A DNA stretch of 64,000 nucleotides from Streptomyces sp. DG2A-72 (GTDB lineage: Bacteria; Actinomycetota; Actinomycetes; Streptomycetales; Streptomycetaceae). Made by a program: the position numbers and the translations under genes. The notes under the pieces are model-generated. The model saw nothing but the letters and a program-made list of their open reading frames with translations. It searched no databases and was not told the origin of the DNA. Shown here piece after piece: positions 1 through 64,000 of the stretch (position 1 is its first letter; each line of letters begins with the position of its first letter). The stretch spans positions 7,030,001 to 7,094,000 of the forward strand of contig NZ_JASTLC010000001.1 in NCBI RefSeq assembly GCF_030499575.1. The letters run 5' to 3'.

Positions 1-519
1 GACTGGGAGTACGAGATCGAAGCAGAAGATCCCCACGCGGTGCGAGACAACGGCTTCGTCCCAGGGCGCTCGACTGCTGACCGGCACAAGCCCGATTCCT
101 GGGGGAACACCAATCGCGCCGGGCTGTTCGAGCTCTCAGCACCACGAGATCTCGTCCGTCTCCTCCATGCAGTCCTGCTGGACGCAACCGCAGAGATCAC
201 CCTCTTCGGTGTTGCCCCCGGCATCGACCGTCGGGCGGCTCTTGTCGCTTCGTTGTGCGGCTCCGCGCGACCGAGCCTGCCCTCGGTCCTCAGGGATGCG
301 GATGTCTTCGTCGACCTGACGATTGGCTCCGACGTCGGCTACTACGATGCGATCACGGTCGCTTCTCTCGCTGACCTCCAATTGCGGATTGACACCTTGG
401 CGATCGACTTCGCACAGCGGATCGAGGCCTACGAGAGTCGCCTCGACGATCTGTCTGACATGACGGCGTTCCTACGTGCCGTCCATGAGCTCGCCGGGAT
501 CACGTTGGACGTGCCCTGA
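1..519 (+). CDS. Hypothetical protein, 3' part (gene runs off the left edge)
   Basis: The frame is open from base 1 (first residues Asp-Trp-Glu-Tyr-Glu) to a TGA at 517-519, so the true start lies outside the window. About 172 residues are visible. They are soluble, with a run of alternating hydrophobic stretches and an acidic C-terminal half, and no motif that I recognise. A GTG at 40 could serve as a start, but the frame upstream is equally protein-like. It lies on the side of the tRNA remnant that should be original chromosome, so it is probably a core gene rather than element cargo. Confidence 0.6.
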   Translation, partial: DWEYEIEAEDPHAVRDNGFVPGRSTADRHKPDSWGNTNRAGLFELSAPRDLVRLLHAVLLDATAEITLFGVAPGIDRRAALVASLCGSARPSLPSVLRDADVFVDLTIGSDVGYYDAITVASLADLQLRIDTLAIDFAQRIEAYESRLDDLSDMTAFLRAVHELAGITLDVP

Positions 520-610
520 CCTGTGGAAAGGAGCGCCAAGATCATTACGTGGTCATTACGTGATCATTGTCATGGCGCTGCATTCGACCGCATCCGCCTG
601 CACATACGCG

Positions 611-650
611 AAGACCCCGCACTCAGCTAACGCGCTGATGGCGGGGTCTT
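611..650 (-). terminator. Hairpin terminator of the tRNA-Arg locus
   Basis: A perfect 10-base stem (AAGACCCCGC at 611-620 pairing with GCGGGGTCTT at 641-650) closes a 20-base loop that can itself pair in part. It sits 20-60 bases beyond the 3' end of the minus-strand tRNA remnant, where the native tRNA terminator would be. On the plus strand it is followed by a short T run, so it may also end the gene at 1-519. Confidence 0.6.
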
Positions 651-668
651 TGGGCACCTAATCCAAGG

Positions 669-714
669 TGCCCCCGGCAGGATTCGAACCTGCGCACACG
701 GCTCCGGAGGCCGT
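669..714 (-). tRNA. tRNA-Arg(CCG), 3' part only; probable attachment site
   Basis: Read on the minus strand, this gives a 5-bp anticodon stem with loop CTCCGGA (anticodon CCG), a 4-base variable region, a perfect 5-bp T stem with loop TTCGAAT, the acceptor 3' strand CGGGGGC and discriminator A. The D arm and the 5' acceptor strand (expected GCCCCCG) are absent: upstream of the anticodon stem the sequence is unrelated to a tRNA. Tyrosine-recombinase elements that integrate in tRNA genes leave such a 3' fragment at the end far from the restored tRNA. I therefore read it as the att site marking the element boundary. No second copy was seen in the window. Confidence 0.65.
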
Positions 715-943
715 TGGCTTTAGCGCCGTCTTCGCAGGTCAGCCGCCTATCTGACGGCTCGTTAGGGGCGTTGGCCCACAAATGGCCCACGAAGCAGAAA
801 TGCCTTGCATTGTCGCTAGTGTCCCGTTTGCTGTGTCGCGATGTCCTGCGGGTGCCTCCTTGAGATGATCCCGCGATCCAGCTGGAAATAATCCAGCAGT
901 CTCTGATGTTGCCCCTCGGCCACCGCAACATCGAGGAGGGAAG

Positions 944-1840
944 GTGTCGGGTCTGAGGCTGTTCAGCACCACGAGCGGCGTGACCGAGGTTATGCCGCGT
1001 CTCGCTGAGGTCGAGGCAGAGGTGCAGGACCTCATCGAGGCGAACATGCAGGCGATGCTCGGGGTGCGGTTCCTGGCGAGCGAGTACAGCACCGGGCCCG
1101 TCCATGGCGGCCGGATCGACTCGCTGGGCATCGACGAGAACGGCGCGCCGGTGGTCGTGGAATTCAAGCGCGGCACCGATGCCGGGGTGATTCATCAGGG
1201 CCTCTACTACATGTCCTGGCTGATGGATCACAAGGCGGAGTTCCGGCACCTGGTCCGCGACCGGCTCGGGGCCGCAGTCGCGGCCCAGGTGCTCTGGAGC
1301 GCACCCAGGCTGATCTGCGTAGCCGGCGACTTCACCCGATACGACGTGCACGCCGTACGCGAGCACCGGCGCAGCATCGACCTGGTCCGCTACCGCTTCT
1401 TCGGCACCGAACACATCGGCCTTGAGACAGTCGCTTCGGTCTCTGGTCGGCCGGTCGGCCCTGGCGCATGCCGGCGTCGCCCCGCGGCTGAAGCGCTGGG
1501 TAGCACACGGGCGGGCGCGGACAAGGCCATGGCTGAGCTAACTGCGTCGGTCGACGAGGTTCTGCTCGGGCTCGGTGACGACATCACCAAGGTTGAGAAC
1601 AGGACCTATCTGGCGTACCAGCGTCTGCGGAACTTCGCCTGCGTCTGCCCGCCCCGGCAGACCAAGCTCCTCGTCTACCTCAAGGCCGACCCGAAGGAGG
1701 TCGACCTCGTCCCCGGGTTCACCCGGGACGTGACAGGACTTGGCCACCACGGCACCGGCGATCTAGAGGTGCAGCTGCGCACGGAGCGGGACCTGGAGCG
1801 AGCCCAGGACCTGTTCCGCCTCAGCTACGCCGTGGCGTAG
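944..1840 (+). CDS. DUF5655-type protein with N-terminal PD-(D/E)XK nuclease-like domain
   Basis: GTG start preceded by GAGGAGGGA. The N-terminal part (roughly residues 15-120) resembles the NucS/DUF91-like restriction-endonuclease fold: an Ile-Asp-Ser-Leu-Gly-Ile-Asp strand followed by a Val-Val-Val-Glu-Phe-Lys strand, giving the D...ExK catalytic pattern, then a GlyLeuTyrTyr-containing helix. The C-terminal about 90 residues look like the DUF5655 domain (Thr-Tyr-Leu-Ala-Tyr-Gln, then Leu-Leu-Val-Tyr-Leu-Lys). The middle stretch (about 165-195) is Arg/Pro/Gly rich and less conserved-looking, so a local frame disturbance is possible. It is the first gene inside the tRNA boundary. A role in DNA cleavage or defence is inferred from the fold and place, not shown. 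Confidence 0.65.
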   Translation: MSGLRLFSTTSGVTEVMPRLAEVEAEVQDLIEANMQAMLGVRFLASEYSTGPVHGGRIDSLGIDENGAPVVVEFKRGTDAGVIHQGLYYMSWLMDHKAEFRHLVRDRLGAAVAAQVLWSAPRLICVAGDFTRYDVHAVREHRRSIDLVRYRFFGTEHIGLETVASVSGRPVGPGACRRRPAAEALGSTRAGADKAMAELTASVDEVLLGLGDDITKVENRTYLAYQRLRNFACVCPPRQTKLLVYLKADPKEVDLVPGFTRDVTGLGHHGTGDLEVQLRTERDLERAQDLFRLSYAVA

Positions 1841-2175
1841 CAGAGGTTCGGCTGATGCGTCTGCGCGGAGCGTGGACGGACCGGGCGGGGAGTGAAGTTG
1901 TGGATTGCGGTCGTCTCAGTGCCTCTCGACAGGAGCGGGTGGGAAGTGGCGGTGGACTACTAATGGTGCGGAGGATCCCCGGTTTCGCTAACCGGGGATT
2001 CCGTGCTACATGGCGGCGCGCCTAATCCCCGGCTGCTGTGTCGTAGCGTCCCGGCCTCAGGTAGGGGCAGGCCGATGGGCTCCGCGCGATGCACGGTCAA
2101 CACTGTGAGCGGGTTGCTCGCTCGGACGGTGCCTGTTCCTGTTTTACCGGCGGGAGTGTCGGTAGTGTCCGAGGC
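1841..2175. other. Intergenic region with a repeated hairpin
   Basis: No coding sequence that I trust. The main feature is the inverted repeat at 1975-1999, which recurs at 52284-52308. The stretch probably also holds the promoter of the gene at 2176. Confidence 0.4.
1975..1999. repeat. Hairpin repeat, copy 1 (partner at 52284-52308)
   Basis: ATCCCCGGTT and AACCGGGGAT form a perfect 10-bp stem around the loop TCGCT. The 9 bases upstream (CGGAGG... context) and an AATG further upstream are shared with the copy at 52284-52308, whose loop is TCGGT. About 38 bases match with few differences although the copies are 50 kb apart. It could be a recombinase or regulator site of the element, or a terminator shared by descent. 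Confidence 0.6.
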
Positions 2176-2877
2176 ATGGCCTACACCCCTCGCCGTCCGG
2201 TCGCAGATCTTCCCTTTGACGCGCAGGACATCATGCTGCGGTACAGCCACAGCCACCCCGCTGTCCCCTTCGAGTTCGAGGACACGCTAGAGGTCTGGCC
2301 CGTCGAGATCAGCCGCTATCATGGCGAGGACGACTGCCCGCGGTGCCGGGAAGACGGGACGTGTGAGTTCTCCGAGACCGGCATTCCGATCGGTGACATG
2401 TCCTTCGTACGGATTCGCAGCTACACAAAGGATTCCGGTTGGGAAGCGGCGGACTCCTACACCGGAGACATCGAGAAGGTCGTCTCAGTGTGCACGGAGC
2501 CTGAATATGCCATGACCCCAGGGCTGCACTGGTCTCCGGAATTCCAGGAGATGGTCGAAGGGGTGGGGGATCTCCTGATTATGGATCGAGTCCGGCTGAA
2601 TGCCGAGTTCCGCGGATTCGGGATCGGGGCTCTGGTTGCCGCGGAGGCCATCCGCCGCCTGTCGCCAGGGTGCGCCGCAGTGGCTTGCGAGCCCGCCCCG
2701 GCTGAAGGGGAATTCGATGATGACGAGCCCGGATTCGCTAAGGCGCAGGCCAGGATCGCCGAGGTGTGGGAGTCGATCGGCCTCCGCACTTTCAAGGACG
2801 GTATCTACCTGCTCGACACCAGCCTGCAGCATCCCATCGACTGCCGGGAGCGCTGGCAGAGGTACTTCGGGCGATAA
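2176..2877 (+). CDS. GNAT-like acetyltransferase domain protein
   Basis: About 233 residues. I chose the ATG at 2176 because the earlier in-frame GTG/ATG codons run through low-complexity, repeat-containing leader sequence. Residues about 135-165 (Leu-Leu-Ile-Met-Asp then Arg-Leu-Asn-Ala-Glu-Phe-Arg-Gly-Phe-Gly-Ile-Gly-Ala-Leu) carry the acetyl-CoA-binding pattern R-x-x-G-x-G of GNAT enzymes. A Cys-Pro-Arg-Cys and a third Cys near residues 50-60 might bind metal. Substrate unknown. It stands alone between the 1975 hairpin and the HAD/Nudix scar; stand-alone GNATs are common in Streptomyces islands. Confidence 0.6.
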   Translation: MAYTPRRPVADLPFDAQDIMLRYSHSHPAVPFEFEDTLEVWPVEISRYHGEDDCPRCREDGTCEFSETGIPIGDMSFVRIRSYTKDSGWEAADSYTGDIEKVVSVCTEPEYAMTPGLHWSPEFQEMVEGVGDLLIMDRVRLNAEFRGFGIGALVAAEAIRRLSPGCAAVACEPAPAEGEFDDDEPGFAKAQARIAEVWESIGLRTFKDGIYLLDTSLQHPIDCRERWQRYFGR

Positions 2878-3037
2878 GGCTTGGCCGCCAGCGCATCATG
2901 ACGAGTGTTGTAGGTGTATCGATTCCGCTGCGTGACGGACTGATCTGCCAGGCTTAGTTGACCCATCTTGAGATCACACCGATGCGGCCCGAAAACCCAA
3001 GTGCCCGGAGGCCGTGGCTCGTGATCTACTGCCGATC

Positions 3038-3541
3038 ATGCCGTTGCTGATGTTGGATCTCGACAACACCTTGGTCGATCGCGATGCTGCATTCCGGGCC
3101 GCAGCGACAGCGCTCCTGGCGGAGCACGCGCTGCCTGAAACCGACATCGAATGGCTGATGGCTCTCGACGCGAGCGGCTACACGCCCAAGCCGGCTGTCG
3201 CCGAGGCCATGGCGGACCGCTACGGGGCGGCGCCTCCCGTGAGTGCTATCCGGACGCTTCTCGACCGTGGCGCGGCTGATCGCGTCGTACTGGCTGAGAC
3301 CACCCGCGAAGCGCTCACCACGACGCTCGCCAATGGCTGGACCTGCGTGATCGTCACCAATGGCCGCGTTGTCCAACAGGAATCGAAGATCCGCAACACT
3401 GGCCTGGACCGGCTGGTCCAGGGCTGGGTGATCTCCGAGGGCATTGGTTGCAGGGGCCACCCCCGGCGGCGCCCTGGAGGCAGGGGAGGACCACGCTGCT
3501 GCCGCGCTCCGCGAACTGCGCGAAGAACTCGGCGTCGATGA
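3038..3541 (+). pseudogene. HAD-family hydrolase, truncated at the 3' end
   Basis: The start at 3038 (Met-Pro-Leu-Leu) leads straight into HAD motif I, Asp-Leu-Asp-Asn-Thr, and a helical cap. Motif II appears as Val-Thr-Asn-Gly about residue 105, followed by a Lys-containing stretch. Homology-like sequence ends near 3440 at Ile-Ser-Glu-Gly-Ile-Gly, before motifs III and IV (Lys and the Asp pair). The frame then runs through Arg/Pro-rich nonsense that is the shadow of the Nudix fragment. The catalytic C-terminal part is missing, so this is best read as a fragment produced by a deletion that joined it to the next gene. Confidence 0.6.
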
Positions 3542-3824
3542 AAAGAACGTCGCGCTAGGCACGCAGCTGGCCCAGCGCAGCCAGGAGCAAACCGTCGGCG
3601 GGCGGGTAGTCCGGCAGGTTGAGCGGTACTTTCTAGCCCACCTTGAGCCCGCGGATGCCGACCCTGCCCGAGCCACTCAGCCCGACAACATCCAGGCCCA
3701 CCGCTGGTGGACGCTGCAAGAACTGCGGGAGACGCCGGAGACGATCTATCCCGACGGCCTCCTCAGCCTGATTGCCGGGCTACTCGCCAACGGCGTGCCC
3801 AAGTGCCCCATCACCCTGCGCTGA
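3444..3824 (+). pseudogene. Nudix hydrolase, truncated at the 5' end
   Basis: The Nudix box is complete near the N terminus: Gly-x5-Glu-x7-Arg-Glu-Leu-x-Glu-Glu-x-Gly-Val at about residues 7-30 of the frame. Strands with Arg-Gln-Val-Glu-Arg-Tyr-Phe-Leu and His-Arg-Trp-Trp follow, as in Nudix folds. The usual 40-50 residues ahead of the box are absent, and the frame begins inside the end of the HAD fragment with only a TTG as a start. The two fragments therefore look like one deletion scar. It might still be translated, but a Nudix fold without its first strands is unlikely to work. Confidence 0.55.
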
Positions 3825-4081
3825 AGCGAGCGGCACACCTCTTCGGAGATCCGGGTCACCTGCGCGGCAGTCGCGCCCTCCTGCTGGCTTCAGGCGTAAC
3901 TCGGGCAGACCCTCGGCGTCGTCACCTGGACGACCCGCCACGCCCGCAATCGTCACGAGAGCAGCGTCACCCGAGGTCAGCAGGGAGGCGCGACTCCGCG
4001 TAAGCCGGGTCGCCGGATCGGGTGTCAGTTAAGGTTCGGTGCTGTCGCATGCTGGCCTGTCCGTGGAATCAGGGGACGCCG

Positions 4082-5524
4082 ATGACACAGCAGCTGTGGA
4101 GCAGCCAGAGGCATCAGACCGCGATCGGCCGAGTCGGCCTCTCGCTGCCGGCTCGTCGCGCCGTCGGCGACCTCCAGCTGGAACCCGACACGGGAGTACT
4201 GGACTACGGGTGCGGACGTGGCGGCGATGTACGGGCACTGCAGCACCTCGGCCTCGATGCCGCGGGGTGGGACCCGGTCCACTTCCCGGACGGGCGGCGT
4301 GAGCCGGCCGAGGTGGTCCTTCTCACCTACGTCCTGAACGTCATTGAGGATCCCGCCGAACGACGCGAGACGCTCCTACGAGCCTGGGACCTCGCTAAAT
4401 CGGTGCTGGTCGTGTCCGCGCGGCTGAGGTGGGAGCGCAACCAGATCAAAGGCGCGGAGTACGGCGACGGCATTCTCACGCAGCGCCGCACCTTCCAGCG
4501 CCTGTACGCCGCTGGCGAGCTGCGCGACTACGTCGAGGAGGCCACCGGCGTCCGCTGCGTGTCGGCGGCGCCCGGCATCGTTTACGCGTTCAAGGACGAT
4601 GTGGCCCGCCTGAGTTACCTCGCCCGACAGGTCGCTCCTGACGGGGGGTGGCTGGCGTCCGAGGACACCGCCTCGGCGATCACCTCGGTCGTCGATCATC
4701 TCGAACAGCGCGGCAGGATGCCTCAGCTGGAGGAAATGCCGCAGCCCATCATCAGCCTCCTTGGCCACCTGCGCCCCGCTGAACTCAAGCGCCTTGCCGA
4801 GCAGGAAGCCGACCCCGCGAAGGTAGAACGAAGCGCCGAGCGCGGAGCCCTCGACACACTGCAGTTCCTCGCGCTGGAGCTGTTTCACGGCCGAGGCCCG
4901 GTCAGCAGTCTGCCCCTGCCAGTTCAACTGGACATCCGTGCCTTCTTCCCGTCGTACACCGAGGCGTGCCACCGAGCGGATCGGCTGCTGTTCAAACTGC
5001 GCGACGACGCCTACGTCCGCCGGGCGATGAACGGATCGATCGCCGGCAAGTTCACCGCGACCGCCCTGTACGTTCACCGCCGCGCACTCCATCGGATCCC
5101 GGCCGTGCTGCGCCTGTACGAGCAGTGCGCGAGCATTGCCGCTGGCCGTCCTGGCGAGTGGTCTGTCGTCAAGCTCCGCCATCAGGGCCGCGGGGTCAGC
5201 TGGCTCGACTATCCCGAGTTCGACGCGGATCCCCACCCGCGAATCGCGGCCTCGTACGCCGTCGACCTGAAGACCCTCAAGTCCTCCTTCACCTCGTACG
5301 CGGACTCCACCAACCGTCCCCTGCTGCACCGCAAGCACGAGTTCCTTGCCGAGGATGATCCCGACGCACCCAAGTACCGGAGGCTCACGGACGCCGAGGT
5401 CCGCGCCGGTCTTTACGAGAGCCCGCACCTGATCGGCACAGAAGAGGGATGGGAGCGCGAACTCGTTCGCTGCGAGCGGGAGTTGCGAGGCCACAGGCTC
5501 GTACGGCGCACCACCAGCACCTGA
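4082..5524 (+). CDS. DNA phosphorothioation-associated putative methyltransferase
   Basis: 480 residues from the ATG at 4082. An in-frame start at 4022 adds only a 20-residue Cys-rich leader. The opening (Ile-Gly-Arg-Val-Gly-Leu-Ser-Leu-Pro-Ala-Arg) and the SAM-binding motif Val-Leu-Asp-Tyr-Gly-Cys-Gly-Arg-Gly at residues 45-55 match the family known from gene neighbourhoods of dnd clusters (the TIGR04096 type). Asn-Val-Ile-Glu-Asp-Pro-Ala-Glu-Arg and Gly-Asp-Gly-Ile-Leu-Thr-Arg/Gln follow as in that family. The biochemical role and methyl acceptor are not known. Its presence in the same island as an Ssp-like operon supports a PT link, though it sits 9 kb away on its own. Confidence 0.8.
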   Translation: MTQQLWSSQRHQTAIGRVGLSLPARRAVGDLQLEPDTGVLDYGCGRGGDVRALQHLGLDAAGWDPVHFPDGRREPAEVVLLTYVLNVIEDPAERRETLLRAWDLAKSVLVVSARLRWERNQIKGAEYGDGILTQRRTFQRLYAAGELRDYVEEATGVRCVSAAPGIVYAFKDDVARLSYLARQVAPDGGWLASEDTASAITSVVDHLEQRGRMPQLEEMPQPIISLLGHLRPAELKRLAEQEADPAKVERSAERGALDTLQFLALELFHGRGPVSSLPLPVQLDIRAFFPSYTEACHRADRLLFKLRDDAYVRRAMNGSIAGKFTATALYVHRRALHRIPAVLRLYEQCASIAAGRPGEWSVVKLRHQGRGVSWLDYPEFDADPHPRIAASYAVDLKTLKSSFTSYADSTNRPLLHRKHEFLAEDDPDAPKYRRLTDAEVRAGLYESPHLIGTEEGWERELVRCERELRGHRLVRRTTST

Positions 5525-5583
5525 GCCTCGCTCCGGCTCTCGGCACCGCAGTGATTGTCAGTGCCGTGTGCCACGCTCCACCC

Positions 5584-6435
5584 ATGACCACCACCCGGAT
5601 GGAGGGCTCCTGCCTGCCCTCATACCGAACGCTGTCCACCCTCGCGCTGTCCGAGCCCGAGGACCATGTCCGTGAACTCACCGACTGGGTGGAGCATGCC
5701 TCCGCCGTCACAGGAACCCCCGGGGCGCAGAACGGCTGGGACACGGCCTACAAGTGGCTGCGTCTCGCCCAGGGCCTTCGCACGGTGACGTTCGACATGT
5801 CCTACGACGACGGCGGCATGTGCTCAGCGGGCCTCGACTTCGACGCCGTCTGGACCGAGATGATGGAGGAGTGGCAGCAGCACCAGGTCCGTCTCGGCTA
5901 CCTGCGCGCAGCACTCGAAGGATTCGTCCGGCTGCTGTACCCGGACACCGCGGAGCCTGGTCTGGCGGTGGAGGCCGCTGAGCAGCAGTTGCAACACCAC
6001 GCCGACGCGTGGCCGGTGCGCGCGCATGCGGTCGCCGACCATTTGCGGACGCATGCCTCGGACGGCGTGCCGGGCGCTGGCCCCTCGGTGGCGGCAGCGG
6101 TGACCCAGGCGATTGGCCTGCACGAGATGGCCGTCCGGGGCCGCGCCGCCATCCCCGAGCCGGGAAGCGACGATGACGGAAAGGTCTTTCCCACCGGACA
6201 CGCCGAGGTCTGTGCGGCCAAGGAAGCCTCCACGGTACTGCTGCTGGGGATCCAGCTGTTGATGACCGCGGCGGTGAAGGAAAACCGCGTCGCTGTCTTC
6301 GACGACAAGTACCTCCTCGACGGCATGTGGATTCCCGACTCCGCAGGCGGCAGCCGATGGGTGGACGAAGAAATGCCCTACGGCGAGTACCTCGCCGTTC
6401 TCCACCTCCAGCCCGGCGAGCCGCCCGAGCTCTGA
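5584..6435 (+). CDS. Hypothetical protein
   Basis: 283 residues from the ATG at 5584. The longer frame from 5449 overlaps the methyltransferase and reads as its shadow. Composition is acidic and mostly helical, with Trp-rich patches (Trp-Asp-Thr-Ala-Tyr-Lys-Trp, Trp-Thr-Glu-Met-Met-Glu-Glu-Trp) and no catalytic signature that I recognise. It follows the methyltransferase by 59 bases on the same strand, so co-transcription is possible. A long stem-loop at 6487-6531 closes the unit. Confidence 0.65.
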   Translation: MTTTRMEGSCLPSYRTLSTLALSEPEDHVRELTDWVEHASAVTGTPGAQNGWDTAYKWLRLAQGLRTVTFDMSYDDGGMCSAGLDFDAVWTEMMEEWQQHQVRLGYLRAALEGFVRLLYPDTAEPGLAVEAAEQQLQHHADAWPVRAHAVADHLRTHASDGVPGAGPSVAAAVTQAIGLHEMAVRGRAAIPEPGSDDDGKVFPTGHAEVCAAKEASTVLLLGIQLLMTAAVKENRVAVFDDKYLLDGMWIPDSAGGSRWVDEEMPYGEYLAVLHLQPGEPPEL

Positions 6436-6486
6436 TTCCGCGACCAGCAGCGCCCTGCGACGGCCACGTCGGCAGCCTAGAGGCAA

Positions 6487-6531
6487 ACGACGGGTGGGCC
6501 CGACGCCAATGGCTTCGGGTCCACCCGTCGT
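6487..6531. terminator. Bidirectional terminator between convergent genes
   Basis: ACGACGGGTGG at 6487-6497 pairs perfectly with CCACCCGTCGT at 6521-6531, and the inner bases extend the stem to about 17 pairs with one G-U. It lies between the stop codons of the plus-strand gene ending 6435 and the minus-strand gene ending 6549. Confidence 0.7.
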
Positions 6532-6548
6532 GGCCTGCTCGGCAGGTA

Positions 6549-7349
6549 TCAGGTCATGCACCAGCCGGAGTCGCATGCCCCGTCACCCTCATCGGCTTCG
6601 CCTTCCCCCGGGCTCTCATCGGGGATGGCTTGAGTGAGCGGGATCCCGTACCGCGTGAGATAGACGTCATCCCGGCCGAGCGCCGCCCGTCGGCGGTTGA
6701 TCGTCTCCTCCAGCCGGACCGACTGTGCGAACAATTCGGGCTCGTGGCGACGCTGGTGGCGCCAGGCGTCGACGGTGCGGAAGGGGCAGAAGAAGCAGGA
6801 GCTCTTGGGTGGTACCGGCAGGCCGGCCTCGGTGATGATGCGCTCGCAGTCGTCTCGGCGCAGCCCGAGGTCGAGGAGGGGGTACTCGATGACCTCGTGG
6901 GCTTCCTTCCGCCGACGGTTGGCGCGATGGATTTCGTCGAGCGAAATGCCGATGCCGACCGCCGCCGGTGCCTTCGCGGTGGCGCCATGCTCCCGAAGCC
7001 ACCGCCCGACCACCTTGATCTTGAAGTCTGCGGTGCAGTTGCGGCGGCCAGGAGCGCCGTTGGCCATACGGACCGGGATGGGGATCGACCGAGTATCCGG
7101 CCGGTTCAGCCGCTGCATGAGGGTTTCCGTGGCCCCGTCACGGCGGCGTCGCTTGAGCTCGTAGATGTGCAGTCCCGCACGCTCGGCGTAAGGGATGGCG
7201 ATCTCGCGAACGTACGCGAGGGTCGCCGGGTGCTCGCTGTCGTCCCCGACATTGGCGAAGAGGAAGGTGGAGAAGTCGATCTCGCGCTGGGCGGCTAGCA
7301 CCAGCAGCGCGGTCGACTGGACGCCGCCTCCGTAGGAGATGACCCTCAT
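6549..7349 (-). CDS. PAPS-reductase-like PP-loop protein (copy 2 of 3 in the window)
   Basis: 266 residues from the ATG at 7349, which begins Met-Arg-Val-Ile-Ser-Tyr-Gly-Gly-Gly-Val-Gln-Ser: the PP-loop (SGGxxS type) that binds ATP in PAPS reductases and ATP pyrophosphatases. Later Cys residues (Arg-Asn-Cys-Thr-Ala-Asp-Phe-Lys, then Ser-Ser-Cys-Phe-Phe-Cys-Pro-Phe) match the pattern in DndC/SspD relatives and in phage PAPS-reductase-like proteins. The tail Cys-Asp-Ser-Gly-Trp-Cys-Met-Thr is characteristic. It is shorter than DndC and stands alone, so it may act in PT chemistry or another nucleotide or sulfur modification. A 9-bp inverted repeat upstream (7454-7504) may control it. Confidence 0.75.
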   Translation of the reverse strand: MRVISYGGGVQSTALLVLAAQREIDFSTFLFANVGDDSEHPATLAYVREIAIPYAERAGLHIYELKRRRRDGATETLMQRLNRPDTRSIPIPVRMANGAPGRRNCTADFKIKVVGRWLREHGATAKAPAAVGIGISLDEIHRANRRRKEAHEVIEYPLLDLGLRRDDCERIITEAGLPVPPKSSCFFCPFRTVDAWRHQRRHEPELFAQSVRLEETINRRRAALGRDDVYLTRYGIPLTQAIPDESPGEGEADEGDGACDSGWCMT

Positions 7350-7453
7350 CGGGTATTCACTTGACTGGTGAGCGGCCAGGTCGAGGACGGCCCGTGGGCC
7401 CGTTTCCGTCGGGTTGTCGTGGTGGGCTCCGGGGGTGCGTGACAAGATCGGCA

Positions 7454-7504
7454 TGTGAGAGACAGTATGGATGAAGCATCGACGTATCAAGTGTTTCTCT
7501 CACA
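7454..7504. promoter_or_regulatory. Inverted repeat upstream of the PAPS-reductase-like gene
   Basis: TGTGAGAGA (7454-7462) and TCTCTCACA (7496-7504) are perfect inverted copies 33 bases apart, about 100 bases upstream of the start at 7349. The arrangement suits a dimeric regulator or a looped operator. No function is shown. Confidence 0.3.
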
Positions 7505-7579
7505 GCTGTCGGCGAACACTGCTTAGCTAGGCGGCATAGCGTCCTGGGGATCCGTCCCAGTCAGGTAGGGAGAGGCCGA

Positions 7580-8227
7580 CTAAGGTCGCGGCTCGATGAT
7601 CACAGAGTGTCCCTCCGCCAGGACTGCCGCCAGGAACTCGGCCGCGGCTGCTTGGTCGGCACCAGTGAATGTTCGTGCTGCGGGCGGGGCCTTGTGTGGC
7701 GGCTGGGAGAGGGGCTCTCTTTGCCTGCGCCCACGTGGTTTCTGCGGGGCGCGGTGACCTGTACGCAGCAGCTCGACCTCGGACGAGAGGATGGTGCGCT
7801 GCCGCTGTTGCGCATCATCCACGATGGTCTCCAGGAGCCAGAGAGGGGACCCGGAGAGGGTCAAGTCAGCCTCGGCGATTTGGCGCCGGTTACGCCATCG
7901 GGAGATCGCCTGCGCGTCCCGCGCGAGGACGCGGGCGGCCTCCTGGATGCCGAGGATGACGGGCAGGTCCTCCTTGTCCTGGACCGCGTAGCCGCGGGGG
8001 ATGCCGGTCTTGTAGGAGGCCAGCCGGTCTCGCGCCACGTGGCGGTCGCCGACGCCGTCTAGCCGCATTACCGTCGCCAGCAGCCAGTACGGGTTGCCGG
8101 ACGCGACCAGGTCAGGTGCGGCGAGGGCACCCTCTGTCCGCCATTTCTGCGATGTTTGGCGCTCCACTCGATAGAGGGAGGCGATTTCGGCATGGCCCAG
8201 CAGGAACGGGACCCGCACCTGTGCCAT
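7580..8227 (-). CDS. Protein with two tandem helix-turn-helix repeats
   Basis: 215 residues from the ATG at 8227; an alternative ATG at 8242 adds five. The sequence contains two similar units of about 45 residues. The first has Gly-His-Ala-Glu-Ile-Ala-Ser-Leu-Tyr then Gln-Lys-Trp and ends Ser-Gly-Asn-Pro-Tyr-Trp-Leu-Leu. The second has Gly-Ile-Gln-Glu-Ala-Ala-Arg-Val-Leu then Ser-Arg-Trp and ends Ser-Gly-Ser-Pro-Leu-Trp-Leu-Leu. Each looks like a MerR/excisionase-type helix-turn-helix. The Arg/Pro-rich tail is probably disordered. It is the last gene of the helicase/GHKL/PLD operon, 85 bases after the PLD gene. It may recruit the complex to DNA or regulate the operon. Confidence 0.6.
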   Translation of the reverse strand: MAQVRVPFLLGHAEIASLYRVERQTSQKWRTEGALAAPDLVASGNPYWLLATVMRLDGVGDRHVARDRLASYKTGIPRGYAVQDKEDLPVILGIQEAARVLARDAQAISRWRNRRQIAEADLTLSGSPLWLLETIVDDAQQRQRTILSSEVELLRTGHRAPQKPRGRRQREPLSQPPHKAPPAARTFTGADQAAAAEFLAAVLAEGHSVIIEPRP

Positions 8228-8312
8228 GAGGGGCCTTCCCATCACCTTCGTCTCCGTGGGGTGGCGATGAGTGGGGGAGTTGCTCCGCCGCCCTACGCCG
8301 TGCACGCAGATC

Positions 8313-9209
8313 TTAGGTGTGCTCCCGTCCTGGCCGCAGCTCCCACGAGCCCACCTCGGTGTAATAGCGGCCGAAGTGCTGCAACCAGGCCGCGAGGGTC
8401 TCCGTCGTCCTCCGTGCCTGGTCTTCCGGGTCTCCTGTCCGGTCCACGATGGCCTTCTCGAGCTCGATGTTGCTGAGGCGCTCGCCGACGAGCAGCTTGT
8501 GGAGTTCTGGGATGGCGTGCAGCCGAGCTTCGACCGCCGCGTTGAAGTCGTGCTCCGCCAAACCTGCCGGGACATCGAGCATGGCAAGGTCCTGGATGAT
8601 GCCGGCCTCAACCGGCGAGGTGAATCGCGTTCGCCCGCTGTAGAGCGCGAACACGTTCTCCGGGCGCCTCGTCTCCGGGTACCAAAGGGGGGCGGGTCCA
8701 CCCTCGGCCGGGGGCGCGATGCGTTCCTCCTTCAGAAGTTCTGCCTGCTTCCGGACAAGGGCGGCCACCACGGGTGTGGCCGCTGTCGAGCGGGACTCGA
8801 TCAGACTGAGAACGCGCTGCACTTCGAGATGCGTGACGGGCGCATCCAGCAAGAGCTCCACGTTGGCGTTGGGGACTCGGCCGGTGGCCTTGCCGGTCAG
8901 GTTCGCGGATCCGACCAGGCATCGGTCGTCGGCGACGTAGATCTTGGCATGCAGCGAGGGGCAGAGAGTGATCTGCACGCGTTCGTCCCGCTCCGCCGCC
9001 TCGATGATCTCGGGATCGGAGACTCCGGCGGCTACCTCCGCCGGAGTCCAGCGCGTGACGCATTCGATCGTCTCCACCGAGGCCGGCACCGAGGCAAGGA
9101 TTTCCTCAAAGACGGCCTTCTTGATGAAGGGCGCCACGAGGATCACTCGCGCGGTGGCGCCCTTCACCAGGTCGGCTATCTGCTGCCAGACGTGGTCCGG
9201 CTGCGTCAC
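8313..9209 (-). CDS. Phospholipase-D-superfamily nuclease
   Basis: 298 residues. A single HKD motif lies at residues 87-103: His87-x-Lys89, Asp94, Gly100-Ser101, Asn103. The preceding Arg-Val-Ile-Leu-Val-Ala-Pro-Phe strand is typical of PLD folds such as BfiI, DrmC and other restriction nucleases, so it probably acts as a dimer. The start at 9209 overlaps the stop of the upstream GHKL gene by 4 bases, showing coupling. Within the operon it is the likely DNA-cutting subunit. The C-terminal half is helical with no domain that I know. Assignment as the nuclease of a PT-dependent restriction module is inference from context. Confidence 0.8.
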   Translation of the reverse strand: MTQPDHVWQQIADLVKGATARVILVAPFIKKAVFEEILASVPASVETIECVTRWTPAEVAAGVSDPEIIEAAERDERVQITLCPSLHAKIYVADDRCLVGSANLTGKATGRVPNANVELLLDAPVTHLEVQRVLSLIESRSTAATPVVAALVRKQAELLKEERIAPPAEGGPAPLWYPETRRPENVFALYSGRTRFTSPVEAGIIQDLAMLDVPAGLAEHDFNAAVEARLHAIPELHKLLVGERLSNIELEKAIVDRTGDPEDQARRTTETLAAWLQHFGRYYTEVGSWELRPGREHT

Positions 9210-11101
9210 TCGTCATCGCTCCCGTCTTCGATGAAGTCACGGGCGTAACGGCCCCAGTCGCGCCGGGCGTCCGAGATCCTGGCGCGGTCCCGCTTGTTGG
9301 GGATCTCGTCCTCCATACGGGCCCAGGAGAAGACGAGGAGTTTGAAGGTGTCGGAAGCGCGGGTCAGGCGTTGGCGGAGTTCAGTCTCACTCGCGTCTTC
9401 GGGCACGTCTTCAAGGACGGTCATCAGCTCGCTGTGCAGCGGGTGTTCGGTGTTGAAGATCACCTGCAGCATGCCGGCCATGAGGTCGATGTTGAAGAAC
9501 GCCGTGGAGTCCTGCGGGCTGGAGATCCAGCGGACACGCCAGTCTTTCTCAAGCGCCTCGTCGACCATGGACTGGGCGGTGTCCTCGTCGAGGTGATGCC
9601 GCTCGGTGAGCGCCGCGAACTGCTCCTGGCGCTTGTCGTTCTCGGTGGCTTCCTCTGCCAGGCGGTCGGTCGTTCCCGTGTGGCCGTCCTCCTGCCGGCG
9701 CTTCACCGCGTCCGTGGCCTTGGACGTGACTACGTCGTCGTGGCGCTTCTTGCCTCCCCGGTTGCCCAGCGTGTGCTGCTTCAGCTTCCGCCGCATTTTG
9801 GGCAGGAGGTTCTTCTCCAGGTAGAGCGCAAGATCGATCAGGGGCAGGCGCGGGTCGCCGAATTCGGCGATGCGGTCCTTGAACGCCTTGGGCGTCTCGT
9901 CCCCCTCGGCCTCGGCCGTCCAGTCGAAGTGGGCGAGAGACGAGAAGACCGTGGCGGTCTGCTTGTTGTTCGTGACGCCGAAGATGTCGTCGAGCTCCGG
10001 GGGGAATTCCACCTCGATGCCCCACCAGCGCTCGACGGGGTCGTACCCGATGGCCCACTTGGAATCGAGGTCAAGCTCGCGCCCCTGCCGGACCAGGGAA
10101 ATCCCGATGTTCCGACGAGCATGCTGACCCCACGGGTGGAAACCGGCGTCGCGGTTGGGGTTCGCGTTGTCGGGCCACGGGTGACCTTCGACGTCGGCGC
10201 GGCGGGCCTCGGGCCGGGCGATGGATGCCCGCACCTTCACGTTGTGCTTCGTCCCGTCGACCGTGATCGGGAAGTTGGCGACCCCGGGTTCCTTCTCGTT
10301 GCCCATGTCGAAGGGCTCGAACATGGGCTTGTTCCCGAACGGCGGCGGCGTCCCGGTTGAGTCCATCAGGTACAGGGGATCGTTGGGCTCGGCGAAGTAC
10401 GCCCCGTTGTCCCCTTCGAGGACCTTTCCTTCGCGGACCGGCGCCATCTTGATCTCCACCTTGCCGTCGTGGAGGTAGTGCCGGTACACACGGCCGATCA
10501 GCTCAGCAGTGTTCCGCAGGGTGGCGCCGGCGCCGTGCCATTTGACTCGGTCAAGGTCCGACCAGACCACGAGGGTGCCGGTGGTGCCCAGCGGTGCCTC
10601 GCTGAGGTCGCTCCAGTACTCCGGCACGGGGCGGTGTACGGGACTGGGGACGTCGTCGAGTCCGCCGTTGATCTCCTCAAGATCGAGGTAGGTGTACATG
10701 GCGTTCGGGGACCCATTGGTCCAGGACCAGACCTCGACCTTGGTGCACTGGGACATACTGGAGTTGGGCAGCCCCATGCCGAAGCGCCCGATGCGGTTGC
10801 GGTCGCCCCCGAGGCCATCGCCGTACTTCAGGGCGCGCCGCAGGAGTTCGGCGTCCATGCCCTTGCCGTTGTCGAGGACGGCTATGGCGTCCACCCGGTG
10901 CCTCGTCTGGGTGGCGCCCTGCACCGGGCTCTCACAGGCGAAGACCTGAACCAGTGTGGCTTCCGCGTCGATGCTGTTGTCGATCAGCTCGGCGAGCGCG
11001 TAGGCGGTGTTCTTGTAGCCGCTGTCGCGCATGGCCTTGACGGTCAGCGAAGGGCTGACGATCCGGTATTTGCTTCCCTCGCCGGTCACGCGGTCTCCCA
11101 T
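9206..11101 (-). CDS. GHKL (HSP90-type) ATPase, PT-associated effector candidate
   Basis: 631 residues from the ATG at 11101, which overlaps the helicase stop by 16 bases; a GTG overlapping by 4 is also possible. The ATP-binding Bergerat motifs are clear: Glu-Leu-Ile-Asp-Asn-Ser-Ile-Asp-Ala (residues 38-46), Val-Leu-Asp-Asn-Gly-Lys-Gly-Met-Asp (about 72-80) and Gly-Arg-Phe-Gly-Met-Gly (about 100). A Lys/Arg-rich stretch follows the middle domain. Such MORC/HSP90-like ATPases occur in several defence systems together with a helicase and a nuclease. The order helicase, GHKL ATPase, PLD nuclease beside an sspABCD operon suggests an SspFGH-like module. I do not assign individual letters. Confidence 0.8.
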   Translation of the reverse strand: MGDRVTGEGSKYRIVSPSLTVKAMRDSGYKNTAYALAELIDNSIDAEATLVQVFACESPVQGATQTRHRVDAIAVLDNGKGMDAELLRRALKYGDGLGGDRNRIGRFGMGLPNSSMSQCTKVEVWSWTNGSPNAMYTYLDLEEINGGLDDVPSPVHRPVPEYWSDLSEAPLGTTGTLVVWSDLDRVKWHGAGATLRNTAELIGRVYRHYLHDGKVEIKMAPVREGKVLEGDNGAYFAEPNDPLYLMDSTGTPPPFGNKPMFEPFDMGNEKEPGVANFPITVDGTKHNVKVRASIARPEARRADVEGHPWPDNANPNRDAGFHPWGQHARRNIGISLVRQGRELDLDSKWAIGYDPVERWWGIEVEFPPELDDIFGVTNNKQTATVFSSLAHFDWTAEAEGDETPKAFKDRIAEFGDPRLPLIDLALYLEKNLLPKMRRKLKQHTLGNRGGKKRHDDVVTSKATDAVKRRQEDGHTGTTDRLAEEATENDKRQEQFAALTERHHLDEDTAQSMVDEALEKDWRVRWISSPQDSTAFFNIDLMAGMLQVIFNTEHPLHSELMTVLEDVPEDASETELRQRLTRASDTFKLLVFSWARMEDEIPNKRDRARISDARRDWGRYARDFIEDGSDDE

Positions 11102-12714
11102 ACGTCTTCCCAGTTGGTGAATGCCTCGGCCACGTCTCCGAACCCGGGCAGCTCCGGGTCGACGACGGTGACGATCTCGCAGGTGGCGGTTCCGCCGGCC
11201 TTGGGGCCGCGGATGACCCGGCCGACCATCTGGCTGTACAGGACCAGCGACTTGGTCGGTCGGGCGATGACGGCAGCACTGGCCGCCGGGGCATCGAAGC
11301 CTGTGGTCAGGACCCCGAAGTTGCACAGAATCATGGGGCGTCGGCCGGCGCCCTTGAAGCGTCTGATGGCATCGTTCCGGTGCCGGGGAGAGGACTCGCC
11401 GGTGACGAAGTCGGCATCGAGGCCGAGCGCCGACAGGACGGCGGCGATCAGGCGGCAATGGTCAACGGAGGCCGCGAATACCAGGATCCTGCGGTGCTGG
11501 CGTTCCAGTAGCTCCAGCACGGTCTGGACGACCTTGAGGTTCCACTGCTCGTCGCTGGCCAGCGACGCGATGATGTCCGACGGGATGTCGAAGGACTTCG
11601 CGAGCAGTTGCTGATCGCGTGCGGACAGATGCAGGCCGGCTTCGGAGGCGACGGTCTTCATGATGGGCTTGGCCAGGTAGCCCTGTTCGATGAGGGCGGT
11701 TACCGGGTTGCTGTATCCGTCGATCTGCAGCATGACCTTCTGGCGGGCGAAGAAGTCCGACAGCCGCTCATCCTGCGTGACGTCCGCCCAGGTCCGGCCG
11801 GGGGTGGCCGTCAGGCCCAGCAAGCTGGCATCGGGGCGGATGGTGAGGGCGTCCACCACTCGCTGGTAGGTCGGCGCGATGATCTGATGAGCCTCGTCGA
11901 AGACTGTGAGAGTGCTGCGCGATGCGAGTTTGCGGAGCAGCTCCGGATCGCTTTTGTCTGCGGAGACGGCCTTCTCCAGCCCCAGGATGACAAGGCCGTC
12001 TGTCAGCGCCTCCACATCGGTGGGCGCCTCACCCCACATCCGGACGACCGCAATCGGACGGTCGCCGAGCTTGGACCACGCGCGCTCGAACTCCGCAGCC
12101 GCCTGCTCCAGCAGTTCCTGCCCACGCGCCAGCCAGACCACGAGCGTGGACTCGTGCTGCCGCAGATGGTCGGCGATCAGGTTCATTCCGGTGCGGGTCT
12201 TGCCCACGCCTGTCGGCAGGTGAAGGACAACCCGCCGCGGCCCGTCGTACAGCAACTCCTTCACGCGTGCGGCTGCGCGCCGTTGGTGCGGGAACAGCCC
12301 GTACTCGGGTTCGGAGTCTTGCCGAAAGAGCGGGGGCAGCGCAGGCGCCCTGTCGACGCTGAAGCCGAAGAACTCCAGCAGCTCCCGCTGTTGCTCACTC
12401 GCCCACTTCAGACCGTTCAGGTAGACCAGGGCATTGGTGCCCGCGCCATCCGCCCCAAGACGTTGGGCAAGCTCTGTCTGCTTGTCGGCGGGCAGGAGCC
12501 GCAGCAGCTCCTCGCGGTCTATCTGATTGGACACGAGCTTCTCGGCGTCCACCGCCACGGCAGCGACTGCTCGGAGCCGCTCATCGCCGGCGCTTCCGCC
12601 GTCGATGAGGTCGAGCAGAGCGCACATGTGCTTGCCGAGCCGCTCGCGGATGTACGGCATGGGAGCGCTGTCCAGCACGGCTTGGAAGGACAGGCCAGGC
12701 GACCACGCTGTCAT
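11086..12714 (-). CDS. SF2 DEAD/DEAH helicase, PT-system restriction-type
   Basis: 542 residues. Superfamily 2 motifs in order: Walker A His-Leu-Pro-Thr-Gly-Val-Gly-Lys-Thr, DEAH box Val-Phe-Asp-Glu-Ala-His-Gln, motif III Gly-Leu-Thr-Ala-Thr-Pro-Gly, motif VI Gln-Met-Val-Gly-Arg-Val-Ile-Arg. The about 150 residues before the helicase core are specific to this protein. Length and layout fit the helicase family reported beside dnd clusters as the DNA phosphorothioation system restriction enzyme (TIGR04095 type), more distantly type I/III restriction subunits. It is the first gene of a four-gene operon that is divergent from sspABCD across a 459-base control region. It probably translocates on or unwinds unmodified DNA for the nuclease. 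Confidence 0.8.
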   Translation of the reverse strand: MTAWSPGLSFQAVLDSAPMPYIRERLGKHMCALLDLIDGGSAGDERLRAVAAVAVDAEKLVSNQIDREELLRLLPADKQTELAQRLGADGAGTNALVYLNGLKWASEQQRELLEFFGFSVDRAPALPPLFRQDSEPEYGLFPHQRRAAARVKELLYDGPRRVVLHLPTGVGKTRTGMNLIADHLRQHESTLVVWLARGQELLEQAAAEFERAWSKLGDRPIAVVRMWGEAPTDVEALTDGLVILGLEKAVSADKSDPELLRKLASRSTLTVFDEAHQIIAPTYQRVVDALTIRPDASLLGLTATPGRTWADVTQDERLSDFFARQKVMLQIDGYSNPVTALIEQGYLAKPIMKTVASEAGLHLSARDQQLLAKSFDIPSDIIASLASDEQWNLKVVQTVLELLERQHRRILVFAASVDHCRLIAAVLSALGLDADFVTGESSPRHRNDAIRRFKGAGRRPMILCNFGVLTTGFDAPAASAAVIARPTKSLVLYSQMVGRVIRGPKAGGTATCEIVTVVDPELPGFGDVAEAFTNWEDVWETA

Positions 12715-13173
12715 CGATTCACCACCCCTGCGGAACAGGGGAGATTTCCCCCAATGTCTGAATGACCGTCAACTTGCGGAGCCCCCGCCTCAGTTCTGTG
12801 CATGCAGAGCTGCCCGCAACTCTGAGTCGCCCCAGAGTTACAGTGCCCGATCACCATAAACCCACGCACTGACACTCGGGTCTCAGCGATTGATATTCGC
12901 AGCTCAGAGGCGCTGATGAAGTGCGGCAGGCCCCATAGAGGATCCCGTGCGGCCTCTGTGCCGATGCCCTTTCCCGATATGGGTTGCAGGCGCTCAAGCC
13001 ATAGGGAACATTAGTTCGAGTTACAGTTTGCGTTCCGGCCGAGCGTCGGTTTCGCGGGCTGATCGATCTCGATCGTTACGATCGCGACTCACTCCTGGTG
13101 CTGCCCCCGGTGCACACGTCCGGGTTCCACCAGGAGTAGATTGTGTGCGGTGCTGAGCGAGACGAGGTGGGGC
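12715..13173. promoter_or_regulatory. Divergent control region between effector and modification operons
   Basis: No gene. AT content rises relative to the flanks. GAGTTACAGT occurs twice as a direct repeat (12835-12844 and 13018-13027). CGATCG-TTA-CGATCG forms a palindrome at about 13070-13084. ACTCCTGGTG (13091-13100) and CACCAGGAGT (13128-13137) form a perfect 10-bp stem with a 27-base loop just ahead of the desulfurase start. These are credible operators or leader structures that would let one regulator balance modification against restriction. Confidence 0.5.
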
Positions 13174-14358
13174 ATGAGGGATGAGTCTGATGGGCCGGTT
13201 TCGGCGTATCTCGACTACAACGCGACGGCGCCAATTCGGCCCGAGGCGTTGGCGGCCGTTATGGACGCCCTGCAGGCCGTCGGTAACGCGTCGAGTGTGC
13301 ATCACCCCGGCCGGGACGCCGCCCGTCGCGTAGAGGTCGCTCGTCGGCACCTTGCTGACCTGCTGAACTGCTCGCCGGGGGAGATCATCTTCACGTCGGG
13401 GGCAACCGAAGCGAACAATCTCGCGCTGCGCGCGGCTCACCGCCGCGGGGCCCGGATTGTGACGAGTGGTGCAGAGCACCCCGCGGTGCTGGAGACAGCC
13501 CGGGATCTGGCCCAAAACGAGCCGCGATCGCTGACCGTCTTGCCGATGCGGGCGGACGGCCTGGTGGAAACCGTGGCCCTGGAGGAAGAGCTCGGCCGGG
13601 GCGACATCGGTCTCGTCTCCCTGATGGCGGCCAATAATGAAACCGGGGTTCTCACCGACCTCACGCCAATCGTCAAGGCGGCGCATGCCGCGGGCGCGCT
13701 GGTCCACACGGACGCCACACAGATGATCGGCCGGCTGCCGCTGGACCTTTCCGAAGTGGACGTCGATCTTCTGTCCCTGTCGGCCCACAAGTTCGGCGGC
13801 CCTCAAGGCGTTGGCGCACTGTTCGTACGACGCGGTACACCGCTGCCGTACAGGCCGTTGATCACCGGTGGCGGGCAGGAGAAGGGGTGGAGGGCCGGCA
13901 CCCTCAACGTGCCCGGGATCGCCGGTGCCGGAGCTGCCGCTGCGGCCGTCAGCTGTGACCTTGCCGACGACGTCGCCCGCGTGACCCAACTGCGCGATCA
14001 GCTCGAGTACATGGTGACCACGGCTGTGGACGGATGCCGCATCAACGGGCAACAAGCCCCCCGCCTGCCCGGCGTGGCGAGCATCACCTTTGCGGGTGCC
14101 CCGGCTGACGCAGTCATGGCCGCCATGCCGCACATAGCCGCATCCGACGGAAGTGCCTGCGCCTCGGGAGCCCCAACTCCCAGCCATGTCTTGCTCGCCA
14201 TGGGGCTGAGCCGGGAGGAAGCAGAGTGCACTGTGCGCTTCTCCCTCGGCTACGCCACAACCGGGGACGAGATCGCCGCAGCCGCCGAGGCAGTGGTGCG
14301 TGCGGTCCACCAGGTGCGCGCCGCCATGGCAGCGACAGCCGGCGCGGCTGCTCACTGA
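13174..14358 (+). CDS. sspA: Cysteine desulfurase (SspA/DndA type)
   Basis: 394 residues from the ATG at 13174, preceded by GAGGTGGGG; a GTG at 13141 would add only 11 residues. It is a NifS/IscS-fold PLP enzyme: Tyr-Leu-Asp-Tyr-Asn-Ala-Thr-Ala near the start, PLP lysine in Leu-Ser-Ala-His-Lys-Phe-Gly-Gly-Pro, and the sulfur-accepting cysteine in Gly-Ser-Ala-Cys-Ala-Ser-Gly near residue 330. It takes sulfur from L-cysteine as an enzyme persulfide and would pass it to the PP-loop enzyme SspD. It is the first gene of a four-gene operon. The same enzyme class serves dnd and ssp systems; the following DUF4007 gene points to ssp. A housekeeping IscS-type role is less likely in this context. Confidence 0.88.
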   Translation: MRDESDGPVSAYLDYNATAPIRPEALAAVMDALQAVGNASSVHHPGRDAARRVEVARRHLADLLNCSPGEIIFTSGATEANNLALRAAHRRGARIVTSGAEHPAVLETARDLAQNEPRSLTVLPMRADGLVETVALEEELGRGDIGLVSLMAANNETGVLTDLTPIVKAAHAAGALVHTDATQMIGRLPLDLSEVDVDLLSLSAHKFGGPQGVGALFVRRGTPLPYRPLITGGGQEKGWRAGTLNVPGIAGAGAAAAAVSCDLADDVARVTQLRDQLEYMVTTAVDGCRINGQQAPRLPGVASITFAGAPADAVMAAMPHIAASDGSACASGAPTPSHVLLAMGLSREEAECTVRFSLGYATTGDEIAAAAEAVVRAVHQVRAAMAATAGAAAH

Positions 14359-14403
14359 CTCCAGCATTTCCCTTTATCTCTTCTTCATTTGAGAGGCCCT
14401 CGT

Positions 14404-15516
14404 ATGGCAGACAGCAGGCTCGCGGAAGCCGCACATTCCAGCTTCGCGCGCCATGAGACCTTCGCCCCCCGCTTCGGCTGGCTGCATAAGGCGTACATGC
14501 GGGTCAAGGAGAATCCGGGAGCTTTCCTCGCTGAAGAGGCCCCGGTCCGGCTCGGCGTGGGTAAGAACATGGTCCATGCCATGCGGTACTGGTCAAAGGC
14601 GTTCAAGCTCACCCGTGAGCACGGGGACCCGTCGGGTAAGACGAAGGCCCAGTACGCCTCCCCTACTTGGGAAGCGCGCTGGCTGCTCGACGAGGATGGC
14701 GCCGATCCCTACCTTGAGGAACCCGGCAGCCTGTGGCTGTTGCACTGGTGGCTCGTGTCGTCGCGGCCGGGCGCCAAATGCTGGGCCCCCGCGTGGTACA
14801 CGGCGTTTCACCTTGCTCCGTTCTCTCGCTTCACCGTCGCGGATATGACGCAGGTCGTGACGCGGCATGTCAACTTCTCCTTCAGTGATGGACCGGTGGA
14901 GGCGTCGATCACCCGGGATGTCGAGTGCCTGACCAAGATGTATGCGCGCACGCCTGTCGAACAGAGCGGTTCCCGCGCCACCTATGAAGACCTCTTGGCC
15001 TGCCCTTTCCGTGAGCTGGACTTGCTGACCTCTGTGGGCACCCGGGGCAAGCAGGAGTGGCAGTTCACCACTGGCACGCGCACCTCTCTCCCGGCCCACG
15101 TCCTGGTCTATGCGTGCCTCGACTATGCCGCCCGCGACACCGAGAGTTCCGGCTCCATCTCCCTGGCGCGGCTTGCCAACGAGCCCGGAGCGCCCGGTCG
15201 GGCCTTCCGGGTCCGCGAGCCTGAGATCGTCGCCGCCCTGGACAAGGTCGCCGTGGGTCGCCCGGAACTCAACCGGGTGGACGCCGTCGGCCAGCGGACC
15301 ATGTCCTTCTCCAGCGATCCGAGGGCGCTCGCCTGGGACATCCTCGACGAGCAGTACGACCACGTCACCCTGCGCCCCGGCTTTCCCACCCGGGACGAAT
15401 GGAGCGCGCAGTACCCGCTGTTGGCCGAAGCAGAGGAGGCCGAGAAGGCCGAGAAGGCTGAGAAGGCCGAACGCAAGCCCCAGGACCACCAGCTCACGAC
15501 TCAGGAGATCGCGTGA
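14404..15516 (+). CDS. sspB: DUF4007 protein, SspB-type PT nickase
   Basis: 370 residues from the ATG at 14404 with GAGAGG upstream. The start Ser-Phe-Ala-Arg-His-Glu-Thr-Phe-Ala-Pro-Arg-Phe-Gly-Trp-Leu is the hallmark of DUF4007, followed by Leu-Gly-Val-Gly-Lys-Asn-Met-Val near residue 45. In SspABCD systems this protein nicks DNA to open a site for sulfur insertion. The C terminus carries a Glu/Ala/Lys repeat (residues about 345-360) that may be a flexible linker or coiled coil. It overlaps sspC by 4 bases (GTGA), so the two are translationally coupled and probably partners. Confidence 0.88.
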   Translation: MADSRLAEAAHSSFARHETFAPRFGWLHKAYMRVKENPGAFLAEEAPVRLGVGKNMVHAMRYWSKAFKLTREHGDPSGKTKAQYASPTWEARWLLDEDGADPYLEEPGSLWLLHWWLVSSRPGAKCWAPAWYTAFHLAPFSRFTVADMTQVVTRHVNFSFSDGPVEASITRDVECLTKMYARTPVEQSGSRATYEDLLACPFRELDLLTSVGTRGKQEWQFTTGTRTSLPAHVLVYACLDYAARDTESSGSISLARLANEPGAPGRAFRVREPEIVAALDKVAVGRPELNRVDAVGQRTMSFSSDPRALAWDILDEQYDHVTLRPGFPTRDEWSAQYPLLAEAEEAEKAEKAEKAERKPQDHQLTTQEIA

Positions 15517-18500
15517 CCACCGCAGCTCCCACGCGGACCTCCCGCATCCCGCAGGACGAGGCAACCCCTCAATTCCCGTTCGGAATCGAACTGGTCGGCT
15601 CCCAGATGCGGTCGACCAACCTCGAACGCGACGTCGAGGACGAACTGCACGGACCGTATGTCGGGGCGAAGGCAGTTGACGTACTGGAGCGCATCGCCAA
15701 CGCTGTCGGCGACCTGCGGCGTCCCCGCGCGTGGTCCTTCACCGGACCCTACGGCTCCGGGAAGTCCACGCTGGCTAACCTGATCGAAGCGCTTCTCGGC
15801 CGCGACGAGGACCGCCGCGACGAGGCTCACCGGATCCTTGCGGACACCAGCCCAGCCCTCGCCGAGCGTCTCGCCACGGCTCGGGCTGAGCGGACGGGAA
15901 CCGGGTTCCTCGGAGCCGTGGCCACCGCGCGGCGTGAACCGCTGGTCGCCACCGTGACCCGTGCGCTGGAGACCGCGGCAAAGCGCCGCTGGGGCAAGCG
16001 CATCCCGAAGAACATCGCCGCAGCACTCGCGGCCTGCGAAGACCCGACGACGACCGGGACGAAGACGAAGCAGGTCATGGCCGCCATCAAGGCCCTGACC
16101 GACAATCAGCAGCCGCTCTTGCTGATCATCGACGAGTTCGGTAAGACCCTGGAACATCTTGCCGGGCACAACGAATTCTCCGGCGCCGAGCACGATCTTT
16201 TCCTCCTGCAGGAGCTCGCCGAGCTCAGCGCCGGGCCCAACGGCCTGCCCGTCTTCCTGGTCACCCTGCAGCACCTGTCGTTCATGGACTACGCGTCACG
16301 GTCCAGTGAGCTCAAGATCCGCGAATGGGCAAAGATCCAGGGCCGCTTCGAAGACGTCACCTTCGTCCCGCACCACGGCGACTCCCTGCAGCTCCTGCGC
16401 CGGCGTCTGGACCACTCCGCGGTCGACGCAGCGGGCCAGGACCTCATCCGCGCGTCGGCCCAGGCATCAGCCCTCGCGTGGAAGAACCACGGTCTGAACG
16501 TCCTTACCGAGCTGGCCAGCGACGACTTCGCCGGCCTCTACCCGTTGCACCCACTGACGGCGATCGCTGCGCCGATCCTGGCGGCGCAAATCGGCCAGCA
16601 CGACCGCAGCCTGTCGGGCTTCCTCAACAGCGGAGAGCCCAACACCGTCCGCGACTCGCTGGCCGCACACTCCCGGCCGGATGCCGAACTCGCCAGCACA
16701 GTGCAGCTGCCACAGCTGTACGACTACTTCCTCAACTCCGGCCGGACCTCGCTGCTCGCGGCCTCCAACGCCGGCCGCTGGATCGAAGTCGACGCGCGCA
16801 TCAAGGAAGCCAACGGACTGCCCGACGCCGACCAGGCGCTGCTGAAGACCATCGGCGTTCTGAACCTCATTGACGCCGACGGCGCGCTCAGCGCCACCAG
16901 CGAGATGATCCACCTCGCGCTCCACGACCCCACCGATCTGACCGACGCGGGCGCTTTCGCCCGCCTTGAGGAGCAGCTCGCCGACCTCGTCCGCCGCGGC
17001 TTCCTCGTCCACCGGGAGTTCAGCGGTGAGTACCGCGTCTGGCAGGGCACAGACTTCGACATCGACGCCCGGCTGAAGGAGATCATCAGTCACCTCGACG
17101 ATGCCTCCATCGTCCAGCGCCTTGGCGCGCACCTCCCCAGCGCTGTGGTCGCCGGCCGCCACAGTCAGGTCACTGGGATGATGCGGGTGTTCCTCACCGC
17201 CGTCAGCGGCCCAGAAACCCGTGAGATCCAGGCGCCGGACGAGCTGAAGGACCCGGCCGATGGACTGCTCGTCTTCCACCTCGGTCCCCGGGACCAGCTG
17301 CCCACCGTCAACTCGACGCTGCCGGTCATCCTCGGAACAACCACCCACCCCGACGTGGTGCTCAGCTCCGCCACGCACCTCATTGCCCTGAGAGAGCTGC
17401 TCGAAGACAAGGAACTCGATCACGTCGCCCGGCGGGAGGTCACCGACCGCGCCGTCCAGGCGGAGGCCGAGCTGCGGGAGGTCATCCAGGCGGCCTTCTA
17501 CCCGCCGACCCAGGACGCCACCTGGGACCTGTGGAACGCCGGACTCGCCCCGGGGACGGACCCCGACAGCTCGAGCCTGCCGGCCCGCAGCCTCAGTGGC
17601 CTGGTCTCCCTCGCCTGCGAGAGCGTCTACCCGCACACCCCGCACATTCGCAACGAGATGCTCGGACGGCACTCACTCACCAGCAACGCCGCCCGTGCCC
17701 GCAGCGATGTGCTGGACGCGATGCTCACCCGCTCCGGCGAGCAGTACCTGGGCTTCGACGCGACGGCCGGAAGATACGGTCCGGAGCGAGCCATCTACAG
17801 CGGCGCGCTGGCCTTCCTCGGCCTGCACCGGGCCAACGGCACAATCCAGGCCGAGAATTCCCCCAACAGCCTGCTGCCGTACGGCTTCTCCGCTCCTGGC
17901 GACGGTCACGAGCACGCTCAGCCTGTCTGGGAGGCGCTGCAGAAGACGCTGGACGCGGCAACCCGGCGTACCAGCCTCGACCACATCATCCGGGTCCTGA
18001 TGAGCCCGCCCTACGGGGTGAAGGCCGGTGTCTGGCCGCTGCTGGTCGTCACCGCCCTGGTGATCCGCCGACACGATGTCGCCCTCTTCGAGGAAGGCTC
18101 CTACCTGCCCCGGCTGACGCCGGATGTCGTCGACCGCATCCTCGTCGCCCCCGTCCGTTTCGACGTGAAGTACACGCCGGTCGGGCAGGGGCAGCGCGCC
18201 AGCGTGATCAAGAAGCTCCTGGTGTCTCTGAAGGTCGAACCACCACGCTCACAGGCACTGCGTAACCCCGATCTGCTGTCCGTAGCCAGGGCGTTGCTCG
18301 AACGCGTCATGGTCTTGAACAGCTACGCCCGCAAGACCAAGCGCATCTCTCCGGATGCACTCGCCGTGCGCAGCGCCCTGGCAAACTCCCAGGATCCGGA
18401 CGATCTGCTCTTCCGGGCTCTGCCCAAGGCGCTTGGCCTCGCTCCCATCGAAGCCGGCACCCGCGCCAACGCGGCAGCCGCCACGGAGTATGTCGACAGG

Positions 18501-19112
18501 CTGACCGCAGCGGCAGACGAGATCACCGGCATCGAGCGTACGCTGAGGGAAGAAGTGGTCGCGGTTCTCGCCGAAGAGTTCCGTCTGCCCGCGACGCTTC
18601 CCGAGCTTCGGTCGACGCTCGCCGCGCGGCTGAATGGCTTCGCCACGGTGTCACTGAACCCGGAGCTGCGGGGCTTCGTCGACTTCGTGCTCAGCGAGAG
18701 CCTCGCTGACGAGGACTGGCTCGACCCGATCGTCGTCCGCCTCACTAACAAGGCGCTCGGAGACTGGGATGACCGGGACGCAGGCATGTTCCCTCGCCTT
18801 GCACGCGAGATGTCCGCATCCCTCGACCGCGTCGCCCACCTCTACCAAGACAGCGGCGAGACCCGCGAGCAGGAAGTAAATCTGGAGACGCGGCTGTTGA
18901 CCTTGACGGACAAGACGGGAGCGGAGCGGCGGACGCTGATCTACGTGCCGGAACAGTCCCGAGGCCAGGCCGACCAGCTCGCGGCCGATGTACTGCAGCA
19001 GGCTGAGCAGGCCCTCGGACCCGACGGCGCTCGGATCCTGCTCGCCGCTCTTGCGCAGCGCGTTGCCGATGGGCTGGCTGTCACAGCAACTGAAACGAAG
19101 GAGGGGGTATGA
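15513..19112 (+). CDS. sspC: Large P-loop ATPase, SspC type
   Basis: 1199 residues starting at a GTG that overlaps the sspB stop. Walker A Gly-Pro-Tyr-Gly-Ser-Gly-Lys-Ser-Thr lies near residues 76-84 and Walker B Leu-Leu-Leu-Ile-Ile-Asp-Glu-Phe-Gly-Lys near 205-215. The overall plan resembles the long ATPases BrxC/PglY of BREX and SspC of phosphorothioation systems. The C-terminal half is mainly helical with no second nucleotide site that I can see. In SspABCD it supplies ATP-driven steps during single-strand PT modification. It overlaps sspD by 4 bases (ATGA). Length and context make SspC the best call; a BREX protein is unlikely since no PglX or PglZ is nearby. Confidence 0.85.
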   Translation: MTTAAPTRTSRIPQDEATPQFPFGIELVGSQMRSTNLERDVEDELHGPYVGAKAVDVLERIANAVGDLRRPRAWSFTGPYGSGKSTLANLIEALLGRDEDRRDEAHRILADTSPALAERLATARAERTGTGFLGAVATARREPLVATVTRALETAAKRRWGKRIPKNIAAALAACEDPTTTGTKTKQVMAAIKALTDNQQPLLLIIDEFGKTLEHLAGHNEFSGAEHDLFLLQELAELSAGPNGLPVFLVTLQHLSFMDYASRSSELKIREWAKIQGRFEDVTFVPHHGDSLQLLRRRLDHSAVDAAGQDLIRASAQASALAWKNHGLNVLTELASDDFAGLYPLHPLTAIAAPILAAQIGQHDRSLSGFLNSGEPNTVRDSLAAHSRPDAELASTVQLPQLYDYFLNSGRTSLLAASNAGRWIEVDARIKEANGLPDADQALLKTIGVLNLIDADGALSATSEMIHLALHDPTDLTDAGAFARLEEQLADLVRRGFLVHREFSGEYRVWQGTDFDIDARLKEIISHLDDASIVQRLGAHLPSAVVAGRHSQVTGMMRVFLTAVSGPETREIQAPDELKDPADGLLVFHLGPRDQLPTVNSTLPVILGTTTHPDVVLSSATHLIALRELLEDKELDHVARREVTDRAVQAEAELREVIQAAFYPPTQDATWDLWNAGLAPGTDPDSSSLPARSLSGLVSLACESVYPHTPHIRNEMLGRHSLTSNAARARSDVLDAMLTRSGEQYLGFDATAGRYGPERAIYSGALAFLGLHRANGTIQAENSPNSLLPYGFSAPGDGHEHAQPVWEALQKTLDAATRRTSLDHIIRVLMSPPYGVKAGVWPLLVVTALVIRRHDVALFEEGSYLPRLTPDVVDRILVAPVRFDVKYTPVGQGQRASVIKKLLVSLKVEPPRSQALRNPDLLSVARALLERVMVLNSYARKTKRISPDALAVRSALANSQDPDDLLFRALPKALGLAPIEAGTRANAAAATEYVDRLTAAADEITGIERTLREEVVAVLAEEFRLPATLPELRSTLAARLNGFATVSLNPELRGFVDFVLSESLADEDWLDPIVVRLTNKALGDWDDRDAGMFPRLAREMSASLDRVAHLYQDSGETREQEVNLETRLLTLTDKTGAERRTLIYVPEQSRGQADQLAADVLQQAEQALGPDGARILLAALAQRVADGLAVTATETKEGV

Positions 19113-19942
19113 CGGATCCAGTCACCCAGGAGAAGGTTCGCCACGTCCTGGGTATCTCAGGCGGCAAGGACTCGTCGGCGCTTGCCATCTACATGCGCGA
19201 TCGCGTGCCGGAGATGGAGTACTTCTTCTGCGACACCGGTGCTGAACTGCCAGAGACGTACGAGTACCTCAACCGGCTGGAAGCGGCCCTCGGTAAGCCC
19301 ATCGAGCGACTCAACGCCGACCGGGATTTCGATCACTGGATGGAGGTTTACCAGGGCACCCTGCCCAGCCCGCAGATGCGCTGGTGCACCAAAAATCTGA
19401 AGATCAAGCCGCTGGAGGAGTGGGTCGGCGACGACAAGGTCATCTCATACGTCGCGATCCGGGCTGACGAGAACCGCCTCGGCTACGTCAGCACCAAGCC
19501 GAACATCGATGCCGTCTTCCCCTTCCGCGAGGATGGCATCGACAAGGACGGCGTGATGCGCATCCTCGACGAAGCTGGCATTGGACTCCCTGGCTACTAC
19601 GAGTGGCGCACGCGCTCGGGCTGCTACTTCTGCTTCTTCCAGCGCAAGCACGAGTGGGTCGGCCTCAAGGAGCGCCACCCCGACCTGTACGACAAGGCCG
19701 TGGAGTACGAGGACAAGGTCCGGTTCCGCCACACGGCCATGAAGGGCCGCAACTACACCTGGTCACAGGGCGAGTCGCTCCCGGAGCTCATAGAGCGCAA
19801 GGATGAGATCGAGGCCAAGCACCAGGCGGCCCTGGACCGCGCGGCCAAGCGCGTCAAGCCGAACAGGCCCCTCCTGGAAGTCCTGTCCGACGCACTTGAC
19901 TCCGACGACGACGAGGCCGGCTGCTCCGTCTGCCACCTCTGA
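19109..19942 (+). CDS. sspD: PAPS-reductase-like ATP pyrophosphatase, SspD/DndC type
   Basis: 277 residues, start overlapping sspC by 4 bases. The PP-loop Gly-Ile-Ser-Gly-Gly-Lys-Asp-Ser-Ser sits at residues 15-23. Cysteines that could hold an iron-sulfur cluster or pass sulfur are in Arg-Trp-Cys-Thr-Lys-Asn-Leu-Lys (about 92), Gly-Cys-Tyr-Phe-Cys-Phe (about 172-177) and the tail Cys-Ser-Val-Cys-His-Leu. By family, it activates the DNA backbone with ATP and transfers sulfur from the desulfurase. It is shorter than DndC (about 500 residues), as expected for SspD. It is the last gene of the operon: a strong hairpin follows 17 bases later. Confidence 0.87.
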   Translation: MTDPVTQEKVRHVLGISGGKDSSALAIYMRDRVPEMEYFFCDTGAELPETYEYLNRLEAALGKPIERLNADRDFDHWMEVYQGTLPSPQMRWCTKNLKIKPLEEWVGDDKVISYVAIRADENRLGYVSTKPNIDAVFPFREDGIDKDGVMRILDEAGIGLPGYYEWRTRSGCYFCFFQRKHEWVGLKERHPDLYDKAVEYEDKVRFRHTAMKGRNYTWSQGESLPELIERKDEIEAKHQAALDRAAKRVKPNRPLLEVLSDALDSDDDEAGCSVCHL

Positions 19943-20376
19943 GGCGTAGATACAGGTAAGTGGCCCGGCTCGGTCTGCCCAGCCGGGCCACTGCTCTTTC
20001 CGGGTAGTTAGCGCCCGCGAAGCCACCTGTGCCCCGGGCCGCGAGCGGTCAGTCAGAGGGCGGCGGAACCAGTGGCAGGACCACTGCTCAACTGGATGTC
20101 GCTCTGCGCGATGAGGCAGGTTGTGCGCTAGTCGGGCCGGAGGGAGGCAGGCACCGAAGCGCCGAACTGGGCGAAGCGAACGTCAATGGCCAGCCCATGT
20201 GGATCCCGGAGCCGGTGTCTAGGATGGAGTCTTTGGCGTGTCATCCCTTTTCCGACCCTCATCCGCCGCCAAGTCGGCAAGTTCCCACGCAGGTTGAAGA
20301 GGCCCACTGCTAGGGTATGGGCTCGACTTCCGGCAGAGCGAGCGGATCCGCGCGTCCGTGCACCATGGGGGGATGG
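19943..20376. other. Intergenic region after sspD with terminator
   Basis: Holds the terminator at 19959-19992 and about 380 further bases without a gene that I can support. The promoter of the GIY-YIG/DGQHR pair should be here. GC content starts to fall towards 20370. Confidence 0.45.
19959..19992 (+). terminator. Rho-independent-type terminator of the ssp operon
   Basis: AGTGGCCCGGCT (19959-19970) and AGCCGGGCCACT (19981-19992) form a perfect 12-bp stem with a 10-base loop, followed by CTCTTTC. It begins 17 bases after the sspD stop and separates the ssp operon from the next gene pair. Confidence 0.8.
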
Positions 20377-21180
20377 GTGTTCACTGCGTTTGAAACGCGC
20401 GTGCTGAACGTTCGCGAGTACTTGGCGATGGGACGGGAACGCTCCGAGCTGATACCAAGAGTGCCAGGCATCTATATCTGGACGCTTGACTTCACTGATA
20501 TCGGAAAGACAGCACTCGAGCGGGAACCGGCAGACGTATTTTCTGCGGTCCAGACAAGAATCAGTGCGCCCCGTGGTGAGCCACTCGAAGCTGGAATGGT
20601 TGGGCGGTATAGAAATGTCCTCATTCAGGATGTCCCGCCTGAGCTGACGCGTGCTTCAGCTGTCCGGGTGGAAGACATGATAAAGGCTCGCAACCTGCAT
20701 CTTGAATGGGCTTTTCTGTGTGCCACGCTGTTTCAGAGGCCGCTGTACGTAGGTAAGGCCGTCAACTTGTCGGTGCGCCTGAAGACACACATGAAAACGG
20801 ATTCCCCTCTCAGTGGCGAGCTTGAACGCCTGGGGCTGACGGTAAACGACTGCGCGGTACTCATGCTCCCTGTTACATCACCCGACAATATCGCGGAGCT
20901 TGTGGCAGCTGAAGAAGCACGTGCTCGTGCCTTGCGGGCGGCCGGCGCGGCCGAACCGACCGCAAGGAATATCCTCAGCGCAGGAGAGTATGACGGCGCA
21001 GATGAGGACGATGGCGGGGATAACGATATGGACTCCGAAGACGATGACGCTCTCTTCTCGGACTCCGAACTTGACGCCGCGGCATCCCCCGAGTTGAGAC
21101 AGGTTGATCAGCTGGTGCGTTTTGCTGAGTCGCTGACCATTCGCGCCGCCCACCCGTTGCTGAATATGAAGATGGACTAA
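20377..21180 (+). CDS. GIY-YIG-type nuclease beside the ssp operon
   Basis: 267 residues from the GTG at 20377, which has GGGGGA upstream; an ATG at 20365 is an alternative. Pro-Gly-Ile-Tyr-Ile-Trp at residues 30-35 and Leu-Tyr-Val-Gly-Lys-Ala at 123-128 are the two halves of the GIY-YIG core, with Arg134 in the following Asn-Leu-Ser-Val-Arg-Leu helix. Ala-Glu-Leu-Val-Ala-Ala-Glu-Glu near residue 180 can supply the metal-binding Glu. The roughly 90-residue gap between the halves is unusually long for the family. A very acidic stretch (Glu/Asp-rich, about 210-235) follows. The next gene starts 3 bases after the stop. Lower GC than the ssp genes suggests separate acquisition. Confidence 0.65.
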   Translation: MFTAFETRVLNVREYLAMGRERSELIPRVPGIYIWTLDFTDIGKTALEREPADVFSAVQTRISAPRGEPLEAGMVGRYRNVLIQDVPPELTRASAVRVEDMIKARNLHLEWAFLCATLFQRPLYVGKAVNLSVRLKTHMKTDSPLSGELERLGLTVNDCAVLMLPVTSPDNIAELVAAEEARARALRAAGAAEPTARNILSAGEYDGADEDDGGDNDMDSEDDDALFSDSELDAAASPELRQVDQLVRFAESLTIRAAHPLLNMKMD

Positions 21181-21183
21181 CCC

Positions 21184-23181
21184 ATGAGCCTTTCGTCGCT
21201 AAGCCGTCGTCGCCCAGCTTATACCGACCAATACTCCTACGTCCGAGGCGAATACGCCATCGGTGATGAGAAGGTCCCCTATTTCTCCATCTCGATGACC
21301 ATCAGGGAAGCAGATCAGTACCTGCGCCTGGCTCGGGAGCTAGCATTTAGTGACGACGAGCCTGTGAACCTCGAAGAACTGTTTCAGCGAACGGTTGACG
21401 AGGACCGAGCCGCCGGCCCGATCGCTACTTACTTGAGGCAACCCGGCTCACTCAAGTTTTTCAACGCCTTCACCGTCGTCCTCCTACCAGTCGATCCCGA
21501 CAAGGCTGACACGGTCGCTGAAAGTTACATTGAAGACTCAGCCGCCCCGGCCGAAATCCCGGATGGCGATCTTGAGCGTACGTCGATCGGCCCCGTTCAA
21601 ATCGATAATTTGCCCGGAACGGATATCGGGTTCATCCGATGGAGTACTAAGCGTGCTCGTGCCGTGATTCTCGATGGCCAACACCGCTTTCTGGCCCTGA
21701 AAAGGATCCTAGACTCACCGCAGACCAATCTGCTCAAGCCGGATACCACGAAGATTCCTGTACTTCTCTTGGTTCTTGACGAGAGGGCTGGATTCGTTCC
21801 TGCTCGAGATCAGGATAGGCTACTTCATGCCTGCAGGAGCATTTTTGTCGCCCTAAACAAGCATGCCGTGGCGGTCTCAAAGACACGCACATATCTGCTT
21901 GATGATCAAGACATCGTGTCCGTAAGTATGCGCCGTCTCTTGACGTCGGAAGTCGGAGACGGTCGCAATAGCCAAGATTCGATCGATCGAATCCCGCTGG
22001 CGCTCGTCGATTGGCACTCGGATCAGGCAAAATTCGATCGGGGTCTTCATCTTGCGAGTGTCCTCGGATTGCATGAAACCATCCGACAGATCTACCCGAA
22101 TCGTTGCGACGAGTCAGACTATGAGGGGCTGCGCGAATATATCACCAAGGTGAGTGCGCTCATCGGCCCTACAGGTGATTCGCGCTGGTCGGAGCTTGCC
22201 CTGCGTAATAGGGTGAGTAAGTACGAAGACGACGCATTGCCTTTCATATTTTCTGCTGAGGAGGTCTCTGCCGTTGCGGATGCCTTCGCGAGCGGTGTTG
22301 GCCAGGCGATCGTGCGTCCCCTCCTGCAGTTGGAGCCCTACAAACAGCTGAGGGAGGGCTATCAGGCGGCAGGGCTGATCGGCGGCCCCCTGGAGCTCTG
22401 GCTTGGTTTCGACAAGTACGGAAAGCAGGCATTTCAGACCCGCACGGGGAATGATCCGAGTGATCTCGCCCGTAGTATCGCCGAGAATGTGAAATCTGGC
22501 GATAACGCATTTGCCGTGATCTTTCAGCGCGGCATCCTCCTTTCGGCGGTCAGGTTTGATATCGCCCGGTCTGACTTTGCCGGCGAGTGGGAATGTTCAT
22601 CGGATCGATTCGCTGTCCTTGATCGCTGGATCGAACGAATGAACGCACGGGTTGTTGCCCATCTCGCCAACCCTGACTTCTGGCTAGGAACCGGAATTAA
22701 GGGTGACCGCAATGTCAACTACACTAAGGTGGGTGCCAACGGCGTCAAGGGATTGGTTTCCCTTGCGGCCATGTGCCCGATTGCTGAGCTGAGAGGGAAT
22801 GCGGCTGCGCTCGCTGAGGGGGGCATCCCTTCAGAGGCCCTGACAGGCTCTGAACAGCTGGCCTGGAAGATGATCTCAGATCCTGACAGTCCTTACTTGC
22901 GAGACGATCGAGTGATGGCGGACGCCGCAGAGCCCAGTCTTCAGTTTGCGGCGTATCGCTGGCTTGCGCGGCAATTCGAAACAATCGGTCGCGGACGGGC
23001 ACCGGGCGTTGTGGCTGGCGTTACCCGACAGGCGTGCATCGAATATCGAAATGCGGCGAAAGCGTATGTTCAGAGCGAACTCCGTGCATCGGGCGTGTCA
23101 GCTGACGAAGAGGTCGTACTGCAAGGGGTTCTAGTCCTCGGCGCCCGCCGCTTGGCCCAGATCGCGCAGGCATCTGTGTGA
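21184..23181 (+). CDS. DGQHR-domain protein (DndB-like), 665 residues
   Basis: ATG at 21184, three bases after the GIY-YIG stop. The motif Ile-Leu-Asp-Gly-Gln-His-Arg-Phe at about residues 162-169 defines the DGQHR family, which includes DndB, a regulator or PT-linked protein of dnd clusters. Family members carry Ser/Thr-Arg and Asn-Lys-His-Ala motifs further on; here Phe-Val-Ala-Leu-Asn-Lys-His-Ala-Val lies near residue 225. At 665 residues it is nearly twice a normal DndB, and the last about 300 residues are unknown to me. Lower GC and codon use set it apart from sspABCD. It could sense PT marks or control the nuclease encoded just upstream. Function is inferred. Confidence 0.7.
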   Translation: MSLSSLSRRRPAYTDQYSYVRGEYAIGDEKVPYFSISMTIREADQYLRLARELAFSDDEPVNLEELFQRTVDEDRAAGPIATYLRQPGSLKFFNAFTVVLLPVDPDKADTVAESYIEDSAAPAEIPDGDLERTSIGPVQIDNLPGTDIGFIRWSTKRARAVILDGQHRFLALKRILDSPQTNLLKPDTTKIPVLLLVLDERAGFVPARDQDRLLHACRSIFVALNKHAVAVSKTRTYLLDDQDIVSVSMRRLLTSEVGDGRNSQDSIDRIPLALVDWHSDQAKFDRGLHLASVLGLHETIRQIYPNRCDESDYEGLREYITKVSALIGPTGDSRWSELALRNRVSKYEDDALPFIFSAEEVSAVADAFASGVGQAIVRPLLQLEPYKQLREGYQAAGLIGGPLELWLGFDKYGKQAFQTRTGNDPSDLARSIAENVKSGDNAFAVIFQRGILLSAVRFDIARSDFAGEWECSSDRFAVLDRWIERMNARVVAHLANPDFWLGTGIKGDRNVNYTKVGANGVKGLVSLAAMCPIAELRGNAAALAEGGIPSEALTGSEQLAWKMISDPDSPYLRDDRVMADAAEPSLQFAAYRWLARQFETIGRGRAPGVVAGVTRQACIEYRNAAKAYVQSELRASGVSADEEVVLQGVLVLGARRLAQIAQASV

Positions 23182-23562
23182 ACCCCTCTCCAGTCGGCCT
23201 TTGAGTGGCCGCGCTCAGCATCGCTATGGGGCGTCCCGCACGCCCCACTCCCACCATCGTGAGCACGCCAGTGCGCAGTTCCTGATTACCCTCGTGCGTC
23301 GGTTTGTGCCGCACGCGGGTTGCCACCCCGGGGTGGGCCCGTGAGTCGCTTGGGTGTGGCTGGACGCTCTCTCAGACCCACTCGAATCCGACGATGACCA
23401 GGGTGGCTGCTCTATCTGCCATCTCTGATGAGCCAGTACGCGAAGGCGGCCGATCTGCGTTCATCGGCCGGGCCTCTGGCTGCTCCGTGCAAGGAGCCGG
23501 GCGCGCCGGTGCGTGCAGGCAACTCACCCAGCGCCTGCCCGACAGCTTGGGATGGATGGCCT
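23182..23562. other. Intergenic region between convergent genes
   Basis: No gene that I can support. GGGGCGTCCCGCACGCCCC-like short palindromes near 23226-23245 and a CCACCCCGGGGTGG palindrome near 23324-23337 could end transcription from both sides (DGQHR gene on plus, ParA-like gene on minus). Confidence 0.35.
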
Positions 23563-25464
23563 CTAGGCCCAGGGGTCCGCTGGCGGGATCAGGCACCGTT
23601 CAGCTTCCCGGAGGGCGAGGCGAATAGGGGTGCACGCCTTCACGTACGCCGCCCGAGAGGCGTCGTCGACGGCGTCCAGCACGGTGGGGGACGGGTCTCC
23701 CAGGGCAACGGCGGGATCTTCGGGCAGGCGGGAGAGAACCGGGATGCCGAACCGTGCGAGTTCGGCATCCACCTGTTCGGTGAAGTCCGGTGACGGGGTG
23801 CTGTCGGCGCGGGGGGAGGGCTGTCGCAGGACGAGGCCGGAAACGGGGACACGGTCCAGAGGAATCCCTGTGAGGTGTTGCTGGCGCCAGGCCATGGCCG
23901 ATGCGGCAGGGGTGACGGCCACTTCACGGTGCTCGGCGACGCCATTGCGCGCCTGCGCGGTCACAAAGCTCTCGGGGTATCCGGAGGAATCGACCACGAC
24001 GAAGTGGCTGTCCACTGATCGTTCGATGTAGGGGCCCATACCGAGGTCGTCGTTGCAGTCCACAAAGATGGCCCAGTCGAAATGAGCGCGTGCCTGCTGG
24101 AGCAGGGCGCCCACGTCCGCACGGGAACCGGACTCCGTATGGGTGAAGAGTGCACCGCTACCGGGAACGAGCCTGCCCCTGCGCCAGGGCAAGGATGGAA
24201 CAACGTTGGGGCGGTCCGGGATGGACCATCCGAATACGTCATGCTCGTAGAGGCGGCGCACCTCACGGTCGGCGTCGAAGGAGTGGGTCACGACGAGGAC
24301 CGCGCAGCCGTCCAAGGCCCACGCCGCACCGATTTGCATCGCAATCCCCCTCAGATCCCACTGGCATCTGCTGAGTCGAGGGGCGAGCAGCTGCGTGGAC
24401 CGGCCGGCCGCCGGCTCGTCGCCGTCGGCGACCCGGGAGCGTTGAGAACGGTGGCGGGCGGCGGGTGCGTTGTGAGGAAGGCCGCCGTGGCTGGGGAACG
24501 CGGTCTCGTCGAGTGCGGTGAAATGGCGTGGCCTCTGCGGCACAGGCGGTACCGGGACACTCGACACAACGGTTTCCACCCGCAGGACGCTGCGCCAGCC
24601 GCTCATGCGGTCGGCCGGCGCGGTGAACTCCATGACACAGCGGCCGTCATCGCAGCGGTGGCCTTCTTCGTCGGTGACCAGGCCCGGCCCGGCCACGGGG
24701 TCGCTGAGAATCGCGGCGAGCCGGTCATCATGGAGGGAGACGCCCTGGTGGACCTCGCGCACGATGTGCCAGTCCAGGCCATGGTCTGCGGTTGCGGCTG
24801 ACACCTTCAGACCTGCGTGGCCGGACAGCCGGTCCCATAGCCGGATCCGGCGAAGGAGGGCGCTGGGCAGCGCGACGGCCGGGCGGTGGTCGTCGATGAT
24901 CGTACGGGGCTGGGGCTTGCGGCGTCGGCCGCCGGTGCGGAGCTTCTCGGGCGGAAGCGTGCCGGGGTCAACGGTCCACAGGGGCACACACCGCTGCGCG
25001 GAAAGGGACGCTTCGTACGCGGAGAGGAGTCCTTCGACATCGTCGGACCGGTCCAGTGTGGTGAGAGCGATGACGCCTGCGGCAGGGTGGCGGGCGAACG
25101 CGATCTCGATGCTGTTGCCGACGACACGGGCCCACAGCCCGGGAGCGCCGTGAACCGTCCGCTCGCCCCGCTCACGGTAGGGGAGCATCTCCAGGGCGGG
25201 GCGCACCGAGGCGGAGTGCTCGAAGCGGATGTCCAGGCGGCTCGATGCGGGAACGACTTCGGCGATCCCGAGCGAGAAGCGGCTGGAGAGCTGCGGGTTG
25301 CCGATGTACTGCAACAGGATTGATTCCAGGAGTAGTTGAGTGTCCGTGCCGCTCGGAACGAGCGACCGCCAGCTCGACAGTTCCTTGACGCGCAGTCGTA
25401 CGGCACGCAGGGATTCCCCCGTCATCTGCTGCCTGGCGGCGGCGACTTGCTCCTCGATCAACAT
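23563..25464 (-). CDS. ParA/MinD-like protein with degenerate P-loop
   Basis: About 633 residues. The start at 25464 has AGAAGGAG a few bases upstream. The C-terminal third follows the ParA plan: a basic-hydrophobic opening where the P-loop should be (Arg-Cys-Gln-Trp-Asp-Leu-Arg-Gly, with no Gly-Lys-Thr), then Ala-Val-Leu-Val-Val-Thr-His-Ser, Phe-Asp-Trp-Ala-Ile-Phe-Val-Asp-Cys-Asn in the Walker B place, and a final Phe-Gly-Ile-Pro-Val-Leu-Ser-Arg-Leu-Pro segment. The missing Lys/Thr means normal ATP hydrolysis is unlikely. The first 350 residues are unknown to me. It closes the minus-strand element operon. It could be an adaptor for partitioning or transfer. Confidence 0.5.
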   Translation of the reverse strand: MLIEEQVAAARQQMTGESLRAVRLRVKELSSWRSLVPSGTDTQLLLESILLQYIGNPQLSSRFSLGIAEVVPASSRLDIRFEHSASVRPALEMLPYRERGERTVHGAPGLWARVVGNSIEIAFARHPAAGVIALTTLDRSDDVEGLLSAYEASLSAQRCVPLWTVDPGTLPPEKLRTGGRRRKPQPRTIIDDHRPAVALPSALLRRIRLWDRLSGHAGLKVSAATADHGLDWHIVREVHQGVSLHDDRLAAILSDPVAGPGLVTDEEGHRCDDGRCVMEFTAPADRMSGWRSVLRVETVVSSVPVPPVPQRPRHFTALDETAFPSHGGLPHNAPAARHRSQRSRVADGDEPAAGRSTQLLAPRLSRCQWDLRGIAMQIGAAWALDGCAVLVVTHSFDADREVRRLYEHDVFGWSIPDRPNVVPSLPWRRGRLVPGSGALFTHTESGSRADVGALLQQARAHFDWAIFVDCNDDLGMGPYIERSVDSHFVVVDSSGYPESFVTAQARNGVAEHREVAVTPAASAMAWRQQHLTGIPLDRVPVSGLVLRQPSPRADSTPSPDFTEQVDAELARFGIPVLSRLPEDPAVALGDPSPTVLDAVDDASRAAYVKACTPIRLALREAERCLIPPADPWA

Positions 25465-25720
25465 CATGCTCCTTCTGGTGCGTGCCCCGACCTGGCACAG
25501 AAGGCTCATGAAACCGTTCGATGAAGTGGTTGAACTTGAGATCGTCGGAGAGGGTTGTCCGGCAGTGCCAGGGTCGGTTCAACGGCACTCGGAGCTGGCC
25601 GCTTCCAGGGGCCAGGTAGCACCACTCCAGCTCATGTGGGGCCTCGGTGTCAAACACCGCGAGCGCATCCGGAGCGTCGTCACTCCATAGGGTGGGGGTA
25701 GATCGCCGCACCGTCGGCAC
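25172..25720 (-). CDS. Small hypothetical protein, 3' end uncertain
   Basis: The first about 65 residues from the ATG at 25720 are protein-like (Leu-Glu-Trp-Cys-Tyr-Leu-Ala-Pro-Gly-Ser, Arg-Pro-Trp-His-Cys-Arg-Thr-Thr, Phe-Asn-His-Phe-Ile-Glu-Arg-Phe). The same frame then stays open into the ParA-like gene, where it reads as a shadow. The real protein therefore probably ends near 25500, and a lost stop or frameshift is likely. It lies between the DUF317 gene (ending 25829) and the ParA-like gene on the same strand. Confidence 0.35.
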   Translation of the reverse strand: MPTVRRSTPTLWSDDAPDALAVFDTEAPHELEWCYLAPGSGQLRVPLNRPWHCRTTLSDDLKFNHFIERFHEPSVPGRGTHQKEHDVDRGASRRRQAADDGGIPACRTTARQGTVELAVARSERHGHSTTPGINPVAVHRQPAALQPLLARDRRSRSRIEPPGHPLRALRLGAPRPGDAPLP

Positions 25721-25828
25721 TTTGCGGAAGAGTTCCTTTTCAACGCTGCGCCCCTCTGCACGTCCGGTGTGGGCGTTCAGGAAAAGCGCCGGACCTGTGA
25801 GAAGACCCGCAACGCCTGAGCACAGGTG

Positions 25829-27259
25829 TCAGCGTCGAAGGCGCGTGGAGAGGGGCGGGGGCGGCGCTGCGGGCGTGCTGCCGGCGATGTGCTTCACGCG
25901 CCGAGGCTGACCGGAGCGGGTCTGGCGGGTCCCGGTGCCGTGCGCGAGTTCCTCCGCGAGGTCGGCGAGGAGGCCGGCCGGGGTGTAGCCGGAGGCGCGG
26001 ATGGCCCAGGTGGGGTGGTCGATGCTGGGACCGGACCAGATGGTCCAGGTGTCGAGAGGGGTGTGGGGTGCGTGGGCGGCGAAGGCATCGAATTGCACGC
26101 CGACATCGCTCTGTTGGGTCTGCCAGCGCAGCCAGCGTCCGTCCACGGTGCAGGTCCAGCCAGCGTCGGTGAGAGGAAGGGTGGCCTGGGCGACGGTCTT
26201 ATCGGTGATCGGGCTTTCGAGCGCGGTCTCCCAGGCGTCTCCGGCGGCGAGGGCTGTGAGCAGGGTCTTCAGGATGGGGGCGGGGGTGGCGGGCGTGATG
26301 GCCATGTGCCACATGCGCTCGCTGACCGGTGTCTCGTACGCGGCGATGGTCCACTTCGAGTCACGGGATTGGGCGTCGTGGTCGAAGAGGGCGCGCAGGG
26401 TGAGCGATTCGTGGTTGGCGATGGTGGTGTTGTCGTCCCAGGTGCGGTACTTTTCCCAGTCCCCGTTCTCGGTAAGAAAGTCCTCCAGCAGGGCCTCGTG
26501 GTCGCCGGGGTCAGCGGCGTAGGCGGGCACGCTCTCGACGGGCGGCACAGCCGGGGCCGGCGTCGTGTCAGGTGAACCGAAGCTGGTGCGGGCTTGAGAG
26601 GTCTGGCGTTCAGTGTCGGTCATGGGGGCGGGGCCGGGGTGTAGGGCGTTGCCGTGGGCGCATTCGAAGGCGGTGAGGGCTTGGGTGGGCGAGTCGAAGG
26701 TGTCGGCGATCTGCCGTAGGTGGTTCTCGCCGTGGAGGTACACGCTTCTTCCGCTGTCGCGGTAGGTGCCGACGGCGACGGTGGTCCATCCGTCTTCGGC
26801 GTGGGCGTGGATGACGAGCCGTCCGTGGCGGATGTCGTCGTAGATCTTCTGGGCTTCGTTGGAGACCTCGCGGATCTCGGCCCGGGTGCACCAGGGCATG
26901 GGGTAGTTCGCCCAGGTCCATTCCTCGGTGATCGCCTCCAGCAGGCTGGCGGTGATCTCGGTGGTGATGCCTTCGGCGTTGAGTGCCTGGGCGGCCTGGT
27001 CGGCCCAGTACGGCTCTTCGTGGTCGATGCGGGCCAGGACCATGGCGTCGTCAAGGGGTTCGAAGCCGCGGGCGGCCAGGAGCGCCTGGGCGGTACGGCG
27101 GTGGGTGCCGGTGGGGGTCGCGATGACGGCGCTTGAGTGGGCGGGGTGGGTGTCGAAGCGGACGTGGGCGTCGAGGGGGCTGTCGGGCATGAGGTACGGG
27201 GCTCGTTTCGAGTCCGGGCCAGGCCGTTTAGGCCGACCGGGCCTGGTAGTTGAGGTCAT
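25829..27259 (-). CDS. DUF317-domain protein with long N-terminal region
   Basis: 476 residues from the ATG at 27259, which overlaps the stop of the upstream DnaB-N gene by 4 bases (ATGA). The C-terminal half is DUF317-like: Leu-Pro-Leu-Thr-Asp-Ala-Gly-Trp-Thr, then Trp-Thr-Ile-Trp-Ser-Gly-Pro, and Leu-Ala-Asp-Leu-Ala-Glu-Glu-Leu-Ala. The N-terminal half has two possible small alpha/beta units with Trp-Thr-Thr-Val-Ala-Val and an Arg-Ser-Val-Tyr-Leu-His pattern. The tail is Pro/Arg-rich. DUF317 proteins are abundant in Streptomyces mobile elements, and their role is unknown. Confidence 0.65.
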   Translation of the reverse strand: MTSTTRPGRPKRPGPDSKRAPYLMPDSPLDAHVRFDTHPAHSSAVIATPTGTHRRTAQALLAARGFEPLDDAMVLARIDHEEPYWADQAAQALNAEGITTEITASLLEAITEEWTWANYPMPWCTRAEIREVSNEAQKIYDDIRHGRLVIHAHAEDGWTTVAVGTYRDSGRSVYLHGENHLRQIADTFDSPTQALTAFECAHGNALHPGPAPMTDTERQTSQARTSFGSPDTTPAPAVPPVESVPAYAADPGDHEALLEDFLTENGDWEKYRTWDDNTTIANHESLTLRALFDHDAQSRDSKWTIAAYETPVSERMWHMAITPATPAPILKTLLTALAAGDAWETALESPITDKTVAQATLPLTDAGWTCTVDGRWLRWQTQQSDVGVQFDAFAAHAPHTPLDTWTIWSGPSIDHPTWAIRASGYTPAGLLADLAEELAHGTGTRQTRSGQPRRVKHIAGSTPAAPPPPLSTRLRR

Positions 27260-28386
27260 CGGTGGGTTCGCCCGGCCGTAACGGTCGGCCGGTGTGGCGG
27301 GCCGGCCCGGGGAAGCGGCGCGGACCGGGCGGGTGCACTCGTGGTGGGTGAGGGGGCAGGTGTGGTGGCGCGGTTCCAGCGGGCGCGCAGGGCGTTGAGG
27401 TCGGCCAGGGCGCGGCGGCTGCCGGTGATGAGCTGGTGGGGGGTGTTGGCGGGGTCGTCGGTGTAGGCGGTGATCCGTTGGGCGACCGTGTGGGCGCGGG
27501 CGAGGAGGGCGCGCTGGAGGATCTTCTCGCCCCAGTACTCGGGTGATCCTGCGGGTGTGGAGATCAGGGCCATCAGGTCGCGCGGGGTGATGGAGTCTGT
27601 GAGGAGTCCGCGGTGCTGTGCCTCGCCGAGGACGGTGACTGGATCGATCATGTCGCCGCGGTGGACCAGTGCTGTGACGGACTGCCAGAGCGCGGCGTGC
27701 AGCGGCAGCAGGAAGTCCTCCGCGGCCAGCCATCGCATCTGCTGCACCTCCGCCGGATAGGCGGTGGCGGTCGCCAGGAGGAGGCGTTCTTCGTCGAGGT
27801 CCTCCTCGACGGCCTGCCTTGCGGCATTCGCGGGGTGTGCGGTGCGGGGGAGGGAGCCGGGGTGTGGGGCGAACTGTCCGGCGAGGTCGTCCAGGACGCG
27901 GCCGAGAGCGTCGGCCTGCGCCAGGGCGTTGGCTGCCGGGTCGGGTCCGGCGGTGTCGGTGGCGGTCTGTGCGAGGCGCTCGGCGTGTAGGCGCAGCGTC
28001 CGGCGGGCGTGGTCGGAGCGGATCATCCGGGTGTAGGCCGCGGCGTGCTTCGGCTGCGGGCAGAACTGGATGAGGGCGTGGAGGTAGGAGGCGGTCAGGC
28101 CGGGAGCGTGGGGGCGAGCGTGCTCCAGGACAGCGTTGAGCCAGGTGACGTCCTTGGCGTGATCGTCTGGGTCTGGCGGCGCAAGGGCGCGGATCGCGGA
28201 GAACAAGCTGGCGTGGGAGTGGTTGTCGAAGTGGCCCGCGGCCAGTGTCCCGGTATCGGCCAGGCGCGTGGGTTCGAGGAGGAGCGCGCCGAGCAGAGCC
28301 TGCTCGGCGTAGTGGACCGGCTTCGGCGCCGGTACGAGGTCGACGTCGTCGTCCTCGTCCTCGTCAGGATCGGGGGTGTGGGGCAT
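27256..28386 (-). CDS. Protein with two DnaB N-terminal domains and no helicase domain
   Basis: 376 residues from the ATG at 28386, which overlaps the methyltransferase stop by one base (TGATG). Residues about 25-75 (Ala-Glu-Gln-Ala-Leu-Leu-Gly-Ala-Leu-Leu) and about 210-270 (Arg-Leu-Leu-Leu-Ala-Thr-Ala, Phe-Leu-Leu-Pro-Leu-His-Ala-Ala-Leu-Trp) each match the helical N-terminal domain of DnaB-type replicative helicases. No RecA-like helicase domain or Walker A follows. Such proteins may contact the host helicase or primase during element replication. That role is inferred from the domain alone. Confidence 0.65.
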   Translation of the reverse strand: MPHTPDPDEDEDDDVDLVPAPKPVHYAEQALLGALLLEPTRLADTGTLAAGHFDNHSHASLFSAIRALAPPDPDDHAKDVTWLNAVLEHARPHAPGLTASYLHALIQFCPQPKHAAAYTRMIRSDHARRTLRLHAERLAQTATDTAGPDPAANALAQADALGRVLDDLAGQFAPHPGSLPRTAHPANAARQAVEEDLDEERLLLATATAYPAEVQQMRWLAAEDFLLPLHAALWQSVTALVHRGDMIDPVTVLGEAQHRGLLTDSITPRDLMALISTPAGSPEYWGEKILQRALLARAHTVAQRITAYTDDPANTPHQLITGSRRALADLNALRARWNRATTPAPSPTTSAPARSAPLPRAGPPHRPTVTAGRTHR

Positions 28387-29669
28387 CAGGCGGCGAGGGC
28401 GAAGTCGTTGGGGTCGAAGGGCTTGTTGAGGTGTGGGGCGAGCAGGTGGGCGGCCAGACGCGGGGGCACGGCGTTGCCGATCTGGGAGAACTGCTGGCCC
28501 TTGTTGCCCTGCCACGGGTACTCGGCAGGGAAGCTCTGCAGCACGCCCGCTTCCCGGGCGGTGATCCTGATCGGCTCTGGCACGGGCTGCTGCTCGCCGC
28601 CTGGAAGGCTGGCGGTGGTGTCGGCGACCCAGGTGCACTCGTTGGCGCGGTGGCCGAAGAACAGAGTGCCGGCGGGTTCATCGGCACGGCGCACGGTGGC
28701 GTTGGCCTGGTTGTTGCTGCGCAGCGACCACTTCCAGTGGGTTGCCTTGCTGGTGAAGGTCGGCGCCGGGAAGTCGGCGGGCGCGTCGTCGCGGGCGCCG
28801 TGGCGCGCGATCCAGCCGGCTCCCCGGGACTGTGGCCGGGGCACGACGGTGTCAGGGGCAATGTGGTGGAGCCAGGTTCCCCGGTCGCGGGCATCGGCCA
28901 GGGTCTTGCGGGAGCCGGACGGGAAGGGTTCGGGGCCTCCGCCGGGTCCGCCACCAGCACACACGGTGGGCACAGGGCCGTCGGTGCGGCCCCAGCCCAG
29001 GGCCTCGGCCATGGACACCCAGCGGGCGCGGCCGGGCCCGAACAGCGACTCCGGCTCGGCGGTCTTCGCGTGGGTGGGCGGCGGGGGTTCGGCGGTGCGT
29101 ATGCGAGAGGCGAGCAGGATCGCCCGCTTCCTGGTCTGCGGGACACCGTAGTCGGCGGCGTTGAGGATCCCGGTCCACACGGAGAAACCCCAGCTGCGCA
29201 GGATCGCCGCGTACTGCCGCCACAGGGGAAGGACGTCGGGGACCTCCTCCATGGCCACCCATTCCGGCTCGCCCACCGTGTTCAGGGCGTGCAGGTAGCG
29301 CATGGGCTCGGCCGCGAGGAGGGACCGTTCGTCCGCGCACGCGCTGAGCAGCTGCTCGCGGGTGTCGCGTCCGGCGGCGAGATCGGCGACGGCCTGATGG
29401 ACGAGCGGCTGGTCGACCAGGCCGAGGCGCTTGCCGGCCATGCTCCATGCCTGACACGGCGGGGAGGCGATCAACCCGAGGATGCGGCCGGAGAAGATCC
29501 ACGTCGGATAGCGGGCGACGTCGGTCCGAATGGTCAACTGCCCCGCCATGGCTCGTGTTCTGCAGGCCCACTCGTCCCATTCCAGGCCGATGTCCCGCGC
29601 GCCGAGGACGGCGAGCGCGTGGCTCCAGCCGCCAGGGCCGGCGAACAGGTCGAGGATGATCCGCCTCAC
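28386..29669 (-). CDS. C5-cytosine DNA methyltransferase
   Basis: 427 residues from a GTG at 29669 that overlaps the upstream stop by 4 bases. Motif I Asp-Leu-Phe-Ala-Gly-Pro-Gly-Gly-Trp at residues 6-14; motif IV Ser-Pro-Pro-Cys-Gln-Ala-Trp-Ser with the catalytic Cys near residue 75; motif VI is Met-Glu-Glu-Val rather than the usual Glu-Asn-Val; motif VIII Gln-Thr-Arg-Lys-Arg; motif X Gln-Ile-Gly-Asn-Ala-Val-Pro-Pro near the C terminus. It would methylate cytosine in a specific sequence, S-adenosylmethionine dependent. No restriction endonuclease gene sits beside it, so it is probably an orphan methylase protecting the element during transfer. Confidence 0.85.
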   Translation of the reverse strand: MRRIILDLFAGPGGWSHALAVLGARDIGLEWDEWACRTRAMAGQLTIRTDVARYPTWIFSGRILGLIASPPCQAWSMAGKRLGLVDQPLVHQAVADLAAGRDTREQLLSACADERSLLAAEPMRYLHALNTVGEPEWVAMEEVPDVLPLWRQYAAILRSWGFSVWTGILNAADYGVPQTRKRAILLASRIRTAEPPPPTHAKTAEPESLFGPGRARWVSMAEALGWGRTDGPVPTVCAGGGPGGGPEPFPSGSRKTLADARDRGTWLHHIAPDTVVPRPQSRGAGWIARHGARDDAPADFPAPTFTSKATHWKWSLRSNNQANATVRRADEPAGTLFFGHRANECTWVADTTASLPGGEQQPVPEPIRITAREAGVLQSFPAEYPWQGNKGQQFSQIGNAVPPRLAAHLLAPHLNKPFDPNDFALAA

Positions 29670-30014
29670 GAGGCCAGCCCGAAGTCGTCCTGCACCGGCT
29701 CGGCTTCACCGCGGCATGCCCAGGGAGAGCAGCCGTCGACCACACCGTTCTCCAGCTCCTCCACCACAGCGGCGCGGTCGTCGAGTTCCTGCTGGCGCGC
29801 TGCCCACTCGGCGGCCGTGACGTGATCGATGGGGGCCTGGGCGAGGGGGACCCGGGAGCGATGCAGGAACGCCTGGCCCAGCAGCCGGTTCCCGGAGGCG
29901 TTCGCGCGGGCGTTGCCCTGGCGGATGGCAGCATCGAACGCGACCACGTCCGCCCATTCGTCTGGGCTCGTGTCCCGGATATTCCTCCATTGCGCGTTTC
30001 CGTGAAAGGGACAA
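29666..30014 (-). pseudogene. PAPS-reductase-like gene, C-terminal part cut off by the transposon
   Basis: From the core GACAA at 30010-30014 the minus strand reads Cys-Pro-Phe-His-Gly-Asn-Ala-Gln-Trp-Arg, then Asp-Glu-Trp-Ala-Asp-Val-Val-Ala-Phe-Asp, Leu-His-Arg-Ser-Arg-Val-Pro-Leu and a Cys-Ser-Pro-Trp-Ala-Cys motif near the end. This is the missing second half of the PAPS-reductase-like protein whose first half is at 34291-34882. A GTG at 29947 could start a 93-residue product, but that product would lack the PP-loop. The stop overlaps the start of the cytosine methyltransferase gene (GTGA), showing the intact gene once lay directly upstream of it. Confidence 0.85.
30010..30014. repeat. 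Core site copy, left transposon end
   Basis: GACAA, shared with 34291-34295. On the minus strand it is part of the Gly-Cys codons of the interrupted gene. Confidence 0.7.
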
Positions 30015-30128
30015 GTTATTGAGAATCGAGACAGGGGTGTGACCTTTCGTTGGGTGAAGGCGGGACCGCGTGGAGGCGGTCATCGAGTGGCGTTGCGGCG
30101 GTCCTGGACTGGCTCGTAGGGTGCTCCG

Positions 30129-30614
30129 ATGCCTTTGCTGAACCTGCGTCACTCGGTCCGTGCGATCGTTCTGGATGAGGAGGACCGGATCCTGCTGTGC
30201 AGGTTCGCCCTTCCGGAGAGGGTGGTGTGGGCAACTCCAGGAGGAGGTATCGAGCCCGGCGAGACACCTCATGTGGCGCTGCGTCGCGAGCTGCATGAGG
30301 AGATCGGGCTCGTGCTCGACGGGACGCCGCCGCATGTGTGGCATCGGAGGGTTGTCGAGCCTGGCTATGTGAGCGGGTATGACGGCGCGATTCAGGACTA
30401 CTTCCTCGTCCGCACCGCTGCCTTCCGGCCGAACGGTGCGCTGTCGAGTGACGAGTTGGCGGCCGAGAACATCACGGGATTTCGTTGGTGGCAGCTGGCG
30501 GAGATCACCGACTACCAGGGGCCGGACCTCTTTGGGCCGCGCGATCTCGCCGGTCCACTAACCAGGTTGATCAAGGATGGAATCCCCGAGCGGCCACTGG
30601 AGCTTGGGCTGTGA
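30129..30614 (+). CDS. Nudix hydrolase (transposon cargo)
   Basis: 161 residues with a complete fold. The Nudix box Gly-Gly-Gly-Ile-Glu-Pro-Gly-Glu-Thr then Arg-Arg-Glu-Leu-His-Glu-Glu-Ile-Gly-Leu lies at residues 37-60, with strands before (Val-Arg-Ala-Ile-Val-Leu-Asp) and after (Phe-Arg-Trp-Trp). It hydrolyses some nucleoside diphosphate derivative; the substrate is unknown. It is transcribed opposite to the recombinases and lies inside the transposon, 115 bases from its left end, so it is passenger DNA. It is not the partner of the broken Nudix gene at 3444. Confidence 0.8.
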   Translation: MPLLNLRHSVRAIVLDEEDRILLCRFALPERVVWATPGGGIEPGETPHVALRRELHEEIGLVLDGTPPHVWHRRVVEPGYVSGYDGAIQDYFLVRTAAFRPNGALSSDELAAENITGFRWWQLAEITDYQGPDLFGPRDLAGPLTRLIKDGIPERPLELGL

Positions 30615-30691
30615 GTCTGGTCGCCTGTTGGTGACTGCACTGGTGTCAGCGGTGAGGCAGCGCGACGCGGCTGATTGAACTTCGGGGAGCG

Positions 30692-32869
30692 TCAATCGGC
30701 GTCTCCTTGCGCTGGGCGAGGCACTGTGTTCATCAGCTGGGTCAGAGGAATGAAGCTGTCCGTGGTGCCGAGTTCTCTGGGCGTGGGACCGGCTGGCGTG
30801 GGGGTGTCGGCAAGGCGCTCGGCCAAGGCCGTGACCGCTTCGAGGTCTCCTTCAAGGGCTTCGCGTTCATCGTCGGTCAGATCGAGCCGTTCGAGCATTT
30901 GGTCGATGCCGTCCTTGACGGCCAAGAGCTGGCCGCGGGTGGACTGCTTGGGGACGTAGAACGGGCAGCGGGCGCAGGCCATTCGGTGGGGGCATTTGGC
31001 GAAGAAGTCGTAGCTGCAGTAGCCCTCGCCAAGGTCGTAGTACTTCCAGGGCTGCTCGCCGCCGGCGGCGGCTCCGGTGAGGATGGACTCGCGGTCGATG
31101 AGGACCTGGATGGTGCGGACGTTGCGGGCGAAGTAGTCGGCCTTCTTGTAGGCGGCGGTGAGGGTGCGTCGCAGGATCTCGGCGTAGTAGCGGGTGCTGG
31201 CGGGGTGTTTGTGTCCGAGCCATTGCTGCAGGTCGTTGAGGGTCAACGGCTCGCGGGCGTTGAGGAGTTGGGTGGCGATGGTGGCGCGGGCGCGGTGGCT
31301 GGTCAGCGCGCCGTGGGAGTCGGTCTGCGGGACCCCGGCCTTGCGGCAGAGGACGGGGATGATGTTGTGGTTGAGGTAGTCCTTGCCGACGAGTTGGCCG
31401 CGGTGGCAGAAGAGGTGGGGTCGCTTCTGCCCGGTCTTGCGGTCGATCAGGTCGGGCTGGGGCGGGCGGAGGAGTTTCCAGGCGTCGATGAGCTGGCCGA
31501 CGATCGGGTCGACCGGCTTGCTGAACGGCCGGGAGGTCTTGTTCTGCGGGATGTGCAGCAGGCAGATGGTGAACGGCTCGCCAGTGGTGTCGTCGGTGCC
31601 TTGATCCCAGGTGACGCAATCCAGTTCGAGGCGGCGGATCTCGTCGACGCGGCAGCCGCCGAACAGCCAGACGCCGACCATCGCCCGGACCATCTCGACG
31701 GGGTAGTAGGTGGCCTTCCAGCCGGCTTCGCGGGCCCGGCCGGAGCCATACGGCTTGAGGTCCTCGGCGTTCATGGTCAGCCCGGCGGCCATGAGCTTGG
31801 CCCATGACGCATCGTCAATGACCCTGGGGTTCGGCCCCATCTGGGCGCGCAGGGACACAGGCATGCTCATCACGCGACGCGGGTCGAAGCGCGGTTTGAT
31901 CCATTCCCACTCGATGAGGTCGCAGAAGAACCCGCGGATGCTGTCGATCCGTGCGGCCCGGCCGCCGGGGGAGATGGGCTGACCGAAGCGGCTGCGGTTG
32001 CGATTGTGGCCGGCCCACTGACCGACGGTGGCCTGCATGGTGTCGGCGACGTACTCGGCCGCCATGTCCCGGGTCCACTGGTCCGGCGCGATGACATCGG
32101 GGTGCTTTTCTGCGGCCCAGCGTCCGGCGATGAGGATGACGGAGAACATGGAGCGGATGGTGCCGGGCTCGTGCGTGGAGAACTTCCGCCAGCGCAGGGC
32201 CCATTCGGCCCATTGGGGCGGGACGGTGGAGAGCATGTCGGAACGGGGACCGGCCTTGCCTTCGTTGCTGTGCACCGGGGCGGGGATGATGCCCTTGCTC
32301 GCGAGCACCCGGGAGAGCTTGATCAGGCCGCGGCGTCGGCTGTTGAGGCCGGCAACCGTGTCGTACTCGGCCACCAGCTGGCGCACCAGAGTGTCAGTGA
32401 GGTCTTCCAGGCGAGGGCTTCCGGCGCTGAGGAGGGCGTCGAGGACCGCGTTGCCGACCTGCCACTCCAGCAGGTGCGGGGAGGTCTGCCAGGAACTCAG
32501 CGTCTGCTCGACCTCGTGCAGTGCGGGCTCGGTGGCTCCGGGGCCGAAGACCAGGTCCGCGAGCCGGTGCATTTGGTTGATTCCGGCGGTGTGGTGCAGG
32601 CGGTGATGCCCGCCGAGGCGGTGCCCGAGGGCCGCGATGTGCAGACGGGCCGGGCCGGCCGTGCGGGAGACCTCCGCCCAGGTGGCTTCGTCCCACGACC
32701 GGTAGGTGAGACCGCGGGTGCGGACCGTGTCGAGTACCCGGTTGCGGGCGGCGCGGCCGGTTTTGCGGGGCCATTCTCGTACGGCCTCGTCGACCGGGCG
32801 CATCAGGTCGAACAGGGCCTCACGTGTCATTGCCCCGGGTGGTGCCTGGCCGGTGTCGGCTGGGTTCAT
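30692..32869 (-). CDS. tnpB: Tyrosine recombinase, Tn554 TnpB type
   Basis: 725 residues, start overlapping the upstream recombinase stop by 4 bases. Catalytic residues of tyrosine recombinases are visible: Arg in Gly-Gly-Cys-Arg-Val-Asp-Glu-Ile, the His-x-x-Arg box in Thr-Ser-His-Arg-Ala-Arg-Ala-Thr, Gly-His-Lys-His and the nucleophile in Arg-Tyr-Tyr-Ala-Glu. A cysteine cluster near the C terminus (Cys-Ser-Tyr-Asp-Phe, Lys-Cys-Pro-His-Arg-Met-Ala-Cys-Ala-Arg-Cys-Pro-Phe) matches TnpB of the Tn554 family. It acts with TnpA in site-specific excision and insertion. Size is close to the Tn554 protein (630) with a longer N terminus. Confidence 0.85.
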   Translation of the reverse strand: MNPADTGQAPPGAMTREALFDLMRPVDEAVREWPRKTGRAARNRVLDTVRTRGLTYRSWDEATWAEVSRTAGPARLHIAALGHRLGGHHRLHHTAGINQMHRLADLVFGPGATEPALHEVEQTLSSWQTSPHLLEWQVGNAVLDALLSAGSPRLEDLTDTLVRQLVAEYDTVAGLNSRRRGLIKLSRVLASKGIIPAPVHSNEGKAGPRSDMLSTVPPQWAEWALRWRKFSTHEPGTIRSMFSVILIAGRWAAEKHPDVIAPDQWTRDMAAEYVADTMQATVGQWAGHNRNRSRFGQPISPGGRAARIDSIRGFFCDLIEWEWIKPRFDPRRVMSMPVSLRAQMGPNPRVIDDASWAKLMAAGLTMNAEDLKPYGSGRAREAGWKATYYPVEMVRAMVGVWLFGGCRVDEIRRLELDCVTWDQGTDDTTGEPFTICLLHIPQNKTSRPFSKPVDPIVGQLIDAWKLLRPPQPDLIDRKTGQKRPHLFCHRGQLVGKDYLNHNIIPVLCRKAGVPQTDSHGALTSHRARATIATQLLNAREPLTLNDLQQWLGHKHPASTRYYAEILRRTLTAAYKKADYFARNVRTIQVLIDRESILTGAAAGGEQPWKYYDLGEGYCSYDFFAKCPHRMACARCPFYVPKQSTRGQLLAVKDGIDQMLERLDLTDDEREALEGDLEAVTALAERLADTPTPAGPTPRELGTTDSFIPLTQLMNTVPRPAQGDAD

Positions 32870-33909
32870 GACTCCTCCAGCAGTGAGGCGAGCAGTCGTT
32901 CGCGGTCGGCGTGGATGGTGGTGTTCGCGCGGTGGAAACGGGCGGCCAGGTCGCGTCCGGACAGGTGGATGTAGCGCATGGTGGTTGCGAGATCGCGGTG
33001 GCCGGCGTAATGGGCGATCTGGTCGATGGTCCAGTCGGCACGAGCCAGGTCGGTCAGCCGCAGATGTCGCAGGGTGTGGGTGGACAGCCGGGCAGCCCCG
33101 GCTTTGCGGGCGATGCGCTCGACGGTCTTCGACCAGTTGGAAGGGCCCAGCGGGGCGCCGTAGTTGCGGTTCGAGACGGAGCGGAACAGCGGTCCGTCGA
33201 TCCGGCCGAACATCGTGCGGCGCTCGGTGAGGTAGGTCACGAACAGTCGGGACGAGGTGGTGCCGAAGGCCACTTCCCGGGCTCGCTGGGACTTGGTGGT
33301 CCCCGCCCGAAGATGGATTAGCCGGTGTGCGGGTTCGAAGTCCTCGACGTCGAGCTGGACGAGTTCTTCGCGGCGTAGTGCGCCGTCGTAGGCGAGCGTG
33401 ACCATCAGCCGGTTGCGCAGTGGTTCCTCAGCCGCGGCCGTCAAGATCCGTTGCCAGATCTCCTCGTTGGGGATCCAGGGAGCCTGTTCGACGTGTCGTA
33501 CGAGGCCCTGTCGGGGTCTGCGACCACCACGGCTTGCCTGTCCTCGCCGAACCGGGTTCTGTTCACGCAGCCCGTCTTCCACCAGGTACTCGTAGAAGGA
33601 TCGGACGGCCACCAGGCGCTGTTGGATGGTCGCGTTCGCGAGTCCCGAATCGGCCCGGCGTGGGCCCTTCGCGGGACGTCGAAGGGGCCGGTCCAGCATG
33701 TCCCTGATCCAGGCTGCGACGGTGTCCGCGCGGGCCAGTAATGGGTCCGTTCCTCCCACGGCGCAGAACCGCAGGTGGTCCTCGACCGCCCGCCCGTACG
33801 CGTCGATGGTGTTGGGGGCCCGGCCGATGTTCGCCGTGAACTGCAGCCACCGGCGAGCCAGTTGATGCTCTGCGACAGTGGGGAACTTGCCCCACGGGAT
33901 CGGGGCCAT
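32866..33909 (-). CDS. tnpA: Tyrosine recombinase, Tn554 TnpA type
   Basis: 347 residues from the ATG at 33909; longer frames enter the intergenic region. Core-binding domain first (Thr-Ile-Asp-Ala-Tyr-Gly-Arg), then the catalytic domain: Arg in Ala-Leu-Arg-Arg-Glu-Glu-Leu, His-Thr-Leu-Arg-His, Ala-Gly-His-Arg and Tyr in Met-Arg-Tyr-Ile-His-Leu. The size agrees with TnpA of Tn554 (361). Overlap with the next recombinase gene (ATGA) indicates joint translation. It is XerD-like in sequence style; the pairing with a TnpB is what points to the transposon family. Confidence 0.85.
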   Translation of the reverse strand: MAPIPWGKFPTVAEHQLARRWLQFTANIGRAPNTIDAYGRAVEDHLRFCAVGGTDPLLARADTVAAWIRDMLDRPLRRPAKGPRRADSGLANATIQQRLVAVRSFYEYLVEDGLREQNPVRRGQASRGGRRPRQGLVRHVEQAPWIPNEEIWQRILTAAAEEPLRNRLMVTLAYDGALRREELVQLDVEDFEPAHRLIHLRAGTTKSQRAREVAFGTTSSRLFVTYLTERRTMFGRIDGPLFRSVSNRNYGAPLGPSNWSKTVERIARKAGAARLSTHTLRHLRLTDLARADWTIDQIAHYAGHRDLATTMRYIHLSGRDLAARFHRANTTIHADRERLLASLLEES

Positions 33910-33988
33910 GACTGCAAGGTAAGGGTTTGTAGCCGCGACAGCGCGTGGCTGACAGGATCTGACCCATCGAGCGCGAGGAGGCACGAAG

Positions 33989-34240
33989 ATGAACCATCGG
34001 GACCGCGTGATAGCCCGATCCGTAGCTCGCTACTGGGCACAGCGGCTGTTCGGAATAGTCGCCACCGGTGCCTTGACACTGTTGGGCCTGGTGGCGCTGA
34101 CGAACGGACCAGAGTCGTTCATCTTCTTCCTCAAGCGAGGCAGCCTGTCGCCACTCATCGCGATCTTCGTTGTAGCGACGTCGGCATGGGTGCTGCTCCT
34201 GATGGCTGGAGCGCGCGCCAATCGACACGAAACGGCCTGA
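33989..34240 (+). CDS. Small two-helix membrane protein (transposon cargo)
   Basis: 83 residues. Two hydrophobic segments are clear, about residues 20-40 (Phe-Gly-Ile-Val-Ala-Thr-Gly-Ala-Leu) and 54-74 (Leu-Ile-Ala-Ile-Phe-Val-Val-Ala), separated by a short Lys/Arg-containing loop. No family recognised. It lies between tnpA and the right transposon end, transcribed opposite to tnpA, with a GCGAGGAGG ribosome binding site about 8 bases upstream. Confidence 0.65.
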   Translation: MNHRDRVIARSVARYWAQRLFGIVATGALTLLGLVALTNGPESFIFFLKRGSLSPLIAIFVVATSAWVLLLMAGARANRHETA

Positions 34241-34290
34241 GGTCTGAGCTGCCCGTGGACGGCAAGATGATCTCTTCCGATTCCACATAA

Positions 34291-34295
34291 GACAA
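34291..34295. repeat. Core site copy, right transposon end
   Basis: GACAA, the second copy of the core at 30010-30014. Minus-strand reading passes from Leu-Gly-Cys into transposon sequence here. Confidence 0.7.
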
Positions 34296-34882
34296 CCGAG
34301 GCAACTCGATTTTGGTGTATGCGCCAGGCCGATGGAGGTCAGGTAACGGACGCAGTCCGCGCGGGACCAATTGAGATCGATGAGCGGGTGCCGGTTGCGC
34401 ATGTACTTGACGTCGGCATCCTTAGCCCGGTGGAACTCATCGGTCGAGATGCCCACCCACTGCTCGACGAAAACGTCCTTGGGTATTCGCTCGGGGTAGG
34501 GGTATCCGAGAAGTTCCCGGACCTTCTTCTTGATCGGTTTTATCTTATATTCCCCGGTGCATTGGCGCCTGGTCATACCGGGTCTGCCATCCTTGTTGAG
34601 GATGTAGAGGGGCATCGAGGCGAAGCGGTGATCCGGGTTCAAGGCGTCCTTGCGGATGTTCCCGGAGGAGACGCGGAGGACGGGTATACCTGCGGGTTCG
34701 GCTATCTCGCGTTCCAGGCGGTCCAGGTGTGAATAGACGGCCCTGGGTTCCCATCCTGTATCGGCGAAAATGGCATAGTCGACCTTCGGGAGAATTCCTT
34801 CGGCTGACAGGGCAAGCATGGCGCTGGATTGAATCCCGGCACCTAGTGAAATTGCTCGGAAAGCGGGGAGTTCGGAAATGAT
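34291..34882 (-). pseudogene. PAPS-reductase-like gene, N-terminal part (copy 3, interrupted)
   Basis: The PP-loop Ser-Leu-Gly-Ala-Gly-Ile-Gln-Ser-Ser is near the start, then Phe-Ala-Asp-Thr-Gly-Trp-Glu-Pro, Arg-Gln-Cys-Thr-Gly-Glu-Tyr-Lys, and Ser-Ser-Cys-Leu-Gly-Cys at the break. In frame there is no ATG, GTG or TTG before the PP-loop: the first candidates are ATC and ATT at 34882 and 34879, overlapping the end of the hydrolase gene. The protein continues at 30014 after the transposon. Lower GC than the neighbours. Relationship to DndC/SspD is by fold; the actual substrate is unknown. Confidence 0.8.
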
Positions 34883-35865
34883 GGGTCCTGGGGGAGGTGA
34901 GGGTGGGGGTGTGGCCCGACGGCGAGGTGGGCGATGCGGGCGCTGATGAGTGCGGGGTGGCGGATGGGCAGGGCGTGCGTGGTGCGGGGGAGGAGTTCCA
35001 GGCCGGCGCTGGGGAGGCGGTCGGCCAGTTGTGCGGTGTGGGCGGCGGGGATGTGCCGGTCGTCCGCGCCGGCGATCAGCAGCAGCCGCCCGCCGAGCTG
35101 CTCCAGCCCGGGCAGGTGGCGGGCCCGGTAGTCGCGCAGGGACTGCCAGAGTGTGGCGAGATCGGCGGTGGGGGTGTGGGTCACGCCGTGGCGGCACGAC
35201 GGCGGTCTATCTCCCGGCCCGGTGTTGGGGCGGGGTGTGAGGGTGTATCGGTTGGTGTCGGGCAGAAGGCGTCGCACCCGGTCCACGGCCTGGGGCGCGT
35301 GGGTGCAGGCGAGGGCGAACAGGCTGCGTCCGGCGGCCAGAAGCAGGGCGCGCGGGCTGCGGCCGGGCAAGATGATTGCCCCTCGTGCGGTGGCCGACAG
35401 CAGCACCATGCCCCGGATTCGGGGCAGGAGTTGGGGTTGAAGGGCGGTGAGTTCCTGGAGGACGAGTGCGCCCAGGGAATGGCCGGCGAGCACCAGGGGC
35501 CCGGTAGGGGCGAGGGCAAGCAGGATCTGGTTCAGGTCGTCGGCCAGCTGCTCGATGGTCAGCGGTGCTCGGCCGCGCGGGGTGTGGCCGTGCGCGCGCT
35601 GGTCGTAGCGCACAACGCTGAAGCCCAGGCCGGTCAGGTGTCGGGCGTGGAGGCGCCACAGGTCCGCGGTGACCGACGCGCCGTGCACCAGCACGATCGT
35701 CGTGCCTTCGGGCCGCGGGCGGGCCGGGGCGTCTCGGTAGACGGCCAACGGGGTGCCATCAGCGGCGAACGCTGTCAACACCTCGGTGATGTAAGGGGAT
35801 GGGGACACAGGGAGACCTCGGGGCGGGGGGAAAGCGAGCAACGGGGCCGGTGGTACGGCGTGCAC
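34843..35865 (-). CDS. Alpha/beta hydrolase
   Basis: 340 residues. Oxyanion-hole strand Ile-Val-Leu-Val-His-Gly-Ala-Ser near residue 55, nucleophile elbow Gly-His-Ser-Leu-Gly near residue 128, acid region Ala-Gly-Ala-Asp-Asp-Arg-His near 260 and the catalytic His in Arg-Thr-Thr-His-Ala-Leu. No signal peptide, so cytoplasmic. The first about 20 residues are Pro-rich and the true start may be later. Substrate unknown. Its 3' end overlaps the 5' end of the interrupted PAPS-reductase-like gene, so the two were one transcript. Confidence 0.75.
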   Translation of the reverse strand: MHAVPPAPLLAFPPPRGLPVSPSPYITEVLTAFAADGTPLAVYRDAPARPRPEGTTIVLVHGASVTADLWRLHARHLTGLGFSVVRYDQRAHGHTPRGRAPLTIEQLADDLNQILLALAPTGPLVLAGHSLGALVLQELTALQPQLLPRIRGMVLLSATARGAIILPGRSPRALLLAAGRSLFALACTHAPQAVDRVRRLLPDTNRYTLTPRPNTGPGDRPPSCRHGVTHTPTADLATLWQSLRDYRARHLPGLEQLGGRLLLIAGADDRHIPAAHTAQLADRLPSAGLELLPRTTHALPIRHPALISARIAHLAVGPHPHPHLPQDPSFPNSPLSEQFH

Positions 35866-36063
35866 CGCGCGGGTGGCAGGCGACGCTGAGCCGTCACCGG
35901 CCGCGTGCGGGGCACGGCATGGGCCGGGCGGGCGCAGAAGGTGAACGGTCGCCGGCGTGCCACGGGCGCCTTGGGCGCTCTGCAGGGGCAGGGCTCGCTG
36001 CTGCGGCGGGTACAGGCCGGTAGTCGCGTCGTGGGCGTGGGGAAATCCGGCTCAGGTTGGCGT

Positions 36064-36882
36064 TCAACGCGCCTGTGGGCGGCTGGTGTTCGACGCGAGC
36101 GGCGCGGCGATGCGGGGGGTGGCAAGCGCGGGAGTGGGCGGGCGGCCCAGCGTGGCGGCGAGGGTGCGGCAGCCCTCGGTGGTGAGGTGGATGCGCTGGT
36201 CGTGCAGCAGGAGGGGGCATTCCTCCCGCTTGACGAGGTCGCGGGCTTCCAGGGAGCGGATCGTGCTGATGGTGACCCGGGCGTCGCCGCGTCGCACGAA
36301 GGGCTTGTCGTTGAGGCGGTCGAGCGTCATGTCACCGCGGGCGGCGGCCTCAAGCGCCGCGTGCTGAGTGGGCGAGAGGGAAGGTGGCCGGTGATTGGGG
36401 GTGAGGTGCTGGCGGCGCATCTGCCGGGCGAAGGTGTCGGCAGCGGTTAGGCAGTCCTCGGCGCCGAGCGCGGTCAGCTGGAGTGCCAAGGTCACCCGCT
36501 GGCCTGCCTCCAGCAGTGCCCGCCGGTAGGCCGTCGCCATGTCCTCGGGATCGGTGGTGGGCCGGTGGGCGTCGTGGAGGAAGTCGACGGCGTCCAGGAG
36601 GTGGTCGGCGGCGGCGGTGGCCAGGGCGGCGAGCTGTTTCGTTCGGGCGAGACCCGCGAGGATGGCGGGGGAGCGGTAGAGCATCAGGCCGCGCAGCAGG
36701 TCGGGCACGTCCAGTGCTCCGCGGGCCAGGGCCTGGGTGCGGGGGATGTGCCGGCTGAGGTTGCTGGCGGGGTCGGGGCCGCGCAGCAGTGTGATGGCCG
36801 AGAGGGCGTCGTGGTGGCGGGTGAACTCGGTGCCGAGGGCCAGCAGGCGTTCGGGAACAGCGAAGGGTGAGGGCGCAGTCAT
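36064..36882 (-). CDS. Hypothetical protein with C-terminal winged-helix-like region (paralogue 1)
   Basis: 272 residues, mostly helical. The last 90 residues (Leu-Ser-Pro-Thr-Gln-His-Ala-Ala-Leu, Ile-Ser-Thr-Ile-Arg-Ser-Leu-Glu-Ala-Arg-Asp-Leu-Val, Leu-Thr-Thr-Glu-Gly) have the layout of a winged helix as in the paralogue at 40925-41764. Its opening Pro-Glu-Arg-Leu-Leu-Ala-Leu is shared with the fused fragment at 37345. It may bind DNA in element regulation; no direct proof. Part of the DUF317 operon. Confidence 0.6.
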   Translation of the reverse strand: MTAPSPFAVPERLLALGTEFTRHHDALSAITLLRGPDPASNLSRHIPRTQALARGALDVPDLLRGLMLYRSPAILAGLARTKQLAALATAAADHLLDAVDFLHDAHRPTTDPEDMATAYRRALLEAGQRVTLALQLTALGAEDCLTAADTFARQMRRQHLTPNHRPPSLSPTQHAALEAAARGDMTLDRLNDKPFVRRGDARVTISTIRSLEARDLVKREECPLLLHDQRIHLTTEGCRTLAATLGRPPTPALATPRIAAPLASNTSRPQAR

Positions 36883-36908
36883 GTTTTCTGGCGGGGAGGT
36901 TGAGAAGG

Positions 36909-37345
36909 TCAGCGGCGCCGGGCCTGGGTGTGTTGGGCTTGAGCGATGGCGTGGTGGACCTGTGGGTTGACGGCCGCGCCGCGAACGGGGGTGATCAGGG
37001 CGTCGCCCATGTCACGGGCTAGGCAGGGGATCTCCCGCAAGGAGCGCTCGACTGGCTCGGACGTCGACAGGTGCGCGAAGAACTGAGCGATCAGCTCCTG
37101 GGGCGTGTCTTGGGTGAAGGTCGCGGTCCAGTGGGTGTCGAAGCCGTCATGCACCGAGTGCCGCACCTGCCATGCAGTCTCGGCGTCCGGCACGTGGCGC
37201 ACAGTGCAGTGGCCGTCGGGGGATGTGTGGGTTTCCGCGCTGTGTCGTTGTGCTGGGCGTAGCGGTCGGCGAGAGCCAACAGCCGTTCCACGCAGGTCGG
37301 TGGTGCGGGCATGTCGAACAGCGGGGCGTGGGGTGGTGTGGTCAT
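36909..37345 (-). pseudogene. Fusion remnant: paralogue 1 N-terminus joined out of frame to a DUF317 C-terminus
   Basis: From the ATG at 37345 the first about 35 residues (Cys-Val-Glu-Arg-Leu-Leu-Ala-Leu-Ala, Gln-His-Asn-Asp) resemble the start of the 36064-36882 protein. After about 37235 the recognisable sequence moves to another frame and is a DUF317 C-terminal half (Ser-Pro-Asp-Gly-His-Cys-Thr-Val, Trp-Thr-Ala-Thr-Phe, Leu-Ile-Ala-Gln-Phe-Phe-Ala-His-Leu), ending at 36909. Two unrelated gene pieces have been joined, probably by deletion within the paralogue array. Confidence 0.55.
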
Positions 37346-37375
37346 TGAAGGGCGTGAATCCAGGCGCGGGAGGGG

Positions 37376-38122
37376 TCAACGGCCCGCTCTGCGGGCGGTG
37401 GGCCGAGTGACTGGCCGTGTGGGGGAGACGGAGTGGGGCCGACCCGTGGCGGTGAGCGGGGCTGTCTCGTGCGGCTCGCCGGGTGTCTGGATGACGACGT
37501 ACGGGTCGGGGACCGCGCCCTTGGCCCGTTGAACGGGTTCGGAGCGGGCCAGGGCGGTGGCGAACGCGGTGATGAGGTGCGGGGGTACACCGTGGAACTC
37601 GGCGCTCCAGAAGTAGGAGCCGAGGTGTATGGCGGCTTCGGCGGTCCAGGAGCCCGCAGATGAGGCACCGAGGCCGGTGTGCCGGGACAGGGCCAGGGAC
37701 CCGGAGGGGTGTCGGGCAGTTTCGTCGTCTTGCTCGCAGCCGTAGTACCGCCAACCGGCTGTGGTCAGCAGGTGCCAGACGTCGGCGGACGTGTCGGGGG
37801 CCGGGTGCAGGAGGGCGCCGGTGAATTCGGCGAGGATCTCGCAGGGGGTGTTCCCGCCGAATTCTGCGCTCCAGGGCTGGCGGTCGTGGGTGCCGGTGAT
37901 ATGCCACCACGGCGTGTACGCCGAGGGGACGGGGCGCAGGGCCACCGTCAGCCCGCCGCCGGGGCTGGTGTAGATGAAGTGCGCGGTGTCCGCTCTTGAG
38001 TGGTTCATCCAGTCGGCGGCTTGCAGGGGCTGGGTGATCAGGCGAGGGTCGCCGGGGCCGGCGAGGTGGCGGGGGGAGGTCGCGTACAAGGCGTCGCCGG
38101 AGTCCGCATGGGGGGAAGTCAT
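37376..38122 (-). CDS. DUF317-domain protein
   Basis: 248 residues from the ATG at 38122. Both family halves are present. The first has Ser-Pro-Arg-His-Leu-Ala-Gly-Pro-Gly-Asp, Leu-Gln-Ala-Ala-Asp-Trp and Trp-Ser-Ala-Glu-Phe-Gly-Gly-Asn-Thr-Pro. The second has Trp-His-Leu-Leu-Thr-Thr-Ala-Gly-Trp-Arg, Phe-Trp-Ser-Ala-Glu-Phe and Ala-Phe-Ala-Thr-Ala-Leu-Ala. The repeated Trp-x-Ala-x-Phe...Thr-Pro pattern with following helix is the DUF317 signature. Function unknown; typical of Streptomyces plasmid and integrative-element operons. Confidence 0.75.
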   Translation of the reverse strand: MTSPHADSGDALYATSPRHLAGPGDPRLITQPLQAADWMNHSRADTAHFIYTSPGGGLTVALRPVPSAYTPWWHITGTHDRQPWSAEFGGNTPCEILAEFTGALLHPAPDTSADVWHLLTTAGWRYYGCEQDDETARHPSGSLALSRHTGLGASSAGSWTAEAAIHLGSYFWSAEFHGVPPHLITAFATALARSEPVQRAKGAVPDPYVVIQTPGEPHETAPLTATGRPHSVSPTRPVTRPTARRAGR

Positions 38123-38888
38123 TGTCTCCCAGGGGTGGTTGGTGTGCGCTGCGCCGTTGTCGGGGCTGTCGGGCAGGGGTAGGGGCCTGGCGTGTGGGAG
38201 GGGTGAGCGTCGTGTCGTGGACGAGGGTGATCGTTGCGGAGCTGGCGTTGTGTGCGAGGAACGCAGGGCTGCCGAAGGTGCGCTCGACGGGCGTCGTGCC
38301 GGCGAGAGCGGCGAAGAACTGGGCGACCAGCTGGGGCGGGGTGGCGCGGGTCCAGCGGGCACTCCAGCGGGTGCCGGCGTTGCCCGGCAGGCTGTGCCGC
38401 ACCGTCCAGCGGGTCTCGGCGTCCGGGGTGTGCGTGAGGACGCAGTGGCCGTCAGAAGACGTGAACACGGTCGCCGGCCCGTCGGTGGCCGTGATCCAAC
38501 CGTTGTGGTCCGCGATCTCAACGAACGTGCTTGTGTCGAGGGGGAATTGCTTGGTGTGCCGGTCATCGCCGAGGAACCATGGCAGCGCATGGACGAGGGC
38601 GGCGATCGCTTCGGCGGGCGTTCGTCCGCTGAAGCGGGCCTGCCAGTAGGGCTCGTGGTGGCTGATCCGCCACCAGGTCTCGTCCGCCCTGGTCGGTGTG
38701 ACGTCGATGAGGACGCTGTGGCAGGGGCTGTCCAGCATCACGTGGCTGGTCGCCGGGTCGTGGGCGTAGCGCCATCCGGACCGGTGGATCAGCGCTCCGA
38801 GTACGGAGTCGAGGCGCTCCCCAGTCTGCTGTCGGCTGCATGACCGGGGGGAGACCCGCGCGCGGCCGGTGGGCGCGTGGTCCGTCAT
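38123..38888 (-). CDS. DUF317-domain protein with no proper stop codon
   Basis: From the ATG at 38888 the frame gives two DUF317 halves: Ser-Gly-Trp-Arg-Tyr-Ala, Trp-Gln-Ala-Arg-Phe-Ser-Gly-Arg-Thr-Pro, then Asn-Gly-Trp-Ile-Thr, Ser-Ala-Arg-Trp-Thr and Ala-Gln-Phe-Phe-Ala-Ala-Leu. The conserved part ends about 38240. The frame then continues without a stop through the whole next gene to 36909, which is not plausible as a real product. A lost stop or a small indel near 38130 is the simplest reason. I end the feature at the next start. Its start overlaps the stop of a paralogue remnant. Confidence 0.5.
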
Positions 38889-39007
38889 CGCCGGAGGCCG
38901 GCTGCCTGCGGTGCAGCAGGGGACGCTACGGACGGTGTGCGGGTGGAGACCTTGACCGCTGGCTTGCGCTGGGCCAGGGCCTGCCGGCCCTCGGCGGTGA
39001 CCGTGGC
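38885..39007 (-). pseudogene. 3' remnant of a winged-helix paralogue
   Basis: The minus strand reads Thr-Val-Thr-Ala-Glu-Gly-Arg-Gln-Ala-Leu-Ala-Gln-Arg-Lys-Pro and stops at 38885 with an ATGA overlap to the next gene. The intact paralogue at 40925-41764 ends Val-Thr-Ala-Glu-Gly-His-Arg-Ala-Leu-Ala-Gln-Tyr-Lys-Pro plus a similar Ala/Thr/Pro-rich tail. The rest of this copy is gone. Confidence 0.55.
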
Positions 39008-39067
39008 GGGCGAGCGCGCGGGGGCCTTCGGCGGCTGTGTTGCGCTGGAGCCCGGCGGCGGAGATGT

Positions 39068-40069
39068 TCAGCGGCGCGGGCCCGGCTTCACGGCGGGGGC
39101 AGCGATGGCGGGCGGCCGTGTGGTGGTCGACCAGCGCGGAACGCTGACGGTTGCCAGTGCAGGACCGCGAGCCGCCCGGGTACGGGCGAGGTCCCGCGGG
39201 GTGGGCACCGCCGCAGGCCGGGGCGCCGTGGGGGCGTCTGGCTTCAGCGGGCGCAGGTGGGCGTGGCACTCGCGCGGCACGCAGGCGCGTTCACGGGAGA
39301 TTGGCGCCGGATCGGCCAGAGCCGTGGCGAAGGCTGCGACTAGGTGGGCGGGGGTGGCGCTGTGGAAGTCGGCCTCCCACAGCGTCCGCCGCGCATCCGG
39401 GGTGGCAAGGATATCCTCGCGTGCCACGCCTCGTCCCGGGCCACTGTGTGCCCGCCGAATGAGGAGGGAGGGCGGGTATTCCAGGCGGGCCAGCCGGTCG
39501 GGCGAGGTGGCGGTGATGTGCCAGCCGTCCACGGTGATGTGCCAGCGGGCGGCGTGCAGGACTTCCCACACCGTCTCCGGATGGTCATCGCGCTCGCGGT
39601 AGGGCTCGTCGTCCCATCGGCCCGCGGTGACGTCGGCGTCCAGGGCGGCGGTGACGGCGGCGACGATCTCGGGCGGGGTCTCGTCGGTGAAGGCCGCGGT
39701 CCACGTCGGTGGGGCGTGCAGATCCGTGCGGCAGCGGATCTGCCACAAAGCGGTGGCGTCCGGCATCAGTTCGGATGTTTCTGGGACGTAGGCGATGCGG
39801 AGCTGGCTGCCCATGGTCGTGACGTAGAAGTTGCCCATCTCGTCACTCATGTCGTGCCAGTAGTGATGGGTCAGCGGGACGAAGGCGTCGGTCCCGCAGT
39901 AGGCACTGCCGGCGAGGTAGCCAGGGGCGACGAGGACATCGTCATCGCTACGGTCACGGCCGGCCCGCTGCGTGCGGCGCAGGCCGGGGTCGGGGCGGGG
40001 TTCGGGCACAGAGGAGTCCAGTGGTCGGGAAGAGACGGAACGCTTCGGACCGCCGTCAGGTGCCGGCAT
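39068..40069 (-). CDS. DUF317-domain protein
   Basis: 333 residues from the ATG at 40069; earlier starts read shadow-like sequence. Family features: Val-Ala-Pro-Gly-Tyr-Leu-Ala-Gly, Trp-Thr-Ala-Ala-Phe-Thr-Asp-Glu-Thr-Pro-Pro-Glu-Ile, then Trp-Glu-Val-Leu-His-Ala-Ala-Arg-Trp, Trp-Glu-Ala-Asp-Phe and Leu-Val-Ala-Ala-Phe-Ala-Thr-Ala-Leu-Ala. The C-terminal about 70 residues are Arg/Pro/Ala-rich and probably disordered. Member of the minus-strand DUF317 operon. Confidence 0.7.
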   Translation of the reverse strand: MPAPDGGPKRSVSSRPLDSSVPEPRPDPGLRRTQRAGRDRSDDDVLVAPGYLAGSAYCGTDAFVPLTHHYWHDMSDEMGNFYVTTMGSQLRIAYVPETSELMPDATALWQIRCRTDLHAPPTWTAAFTDETPPEIVAAVTAALDADVTAGRWDDEPYRERDDHPETVWEVLHAARWHITVDGWHITATSPDRLARLEYPPSLLIRRAHSGPGRGVAREDILATPDARRTLWEADFHSATPAHLVAAFATALADPAPISRERACVPRECHAHLRPLKPDAPTAPRPAAVPTPRDLARTRAARGPALATVSVPRWSTTTRPPAIAAPAVKPGPRR

Positions 40070-40124
40070 CCAAACGGCCCAGGCGGCGGAGCCTGAGCCG
40101 TGCCGAAGAGGCCGGGCGGGAAGG

Positions 40125-40928
40125 TCAACGGCGTGATCGTGTGGGGTTGGCAAGGCGCAGGTGCGCCGGTGTTCGGGCCACGGATACAACGCTGGCCGAT
40201 GACCGGGCGGTGGCGCGGGCAGCGTGAGTTTGGGTGCGGGCCGCCGCAGAACGAATGGTCAGGAAGGGCAGGTGGCGCTCGGGGAGGTCGCGCGCCTTGC
40301 GGCGTACGGGGTCCGGGCGGGAGAAGGCGTCGGCGGTGGCGGCGATCAGGTGCAAAGGGGTGCGGCTGGTGAAGTCGGCGTACCAGCGCGGTCCGCCCGC
40401 GGCCTCGACGCGGGTGTACAGGGTCCAGGCGGCACAGACCTCGCCTTCCAGTTCGGTGTGGTCGGCCTCGCCGAGGTTGAGGCGGAGGTAAGCGTGGCCG
40501 TCCGGGGCGTGCTGGTAGCGGAAGAGAGGGCCGAGGTCGTCCCTCCAGCCGCGCACGGTCAGAACATCGCCAGGGCTGGCAAGTGTGTGGTGGGGACCAC
40601 CGGGCCGATGGTCACGGTGGTCGTCGGGCAGACCGCGAACGAGCGTGGTGGTGAAGGCGGAGACGATCTCGGCAGGGGTATCGCGGGTGAAGTGAGCGGT
40701 CCAGTCGGGGACGGCCAGCGGCTCGCGGGCGTAGGAGATCGTCCAGCCGTCGGGAAGGTCGGCGATCTGCGCGCGCAGACAAGGGCTGGAGAACATCCGC
40801 CCGGCAGGCGTGCGTGCCTCAGCCCAGCCCGCTGCGTGGAGCGGTCTGGTGACCACGGTGGAGTTGCCGGGGCCGGCCAGGTAGACGGGGCTGACCAGGA
40901 CGCGGTCCGTCGGGGCGAAGCCGGTCAT
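40125..40928 (-). CDS. DUF317-domain protein
   Basis: 267 residues, ATG overlapping the upstream stop by 4 bases. First half: Val-Tyr-Leu-Ala-Gly-Pro-Gly-Asn, Leu-His-Ala-Ala-Gly-Trp, Trp-Thr-Ala-His-Phe-Thr-Arg-Asp-Thr-Pro-Ala-Glu-Ile. Second half: Ala-Trp-Thr-Leu-Tyr, Trp-Tyr-Ala-Asp-Phe-Thr-Ser-Arg-Thr-Pro-Leu-His-Leu-Ile. The tail is basic. Function unknown. Confidence 0.72.
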   Translation of the reverse strand: MTGFAPTDRVLVSPVYLAGPGNSTVVTRPLHAAGWAEARTPAGRMFSSPCLRAQIADLPDGWTISYAREPLAVPDWTAHFTRDTPAEIVSAFTTTLVRGLPDDHRDHRPGGPHHTLASPGDVLTVRGWRDDLGPLFRYQHAPDGHAYLRLNLGEADHTELEGEVCAAWTLYTRVEAAGGPRWYADFTSRTPLHLIAATADAFSRPDPVRRKARDLPERHLPFLTIRSAAARTQTHAARATARSSASVVSVARTPAHLRLANPTRSRR

Positions 40929-41764
40929 CGCGTGCGCCCTGCGGCGGCCTGCATGGCCGCAGGACGCGTCACGGCCGCTGTTCGGGCGGGGGTCGTGGTG
41001 GGCTTGTACTGGGCGAGGGCACGATGGCCTTCGGCGGTGACGTCAAGGCGCTGGCCCTGGTGCAGGGATGTCGTGGTGTCCACTGCGACGAATCCTCGCT
41101 TGATCAGGGCGTTGAGGGTGGCGACGTTCACGGTGGCCCGGTCCTTGTCGATGACCTTGAGCACGCCGTACCGGCTGATCACGTAACGGGTGCCACCACT
41201 TGCGGACAGCCGGGCGAGGACGGCGTACTGACTGTCCGTGATCTTCGGCGCCGGTGTCGCCTGGTTCTGTTCGGCGTGCTGCTTCAGGTCCCGGGTGATG
41301 CCGCTGGCGAGGTAGTAGCAGCCGGTGTGGGCCAGGTTGAGCTGGTGGGCGGCGTCCGCGAGGTGCTCCGCCATGGCGGGGACCGCCTCCGCGTGCCGCG
41401 CCGTCCGCACAGCTGCTTCATCGGCCGGCGGGCCGGGGAACGGGGCGCCCTCCAGCGGGTTGGCCTCCAGCGCGCAGGACAAGTCGCATGCGGCGATACT
41501 GGCGGCGGAGACGACGGAGGCGAGTGCTTCGAGGGACGGGCGGCTGCCGGGTACGGCGGTGTACTGGCTGCCGTCGAGGGCGGCGAGGCGGAACATGGCC
41601 TGTTGGACCAGCTCGTTCGTGTCCACGATCTTCGCCGTGAGCTGCTGCCGGGCATCGGTGCCGGGGGTGAGGGTGAGCGAGCGGATCTCGCTGTGCAAGT
41701 CCTCGAAGTCGCTGCCGAGTTGCCGCAGGCGGAAGATCTCGGCTTGCAGGTCGATCTGGCGCAT
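40925..41764 (-). CDS. Hypothetical protein with C-terminal winged-helix-like region (paralogue 2)
   Basis: 279 residues from the ATG at 41764. The N-terminal 170 residues are helical, with a heptad-like stretch near the start (Ile-Phe-Arg-Leu-Arg-Gln-Leu-Gly-Ser-Asp-Phe). The C-terminal part (Asp-Ser-Gln-Tyr-Ala-Val-Leu-Ala-Arg-Leu, Val-Ala-Thr-Leu-Asn-Ala-Leu-Ile-Lys-Arg-Gly-Phe-Val, Val-Thr-Ala-Glu-Gly) is winged-helix-like. It is coupled to the next DUF317 gene by ATGA. It may regulate element genes. Confidence 0.6.
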   Translation of the reverse strand: MRQIDLQAEIFRLRQLGSDFEDLHSEIRSLTLTPGTDARQQLTAKIVDTNELVQQAMFRLAALDGSQYTAVPGSRPSLEALASVVSAASIAACDLSCALEANPLEGAPFPGPPADEAAVRTARHAEAVPAMAEHLADAAHQLNLAHTGCYYLASGITRDLKQHAEQNQATPAPKITDSQYAVLARLSASGGTRYVISRYGVLKVIDKDRATVNVATLNALIKRGFVAVDTTTSLHQGQRLDVTAEGHRALAQYKPTTTPARTAAVTRPAAMQAAAGRTR

Positions 41765-41795
41765 GGTGCAGTGCTCCGGGTGAGGCGGACGTGGG

Positions 41796-42395
41796 TCAGC
41801 GGCTGCGTCGCTGGACCTGTGTGGTGGGCGGCTGTGCGGGGGCGGCACCGGGGCGGGATGGTGCCGGTGGGATGTCCTGCGTGGTCGCGATGCCGAGGTC
41901 GATGCGCACGCTGATGCCGTCGGCGTAGAGGTAAGCCTCGGCGCGGACAACGGCCATGAGGGCGTCGCGCTCACCGAGTCCGGGTGGCAGTGCGTACTGC
42001 CGCTTCGCCCCCGCTGGGGTGAAGCCGTGCTGGGCGAGGATGGCGTCGGCCTGGCCCGGGGCCGCGGTCGCGGTGACCGCGTGGTCGGTGAAGCGGATGG
42101 TTACGTCGGGCTCGCGTGACGGTGTTGCGCCGTGCTGGCGTGTGGTCCAGGCCAGGTCGACGCCGTCGAGGGTGTGGGCCATGAGCCCGTAGGCCGCGAC
42201 GCTGGCGCGTTCCTGTGCCTCCTCGGCGGTCTCAGGCGGCAGGAGGTAGAGGGTGCGGCCCTGGTGCTCGCGGGCGGTGAATCCCGCTCCGGTCAGGATG
42301 TGGGCGGCGTTGGGGATAGGGCGGTTGAGGACGACGAAGGTCCATCCGTCGCCGGTTGAGCCGATGAAGACGTCGTGGTGGTCGATGAGAGCCAT
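41796..42395 (-). CDS. Hypothetical protein
   Basis: 199 residues from the ATG at 42395. It opens Ile-Asp-His-His-Asp-Val-Phe-Ile-Gly-Ser-Thr-Gly-Asp-Gly-Trp-Thr-Phe and has two possible alpha/beta repeats (Ala-His-Ile-Leu-Thr-Gly-Ala-Gly-Phe and Ala-Ile-Leu-Ala-Gln-His-Gly-Phe) with Tyr-rich strands after each. No known family. It sits directly after the coupling ATPase gene in the same operon. Confidence 0.6.
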   Translation of the reverse strand: MALIDHHDVFIGSTGDGWTFVVLNRPIPNAAHILTGAGFTAREHQGRTLYLLPPETAEEAQERASVAAYGLMAHTLDGVDLAWTTRQHGATPSREPDVTIRFTDHAVTATAAPGQADAILAQHGFTPAGAKRQYALPPGLGERDALMAVVRAEAYLYADGISVRIDLGIATTQDIPPAPSRPGAAPAQPPTTQVQRRSR

Positions 42396-42453
42396 GCTGC
42401 TCCGGAGGGTCGTGGTGCGCTGAGTGCGAACCGGGGGGTGTGGCGCAGCCCGG

Positions 42454-44289
42454 TTAGGCGGCCGTGCCGTAGTCGCCTGGCTGGGGTGCGTGCTTGGCGA
42501 CGGCGCGGGCGGTGATGGCCTTCGACGCACGGGCGGAGGCGGCGGACAGCTCGTCAGCGCCGGGCTCCAGGTACCAGGGACGCAGGTCGAGCATCGCGGC
42601 GCGCATGCCGGTGGCGAAGCACAGCGCGGTGCCCTTGGGCAGGGCCCGGATGGCGTCGGCCGGCAGGATCCGCTCCTGCCGCATTGACACGGAGGTCGAC
42701 TTGCCGGACTCCGAGTGCGAGGTCGAGGTGGTCTCGACATCGTGATCGCCGATCAAGCGGCTGAGCTTGTCGGCGAAGTCGGGGTCGTCGATGCCGCTGC
42801 CGATGATCTTGAGGGTCGAGGCGGACCACATGGCGTCCATGCCCGCGTCGCCCCACACTTTCTGGCCCTGGCGGTAGGACTGCAGGATCGTGATCGGGAT
42901 GATCCCGCGTGAGCCCAAGTGTGAGTACAGGTCCGGCAGATCGCTGATCTTGCACACGTTGGCGGCCTCGTCGAGGATCGCCAGCATGGGCGGGTCGAGG
43001 CGCCCGCCAGCGCGTTCGGCCTGCGCCGTGGCCGCGCGCATCACGGAGTCCGCGCACGCGGCGATCAGTGCGCTGGCGCCGCCCCCGCCGTCCTTCGACA
43101 GCAGGTAGAGGGTGTCGGTGGAGCGAACGAACTCCGAGGGGCGAAACTCTGGGACGTCCTTTTGTGGGGTGACCCAGGCGGCGATCTCGGAGTTCAGCAG
43201 GGCGGCGGCGTACTGGCGGGCTGTTTCGTAGATGCCGTCGCGGGTCTCGGGCGGGCCTTCGACGGTGCCCTTGAGCTGGGCAGCGACCGCGGTGAACTGG
43301 TGGTCGCGCAGGATGTCCAGCGGGGTGCGGTCGGCCGGGAAGGCGAGCCACTGCATGACGTCGGTGATCGGCCGCTCGTCCAGCGCCGCGGCGAGGAACA
43401 ACTGACTCAAGATGTTGGATCCGGCCTTGGACCAGAAGTCGCCCTGCTGGGAGGCATCCACGGATGCGGCGAGGAAGTGGCCGGCCAGGCGGCCTGCGCC
43501 GTCGAGGGTCTTGGCGTCCGCGAGCGGGTTCCACCACATGGCGCGTTCGGCGTGGGCGATCTGCTGCGGATCCATCTCCCACGTCCGGCCCACCGCCGCT
43601 CGGGCGTCGAGCGTGGCGGTGTATGCGTCACCCGCGGCCTTGTTGGACGTGAGCAGGACCGGGCCGGGAGCGTTGAGGATGGAGGGGATCGCGAGCGAGG
43701 TGGTCTTGCCGGAGCGCGGCGCCATGATCGCGACGGCGACGTCCTCGTACCCCATGCGGACTTCGTGGCGGGTGCCCTGGAGGTTGCCGAGCAAGATGCC
43801 GGTGTCGGTGGCGTCGATGCGCTTGACGTCCTTCAAGCTGGGGCGCAGGGAGCGGGCCTTGGCGGTGATGGCCTTCGCCATGAGCGGCTCGATGTCCTTC
43901 GGCTTGGCCATTCCGGCGATCTTCTTCTTCCGCCCGCCTGCGGAGTTCTTCTGCCGCGAGTAGACGAGCGCGGCGGTGACGGCGAGGGCGATCATGACGG
44001 TGACGGGGATGATGCGGGCGCCGATGAGCAGGGACGTTTCTCCGGCTGTTGGCCACAGTCGGCTTGGGTGCAGGAGCGCGTCGACCGGTTGGTACGGCGC
44101 CCAGGGACCGGAGTGGGTTGCCTGGACGAGGAGGTTGCCGCACAGCCAGGCGAGGTTGGACAAGGGGACGGCGATCGCGAGGGCGCCGAGCAGGACGCGG
44201 AAGGCGAGGTCGTAGCCGTCGGTGCTGGGGGTGGTGTGATTGGGCAGGGCGCAGTTCCAGGGGAGCGGGAGTCGTGGGCAGGTGGCTAC
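42454..44289 (-). CDS. VirD4/TraG-type conjugative coupling ATPase
   Basis: About 611 residues. Two membrane helices near the N terminus (Val-Leu-Leu-Gly-Ala-Leu-Ala-Ile-Ala and Ile-Pro-Val-Thr-Val-Met-Ile-Ala-Leu-Ala-Val) precede the cytoplasmic motor. Walker A is Ala-Pro-Arg-Ser-Gly-Lys-Thr-Thr-Ser; Walker B is Met-Leu-Ala-Ile-Leu-Asp-Glu-Ala-Ala-Asn. The final part carries the TraM-recognition-type region. It brings the DNA to be transferred to a type IV-like channel, so this element is or was conjugative. No ATG, GTG or TTG precedes the first helix in this frame: the 5' end given is approximate and the start may be a rare codon. Confidence 0.8.
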   Translation of the reverse strand, partial: VATCPRLPLPWNCALPNHTTPSTDGYDLAFRVLLGALAIAVPLSNLAWLCGNLLVQATHSGPWAPYQPVDALLHPSRLWPTAGETSLLIGARIIPVTVMIALAVTAALVYSRQKNSAGGRKKKIAGMAKPKDIEPLMAKAITAKARSLRPSLKDVKRIDATDTGILLGNLQGTRHEVRMGYEDVAVAIMAPRSGKTTSLAIPSILNAPGPVLLTSNKAAGDAYTATLDARAAVGRTWEMDPQQIAHAERAMWWNPLADAKTLDGAGRLAGHFLAASVDASQQGDFWSKAGSNILSQLFLAAALDERPITDVMQWLAFPADRTPLDILRDHQFTAVAAQLKGTVEGPPETRDGIYETARQYAAALLNSEIAAWVTPQKDVPEFRPSEFVRSTDTLYLLSKDGGGGASALIAACADSVMRAATAQAERAGGRLDPPMLAILDEAANVCKISDLPDLYSHLGSRGIIPITILQSYRQGQKVWGDAGMDAMWSASTLKIIGSGIDDPDFADKLSRLIGDHDVETTSTSHSESGKSTSVSMRQERILPADAIRALPKGTALCFATGMRAAMLDLRPWYLEPGADELSAASARASKAITARAVAKHAPQPGDYGTAA

Positions 44290-44465
44290 CGGACGCGGGC
44301 GGCTGGTGTCGGGTGCGGCCGGGCCGGTAGTGCTGCAGTGGGGTGTGCTGTCACCGGGGTCCGGGCCAGGAATCTGCGGGCGGCGTCCGGGATGCTGGGG
44401 TCGCCGCCTCCTGCCAGGTGACGCGGGGTGCCGAAGCTGACGCCGTCGGTGTCGGACACGGTCAC
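44286..44465 (-). CDS. Small ORF with DUF317-like start motif
   Basis: 59 residues from a GTG at 44465 that overlaps the upstream gene's stop by 4 bases (GTGA), the coupling seen throughout this operon. Residues about 11-22 (Gly-Thr-Pro-Arg-His-Leu-Ala-Gly-Gly-Gly-Asp-Pro) match the opening motif of DUF317 proteins; nothing else of the domain follows before the TAG. It is either a degenerate DUF317 or a small real protein. Confidence 0.4.
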   Translation of the reverse strand: MTVSDTDGVSFGTPRHLAGGGDPSIPDAARRFLARTPVTAHPTAALPARPHPTPAARVR

Positions 44466-45058
44466 CTGCGCGCCGGGCTGGGCCGGCCGGTGAGTGGGGC
44501 CGCTGTCGCGGTCGGTGCCGGGGCCAGGGCCGAGGGGGCGTGCCGGGCGGCGGTGTGAATGTCCCGGATGGCATGGCCGTGGGTGGCCCAGTCATCGAGG
44601 GCACTCCATGCCTCGGCGTGGTGGACGGCGAGCGCGTCGTCGAAGACCTCGGTCCCGGGGCCGGCGTCGGCGGGGAGATGCTCGCGGGTCTGCAGCCACT
44701 CGTCGTGCAGGGCATCGAGCCGGTCGAGCGCGTTGCGCAGGGCGCCGAGTTGCCACGCCCAGCGGGCCTGTACTGCGCCGGCGGGCAGGGCGTTGAGCTG
44801 GATCTCGGCGGTGGCGAGCAGCTGGTGTGCTCCCTCGCGAACGCACTCGAACGCCTTGGCCGTGTCGGCGTCGCGGTGGGCGGCGCGCCGCCCGTACGTC
44901 TCGTCGCCGTATGGCCAGCCGTCGGCGTCGGTGTGCTGGTCGGAGTAGGTGTCCCAGTCGGAGAGGATCTTCTCGCTCTCGTGCAGGTATCGGCCGAGCT
45001 GCTCCAGCAGCTCGGCATGAGCCGAGGGCGATGGAAGTGAGGGCACGGAAAGACTCAT
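44462..45058 (-). CDS. Hypothetical helical protein
   Basis: 198 residues from the ATG at 45058. Strongly helical, with Leu-Leu-Glu-Gln-Leu-Gly-Arg-Tyr-Leu-His-Glu-Ser-Glu-Lys at the start and Ala-Leu-Arg-Asn-Ala-Leu-Asp-Arg-Leu-Asp-Ala-Leu-His in the middle, both suited to coiled-coil packing. The C-terminal about 40 residues are Ala/Pro-rich. It lies between a DUF317 gene and the coupling ATPase gene. No family recognised. Confidence 0.6.
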   Translation of the reverse strand: MSLSVPSLPSPSAHAELLEQLGRYLHESEKILSDWDTYSDQHTDADGWPYGDETYGRRAAHRDADTAKAFECVREGAHQLLATAEIQLNALPAGAVQARWAWQLGALRNALDRLDALHDEWLQTREHLPADAGPGTEVFDDALAVHHAEAWSALDDWATHGHAIRDIHTAARHAPSALAPAPTATAAPLTGRPSPARR

Positions 45059-45071
45059 GGGGTGGAGTGGG

Positions 45072-45893
45072 CTATCGGCTGTGGGCGGTGGGCGTCGTAC
45101 GAGGGGGCGTCGCCGGGGCCAGCGCGGTGGTGAGGGCTTGCTGACGGCGCCGGTGTGCGCGGGATCGGCGGCGGAGGCTGTCGATACGGCGGCGGTAGAC
45201 GTCGATGACCTGCTCGGGAGTGAGCGGGCTGGGTTTCTGTACGGCGCTGTAGTGGGCGACGCGGTCGAACATGCCGCGCTGGAGTGGTTCGGGGCTGGTG
45301 AGCGCGGCGATGAAGCCCCCGACCAGATGGGTGGGGGTGTCGCTCGCGAACGAGGCGTGCCACAGGCGCGGGCCACCCTCGGACTTGCCGGCGTCGATGT
45401 GCCATGAGCGGGCCGCGTTGCTGCTGGCCAGAGCTCGCGTTTCCACGGCGACCATGCCGTCGGGCGAGTGGGCCCGGCCTTCGTCATCGACCGGCCAGCC
45501 TGCGGTGGACAGCATCTGCCAGGGGTCCGGTTGCGGCTTGCGGGGCGCGGCGACAAGGGCGTCGGTGAGCCCGGCGAGAACCTCGGCTGGCAGGAGTTCT
45601 CCGAACTCGGCATACCAGCCGGGTTCGGTGGCGGTTGCCTTGGCCCGCAGCCGCCACCAGGCGCTGGTGGTGGACTGCGGGTCGAACTGCAGGCTGTAGC
45701 GCAGGCCGGGGCTGGTGAGCACAATGTCGGGGCCGAGGGGGTCGGACGTGCGATTCCATCCGGCTGCGGCCAGGCCGTGTGTGACGTAGCGGGCGTCACC
45801 GGGGCCGGCCAGGTGACGGGGCGTGGTGTCGAACGGGATGCGCCAGGCGATCTGATCGGCATACTCGGTCAGCTGCCGCTCTGACAGCGTCAC
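45072..45893 (-). CDS. DUF317-domain protein
   Basis: 273 residues from a GTG at 45893 that overlaps the upstream stop (GTGA). A clear family member: Thr-Pro-Arg-His-Leu-Ala-Gly-Pro-Gly-Asp-Ala-Arg-Tyr-Val-Thr, Trp-Tyr-Ala-Glu-Phe-Gly-Glu-Leu-Leu-Pro-Ala-Glu-Val, then Met-Leu-Ser-Thr-Ala-Gly-Trp, Trp-His-Ala-Ser-Phe-Ala-Ser-Asp-Thr-Pro-Thr-His-Leu. The basic C-terminal tail (Arg-Arg-Arg-Ser-Arg-Ala-His-Arg-Arg-Arg) could contact DNA. Confidence 0.75.
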   Translation of the reverse strand: MTLSERQLTEYADQIAWRIPFDTTPRHLAGPGDARYVTHGLAAAGWNRTSDPLGPDIVLTSPGLRYSLQFDPQSTTSAWWRLRAKATATEPGWYAEFGELLPAEVLAGLTDALVAAPRKPQPDPWQMLSTAGWPVDDEGRAHSPDGMVAVETRALASSNAARSWHIDAGKSEGGPRLWHASFASDTPTHLVGGFIAALTSPEPLQRGMFDRVAHYSAVQKPSPLTPEQVIDVYRRRIDSLRRRSRAHRRRQQALTTALAPATPPRTTPTAHSR

Positions 45894-46258
45894 GAACGGT
45901 CCTGCGCTGTCGTGGGTTCCTGGTGCAGCAGGGCCCGCACTTCGTCGAGCGCGTAGTGCAGCGTGTGCTGTTCGGTCTGCTCCCACGCCGCGGTGCGTAG
46001 ATCGGCGATGAGGGCGTGGAAGTCGGCGCTGCGCATGGCCGGGCTGTTGGTGACCGCTCGGGCGAAGGCCCGCAACACATCGCCGAGCTGGATGGGCAGG
46101 CCGGTGTATTCGTCGAGCAGCGGCTCCATGAGGGCGAGAGCTGTGTGCAGGTCGGGGTTGCCGCGCAGATAGACGGTGAGCTGCGACAGGGTCTCGGCGG
46201 CGTCGCGGATGTCGTCGGGGGTGGGGTCGACGTCCGTGTCCGGGAAGTGGTCGGGCAT
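45890..46258 (-). CDS. Small acidic hypothetical protein
   Basis: 122 residues, acidic and helical, with an Asp/Pro-rich opening and Leu-Ser-Gln-Leu-Thr-Val-Tyr-Leu-Arg-Gly. It resembles in size and style the small helical protein at 47145-47534. In both places a small helical protein sits immediately upstream of, and overlaps by 4 bases, a DUF317 gene, so the two types may work as pairs. Confidence 0.6.
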   Translation of the reverse strand: MPDHFPDTDVDPTPDDIRDAAETLSQLTVYLRGNPDLHTALALMEPLLDEYTGLPIQLGDVLRAFARAVTNSPAMRSADFHALIADLRTAAWEQTEQHTLHYALDEVRALLHQEPTTAQDRS

Positions 46259-46350
46259 GAAGGGTCCTCGGAATTGAGCGGGGAGCGGGCCCGGGCGGCA
46301 GGTTCCCTGGTGCGGGGGCTGTGCCGGCCCAGGGGCGCGGTCGTGTCTGG

Positions 46351-47148
46351 TCAGCGGCTATGTGCGCGGCCGGCCGTGGAGTAGGGGTCAGGGGCGGGGT
46401 TGCGGCGGGGCCGGGTGGTGCCCCACGAGTTGCGCGCCCAGGTCGCGGCGCGGGCGGCGGTGATCCGGGCCTGCTGCCAGGCGCTGAGTTCTTCAGGCAG
46501 CACGGAGACGGATGTGGTGCGGATCCGGTTGGACGGTGGGACGTGCCCGCGCGGACGCATCACCGGCTGCGGATCGGCCAGAGCGGTGGTGAACGCCTGG
46601 AGGAGATGCATCGGGGTGGTCGGTGTGAATGTCGCGTCCCAGGTCCGGCCATGCTCGGTACGGGCTCCGGCGAACCAGTGGGCCTGCCCGGCTGGGCCGG
46701 TGTGGAACTGCACGAACGCGTCGCCGTCCGGGCTCGTCGCGGTGAACTGCCCATCGTGTTCGGTCCTCCAGCGCTGCTGCTGAAGCGGGGCCCAGACGTT
46801 CGGTGCGTGCGCGGAGCGGGGCTGGGTGAGGGCGTCGGTGAACCCGGCGACGATCTCCACGGGGACCTGGCGGCCGAAGGTCGCATGCCAGGCGTCCTGC
46901 CGCGCGGTTGGCTTGCCGGAGATGGTCCAGCCGCCGGGCTGGGTGAACGGGTCGTAGCCGACGCGGACCGTGCGGTCGGTGCTGTCGAAGACGAGGCGGC
47001 CCCCTGAGGACTTGTCCTTCCAGCCGGAGGCGCGCAGGAATTCGGTGACGTGCCGCAGGTCGCCACCGCCGGCCAGATGGCGGGGCTGGATGAGGTAGTG
47101 CTGCTGGGGCTGTTGCCCCGCGCCCCAGCCGGTCCACTGCTTCTTCAT
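46351..47148 (-). CDS. DUF317-domain protein
   Basis: 265 residues, ATG overlapping the upstream stop. Ile-Gln-Pro-Arg-His-Leu-Ala-Gly-Gly-Gly-Asp, Trp-His-Ala-Thr-Phe-Gly-Arg-Gln-Val-Pro-Val-Glu-Ile, then Arg-Trp-Arg-Thr-Glu, Trp-Asp-Ala-Thr-Phe-Thr-Pro-Thr-Thr-Pro-Met-His-Leu. Typical two-repeat layout of the family. Confidence 0.75.
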   Translation of the reverse strand: MKKQWTGWGAGQQPQQHYLIQPRHLAGGGDLRHVTEFLRASGWKDKSSGGRLVFDSTDRTVRVGYDPFTQPGGWTISGKPTARQDAWHATFGRQVPVEIVAGFTDALTQPRSAHAPNVWAPLQQQRWRTEHDGQFTATSPDGDAFVQFHTGPAGQAHWFAGARTEHGRTWDATFTPTTPMHLLQAFTTALADPQPVMRPRGHVPPSNRIRTTSVSVLPEELSAWQQARITAARAATWARNSWGTTRPRRNPAPDPYSTAGRAHSR

Positions 47149-47534
47149 CGGCGCCGCCTGACGACGAGGGCGGAGGCGACCGGTTTCGGTGTCGCCGGCA
47201 GCGGCGGTGCCGCTGGGTTGGCGAGGGCATCGAGCTGTTCGACGTGCTCGTCGAGGTCCAGACCGATGCTGTGGAGTTCGTTGGCGGCGCGGCCCACCGC
47301 CAGCCAGACCTCCGGCGGGAGGATGCCGCGTTCAGAGTGGTGCTTGGCGAACTGGGAGCCGGTGGCCATCAGAGCGGTGAACCGGCCCAGGACGCCGACG
47401 TGTTGGTCGAGGACGGTGGCGAGGATGTGGGCGGCCTCGCGGGGTGGAGCGAGGTCGAGGTGTTCGGACAGTCGGCCGATCTGGTCGGCGATCTCCTGGG
47501 CGAGTCTCACGGGGGGAACGGGCGGGTCGGTCAC
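47145..47534 (-). CDS. Small helical hypothetical protein upstream of a DUF317 gene
   Basis: 129 residues, coupled by ATGA to the DUF317 gene downstream. Helical core (Ala-Gln-Glu-Ile-Ala-Asp-Gln-Ile-Gly-Arg-Leu-Ser-Glu-His-Leu) with a tail rich in Ala/Pro and ending in four Arg. See the similar arrangement at 45890-46258. Confidence 0.6.
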   Translation of the reverse strand: MTDPPVPPVRLAQEIADQIGRLSEHLDLAPPREAAHILATVLDQHVGVLGRFTALMATGSQFAKHHSERGILPPEVWLAVGRAANELHSIGLDLDEHVEQLDALANPAAPPLPATPKPVASALVVRRRR

Positions 47535-47799
47535 GGGCCTCCTGGATCGGGACGGGGGGCGGGGGACTTAGCTGTGGTGGCCGAGGCGGCGGGATGCGTC
47601 CAGGGCGGACTCGGGGCGGCCGGTGGCCAGCGGGTTGGCCCTGCCTCGGGTGCTCAGGACGAAGGCGCGCAGGTAGCGGCGGAAGAGGAAGACGGCCAGG
47701 CGGGGCGGACGATCAGCGGTGATCGGTGGTGGAGTTTGTCGTGGTGCGAGGGATACGGAAAGCTCCCAAAACGGGTGATGAACCGACGTGGGGGTGTGG

Positions 47800-48570
47800 T
47801 CAGCGGGGGCGGCCGAGGGGAGGGCGGCCGGTAGAGGGCGGTAGTGCGGCAGGCGATGCGCCGGCGAAGCGGCGGCCACGGGCTTCGGCGATCCGTGCTT
47901 CGAGCAGCGCCTGCTCGTCGTCGTAGCTGTGTGGGGTCTGGGTGAGACGGGTGTAGGGCCCGCATCCGTACAGCGGTGTTCCGATGGCCATGCGCGGCAG
48001 CGGGTCGGGTGAGGCGAGGGTGCGGGTGAACGCGGCGACGACGCCGGGCGGGGTGTGGGTGCTGAAGGTGGCGGTCCACCAGGTATGTCCGTCGACCGTG
48101 CAGGCGGCGTGCCAGGGCCCGCGCGTGGGGCTGAGTGCGGTCTCCTCGGTGAAGCGGACCAGGCCGTCCGGTGACACGGCCGTGAGCGTGGAGGCAGCGG
48201 CGTCCGCGTTCCAGCCCGCCGCGTGCAACGGGCCGAGGACATCAGGGCGGTGGCGGGAGTCAGGCCCCAGCATGGCATCCACGAGCGCGGTGACGTACTC
48301 GACGGGAAGGTGAGCGCCGAGGATTGCTGCCCATTCCCGCCCCGCGGGGGCGGTGGCGGTGGCGCGCAGGCTCCACGTCCAGGCTCCCCGGCGGCTGAGG
48401 GTGAGGTGCAGACGGCCGTCGGGGCTGGCCAGGGCGGTGTGCTGGTCGATCGTGGACACGTCCTGCCAGCCGTGGCCGCGCAGTAGCCACTTTGTCAGGT
48501 GTTCCCAGTCGCCGCCGCCGGCGAGGTAGCCGGGCGCCGCCAGGACATAGGGGACGGTGGGGTAAGGCAT
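47800..48570 (-). CDS. DUF317-domain protein
   Basis: 256 residues. Leu-Ala-Ala-Pro-Gly-Tyr-Leu-Ala-Gly-Gly-Gly-Asp, Leu-Leu-Arg-Gly-His-Gly-Trp, Trp-Ala-Ala-Ile-Leu-Gly-Ala-His-Leu-Pro-Val-Glu-Tyr, then Leu-His-Ala-Ala-Gly-Trp, Trp-Trp-Thr-Ala-Thr-Phe-Ser-Thr-His-Thr-Pro-Pro. Downstream, 47568-47799 has an open frame (Phe-Arg-Arg-Tyr-Leu-Arg-Ala-Phe-Val-Leu) but no usable start, so I do not call it. Confidence 0.72.
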   Translation of the reverse strand: MPYPTVPYVLAAPGYLAGGGDWEHLTKWLLRGHGWQDVSTIDQHTALASPDGRLHLTLSRRGAWTWSLRATATAPAGREWAAILGAHLPVEYVTALVDAMLGPDSRHRPDVLGPLHAAGWNADAAASTLTAVSPDGLVRFTEETALSPTRGPWHAACTVDGHTWWTATFSTHTPPGVVAAFTRTLASPDPLPRMAIGTPLYGCGPYTRLTQTPHSYDDEQALLEARIAEARGRRFAGASPAALPPSTGRPPLGRPR

Positions 48571-48607
48571 GGGGCTCCAGCAGATGGGACAGAGGGCCTG
48601 GGCGAAG

Positions 48608-49021
48608 TCAGCCAGCGCGGTGCGAGCTTCGGGCCCGGGAGGGCGCCCCGGCTGAGGGTGCGGGCGCGGTGGGTGCGGCGCGCTGGGCTCGGATCTGGGC
48701 GGCGGCGCTGCGGTAGGCGGCTTCGTCGAAGAGGTAGTTGGGGATGTGGACGACGTATCCGGCCATCAGCAGCGTGGGAACGGCGCGGGAGGCGAGCTGC
48801 TTCTTCTCGTCCTCGCCGAGGTGGGCGGGGGCCTCGTGCCAGACGTAGGTCGGGCCTGCGTCACCTGCGGGCTGGACGGTGTTGCGTTCGAAGCCGAGCT
48901 TGTCGAGCAGCGCGAGGAGCTGCTCGGGGGCTCCGGTGGGGGTGTCGGCGTGGACGGTGTCGGTCAGGGGTTTGCGGTAGATCTCGACGTCGGTGCCTTC
49001 GTCGTCGGCGCGGTTTCCCAT
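48608..49021 (-). CDS. Hypothetical protein
   Basis: 137 residues. Acidic start (Asp-Asp-Glu-Gly-Thr-Asp-Val-Glu-Ile-Tyr), Gln-Leu-Leu-Ala-Leu-Leu-Asp-Lys-Leu-Gly-Phe, then Tyr-Val-Val-His-Ile-Pro. The tail is Ala/Pro/Ser-rich. No family recognised. Same operon as its neighbours. Confidence 0.6.
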   Translation of the reverse strand: MGNRADDEGTDVEIYRKPLTDTVHADTPTGAPEQLLALLDKLGFERNTVQPAGDAGPTYVWHEAPAHLGEDEKKQLASRAVPTLLMAGYVVHIPNYLFDEAAYRSAAAQIRAQRAAPTAPAPSAGAPSRARSSHRAG

Positions 49022-49076
49022 GGGATGGATCTCCTGTTGTCGTGTGGCGGCTCCTTGAAAGCCCCGCTGCTGCTGG

Positions 49077-49865
49077 TCAACGGGTTCGGTGCGGGGACCG
49101 GGCCGGTGAGACGGGCGGCTGGGCCGGCGCGGTGTCCGGGGCGGGTCGGCCGGGCGGGCGGGACAGCAGGACGCCGACGCCCAGTTCAGACAGCCGGTGG
49201 CCGACGGCGCGGACGGATGCGGCTACCCGGGCCGAATCGCCGTCGGACAGCACGAACAGGTTCTGTGCCTCGTCGAAAACGAAGCCGTACTCGGTGAGGG
49301 CCTTAGCGATGTCGTCACGGTCGGGCTGGGCGGCCACGAGGTCCTCGCCGGACCAGGTCAGCACCACACGCTCCTGCGTGCCGGCCTGTTCGGCGGCGAG
49401 GCGGGAGGCGTTGTCCCGCACCTGGGCGAGGGCCTTCTCGTAGCGGGGCAGCAGGCGCAACGAGACGTGCTTGGCGGCGCGGAAGGGGTCTTCGTCGACG
49501 GCGATGCCGTCGGGCTCGCGGACGCCGCGGAACGCCTCGACGGGCAGGTCCTCGGGCGCCATGGCGGCGATCAGGAAGCCGTCGTCGTGGCCCTTGCGGT
49601 CCATGATGAACAGCCGGGTGCCGTCCGCGCGGCGGGTCAGGACCGCGCAGTAGTCGACGATGTATTCGGCCATGGCGTCGGCGACCTGGTCCATGTCCCA
49701 GACATCGGCGGTCAGTTCGTCGTGGTCGGTGTTACCTCCGCGGTCGGGGTGGTACTGGCTGCTCCACTGGCCGGGCAGTTCGCCGGCCAGGACTGCGGCG
49801 AAGGAGCCAAGGGAGTCGTCGGGGGCGGGCAAGAGTCTCCTCGGGGGCAAAGGGTGGTGGCTCAT
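49077..49865 (-). CDS. Hypothetical protein
   Basis: 262 residues from the ATG at 49865. Mixed alpha/beta, with Tyr-Ile-Val-Asp-Tyr-Cys-Ala-Val-Leu, Leu-Phe-Ile-Met-Asp-Arg-Lys-Gly, Val-Val-Leu-Thr-Trp-Ser-Gly-Glu-Asp and a final Arg/Pro tail. The same frame remains open and protein-like for about 90 residues upstream (to about 50140: Leu-Pro-Leu-Ala-Asp-Arg-Leu-Leu-Pro-Leu-Arg) but without a usual start codon there. The true protein may therefore be longer, or that part may be a broken gene. Confidence 0.55.
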   Translation of the reverse strand: MSHHPLPPRRLLPAPDDSLGSFAAVLAGELPGQWSSQYHPDRGGNTDHDELTADVWDMDQVADAMAEYIVDYCAVLTRRADGTRLFIMDRKGHDDGFLIAAMAPEDLPVEAFRGVREPDGIAVDEDPFRAAKHVSLRLLPRYEKALAQVRDNASRLAAEQAGTQERVVLTWSGEDLVAAQPDRDDIAKALTEYGFVFDEAQNLFVLSDGDSARVAASVRAVGHRLSELGVGVLLSRPPGRPAPDTAPAQPPVSPARSPHRTR

Positions 49866-50146
49866 CTCCGGCGGCCGGTCGGGGCCGGTGTGGCGGGGAG
49901 GGCACGGGGGCTGGTGGGGATACGGGCCGGCGGGCAGGCGCAGACGGCGGACGCTTCCGTCTCGCCCGGGCCCGTCTCGGCGGTGCACGGCCGCCGGGTC
50001 GTGGAGCCGGGCGACGAGGACGAACCCGGTGCGCTGCAGGATGCTGTGGGCTCCGGGGTCTCCGCCGCGGGCGAGAACTTCGCCGGAATGAACATCGCGC
50101 CTCAGGGGCAGCAGGCGGTCGGCCAGGGGCAACGGGCGGGAACTTT
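49866..50146 (-). other. Open, protein-like stretch without start codon
   Basis: The frame of the 49077-49865 gene continues upstream here with good coding character (Ala-Arg-Gly-Gly-Asp-Pro-Gly-Ala, Gly-Phe-Val-Leu-Val-Ala-Arg-Leu-His-Asp). The only in-frame ordinary start is a GTG near its 3' end. A competing 77-residue frame (49862-50095) overlaps the next gene by ATGA but is low complexity. I leave the stretch uncalled. Confidence 0.3.
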
Positions 50147-51010
50147 CTAGGGAGTTGATCGAGGAGGGGCGGACGCTGCCGTGGGCCGGGGAACGGGCCG
50201 CACAGGGGCGCCAACCGTCTGGTGGGACGCGGCGGACAGGTCTGCGGCGACGGCGTTGAGGTCCTGCTGGATGCCGTGCAGGCGGCGGGCGATCCACTCC
50301 AGCTGGTGTTCCGAGGCGGGGCCGTAGGCGTGGGGGAGGGGACCGAGGCGGTGCGCGGCGTGCTCGACGAGAGTGCGCACGGTGGCCAGTGGCCCGGTTG
50401 CCTCGTCGGCGAGCTGGTGCAGCAGCTGGGCGAGTTGCGCCGTGGCGCCGACGGCGGTGGCGTGGGGCGGGGGAGGGGCGTGGAAGGGCTGGAGGAGGCC
50501 GAGGTCCGTCTCGAGTCGCTGGCACTCTGTCATCAGTCGGCGGTGCAGGTCGGGCTGGGTGGTCCAGGTGCCGTCGGCGCGGATGAGGTTGGCGATCAGG
50601 TCGAGGCGCCGGGGTTGGGCTTGGACGGCGATCCAGCGGCAGCCGTTTGTGTCGCCCGGCGTCGCGATGCCGGCGGCTCGGGCGAGCCGGTGGGCGATCT
50701 CGGACCACTCGGGGCCGGTAAGTTGGCGGTCGACCGGGGCGAGACGCACATCGGCGTGCCAGATGGCGAAGCGGTCTTCCTGGGGACTCGCGGCGAAGGG
50801 ATGATTCCACGACGGGACGTCCAGATGAGTCGCCCATTCCTGCGACGTCCAGGTCGGCTGCTTGTCGCCATGGGCGAAGTGGTCCAGGCTGGGCCAGTGG
50901 GCGACCGCCGTATGTCCGGTCAGGCCCTCCCGATCGGACACCGGGTGGTCGAGGGCGTCGGCGAGGGCCTCGGCAGCCTCCAGGCTCCGGACGTGCACGC
51001 GCGGGATCAT
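50147..51010 (-). CDS. Relaxase/mobilisation-like protein lacking the metal-binding histidines
   Basis: 287 residues. The block Ile-Trp-His-Ala-Asp-Val-Arg-Leu-Ala-Pro-Val-Asp-Arg-Gln-Leu-Thr, Trp-Ser-Glu-Ile-Ala-His-Arg-Leu, Gly-Cys-Arg-Trp-Ile-Ala-Val-Gln matches actinobacterial mobilisation relaxases, where it leads into Arg-His-Ala-Asp-Asp-His-Ile-His-Ile. Here that site reads Pro-Arg-Arg-Leu-Asp-Leu-Ile-Ala, so the histidine pair that binds the metal is gone. It may be a structural or accessory relaxase paralogue, or an inactive one. The start overlaps the upstream stop (ATGA). The recognition rests on my memory of the family. Confidence 0.5.
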   Translation of the reverse strand: MIPRVHVRSLEAAEALADALDHPVSDREGLTGHTAVAHWPSLDHFAHGDKQPTWTSQEWATHLDVPSWNHPFAASPQEDRFAIWHADVRLAPVDRQLTGPEWSEIAHRLARAAGIATPGDTNGCRWIAVQAQPRRLDLIANLIRADGTWTTQPDLHRRLMTECQRLETDLGLLQPFHAPPPPHATAVGATAQLAQLLHQLADEATGPLATVRTLVEHAAHRLGPLPHAYGPASEHQLEWIARRLHGIQQDLNAVAADLSAASHQTVGAPVRPVPRPTAASAPPRSTP

Positions 51011-51789
51011 CCATGGATCCCTTCCGCGTGGCGGCCGACGAGGTACCGGACGTCGCGGACCGCCGCGATCAGGGAGCGTTCGCGGACGAGGTCGGCGTGG
51101 ACGGACGCGTCGCCGGGCCGCAGCAGGTCCAGCGCGCGGTCGATCGATGCCAGCGCGGCCCGGTACTCGCCGAGCCCGCGCAGGGCGCCGGCCTCACGGA
51201 ACAGCGCGATCGGGTCGGTGCGCGAGGCGAACGGTGGCCGGTCGAGGATCTGCAGCATCTGCTCCTCGCGCCCGCGCAGGTCGTGCCCGAGCCACAGCCC
51301 GTGCAGCAGCACATGCAACGTCTTGAGGTGGTCGTCCGCGTCGTCGAGGACGTGACGCATGAGGGCGAGGCCCTCGGGCCGGGACTGCCCGAGCAGGGCA
51401 AAGGCGTACAGGGCACGGCTGTAGCAGTCCAGGCCGTCTCGTTCCTGCGGCGGGAGCTGTTCAATGAGGGAGGCGAGGGTGGGGCAGCGGAAGTCGTAGC
51501 GCAGGGCGCTCAGGTACAGATGCCGCAAGGCCCGGGTGGCGACCGGGTCCGGCCCGGGAGCGAGGGCGTCCTCGGCGCGCAGCAGGCCCAGGACGCTGTG
51601 GCCGGCGGCCCGGGCTGTCCACGCGGCATCCGCGCACAGCTGCGCGGATTCCTGCCAGGTCGCGTCGAGTTCGCTCAGGCTGGCGGCCAACTGCGCGGGC
51701 CAGTGAACGGCGGGGACGGCCGCTGTGGCGTCGGCGCTGGCGCGCAGCAGCGTCATGGCCCGGCCGGGGCGGCGGGTGGGGAGGGTCAC
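51007..51789 (-). CDS. Hypothetical helical-repeat protein
   Basis: 260 residues from a GTG at 51789 overlapping the upstream stop (GTGA). The sequence is almost entirely helical, with TPR-like pairs (Ala-Leu-Arg-His-Leu-Tyr-Leu-Ser-Ala-Leu, Ser-Arg-Ala-Leu-Tyr-Ala-Phe-Ala-Leu-Leu, Ala-Gly-Ala-Leu-Arg-Gly-Leu-Gly-Glu-Tyr-Arg-Ala-Ala-Leu-Ala-Ser-Ile-Asp-Arg-Ala-Leu). A protein-interaction role is plausible. It is coupled to the relaxase-like gene. Confidence 0.6.
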   Translation of the reverse strand: MTLPTRRPGRAMTLLRASADATAAVPAVHWPAQLAASLSELDATWQESAQLCADAAWTARAAGHSVLGLLRAEDALAPGPDPVATRALRHLYLSALRYDFRCPTLASLIEQLPPQERDGLDCYSRALYAFALLGQSRPEGLALMRHVLDDADDHLKTLHVLLHGLWLGHDLRGREEQMLQILDRPPFASRTDPIALFREAGALRGLGEYRAALASIDRALDLLRPGDASVHADLVRERSLIAAVRDVRYLVGRHAEGIHG

Positions 51790-52250
51790 CGGCCACCCCG
51801 GGCGTCGGCGCGGTGGACGAGCTGGTTGAGGTGGGTGAGGGAGTACCAGCCGCAGCCGAAGGACCCGCTCCCGAAGGGCACCTTGGGCAGCACGTAGTCC
51901 TCCAGGGCGCGCCGGTGGATCAGGCAGTCGGGGCAGTGGCGGAAGAGGTGGATCATGTAGCGGGGGTGGGCGGTGATGAAGGTGCGGTCGCCGCCCTTGG
52001 GGTTGCGCAGCCGCCAGCCGTCCTCGTCCGTCGGTGTGTGCCAGGAGGGGGCGACGATGGTCATGACGTCGCCGGACAGGCGGCCGTCGGCGACGCCGGT
52101 GGGGATCACGACCGTGTCGCCGGGGGTGAAGTGGGCGTGGGTGATGTCCCGCCTGGCGGTCAGCGTCTCCAGGGAGGGTCTCCAGGCGGCGGGTATGTGC
52201 GAGGGGCCGGGAGCGTCGGGCACAGCAAGGGGTCCTTCCACGAGCGGCAC
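51786..52250 (-). CDS. Hypothetical protein with cysteine pair
   Basis: 154 residues. Beta-rich start (Phe-Thr-Pro-Gly-Asp-Thr-Val-Val-Ile-Pro), then His-Cys-Pro-Asp-Cys-Leu-Ile-His-Arg, which could bind zinc, and Gly-Ser-Phe-Gly-Cys-Gly-Trp-Tyr. No known family. It lies next to the repeated hairpin at 52284. Confidence 0.55.
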   Translation of the reverse strand: MPLVEGPLAVPDAPGPSHIPAAWRPSLETLTARRDITHAHFTPGDTVVIPTGVADGRLSGDVMTIVAPSWHTPTDEDGWRLRNPKGGDRTFITAHPRYMIHLFRHCPDCLIHRRALEDYVLPKVPFGSGSFGCGWYSLTHLNQLVHRADARGGR

Positions 52251-52283
52251 GGGGTGGCGGTGGGAGGATCAATGCTCCGGAGG

Positions 52284-52308
52284 ATCCCCGGTTTCGGTAA
52301 CCGGGGAT
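52284..52308. repeat. Hairpin repeat, copy 2 (partner at 1975-1999)
   Basis: The same ATCCCCGGTT / AACCGGGGAT stem as at 1975-1999, loop TCGGT. Shared flank: CGGAGG directly upstream and AATG before it. It lies in the 81-base gap between two minus-strand genes (52250 and 52332). Confidence 0.6.
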
Positions 52309-52331
52309 CGTCGGGTATAACCGCTGGTCGG

Positions 52332-52886
52332 CTACCGGAACGGGTTCTCGGTGCCGCGGTCGTGTTCGGTTGCGGCGTCGAGGAGTTCGGGCAGATCGGT
52401 GCCCTCAGCATCCCTTTGGTCGATCCACCATCCGGCCCGCGTAATGGTGCGGATCTTCTCCTCCAGCACCGCCCAGTCGGTCTCGTCCCAGGTGCCCTCG
52501 GTGACCAGGGCGGCATACGCGCGGGTGGCCAGCTGGTGGCGGCAGCGCTCGCCCCAGTCCTGGGCGCGCTCGGTGCCCTCCAGCGGCGGCATCTCGAACT
52601 GCTCGGCCCACAGAGCGGCGGCCTGCTGCTCTTCGGCGCGCCGGGCGGCGAGCCACTCCTCCTTGCCGGCATTGTCGCCGTCGCGGGCGGCCTTCCAGCA
52701 GTCGGTGCAGTCGCGTTCGGTGAGCCAGCGGGCGAATCCGGCGCGCCGGTCGGCAGGGCGGTCGGACAGGTCGTGCGTGATCTCGTGTCCACAGGCGTGG
52801 ACGACGGTCCAGGTCTTCTGGACCCCCGGGGAATTCCGTTTGATGGGCGTTACGTTCGAGGTCGGGCTGCTGGTCTGGGGCTTCAA
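52332..52886 (-). CDS. Hypothetical protein with Cys/His zinc-binding-like motif
   Basis: 184 residues. Val-His-Ala-Cys-Gly-His-Glu then Arg-Asp-Cys-Thr-Asp-Cys-Trp (residues about 30-65) looks like a zinc ribbon. It is followed by a long Ala/Glu/Arg helix and Trp-Trp-Ile-Asp-Gln-Arg-Asp. No known family. Isolated from its neighbours by short gaps, same strand. Confidence 0.6.
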   Translation of the reverse strand: MKPQTSSPTSNVTPIKRNSPGVQKTWTVVHACGHEITHDLSDRPADRRAGFARWLTERDCTDCWKAARDGDNAGKEEWLAARRAEEQQAAALWAEQFEMPPLEGTERAQDWGERCRHQLATRAYAALVTEGTWDETDWAVLEEKIRTITRAGWWIDQRDAEGTDLPELLDAATEHDRGTENPFR

Positions 52887-53031
52887 ATCGAGTGCCTTTC
52901 GTTGGCGGTTGGGGTGGTGGCCTGCGTCGTTGCGGAGGGTCGTGCATCAGATGCACGATTCATGCGGCGGACGGAGGTGGTCTGGAGTGCTTGGCGGTGG
53001 TCTCGGGGACGCTTCCGCCTTCTGCGTCGTC

Positions 53032-54831
53032 TCAGCGTGTCCTGCGGATGGCGTCTGTGGCCGCCGTGGCGATGGCGACGGGAGCGCTGGAAGGCTGGGG
53101 CAGGTGCAGCAAGGTGGTCCCCGGCAAGTGGCGGGACTCCGCGGTGAGGGTGAGCTGGAGTACGGCGCAGCCGGCGGTCGTGAGCTGCTGGACGCGGGTG
53201 ACGGCTTGAGCCGTTTCGTCGCTGCCGTACCGGGCGTCGGTGACGATCACGAGGAGGCGGCCGGCGCCGGGGCGGCTGAGTTCGAGGCCGTGGTCGAGTG
53301 CGTCGATGGCGTCGCCGAGGTTGTGGTGGCCGCCGTTGGCATCGAACGTCGTCACGCGCTCTGGTGCTCGGTGGGTGGGTCGGGTCAATGCGGTCAGGTG
53401 CCTGTCATAGGCGATGGTGGCGGTCAGCGAGTCGGGGTCGGTCAGGGCTGCTGCGCGTGCCACGATCCAGGCAGCGGACGCGACGGGCGCGCAGGCGGCA
53501 CGCATGGAGCCGGAGACGTCGACGGCGATACCCACACGCAGCGGTGGGGTGGGGGAGTTCCGGCGGCGGGTGTGGGTGAACGGTTCCGCGGTGGGGACCG
53601 ACCCGGCCGCGCGCTGAGCGTCGCGGGCGAGGGCCGCGCGCATGTTGAGGCGGCCGGGCGGGGTGGGGCTGGTGGTCCGCTCCTCGGTCCGCTCGCGGTA
53701 GGCGGCGGCACGCAGGGCGCGGCTCAGGCGCGCGGCGGCACTCTGCTCGGCGGCGGTGGGCCTGCGGGTGCCGGTGACCGGGTTGCCGTAGGGCGCCGGT
53801 GTGCCGTCGGGGGTGACGGTGGTGCCACGGGCGTTGAAGACCGACTTGGCGGTGGCGGCGGCTTTGCGTCGCTGGCCGGCCCGCTGGGCGCGGTCCTGAG
53901 CCTGCGCCTTGGACTGCGCGGCCATGGCGTTGGTCGCTGCGGCCTGTGCCGCGAGGTCGGCGGCGTCGGTGGCTGCCGTGCTGTCCATGACGACCCCCAC
54001 GGCGCCGGACAGCAGATCGGTGAGGTTCTCCGGCACGGGCAGGGCGGGGGCAGCGGTGTCCAGAGCGTCGCACCATTTTTGAGCGTGCGCGAGCATGGTC
54101 GTGGCGTCGTGGTCGGCGCACTGGTGGGCTGCGGTCCAGATGCGGGTGAGTGTGGCCAGCAGGTTTGCGCCCAGCACCTTTTCGCACAGATCGGCGACGG
54201 CCCGGGTCTCGCCGGCGTCCAGGATGCCGACGTCACGGCGGCCGAGGACCAGGGCAGCCACGGCGGCGGCGTGCTCGATGCCCTGGAGGGTGGGGTGGGC
54301 GATGTCGGGCATGACCAGGGTTCGGGCACTGGTGCGCAGGTACGTGCGGTCCGTGGGCCGCGTGATCAGGTGTGCGCCTTCGACGCGGCTCTCCTCCAGC
54401 AGGAGCGCGGCCTCGACGACACGGGGGTTCGCTCCGGCAGGCTTCGTCCAGACGGAGTGGGCCGCGTGCGCGGCCTCGTGGACGAACACTCCCCAGGCGG
54501 CGGGATACCGCTCCTCGTCGCCCACGATCCGCGGATGGATCTCGTGGGGCTGGAGCGGGGCGAACAGGCCGGCGTCGAACTCGACCTCGCCCAGAGTGGG
54601 GAAGAACGCGGCCGGTGCGCCGCTGCGCGTGCCGGGGCGGCAGGTGACGAGGAGGTCCTGGCGGCCGGAGAGGGTGACCAGCCGATCGCCGAGTTCGGCT
54701 CCCACGCGCAGCCACGCGTCCGGGGAGGAACGGGGTTGCGCGGGCGGGGCGCCGTCGTCGTCCCATCGCGCGAGGTCGGCGTCGTCGTCCGGCGTGGTGG
54801 CGGGGGACTGGACGTGGTGGTGGGCGCTCAT
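53032..54831 (-). CDS. VWA-domain protein with HEAAH metallopeptidase-like motif
   Basis: 599 residues, start overlapping the MoxR gene's stop by 4 bases. His118-Glu-Ala-Ala-His122 with a preceding Trp-Gly-Val-Phe-Val is a zinc-peptidase-type motif, and a Glu-rich helix follows (Leu-Leu-Leu-Glu-Glu-Ser-Arg-Val-Glu). The C-terminal domain is a von Willebrand A fold with the metal site Asp-Val-Ser-Gly-Ser-Met near residue 437 and Ile-Val-Thr-Asp-Ala further on. The pair MoxR ATPase plus VWA protein resembles CobS/CobT and other chelatase or remodelling systems. Here it is an element gene; the target is unknown. Confidence 0.75.
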   Translation of the reverse strand: MSAHHHVQSPATTPDDDADLARWDDDGAPPAQPRSSPDAWLRVGAELGDRLVTLSGRQDLLVTCRPGTRSGAPAAFFPTLGEVEFDAGLFAPLQPHEIHPRIVGDEERYPAAWGVFVHEAAHAAHSVWTKPAGANPRVVEAALLLEESRVEGAHLITRPTDRTYLRTSARTLVMPDIAHPTLQGIEHAAAVAALVLGRRDVGILDAGETRAVADLCEKVLGANLLATLTRIWTAAHQCADHDATTMLAHAQKWCDALDTAAPALPVPENLTDLLSGAVGVVMDSTAATDAADLAAQAAATNAMAAQSKAQAQDRAQRAGQRRKAAATAKSVFNARGTTVTPDGTPAPYGNPVTGTRRPTAAEQSAAARLSRALRAAAYRERTEERTTSPTPPGRLNMRAALARDAQRAAGSVPTAEPFTHTRRRNSPTPPLRVGIAVDVSGSMRAACAPVASAAWIVARAAALTDPDSLTATIAYDRHLTALTRPTHRAPERVTTFDANGGHHNLGDAIDALDHGLELSRPGAGRLLVIVTDARYGSDETAQAVTRVQQLTTAGCAVLQLTLTAESRHLPGTTLLHLPQPSSAPVAIATAATDAIRRTR

Positions 54832-56033
54832 CGCGAGCGGCCCCGGTGTGCGGAGCCGGTGCTGCCCGGGGGCTGCCGGACGGCCGAGGCGGGGAGCTGT
54901 TTGCCGAGGGTGAGGGGCGCGATCTTCTTGACGCCGGCAGCTTTGATGACGGCGGCGGCGACGGCGTCGCGATCCTCCACAGGAGCGATGCCGACGAGGT
55001 TCGCGAGCGCGGCTTTGGTGCCGAGGACGGCCTCGGTCTTCTGGTAGCTGAGCAGTTCCCGCAGTTGGGGGGCCCAGCCCAGCTCGCCGAGTTCGACCTG
55101 GTGGGCGAGGTGTCGGGCGACCCGGACCACCCGGGCATCGATCCTCAGCGCCAGGGCGAGGTCATAGTCCGTGCCGATCTGGATTTGCACGCTGAACCGG
55201 CTCGCGAGCGCCTCCGTCAAAACCGCCCCGTGGACGCCGGGATTGTGGCCCGCCACCACGTAGAAGCCCGGCTCGGCCTTGATGGTCTCGCCCTTGTGGG
55301 CCTTGACCTGGATCTGCCTGCGCCCGTCCATCGCGGGATACAGCGCCGCCAGGACCTTCGGTGAGATCAAGGTGGCATCGTCGATCAGCAGGGCGCGGCC
55401 CTCGGTCATCGCGGTGACCAGCGGACCGTACTGGAAGACGTAGGCTCCCGCGTCGTCCTGTGTGTACTCGCCGATCAAGTCGCCGACCGTGGTGTCGCCG
55501 TCACCGGCGACGGTGAGCAGGTCCGGGAACGCCGCCTCGACCAGACTCGTCTTGCCGGTGCCCGGAGGGCCGTAGAGCAGCACTGGCACGTCGGCGTCGC
55601 GCAAGCGATTCAACGCCTCGACGTCGGGCAGATCGGCCAGCTCCCGGGGGTGGTAGACCTGGCCCCCCGCGCGGCGGATCGGGCCGGTCTGCCTGGGCGT
55701 GGCTGCTGCGGGAATGGTCGTGCGGGCCGTGGCCGCCTGGGCGCGGGGAGAGTGGGTGCCCGGTGGGCTGATCACAGCGGTCTGCGCGGCTGCGGCGGTT
55801 TTCGCGTTCGCGCGGAACTCCGGTTGTCCGGTTCCGCCTTGGTCGGCCTCGCCGCGTCGCACCAGGGTGAGGGCGGCGTTGCGGACGGCGCCGTGGGAGT
55901 GGCCCAGCTGCCTGGCCATGTCCCCGATGGTGAGCGTGTCCGCCGGCCGGTCGGCCAGCAGTCGGGCCACCTTGGCCCGTAGTTCGCCGGCCTTGGTGCG
56001 CGCTGGACTGGTAGGCGCTCCGGGTGTGGTCAA
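54828..56033 (-). CDS. MoxR-type AAA+ ATPase
   Basis: 401 residues. Residues about 1-65 form a winged-helix-like region (Met-Ala-Arg-Gln-Leu-Gly-His-Ser-His-Gly-Ala-Val-Arg). The AAA core has Walker A Gly-Pro-Pro-Gly-Thr-Gly-Lys-Thr-Ser near residue 157, Walker B Ala-Leu-Leu-Ile-Asp-Asp-Ala and Phe-Tyr-Val-Val-Ala-Gly-His-Asn-Pro as sensor 1, then Leu-Ala-Ser-Arg-Phe as arginine finger. It is the motor partner of the VWA protein, with which it overlaps by 4 bases. Confidence 0.8.
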   Translation of the reverse strand: MTTPGAPTSPARTKAGELRAKVARLLADRPADTLTIGDMARQLGHSHGAVRNAALTLVRRGEADQGGTGQPEFRANAKTAAAAQTAVISPPGTHSPRAQAATARTTIPAAATPRQTGPIRRAGGQVYHPRELADLPDVEALNRLRDADVPVLLYGPPGTGKTSLVEAAFPDLLTVAGDGDTTVGDLIGEYTQDDAGAYVFQYGPLVTAMTEGRALLIDDATLISPKVLAALYPAMDGRRQIQVKAHKGETIKAEPGFYVVAGHNPGVHGAVLTEALASRFSVQIQIGTDYDLALALRIDARVVRVARHLAHQVELGELGWAPQLRELLSYQKTEAVLGTKAALANLVGIAPVEDRDAVAAAVIKAAGVKKIAPLTLGKQLPASAVRQPPGSTGSAHRGRSR

Positions 56034-56045
56034 AACGAGGCCCCT

Positions 56046-56386
56046 TCAACAGGTGCGGGTGCGGGCGGGGTTGGCGATGCGCTGGAGAGGCTGGCCGCTC
56101 TCGGAGCGGATCACGGACTGTGCCGACATCGGCGACCGGGCCAACCGGGGCGTACCGTCGGCGCTCACCGGCCGACCGAGGGCTCGGTCCAGGTGCACGG
56201 GGTGGCCGGCGACGAGCAGCTCGCTGGCTGCCGAGCAGGCCCGTGCGTCCGCTCCGTACCGGGGTCCGTCGCTCGGCAGGCGCAGCCTGGCGTCTCTTCG
56301 AAGCCGGCCTGGAGCAGGATCCGCCGGGCGGCGGCGTTGTAGCCGGTGGTGGTGATCTCGCCGGTGATGGTGTGCCGGATCGTCAT
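56046..56386 (-). pseudogene. Small conserved element protein with one frameshift
   Basis: From the ATG at 56386 the frame reads Thr-Gly-Tyr-Asn-Ala-Ala-Ala-Arg-Arg-Ile-Leu-Leu-Gln-Ala-Gly-Phe-Glu, then loses sense. In the next frame, from about 56298, it continues Ala-Arg-Leu-Arg-Leu-Pro, Ala-Ala-Ser-Glu-Leu-Leu-Val-Ala-Gly-His-Pro-Val to a TGA at 56046. The joined protein parallels the intact gene at 58516-58872 (Ala-Arg-Ala-Gly-Phe-Glu, Val-Arg-Leu-Pro, Ala-Ala-Asp-Met-Leu-Thr-Ala-Ala). One base gained or lost at GAAGAGACG explains it. Confidence 0.6.
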
Positions 56387-56673
56387 GAACGGCTCTGCTG
56401 GTGCTTCGGGCAAGGCGGATCTCCTATCGGTGGTGGCGGGAAAGCGGTGGGGTGTTGGGCGAAGGCGAGGCGGGCCCGGAGCTTCCAGCACATCAACGGT
56501 GCGTGGCTGGACCACGAACGATGGGCAATGACTGCCGACATGCTCGGCGGCGGGCCTCACCGCCCCGCAGCTACCTGACTCGCCTTTCCGCACGTTCTGA
56601 TAGCCGGGTGTACCAACAACGGCCATGGGCGGGAATTCTCCCTTGTGTTGGGGCGGCGCGGGCGCCGGCGTGG
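56387..56673. other. Uncalled stretch between small genes
   Basis: A minus-strand frame from an ATG near 56624 (Met-Ala-Val-Val-Gly-Thr-Pro-Gly-Tyr-Gln) with AAGGGAG upstream is open into the following gene. Its composition is Pro/Arg-rich and I cannot support it as a protein. Confidence 0.3.
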
Positions 56674-57135
56674 TCAGGGGGTGCGAGAGGCGGGTGCGTG
56701 CTGCTCGGCGAACTGCTCGGCGGCACGTTCGAGGAGATCCGCCTGGCGCCGCGGGGTCCTGCGGGCAGCGGTGGCCAAGACGCCGTCGATCCGGGCATCG
56801 AGGGTGCTGACGGCGTCCAGACCTGCGGCGCGGGCGACGGCCAGGCGCAGTTCGGCGTCGACCCAGGGCCAGTGCTCGGTCTTGGGCACCGGGGTGGTCT
56901 CGTCGCCGCCCAGGGACGAAGCCAAGCCGCGCAGGTAGTGGCCGCCGTCGCTGAGAATCTCGGCCAGCGGAATGTCGTCCTCGGCCATGAAGCAGCCGTG
57001 TTGCAAGACCGTGAGGACGGCGCAGCGCAGCAGGGCCGGCTCGTCGCGGTCGGGTGAGGTGCAGAGCGCGCAGTCCTCGATGTGGTGGTCCCAGACGGAC
57101 GAAGACGGGTGGGGCAAGGCGGAAGGGCCTTTCAT
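56674..57135 (-). CDS. Hypothetical protein
   Basis: 153 residues. Asp-Cys-Ala-Leu-Cys near residue 21 and Val-Leu-Gln-His-Gly-Cys-Phe suggest metal or redox cysteines. The C-terminal half is helical and Arg-rich (Leu-Leu-Glu-Arg-Ala-Ala-Glu-Gln-Phe-Ala-Glu). The start overlaps the transporter's stop by 4 bases, so it shares its transcript. No family recognised. Confidence 0.6.
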   Translation of the reverse strand: MKGPSALPHPSSSVWDHHIEDCALCTSPDRDEPALLRCAVLTVLQHGCFMAEDDIPLAEILSDGGHYLRGLASSLGGDETTPVPKTEHWPWVDAELRLAVARAAGLDAVSTLDARIDGVLATAARRTPRRQADLLERAAEQFAEQHAPASRTP

Positions 57136-58511
57136 AGGTGAGGGATGGGAAGCGGGGCGGTGGCGACGTCCACGGGGAGGGTGGGCGTGTCGGCCTCGGA
57201 CCAGCGGTGGCTGCCCCTATTGGGGACCGAGGAGTCGCTGGGGTGGAAAACAGATGGGACGACGGCGGTGGGGCAGGTGTCACGGCGGGCCGTGATGCGG
57301 TGGCGGGCGGCGGCGAGGACCGTCAGGGCGAGGGCGGCTCCGGCCGCGGGCAGGGCCGCGGTGGTGAGGCGGTGGGTGGCGAGGGCCCCGGCTAGGGCGG
57401 TGCCGGCGGCCTGGCCGGCGCCGACCGAGGCGATCAGCCAGGCGTACGCTTCGGTTCTCCGCTGAGTTGGCACGAGGGCGTCTGCGGTCGTGAAGCCGCA
57501 GGCGATCACCACAGTGAGGAACACGCCCGGCACGGTGACCACGACGGTGGCCATGTGAGGGCCGGGAAGGCCGAGCAGCGGCAGCCAGCCGGCGCAGAAT
57601 CCGGCCGCGGCTGTGAGCAACTGGACGATGGGCGAGCCCGGCCAGGCACGGCGGGCGTAGAGGAGGCCGCCGAGGAAGCTGCCGGTGGCGAAGGCGGCGG
57701 GGATGAGCCCGGACAGCAGCTCCATGTCGTGCAGTTCGGCCATGGCCACCGCCCAGACGTTCATGGCGCCGAGGGCAATCCCGAAGCCGGCATGGGCCAG
57801 GAAGACCAGCGACAGGGGCGTGCTGTGCAGCTCGGCCGCGGTGGAGCCAGCGGTGTGCTGCGGGCGCCAGGTGCGGGACGGGGGCGCGGTGAGCACCACG
57901 GTCGTGCCCACAAGGCCGAGCACGACGGTCGCGAGGATCGCGGCGCGGGGACCGTAGGCGGTGGCGAGCGCGGCGACCAGGAGCGGGCCGGCGATGTAGA
58001 GCAGGCCCTGGGAGCCGGTATCGAGGGCGAGGGCGACCCGGCGCCGGCCAGGGTCGGGCAGGACGGTGGGCCACAGGGCCCGCAGTCCTGCCTCCAGGGG
58101 AGGGGAGGACAGGCCCGCGAGCACGACCGCGGCTAGCGCGAGGGTCGGATCGTCTCCGACTAGCAGGAGCAGCAGACAGCCGGAGTTGATGACTGCGCCG
58201 GGTGCGGACACCGGCAGCTGGCCATGACGGTCCATCAGGCGGCCTTTGACCGGCTGGGAGAGGGCGCCAGCCAGCCCGTACAGGGCGCTCAGCAGTCCGG
58301 CGGAGGCCAGGGAGGCACCGTGGGAGGTGATCAGAAGCACGATGGCGACGGGCGCCATGCCGTTGGGCATGCGTCCGATGAGAGTGCCGCCGAGCAGCCG
58401 GGCGACATGCTGGCTGCCCAGCACAGCGCGAGAGGAAGTCGAGGCGGCGGCCGGGGCCTGGCCGACCGCATGATCAGTCGTGGTCAATTGGGGAGAGGTG
58501 TTTCCATTCAC
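57132..58511 (-). CDS. Major facilitator superfamily transporter
   Basis: 459 residues with about 12 hydrophobic helices. Motif A-like loop Gly-Arg-Leu-Met-Asp-Arg-His-Gly between helices 2 and 3 (about residue 90). Pro-Gly-Arg-Arg-Arg precedes helix 5 and the two halves are related. The N-terminal 35 residues (Thr/Ala-rich) and the Ser/Pro-rich C terminus are cytoplasmic. Drug or metabolite export is the usual role; the substrate cannot be told. An exporter in the middle of an element operon is cargo-like. Confidence 0.8.
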   Translation of the reverse strand: MNGNTSPQLTTTDHAVGQAPAAASTSSRAVLGSQHVARLLGGTLIGRMPNGMAPVAIVLLITSHGASLASAGLLSALYGLAGALSQPVKGRLMDRHGQLPVSAPGAVINSGCLLLLLVGDDPTLALAAVVLAGLSSPPLEAGLRALWPTVLPDPGRRRVALALDTGSQGLLYIAGPLLVAALATAYGPRAAILATVVLGLVGTTVVLTAPPSRTWRPQHTAGSTAAELHSTPLSLVFLAHAGFGIALGAMNVWAVAMAELHDMELLSGLIPAAFATGSFLGGLLYARRAWPGSPIVQLLTAAAGFCAGWLPLLGLPGPHMATVVVTVPGVFLTVVIACGFTTADALVPTQRRTEAYAWLIASVGAGQAAGTALAGALATHRLTTAALPAAGAALALTVLAAARHRITARRDTCPTAVVPSVFHPSDSSVPNRGSHRWSEADTPTLPVDVATAPLPIPHL

Positions 58512-58515
58512 GGGA

Positions 58516-58872
58516 TCAGCGGTGAGGGCGCCGGGCGCTACCGGGCGGTGCGGGCTGGGCGGTCATCGCGGCCTTCGTGCGGCGGGTCGTCGGCGGCGCG
58601 GATCCGTCGGGCGGGCCGGGTCGCAGGTCCGGGTCGAGGTCGACGCGGTAGCGTGCGGCGGTGAGCATGTCGGCCGCCCAGCTGGCGTGCTCGTTCTCCC
58701 AGGCGCGGCCGAGGTCGAAGGGGAGCCGGACCCAGACGCCGCGCAGCGTGGGGAAGGTCTCGAACCCGGCGCGAGCCAGGATGCTCGCGGCGAAGGCGTC
58801 GTAGGAGCCGTCGACCTCGACCGCACCGAGCTCGTCCCGGGTGATCCGGATCGTTGCGTTTCCCATGCTCAC
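58516..58872 (-). CDS. Small conserved element protein (intact paralogue)
   Basis: 118 residues from a GTG at 58872 overlapping the upstream stop (GTGA); an ATG three codons later is an alternative. Ile-Arg-Ile-Thr-Arg-Asp-Glu-Leu, Ile-Leu-Ala-Arg-Ala-Gly-Phe-Glu, Val-Trp-Val-Arg-Leu-Pro-Phe, Ala-Ala-Asp-Met-Leu-Thr-Ala-Ala-Arg-Tyr. Paralogue of the frameshifted gene at 56046-56386. Function unknown. Confidence 0.62.
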   Translation of the reverse strand: MSMGNATIRITRDELGAVEVDGSYDAFAASILARAGFETFPTLRGVWVRLPFDLGRAWENEHASWAADMLTAARYRVDLDPDLRPGPPDGSAPPTTRRTKAAMTAQPAPPGSARRPHR

Positions 58873-59342
58873 CGGCCCCGTGCGGGTCCGGCCGATCGGC
58901 CGGGTCCGGCAACCGGTGCCGCAGCGGGCTGCGGGCCCCGGCGGCTGGGCATGGGCGTGGCCGTGAGCGGGGGTGCCTGCTGCGGAGAGTGGGTGGCGGC
59001 GGCCTGCGCGACGCGGGTGCGGCGCTCCATCAGCCCGTTGCGTACGGCCGGTTGGGGCGGGCCGGGGGTGCGGGCAGGGTCGAGGGCGGGATCGGCCTGG
59101 ACCGCATACCCGTGGCGGCGCAGGTCGTGGACGGCCTGGCGGGTGCGGCGTACTCCGTCCTGCTCGGGGTGGGCGAGCCGGTACAGGCCCGGGGTATCGG
59201 GTACCGGCTCGAACTGCTCACGGACCAGGAACCACTGGGCCAGGTGTGGAGGGATGTTCGCCGTGGCGATGGCCACGAAGCCGTGTTTGGGGTGGGCGCT
59301 GAAGCGGAAGTGGTCAGACAGGTGCGGGGTCTTTCTTCTCAG
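58869..59342 (-). CDS. Hypothetical protein, probable CTG start
   Basis: About 157 residues. The conserved-looking part begins Asp-His-Phe-Arg-Phe-Ser-Ala-His-Pro-Lys-His-Gly-Phe-Val, then Leu-Ala-Gln-Trp-Phe-Leu-Val-Arg-Glu-Gln-Phe, Gly-Leu-Tyr-Arg-Leu, Val-His-Asp-Leu-Arg-Arg-His-Gly-Tyr. No ATG, GTG or TTG precedes it in frame. A CTG at 59342 overlaps the upstream stop as CTGA, copying the ATGA/GTGA pattern of the operon; a second CTG lies at 59321. A GTG inside (Phe-Val-Ala-Ile) would remove the first strand. Confidence 0.5.
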   Translation of the reverse strand: MRRKTPHLSDHFRFSAHPKHGFVAIATANIPPHLAQWFLVREQFEPVPDTPGLYRLAHPEQDGVRRTRQAVHDLRRHGYAVQADPALDPARTPGPPQPAVRNGLMERRTRVAQAAATHSPQQAPPLTATPMPSRRGPQPAAAPVAGPGRSAGPARGR

Positions 59343-60555
59343 GTCAACCGGCGCGCGGAACGCGCACCGGGAGGCGTGGGCAGGGCTGGCGGGAGCGCGC
59401 GGACACAGTGGTCGTGTGCGGCGAGCGGGTGGAGCGGGGCGGCGGCGCGGGCTTGGCGCAGGAACACCTCGCCGTCGGCCATCCATGCCTCGATCACGGG
59501 CAGCATGCGCGCGTCGCGCTCGGCCTTCGCGTCCCCGTACGTCTCGGCCGGCAGTGCGGCCGGAGTCTGGCGGAGGTCGTCCAGCCGGGCGTTCCAGTCG
59601 GCCAGGATCCCGGTGCCCTGCGCCAGGGCTTCGCGCAGGCGGTCCAGTGCGGCGGCGTCTTCGGGCCAGGCGGTCCAGTGCGGCGGCGTCTTCGGGCCAG
59701 GCGGTCGTGGCGGGCCGGCACTGATCGAGCAGGGCCGGTGCGTGGGTGAGGACGTCGCGGAACTCCTGCCAGGTGAAGTCGGCGGACTGCCCTTTCAGGT
59801 CCGGGATGTGGCCGGGGTTCATGGGGCTGCCGTCGCTGAAGCGGCCGGACTCCGTGATCGCCTGCCGGGCGTCGTCCTCCTCGCGGATCCGCTCGAGTGC
59901 GAAGGCGACGGTGGCCCACCGCCGGGTGTGAAGGGCGTGGTGGTAGGCGGGCAGGAACCGGTTGGCGATCGCGCGGGCGGCCTGCTCGGGCGCGGCGGGC
60001 AGGACGATGCTGCTCGGCGGACTCGTCTTTGCGAGGTGTTCGTCGAAGCCGTTCGGGGCGAATGCGCCGAGCAGGTAGTCGCTTTGGTGTCCGGGCCGTT
60101 CAGCGAGCAGAAGTTCGATCCCAGTGTCGTCGGTCAGGATCGCCGTGTAGGGGGAGCCGCTCGGTTTGGACGGCGTGGATCAGTTCGCCGGCGTCCCACA
60201 GCCACGGGAGCAGGTCGTGCTGCCACAGCGGGTGGCTGTGCACACCGACCTTGGCGCTCCAAGGGCCCGGCAGGTGGGCGGCTATCTCGTCGGCGACGTC
60301 GCCTAGGTAGCGCCTGTTGCTGGCCGTGACGGTGGCCTGGTGGCGGCGGGCGGTGCGGATCAGCTGGTGCACGGCGTCGCGCGCCGCCTGCGGATCGTTG
60401 ACCGCCAAGGCGAATGCGCCGTCGTCGCGTCGGTGGAAGCCGACGAGCTTCAGTGCGGTCTCTGCCCACCGGTACCGCTCGCCGTGAGCGACGGCGGCGA
60501 TGCCGGCGCTGGCACTCAAGACGAGCGTGATCTCGGCAGGGGGATGGGAAGGCAT
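59339..60555 (-). pseudogene. Conserved element gene broken by a 31-bp duplication and a G-run indel
   Basis: The reading starts at 60555 (Met-Pro-Ser-His-Pro-Pro-Ala-Glu-Ile) and is clean to Glu-Leu-Ile-His-Ala-Val-Gln-Thr-Glu-Arg. At the five-G run 60150-60154 the sense moves to another frame and goes on Pro-Tyr-Thr-Ala-Ile-Leu-Thr-Asp-Asp, Asn-Arg-Phe-Leu-Pro-Ala-Tyr, Ala-Leu-Glu-Arg-Ile-Arg, Trp-Pro-Glu-Asp-Ala-Ala-Ala-Leu-Asp-Arg-Leu. It breaks again at the 31-bp tandem repeat 59637-59698, resumes (Ala-Glu-Arg-Asp-Ala-Arg-Met-Leu-Pro) and stops at 59339. Restored length about 400 residues. Family function unknown. Confidence 0.7.
59637..59698. repeat. 31-bp tandem duplication inside a gene
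   Basis: Two exact copies of a 31-base unit (59637-59667 and 59668-59698), starting AGGCGGTCCAGTGCGG, followed by the first bases of a third. Since 31 is not a multiple of three it shifts the frame of the host gene. Confidence 0.85.
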
Positions 60556-60575
60556 GCGGGGTTCTTTCGATGGGA

Positions 60576-61109
60576 TCAGCGCTGTAATCGCTGCCGGGGC
60601 TGAGGCCCGGCATGGGCAGGCGGTTGGGTGCGTAGCGCGGCCGAGGGCGGTGTGGAAGGTGCCGCCGGGGCGGGCGCAGGGCGCAGGGCCGTGGCGGTTT
60701 CGCGAAGCCGGGCGGCGGCCTCGGCGTACTTCTCGGCCGCGATACTCCGCATCACCTCGGGGTCGTTGCGCAGAGGGGAGGCGGCCAGGTCCGGCAGGGC
60801 CTCCCGGTGGAAGCCTGTCGCGGCGTAGGTCAGGGCCTCGGTGAGCACGTTCAGGGCGCCCGCGATCCCGGCAGCGGCCTCGGCGAGCCGAGCCAAGACG
60901 GCCCGTTCCGGCAGGTAGACCGTCTCCGGCACGGTGAACCGTTCCTGCGCACGCTCGGTGGCGTACTCAAGATGGTGGGCCAGGACGTTGATGTCGTCCG
61001 TCAGCGTGACCACGTCGACCGCCGCGGGGCTGGTGGGGAAGGCATCGGCGAGTTCGTCCAGGCGCCGGCCCAGGTAGTCCAAGGTGGCCTGGGTGGCGGA
61101 GGCGGGCAT
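60576..61109 (-). CDS. Hypothetical helical protein
   Basis: 177 residues from the ATG at 61109, which overlaps the glycosyltransferase stop (TGATG). Helical: Leu-Asp-Tyr-Leu-Gly-Arg-Arg-Leu-Asp-Glu-Leu, Ile-Asn-Val-Leu-Ala-His-His-Leu-Glu-Tyr-Ala, Ala-Leu-Asn-Val-Leu-Thr-Glu-Ala-Leu. The C-terminal 40 residues are Pro/Ala-rich. No family recognised. Confidence 0.6.
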   Translation of the reverse strand: MPASATQATLDYLGRRLDELADAFPTSPAAVDVVTLTDDINVLAHHLEYATERAQERFTVPETVYLPERAVLARLAEAAAGIAGALNVLTEALTYAATGFHREALPDLAASPLRNDPEVMRSIAAEKYAEAAARLRETATALRPAPAPAAPSTPPSAALRTQPPAHAGPQPRQRLQR

Positions 61110-61927
61110 CAGAGCGCCTCGCTCGCATTGCTCGGCTCCAGGCGGGACAGGGCGGCCCACAGGCTGCGTCCGAAGTTCCACGCATGCCTCCGAGCGCTCG
61201 CCTCCAGGGCGTCGTAGGAGTCCTGGCGAGTCATCTGGCCGGGGTGTTGGCGGTACCGGTAGACCGGGAGGGGCAGCAGGATGCCGGGCGCGAGGCTGGT
61301 GACGCCGAGGGCGGCGATGTAGTCCTCGCCCTGGACGAGCCCGCCCATGGGGGCGGCGCGCACGAGGTCGGTGCGGGCGAGGATGGTGGTGGGGCCGATC
61401 GGGATGGTGTCCTCGGGCCTCTTCCAGTACGTCCACACATCCCCGGCCTCGTGCCGGCCGGGCGGGGTCGGGCACCGCCACAGCGTTGTCGACCCGTCCG
61501 GGTGCAGGTCCTGGCTATATCCCGCGCACCAGCCCACACCTGTCGCCTCCAGCACGCGCAGACGTACGGCCATCGCGTGGTCGCTGAACTCGTCGTCGTC
61601 ATCCGCCCAGTTGACGTAGTCGGTGCGCACTTCGTTGAGCGCGAGGTTGCGGGCGCACGCTGCCCCTACCGGGCGGGACAGCGGGAGAACGCGGACGCGG
61701 TCATCGTTGGCGAGCGGAGCCGGGAGCCGGGCGGGGTCGGCGCCGTCGAGCGCGACGACCGCCTCCCAGGGCGCCTGCTGGCGCGTGAGGCTTTCGTACA
61801 TGGCCGTCAGGTGGCCGAGCCGCTCGGGCTTGAGCTGGGTGGCGATGACGACCGTGATCTTGGCGGGGGATGGCGCAGGCAGAGAGGTCTCCGGGACAGG
61901 TAAACGGGGTGAAGGGAGTTGCGTCAG
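61109..61927 (-). CDS. Family 2-like glycosyltransferase
   Basis: About 272 residues. Ile-Thr-Val-Val-Ile-Ala-Thr-Gln near the start, Leu-Thr-Arg-Gln-Gln-Ala-Pro-Trp-Glu, Gly-Ala-Ala-Cys-Ala-Arg-Asn-Leu-Ala and the metal-binding Trp-Ala-Asp-Asp-Asp-Asp-Glu-Phe match GT-A nucleotide-sugar transferases. A later Gly-Glu-Asp-Tyr is the catalytic-base region. No membrane helix. No ordinary start precedes the first strand except a distant ATG at 62032 that reads out of the upstream gene; a CTG at 61927 overlaps that gene's stop (CTGA). Acceptor unknown. Glycosylation of DNA bases or of a surface target are both possible. Confidence 0.7.
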   Translation of the reverse strand: MTQLPSPRLPVPETSLPAPSPAKITVVIATQLKPERLGHLTAMYESLTRQQAPWEAVVALDGADPARLPAPLANDDRVRVLPLSRPVGAACARNLALNEVRTDYVNWADDDDEFSDHAMAVRLRVLEATGVGWCAGYSQDLHPDGSTTLWRCPTPPGRHEAGDVWTYWKRPEDTIPIGPTTILARTDLVRAAPMGGLVQGEDYIAALGVTSLAPGILLPLPVYRYRQHPGQMTRQDSYDALEASARRHAWNFGRSLWAALSRLEPSNASEAL

Positions 61928-62544
61928 CGGCGGGGAGCGGTCCGGGCGGTGGGCGCCGCAGGGGTGGGGGTGATGGTCGAGGCCGTCGTGCGGGGCGGCA
62001 GGGTCGCCGGGACCGGATGGCCGGGGCGCCACCGGTAGGCGCTATTGCTGAACCGGGCCCTGGGGTCGGTGTCCCAGGCCACGACGGGACCGCGGTCCTC
62101 CGCGTCGAGCGGGATGACCTCGATGCCTTCCTGGGGGTGCAGGACATACCCCCAGTCCAGGCCCCGGTGGGACTTCTCGGTGACGGTCCACGGCTCGGGC
62201 TCGGCTGCGCCGACGGTGATGACGTGGACGTTGTCGAGTTTCCTGCTGGGGTGTTCGTCGCTGCCGACGAGTTCGGCGCGCAGGGGTTGGGGGGCGCCGT
62301 CGAGGAGGTCGGTGCCCAGCTGGGACCAGCCGTCGGGCGCTTCGTCGATCAGGTGCCGGCACAGGGCGTCGAGGTCACCACTGAAGCGGTACTGGTGGGC
62401 GCCGAGCAGCAGGGGGAGGTGGTGGCTTGGGTAGCCGTCCCAGTGGACGTAGACGCCGGCGTATCCGGTGTCGGTGGGGCGGGCGATGAAGGAGCGGGTG
62501 GCCAGGAGTTCTCCAAGGGCGTTCGGACGGTGGGTGGTTGATAT
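61924..62544 (-). CDS. Conserved hypothetical protein with ATA in place of the start codon
   Basis: An open frame of 206 residues with strong coding character: Ser-Thr-Thr-His-Arg-Pro-Asn-Ala-Leu-Gly-Glu-Leu-Leu-Ala-Thr-Arg-Ser-Phe, Tyr-Val-His-Trp-Asp-Gly-Tyr-Pro-Ser-His-His-Leu-Pro, Leu-Ile-Asp-Glu-Ala-Pro-Asp-Gly-Trp. No ATG, GTG or TTG is in frame; ATA at 62544 stands where a Met-Ser-Thr-Thr start would be. Either ATA starts it weakly or the start is mutated. The first 150 residues look like a whole domain of unknown function. It overlaps the glycosyltransferase gene by 4 bases. Confidence 0.55.
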   Translation of the reverse strand: MSTTHRPNALGELLATRSFIARPTDTGYAGVYVHWDGYPSHHLPLLLGAHQYRFSGDLDALCRHLIDEAPDGWSQLGTDLLDGAPQPLRAELVGSDEHPSRKLDNVHVITVGAAEPEPWTVTEKSHRGLDWGYVLHPQEGIEVIPLDAEDRGPVVAWDTDPRARFSNSAYRWRPGHPVPATLPPRTTASTITPTPAAPTARTAPRR

Positions 62545-62550
62545 CCCGGG

Positions 62551-63095
62551 TCAGGGGCGGCGGCGTACGGGGTGGGTGCCGGCGCTGTCGGCGGCCCGGC
62601 GGTGCTGCTCGGCGACAGCGGGCGCCGGCGCGGGCGTCGTGCTGGGCTGAGCCTCGGAGAGTGGGCTGGTGACGGCTGCCAGGGCCCGGTTCAGGCTCGC
62701 TGCGCGGCGGCGTGGCCGAGCGCGATGGTCAGTTGGCTTTCGACTGAGGCGGCGGTGCCGGGGCGCGGGGTGAGCCGGTGGGTGTCGGCGAGGCCGATCA
62801 CGGTCGTGCTCAGGTGAGTTGCGGCACGGTTGCTGTGCGCGAGCGCGGTGGCCAGCTGGGACGGGTACGCGCGCGTCCCGCGTGGCCCGTCGCGAGGGAG
62901 CCGTCGGCGACTGGTGCAGGGCTGCGACGAGGCCGGAGGCCAGGTTGTACACGGTGACGAGCTGGTCTAGTGCGGGCACGAACGCCGCCTGTGCGCTTCC
63001 GGTATGCGGCGGGGCCAGGCGGCGGCGGTCTCGTTGATGCGGCGCTGCCAGGTGGCCAGGCGGGCGTGGACGAAGGAGTCGTGGCTCTGGCTCAT
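62551..63095 (-). pseudogene. Small conserved element gene with several frameshifts
   Basis: The ATG at 63095 starts Ser-Gln-Ser-His-Asp-Ser-Phe-Val-His-Ala-Arg-Leu-Ala-Thr-Trp. Sense moves to a second frame near 62990 (Ala-Phe-Val-Pro-Ala-Leu-Asp-Gln-Leu-Val-Thr-Val-Tyr), to a third near 62890 (Tyr-Pro-Ser-Gln-Leu-Ala-Thr-Ala-Leu-Ala-His) and back near 62705 (Leu-Asn-Arg-Ala-Leu-Ala-Ala-Val), ending at 62551. Joined, they make a helical protein of about 180 residues. Separate frames of 42 and 142 residues exist but each holds only part of it. Confidence 0.6.
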
Positions 63096-63787
63096 CGGCG
63101 GTTTCCCTTGTGCGGGTTGACCGGTGGAAGGGGCGGGTGGGAGCGCGGGCCTTCGGTGGAGTGCATGGTGATGTGGAAGTCGCGGTGCCGCAGGCGCTGC
63201 AGGCTTTTGATCAGCTGGCGCTTGGTCTGCTCGGGGGTGAGGGTGTCCGGCAGGTGGCACTCGCCGGTGGCGGGGTCGAGCAGGAAGCCGCCGTGCGCGA
63301 GCAACTCGATGAAGGCGCCGATGTAGCCGGTGCGGATCCGCGGACGCTGCTGGGTGTCGAAGGTGACGTGTACTTGGAGGTGGCCGGGGCTGCTGCGCCG
63401 GATCGGGGTGGGCGACGCGAAGCGGTAGTTGGCCAGCAGTCGGCAGTGCATCTTGGCCGCGGCCCGGACGGGATCGGCGGGCACGGCGATGCCGCGCGGG
63501 GCCTTGAGGCCCTGGACGTGCTGGTGGCTGGTGTTGGCGGGCAGCATGGGCAGCACCAGGTACTCGTCCGGGCGGTGCGGACGGGGCATGACGTACAGCT
63601 GCAGGCCCCAGTGGTGCGTCAGCACACTCCGCTGGACGCCGTCCGTTTGGAACGCGGCGTAGGGCAGGGGGCCGCTGTCCCAGATTCGGTTGCTAGCCGG
63701 GTCGTCGGCGATGGGGACCGAGGTGGGGGAGGGCTGCCAGCCGGGCAGGCGGTCGGCGAGCGCGTGGGTGAACTCGCTTATGTGCAA
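63092..63787 (-). CDS. Hypothetical protein
   Basis: 231 residues; the stop overlaps the next start by 4 bases. Mixed alpha/beta: Leu-Gln-Leu-Tyr-Val-Met-Pro, Tyr-Leu-Val-Leu-Pro-Met-Leu, Leu-Gln-Val-His-Val-Thr-Phe-Asp, Phe-His-Ile-Thr-Met-His. Strands of alternating hydrophobic residues dominate the middle. No known motif. Same operon. Confidence 0.6.
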   Translation of the reverse strand: MHISEFTHALADRLPGWQPSPTSVPIADDPASNRIWDSGPLPYAAFQTDGVQRSVLTHHWGLQLYVMPRPHRPDEYLVLPMLPANTSHQHVQGLKAPRGIAVPADPVRAAAKMHCRLLANYRFASPTPIRRSSPGHLQVHVTFDTQQRPRIRTGYIGAFIELLAHGGFLLDPATGECHLPDTLTPEQTKRQLIKSLQRLRHRDFHITMHSTEGPRSHPPLPPVNPHKGNRR

Positions 63788-63824
63788 GGGCGGTTCCTCG
63801 TAGGTGCACTCTGGCGGGTGGTGG

Positions 63825-64000
63825 TCAGGAGCTGGTGGACATGCCCTGGGCGTCGGTGCGGCGGCAGGTGTAGCCGATCAGTGTCGACTTGCCCGGTGCG
63901 GTGGGGACGGTGGCGACGTCGGAGCAGGTGAACGTGTACGTGAAGTACGGGCTCGGGGTCGTGCCCAGCCAGGCGCGGTCGTCCTTGTCCGGCACGATCT
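63825..64000 (-). CDS. Hypothetical protein, 3' part (gene runs off the right edge)
   Basis: The frame is open from the right edge to a TGA at 63825. It reads Trp-Leu-Gly-Thr-Thr-Pro-Ser-Pro-Tyr-Phe-Thr-Tyr-Thr-Phe-Thr-Cys-Ser-Asp-Val and later Tyr-Thr-Cys-Arg-Arg-Thr-Asp-Ala: a beta-rich end with two cysteines that might pair. About 58 residues visible. Confidence 0.5.
   Translation of the reverse strand, partial: IVPDKDDRAWLGTTPSPYFTYTFTCSDVATVPTAPGKSTLIGYTCRRTDAQGMSTSS

Follow-up and report, generated by a model that had tools for sequence, protein, structure and literature searches.

A GIY-YIG nuclease and a large DGQHR protein encoded behind sspABCD in a Streptomyces genome: a candidate two-subunit effector of PT-based defence

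Among the described effectors of phosphorothioate (PT)-based defence, which places sulfur in the DNA backbone, SspE (DUF262 and DUF1524/HNH) is a single polypeptide that combines a ParB-like domain, carrying QR and DGQ-type motifs, with a nuclease, and it is reported to be activated by PT (PMC9646914). Its hallmarks are a PT-stimulated NTPase and DNA nicking. DndI (DUF262 and DUF1524), which accompanies IscS-DndBCDE, likewise contains a ParB-like ATPase tied to PT, and its nuclease is described as restrained by the modification, with PT promoting the release of DndI from self-DNA (PMC11662687). SspFGH is reported to be toxic without PT (PMC8092258). According to the same source, among 2,678 sspBCD loci sspFGH was found in 7.3% and sspE in 7.4%, with both present in 36 further genomes.

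Other described proteins resemble one or the other component of the locus analysed here. DGQHR proteins accompanying dnd genes were noted earlier (PMC3226654), the role described for DndB is that of an ATP-dependent repressor, and binding of both ATP and GTP is reported for a DndB-like protein (PMC12704722). URI/GIY-YIG nucleases occur in dnd neighbourhoods, where the linked genes tend to lie at the cluster borders, and the standalone forms were proposed to be suicide effectors; the available text of that study names neither a DGQHR partner nor a linkage to Ssp (PMC10853773). GmrSD and BrxU, type IV enzymes of a related fold, comprise a ParB/Srx-fold NTPase and a nuclease, and GmrS and GmrD can also exist as two proteins (PMC4619093). 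Their target, however, is glucosylated hydroxymethylcytosine, and GmrD is an HNH-type enzyme. In the open-access literature searched, to the extent of its available text, no description of a GIY-YIG and DGQHR pair or of its linkage to Ssp was found.

The window, that is, the whole stretch of 64,000 nucleotides that was analysed, belongs to the 10.6 Mb genome of Streptomyces sp. DG2A-72. It contains sspBCD together with a cysteine desulfurase gene, as recognised by the PADLOC models SspA–D, and a putative methyltransferase gene of a PT-associated family that is also present in several other loci containing the pair. Like the dnd neighbourhoods cited above, it has a GIY-YIG-type nuclease gene near PT genes:

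4022..5524, plus strand, PT-associated putative methyltransferase (TIGR04096, 515.7 bits, cut-off 150)
13141..14358, plus strand, sspA, cysteine desulfurase (PADLOC SspA, 422 bits)
14389..15516, plus strand, sspB, DUF4007 (PADLOC SspB, 405 bits; PF13182)
15513..19112, plus strand, sspC, ATPase (PADLOC SspC, 1352 bits)
19109..19942, plus strand, sspD, PAPS-reductase family (PADLOC SspD, 402 bits)
20377..21180, plus strand, GIY-YIG nuclease gene, 267 aa from GTG 20377
21184..23181, plus strand, DGQHR gene, 665 aa (PF14072, 33.6 bits, cut-off 29.1)

The first gene of the pair begins 434 bp behind the sspD stop. Its GTG at 20377 agrees with the start of most full-length homologues, and an alternative in-frame ATG is located at 20365. 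The spacing of 3 bases given by the initial annotation is confirmed by the TAA ending at 21180 and the ATG of the DGQHR gene at 21184, as is the lower GC content of the pair (57.2 and 56.9%, GC3 0.62 and 0.61) relative to the ssp genes (63–68%, GC3 0.78–0.87). The contrast recurs in L002, L003 and L004, and in L005 between the pair and its locus; the SspE gene of the related streptomycete locus L085 is likewise lower in GC (60%) than its ssp genes. The pair and SspE thus look like effector cassettes acquired separately beside an older ssp core. An ssp terminator had also been proposed to precede the pair. A hairpin follows ssp at 19967–19989, but the region holds 2 terminator-like sites against a mean of 2.0 in shuffled sequences, and the terminator was therefore dropped as evidence.

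The GIY-YIG protein retains the GIY-YIG fold, with both the GIY and the YIG strands, separated by an insertion of about 80 residues, in line with the long insertion noticed initially. In an alignment of 36 proteins (A4), Y33, G126, R134 and H138 are present in 36/36 and Y124 and E251 in 35/36; this alignment omits P0028, P0030, P0033, P0037, P0038, P0044, P0049 and L002–L006, as well as L016, L018 and L019, whose starts are uncertain or cut. The conserved Tyr, Arg and Glu, which we take to be catalytic and whose loss the initial annotation had named as the ground for abandoning its proposal, are thus retained. The acidic character ascribed to a C-terminal tail is real, but the acidic stretch is an internal loop (approximately residues 190–235, partly with pLDDT below 50) and is followed by a last helix that bears the catalytic Glu; the loop is absent from all 14 rows of the alignment that stem from non-Actinomycetota loci. 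The window protein passes no Pfam or NCBIfam model, PF01541 gives 16.4–20.6 bits in four of the homologues scanned (cut-off 22.6), and a PDB sequence search returned short UvrC matches. Judging by the kept active-site residues, the protein is probably a nuclease that would cut DNA.

The DGQHR protein consists of an N-terminal ParB/Srx-like domain (approximately residues 26–304) and an all-helical C-terminal domain of about 360 aa (approximately 305–665). The PF14072 match is limited to residues 50–254, in agreement with the roughly 300 extra residues recognised at the outset. The N-terminal DGQHR domain is common to this protein and the DndB/DGQHR families (TIGR03233, TIGR03187, TIGR04172, PF14072), from which it differs in its length and in remaining below the cut-off of TIGR03187 (51.3 bits, cut-off 58.85) and of the DndB equivalog TIGR03233. 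Its identification as DndB was rejected on the basis of the equivalog score (15.3 bits vs 328) and size (665 aa vs 355–380 aa). NCBI annotation names 7 of the 27 homologues "DNA sulfur modification protein DndB", a label that conceals the GIY-YIG and DGQHR system in annotation.

In the predicted structure of the DGQHR protein (pLDDT 85.9), the best VIA rows were ParB (6.5–6.1), SspE (4.5), BrxU (4.0) and DndI (3.4), so that among the entries listed the modelled N-terminal domain appears closest to ParB. The structure list obtained with the whole-protein model included no confident match to the C-terminal helical region. Foldseek alone found no match at E ≤ 0.001 for the model of either protein, and a PDB sequence search with the DGQHR protein gave two matches up to E 1, both judged to be due to chance. 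Neither protein of the pair matched DUF262 or DUF1524 in the Pfam and PADLOC scans. The pair shares with SspE a ParB-like domain with QR and DGQ-type motifs accompanied by a nuclease. Unlike SspE, which is one polypeptide with a DGQQR motif and an HNH nuclease, it comprises two proteins: one with a DGQHR motif and an unrelated, helical C-terminal domain, the other a GIY-YIG nuclease.

The QR, DGQHR and FxxxN motifs are invariant in 51/51 aligned DGQHR proteins (alignment A3, which omits P0001, P0008, P0010, P0023, L002–L006 and the L060 fragment); these motifs are reported to be common to DUF262 as well (PMC4619093). Residue 67, immediately ahead of the QR pair, is hydrophobic in 51/51 proteins. 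The position before QR in SspE is occupied by a Tyr described as PT-reading (PMC9646914, PMC13251355), and by analogy residue 67 is a candidate PT reader. The canonical DndB proteins of L057, L062 and L020 have Ala at this position.

A contig scan with the DGQHR alignment, in which 84,980 species were represented by one genome each, recovered 24 loci. The profile used to detect the GIY-YIG partner combined the window protein with homologues from databases. Although the loci were picked by DGQHR similarity alone, in 23 of them the gene immediately upstream of the DGQHR gene encodes a GIY-YIG protein, the exception being L025. PT-modification genes were found in the flanks read at 20/24 loci, ssp in 19 and dnd in one (L020); L021 counts as ssp because of an sspD fragment of 62 aa with which its contig begins. 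The initial annotation had made its proposal depend on the two families occurring together elsewhere and had suggested a survey of their neighbourhoods; both the joint occurrence and the proximity to ssp or dnd genes are borne out. L014 and L018 lie at contig edges, the former next to a PT-associated methyltransferase gene, the latter with no PT genes in its flanks. One SspB model had no match in the genomes of L014, L018 and L021 and was positive for that of L011. Hosts include Streptomyces, Actinacidiphila, Acidimicrobiia, Solirubrobacteraceae, Poribacteria, Acidobacteria, Kofleriaceae, Gammaproteobacteria, Spirochaetes and Chitinophaga. The position relative to ssp varies: the pair is upstream in L120 and upstream of sspA in G443, downstream in others. 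Distances between GIY-YIG, DGQHR and Ssp proteins of 12 loci were correlated (r 0.70–0.95), but the correlation was left unused since it cannot separate partners from neighbours.

Searches of plasmids with the window GIY-YIG protein gave no match, and those with the DGQHR protein gave four partial matches, all cyanobacterial. At one such locus (L132) a GIY-YIG partner was not seen. Among viral contigs, 600 stretches matched a pattern and none encoded a relative.

Comparison with L085 places the pair where a known effector is encoded. The sspABCD genes of the two loci align over positions 13122–19942 of the window at 75% DNA identity, and this alignment ends at the sspD stop in both; a further aligned segment (10620–12733, 77%) covers the end of the GHKL gene and the HEL gene described below. 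Directly behind sspD, L085 encodes SspE (PADLOC, 963 bits) and the window encodes the GIY-YIG and DGQHR pair. In the genome carrying the window, SspE was not found with two models, both positive in control genomes, nor was dndC found. Two further queries give weak evidence: a distant protein of the SspF position, for which no control was positive, had no match, and with SspH all matches were to FtsK-type regions located far from the window. The earlier suggestion of an effector replacing SspE is well supported by the ssp/dnd linkage and by this exchange.

Shorter versions of the pair were found as well. Compact pairs follow sspD in L066, L121, L122 and L135, the last on the Roseobacter litoralis plasmid pROLI83, where the ORF of the GIY-YIG protein has 176–244 aa and the DGQHR protein behind it 417–544 aa; the GIY-YIG protein of L066 passes PF20815 (22.9 vs 22.4). 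In L002, a short DGQHR gene with no recognised GIY-YIG gene of its own precedes the large pair. Large DGQHR genes are also linked to dnd. Eight of these with upstream sequence were sampled in Streptomycetaceae, and dndC is present in all eight genomes. Upstream there is a GIY-YIG gene in three (L062, L063, L064), a GHKL gene instead in four (L056, L057, L058, L065) and neither in L055; the neighbours in L062 pass the DndB (377 aa), DndC and DndD equivalogs. Such varied upstream partners beside dnd suggest a system in which the DGQHR protein may stay constant while its partners change, the nuclease being one of them.

As background for the linkage to ssp, one SspB model matched only 16/394 Streptomycetaceae genomes; at 7 of these loci (L091–L097) SspB stands alone, SspC and SspD giving no matches, and they still count among the 16. 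The DGQHR alignment A2 matched 21/394, at full length only in the genome carrying the window and in G071, both with ssp; the remainder comprise large proteins linked to dnd, proteins of DndB length and fragments. In Actinomycetota, SspB was found in 9/396 genomes, two of which (G452, G660) have no SspC match and are kept in the count. A3 matched six of these 396 genomes: large proteins in the window genome and G443 and short proteins in G483 and G756, all SspB-positive; in G774 it matched the DndB belonging to a dnd cluster, and the match in G661 is weak and doubtful. Consequently, 4/9 SspB-positive Actinomycetota genomes bear a large or compact pair. On plasmids, 16 of 68 sspD-bearing records were opened, in addition to three opened for a DGQHR match. 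The pair is uncommon among these 16 ssp loci, where L135 alone has it, in the compact form. Eight loci have FtsK-type SspH-like genes, four have HEL-GHKL-PLD and four a longer GHKL protein of the kind seen in L133; SspE-like DUF262 genes occur in 2 and BREX genes in 1 (L137), some loci carrying two effector types. The pair thus takes its place beside several other effector types and is not a general answer.

We consider it probable (roughly 0.55) that the pair is an exchangeable two-subunit restriction cassette of PT systems, similar to SspE and DndI with the activities placed on separate proteins. The grounds for this are the joint conservation of the two genes, their linkage to ssp and dnd, the SspE exchange, the retained active-site residues, the ParB-like fold similarity and the separate compact pairs behind sspD. 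SspABCD would mark host DNA with PT. The fold and motifs suggest that the DGQHR protein, through its ParB/Srx-type NTPase and helical C-terminal domain, would read the presence or absence of PT and hydrolyse NTP; its state, presumably within a complex of the two proteins, would activate or release the GIY-YIG nuclease, which would then nick or cut phage DNA and so confer resistance. Since published effectors differ in sign, PT may activate the nuclease of the pair, as with SspE, or restrain it, as with DndI and SspFGH; by analogy both signs are possible. The pair is a variant within PT-based defence rather than a new kind of system. There is about an even chance that it represents a further class of PT-dependent effectors, a portable two-subunit cassette for both Ssp and Dnd that would come in two or more architectures, with DGQHR proteins either large or of DndB length. 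In such a cassette the DGQHR protein would read PT and act as an NTPase switch, and the nuclease would be a separate, replaceable subunit.

It is unlikely that the DGQHR protein instead regulates PT modification in the manner of DndB, by limiting or tuning it, and that the GIY-YIG protein is a separate backup (suicide) nuclease blind to PT. The repressor role described for DndB, the proposal of suicide effectors at dnd borders (PMC10853773) and the PF14072 match are consistent with it. However, the protein fails the DndB equivalog (15.3 of 328), seven dnd loci carry a real DndB and a large DGQHR protein in the same fetched stretch, and direct adjacency in 23/24 loci would be needless for a border gene.

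An autonomous type IV-like nuclease directed against modified incoming DNA, merely sharing defence islands with ssp and dnd and akin to the independent modification-dependent nuclease that the initial annotation offered as its alternative, is quite improbable. GmrSD and BrxU provide the precedent for such an enzyme, and PT genes are missing from the 10 kb flanking L005 on each side and, at L067, a compact pair beside integrase-like genes, from the 20 kb read. Yet the L067 genome has dndC about 70 kb away, that of L011 has sspBC on a separate contig, PT genes accompany 20/24 loci, and a PT-cutting nuclease would attack its own ssp host unless restrained.

The window also contains a divergent, Ssp-linked run of overlapping minus-strand genes, which the initial annotation did not mention:

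11086..12714, minus strand, HEL, SF2 helicase (RadD-like), first gene of the run (PF04851, PF00271)
9206..11101, minus strand, GHKL ATPase (MORC/MzaB-like; PF13589, 70.5 bits), likely ATG at 11101, overlapping HEL
8313..9209, minus strand, PLD-family protein, weakly DrmC-like (PF00614, 28.6 bits, cut-off 21.9)

The PLD gene (31.6 bits with NF038319, below the cut-off of 133) overlaps the GHKL gene by 4 bp. This HEL-GHKL-PLD module (8313–12714) may share or own the defence function here. That it is the main effector, with the pair accessory to it or to the modification enzymes, seems very unlikely. In favour of this, the triad recurs in L003, L025, L123, L130, L131, L134, L135, L141 and L148, adjoining ssp with and without the pair, and of the 12 plasmid records matching HEL, at least 10 also have sspD. 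Both modules are consecutive on two cyanobacterial plasmids: L130 has the run sspBCD-GIY-DGQ-HEL-GHKL-PLD-sspA, with the GIY-YIG gene split over two ORFs, and L131 a run of the same type with other genes interposed and sspC split. Against it, HEL-GHKL lies beside ssp together with SspE, an established effector type, in L085, and many pair loci have no GHKL gene in the DNA read.

A homing-type or transposon passenger landed by chance beside ssp is hardly credible: GIY-YIG domains are common in homing nucleases and the GC content of the pair is low, but the DGQHR partnership persists from phylum to phylum and whichever side of ssp the pair occupies (upstream in L120, downstream in others).

The pair provides a concrete candidate restrictor for some of the sspBCD loci that have neither SspE nor SspFGH, and it occurs across phyla and in exchange with SspE. 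If it does form a further effector class, it would account for part of those loci. The pair would separate onto two proteins the sensor and the nuclease that are fused in SspE and DndI, and the decision leading from the PT mark to cutting could thereby be dissected.

Besides sspABCD and the GIY-YIG/DGQHR pair, several further genes of the window drew attention, among them one tied to phosphorothioate (PT) modification (window coordinates):

4022-5524, plus strand, PT-associated putative methyltransferase (TIGR04096)
6549-7490, minus strand, ORF of 313 aa that weakly resembles SspD (E about 1e-9)
8313-12714, minus strand, run of helicase, GHKL and PLD genes, transcribed divergently to sspA
28386-29669, minus strand, C5 cytosine methylase
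30692-32869, minus strand, tyrosine-recombinase-type integrase

The helicase-GHKL-PLD run looks like a second Ssp-linked module, the same trio adjoining ssp in nine further loci among those read in this analysis. The TIGR04096 family is also present in several loci carrying the GIY-YIG/DGQHR pair, and in L017 its gene is located between sspD and the GIY-YIG gene. No Pfam match was found for the 313-aa ORF. With the C5 cytosine methylase and the integrase nearby, the island may be an integrative element.

Further observations concern the following comparison loci:

L013, 9221-11771, Alteromonas copy of the pair
L067, 9273-11020, compact GIY-YIG ORF and DGQHR gene of streptomycete G170
L137, 4684-18687, sspBCD-like genes, then a second DUF4007 gene, PglZ and BrxL, of Thermomicrobium roseum
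L133, 14834-19088, longer GHKL gene and its neighbour beside sspBCD, on an Acinetobacter baumannii plasmid record

The Alteromonas copy looks decayed: Thr occupies the catalytic Glu position of the GIY-YIG protein and the DGQHR gene is split into two ORFs. In L067 the compact GIY-YIG ORF overlaps the DGQHR gene (439 aa), and integrase-like genes adjoin them; ssp and dnd genes were not found within the 20 kb read, and dndC lies about 70 kb away. The gene order in L137 is a BREX-type arrangement.

In L133, L136, L138 and L147, sspBCD has beside it a gene for a GHKL protein that is longer, at about 780-810 aa, and bears the annotation sensor histidine kinase or ATP-binding protein; a gene next to it encodes a product of about 640-715 aa. 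According to a published report, Ssp occurs in 61.91% of A. baumannii genomes, sspE is missing from 5,518 of 5,530 cases, and a histidine kinase is mentioned in this context (PMC12421847). The longer GHKL gene may be the missing partner.
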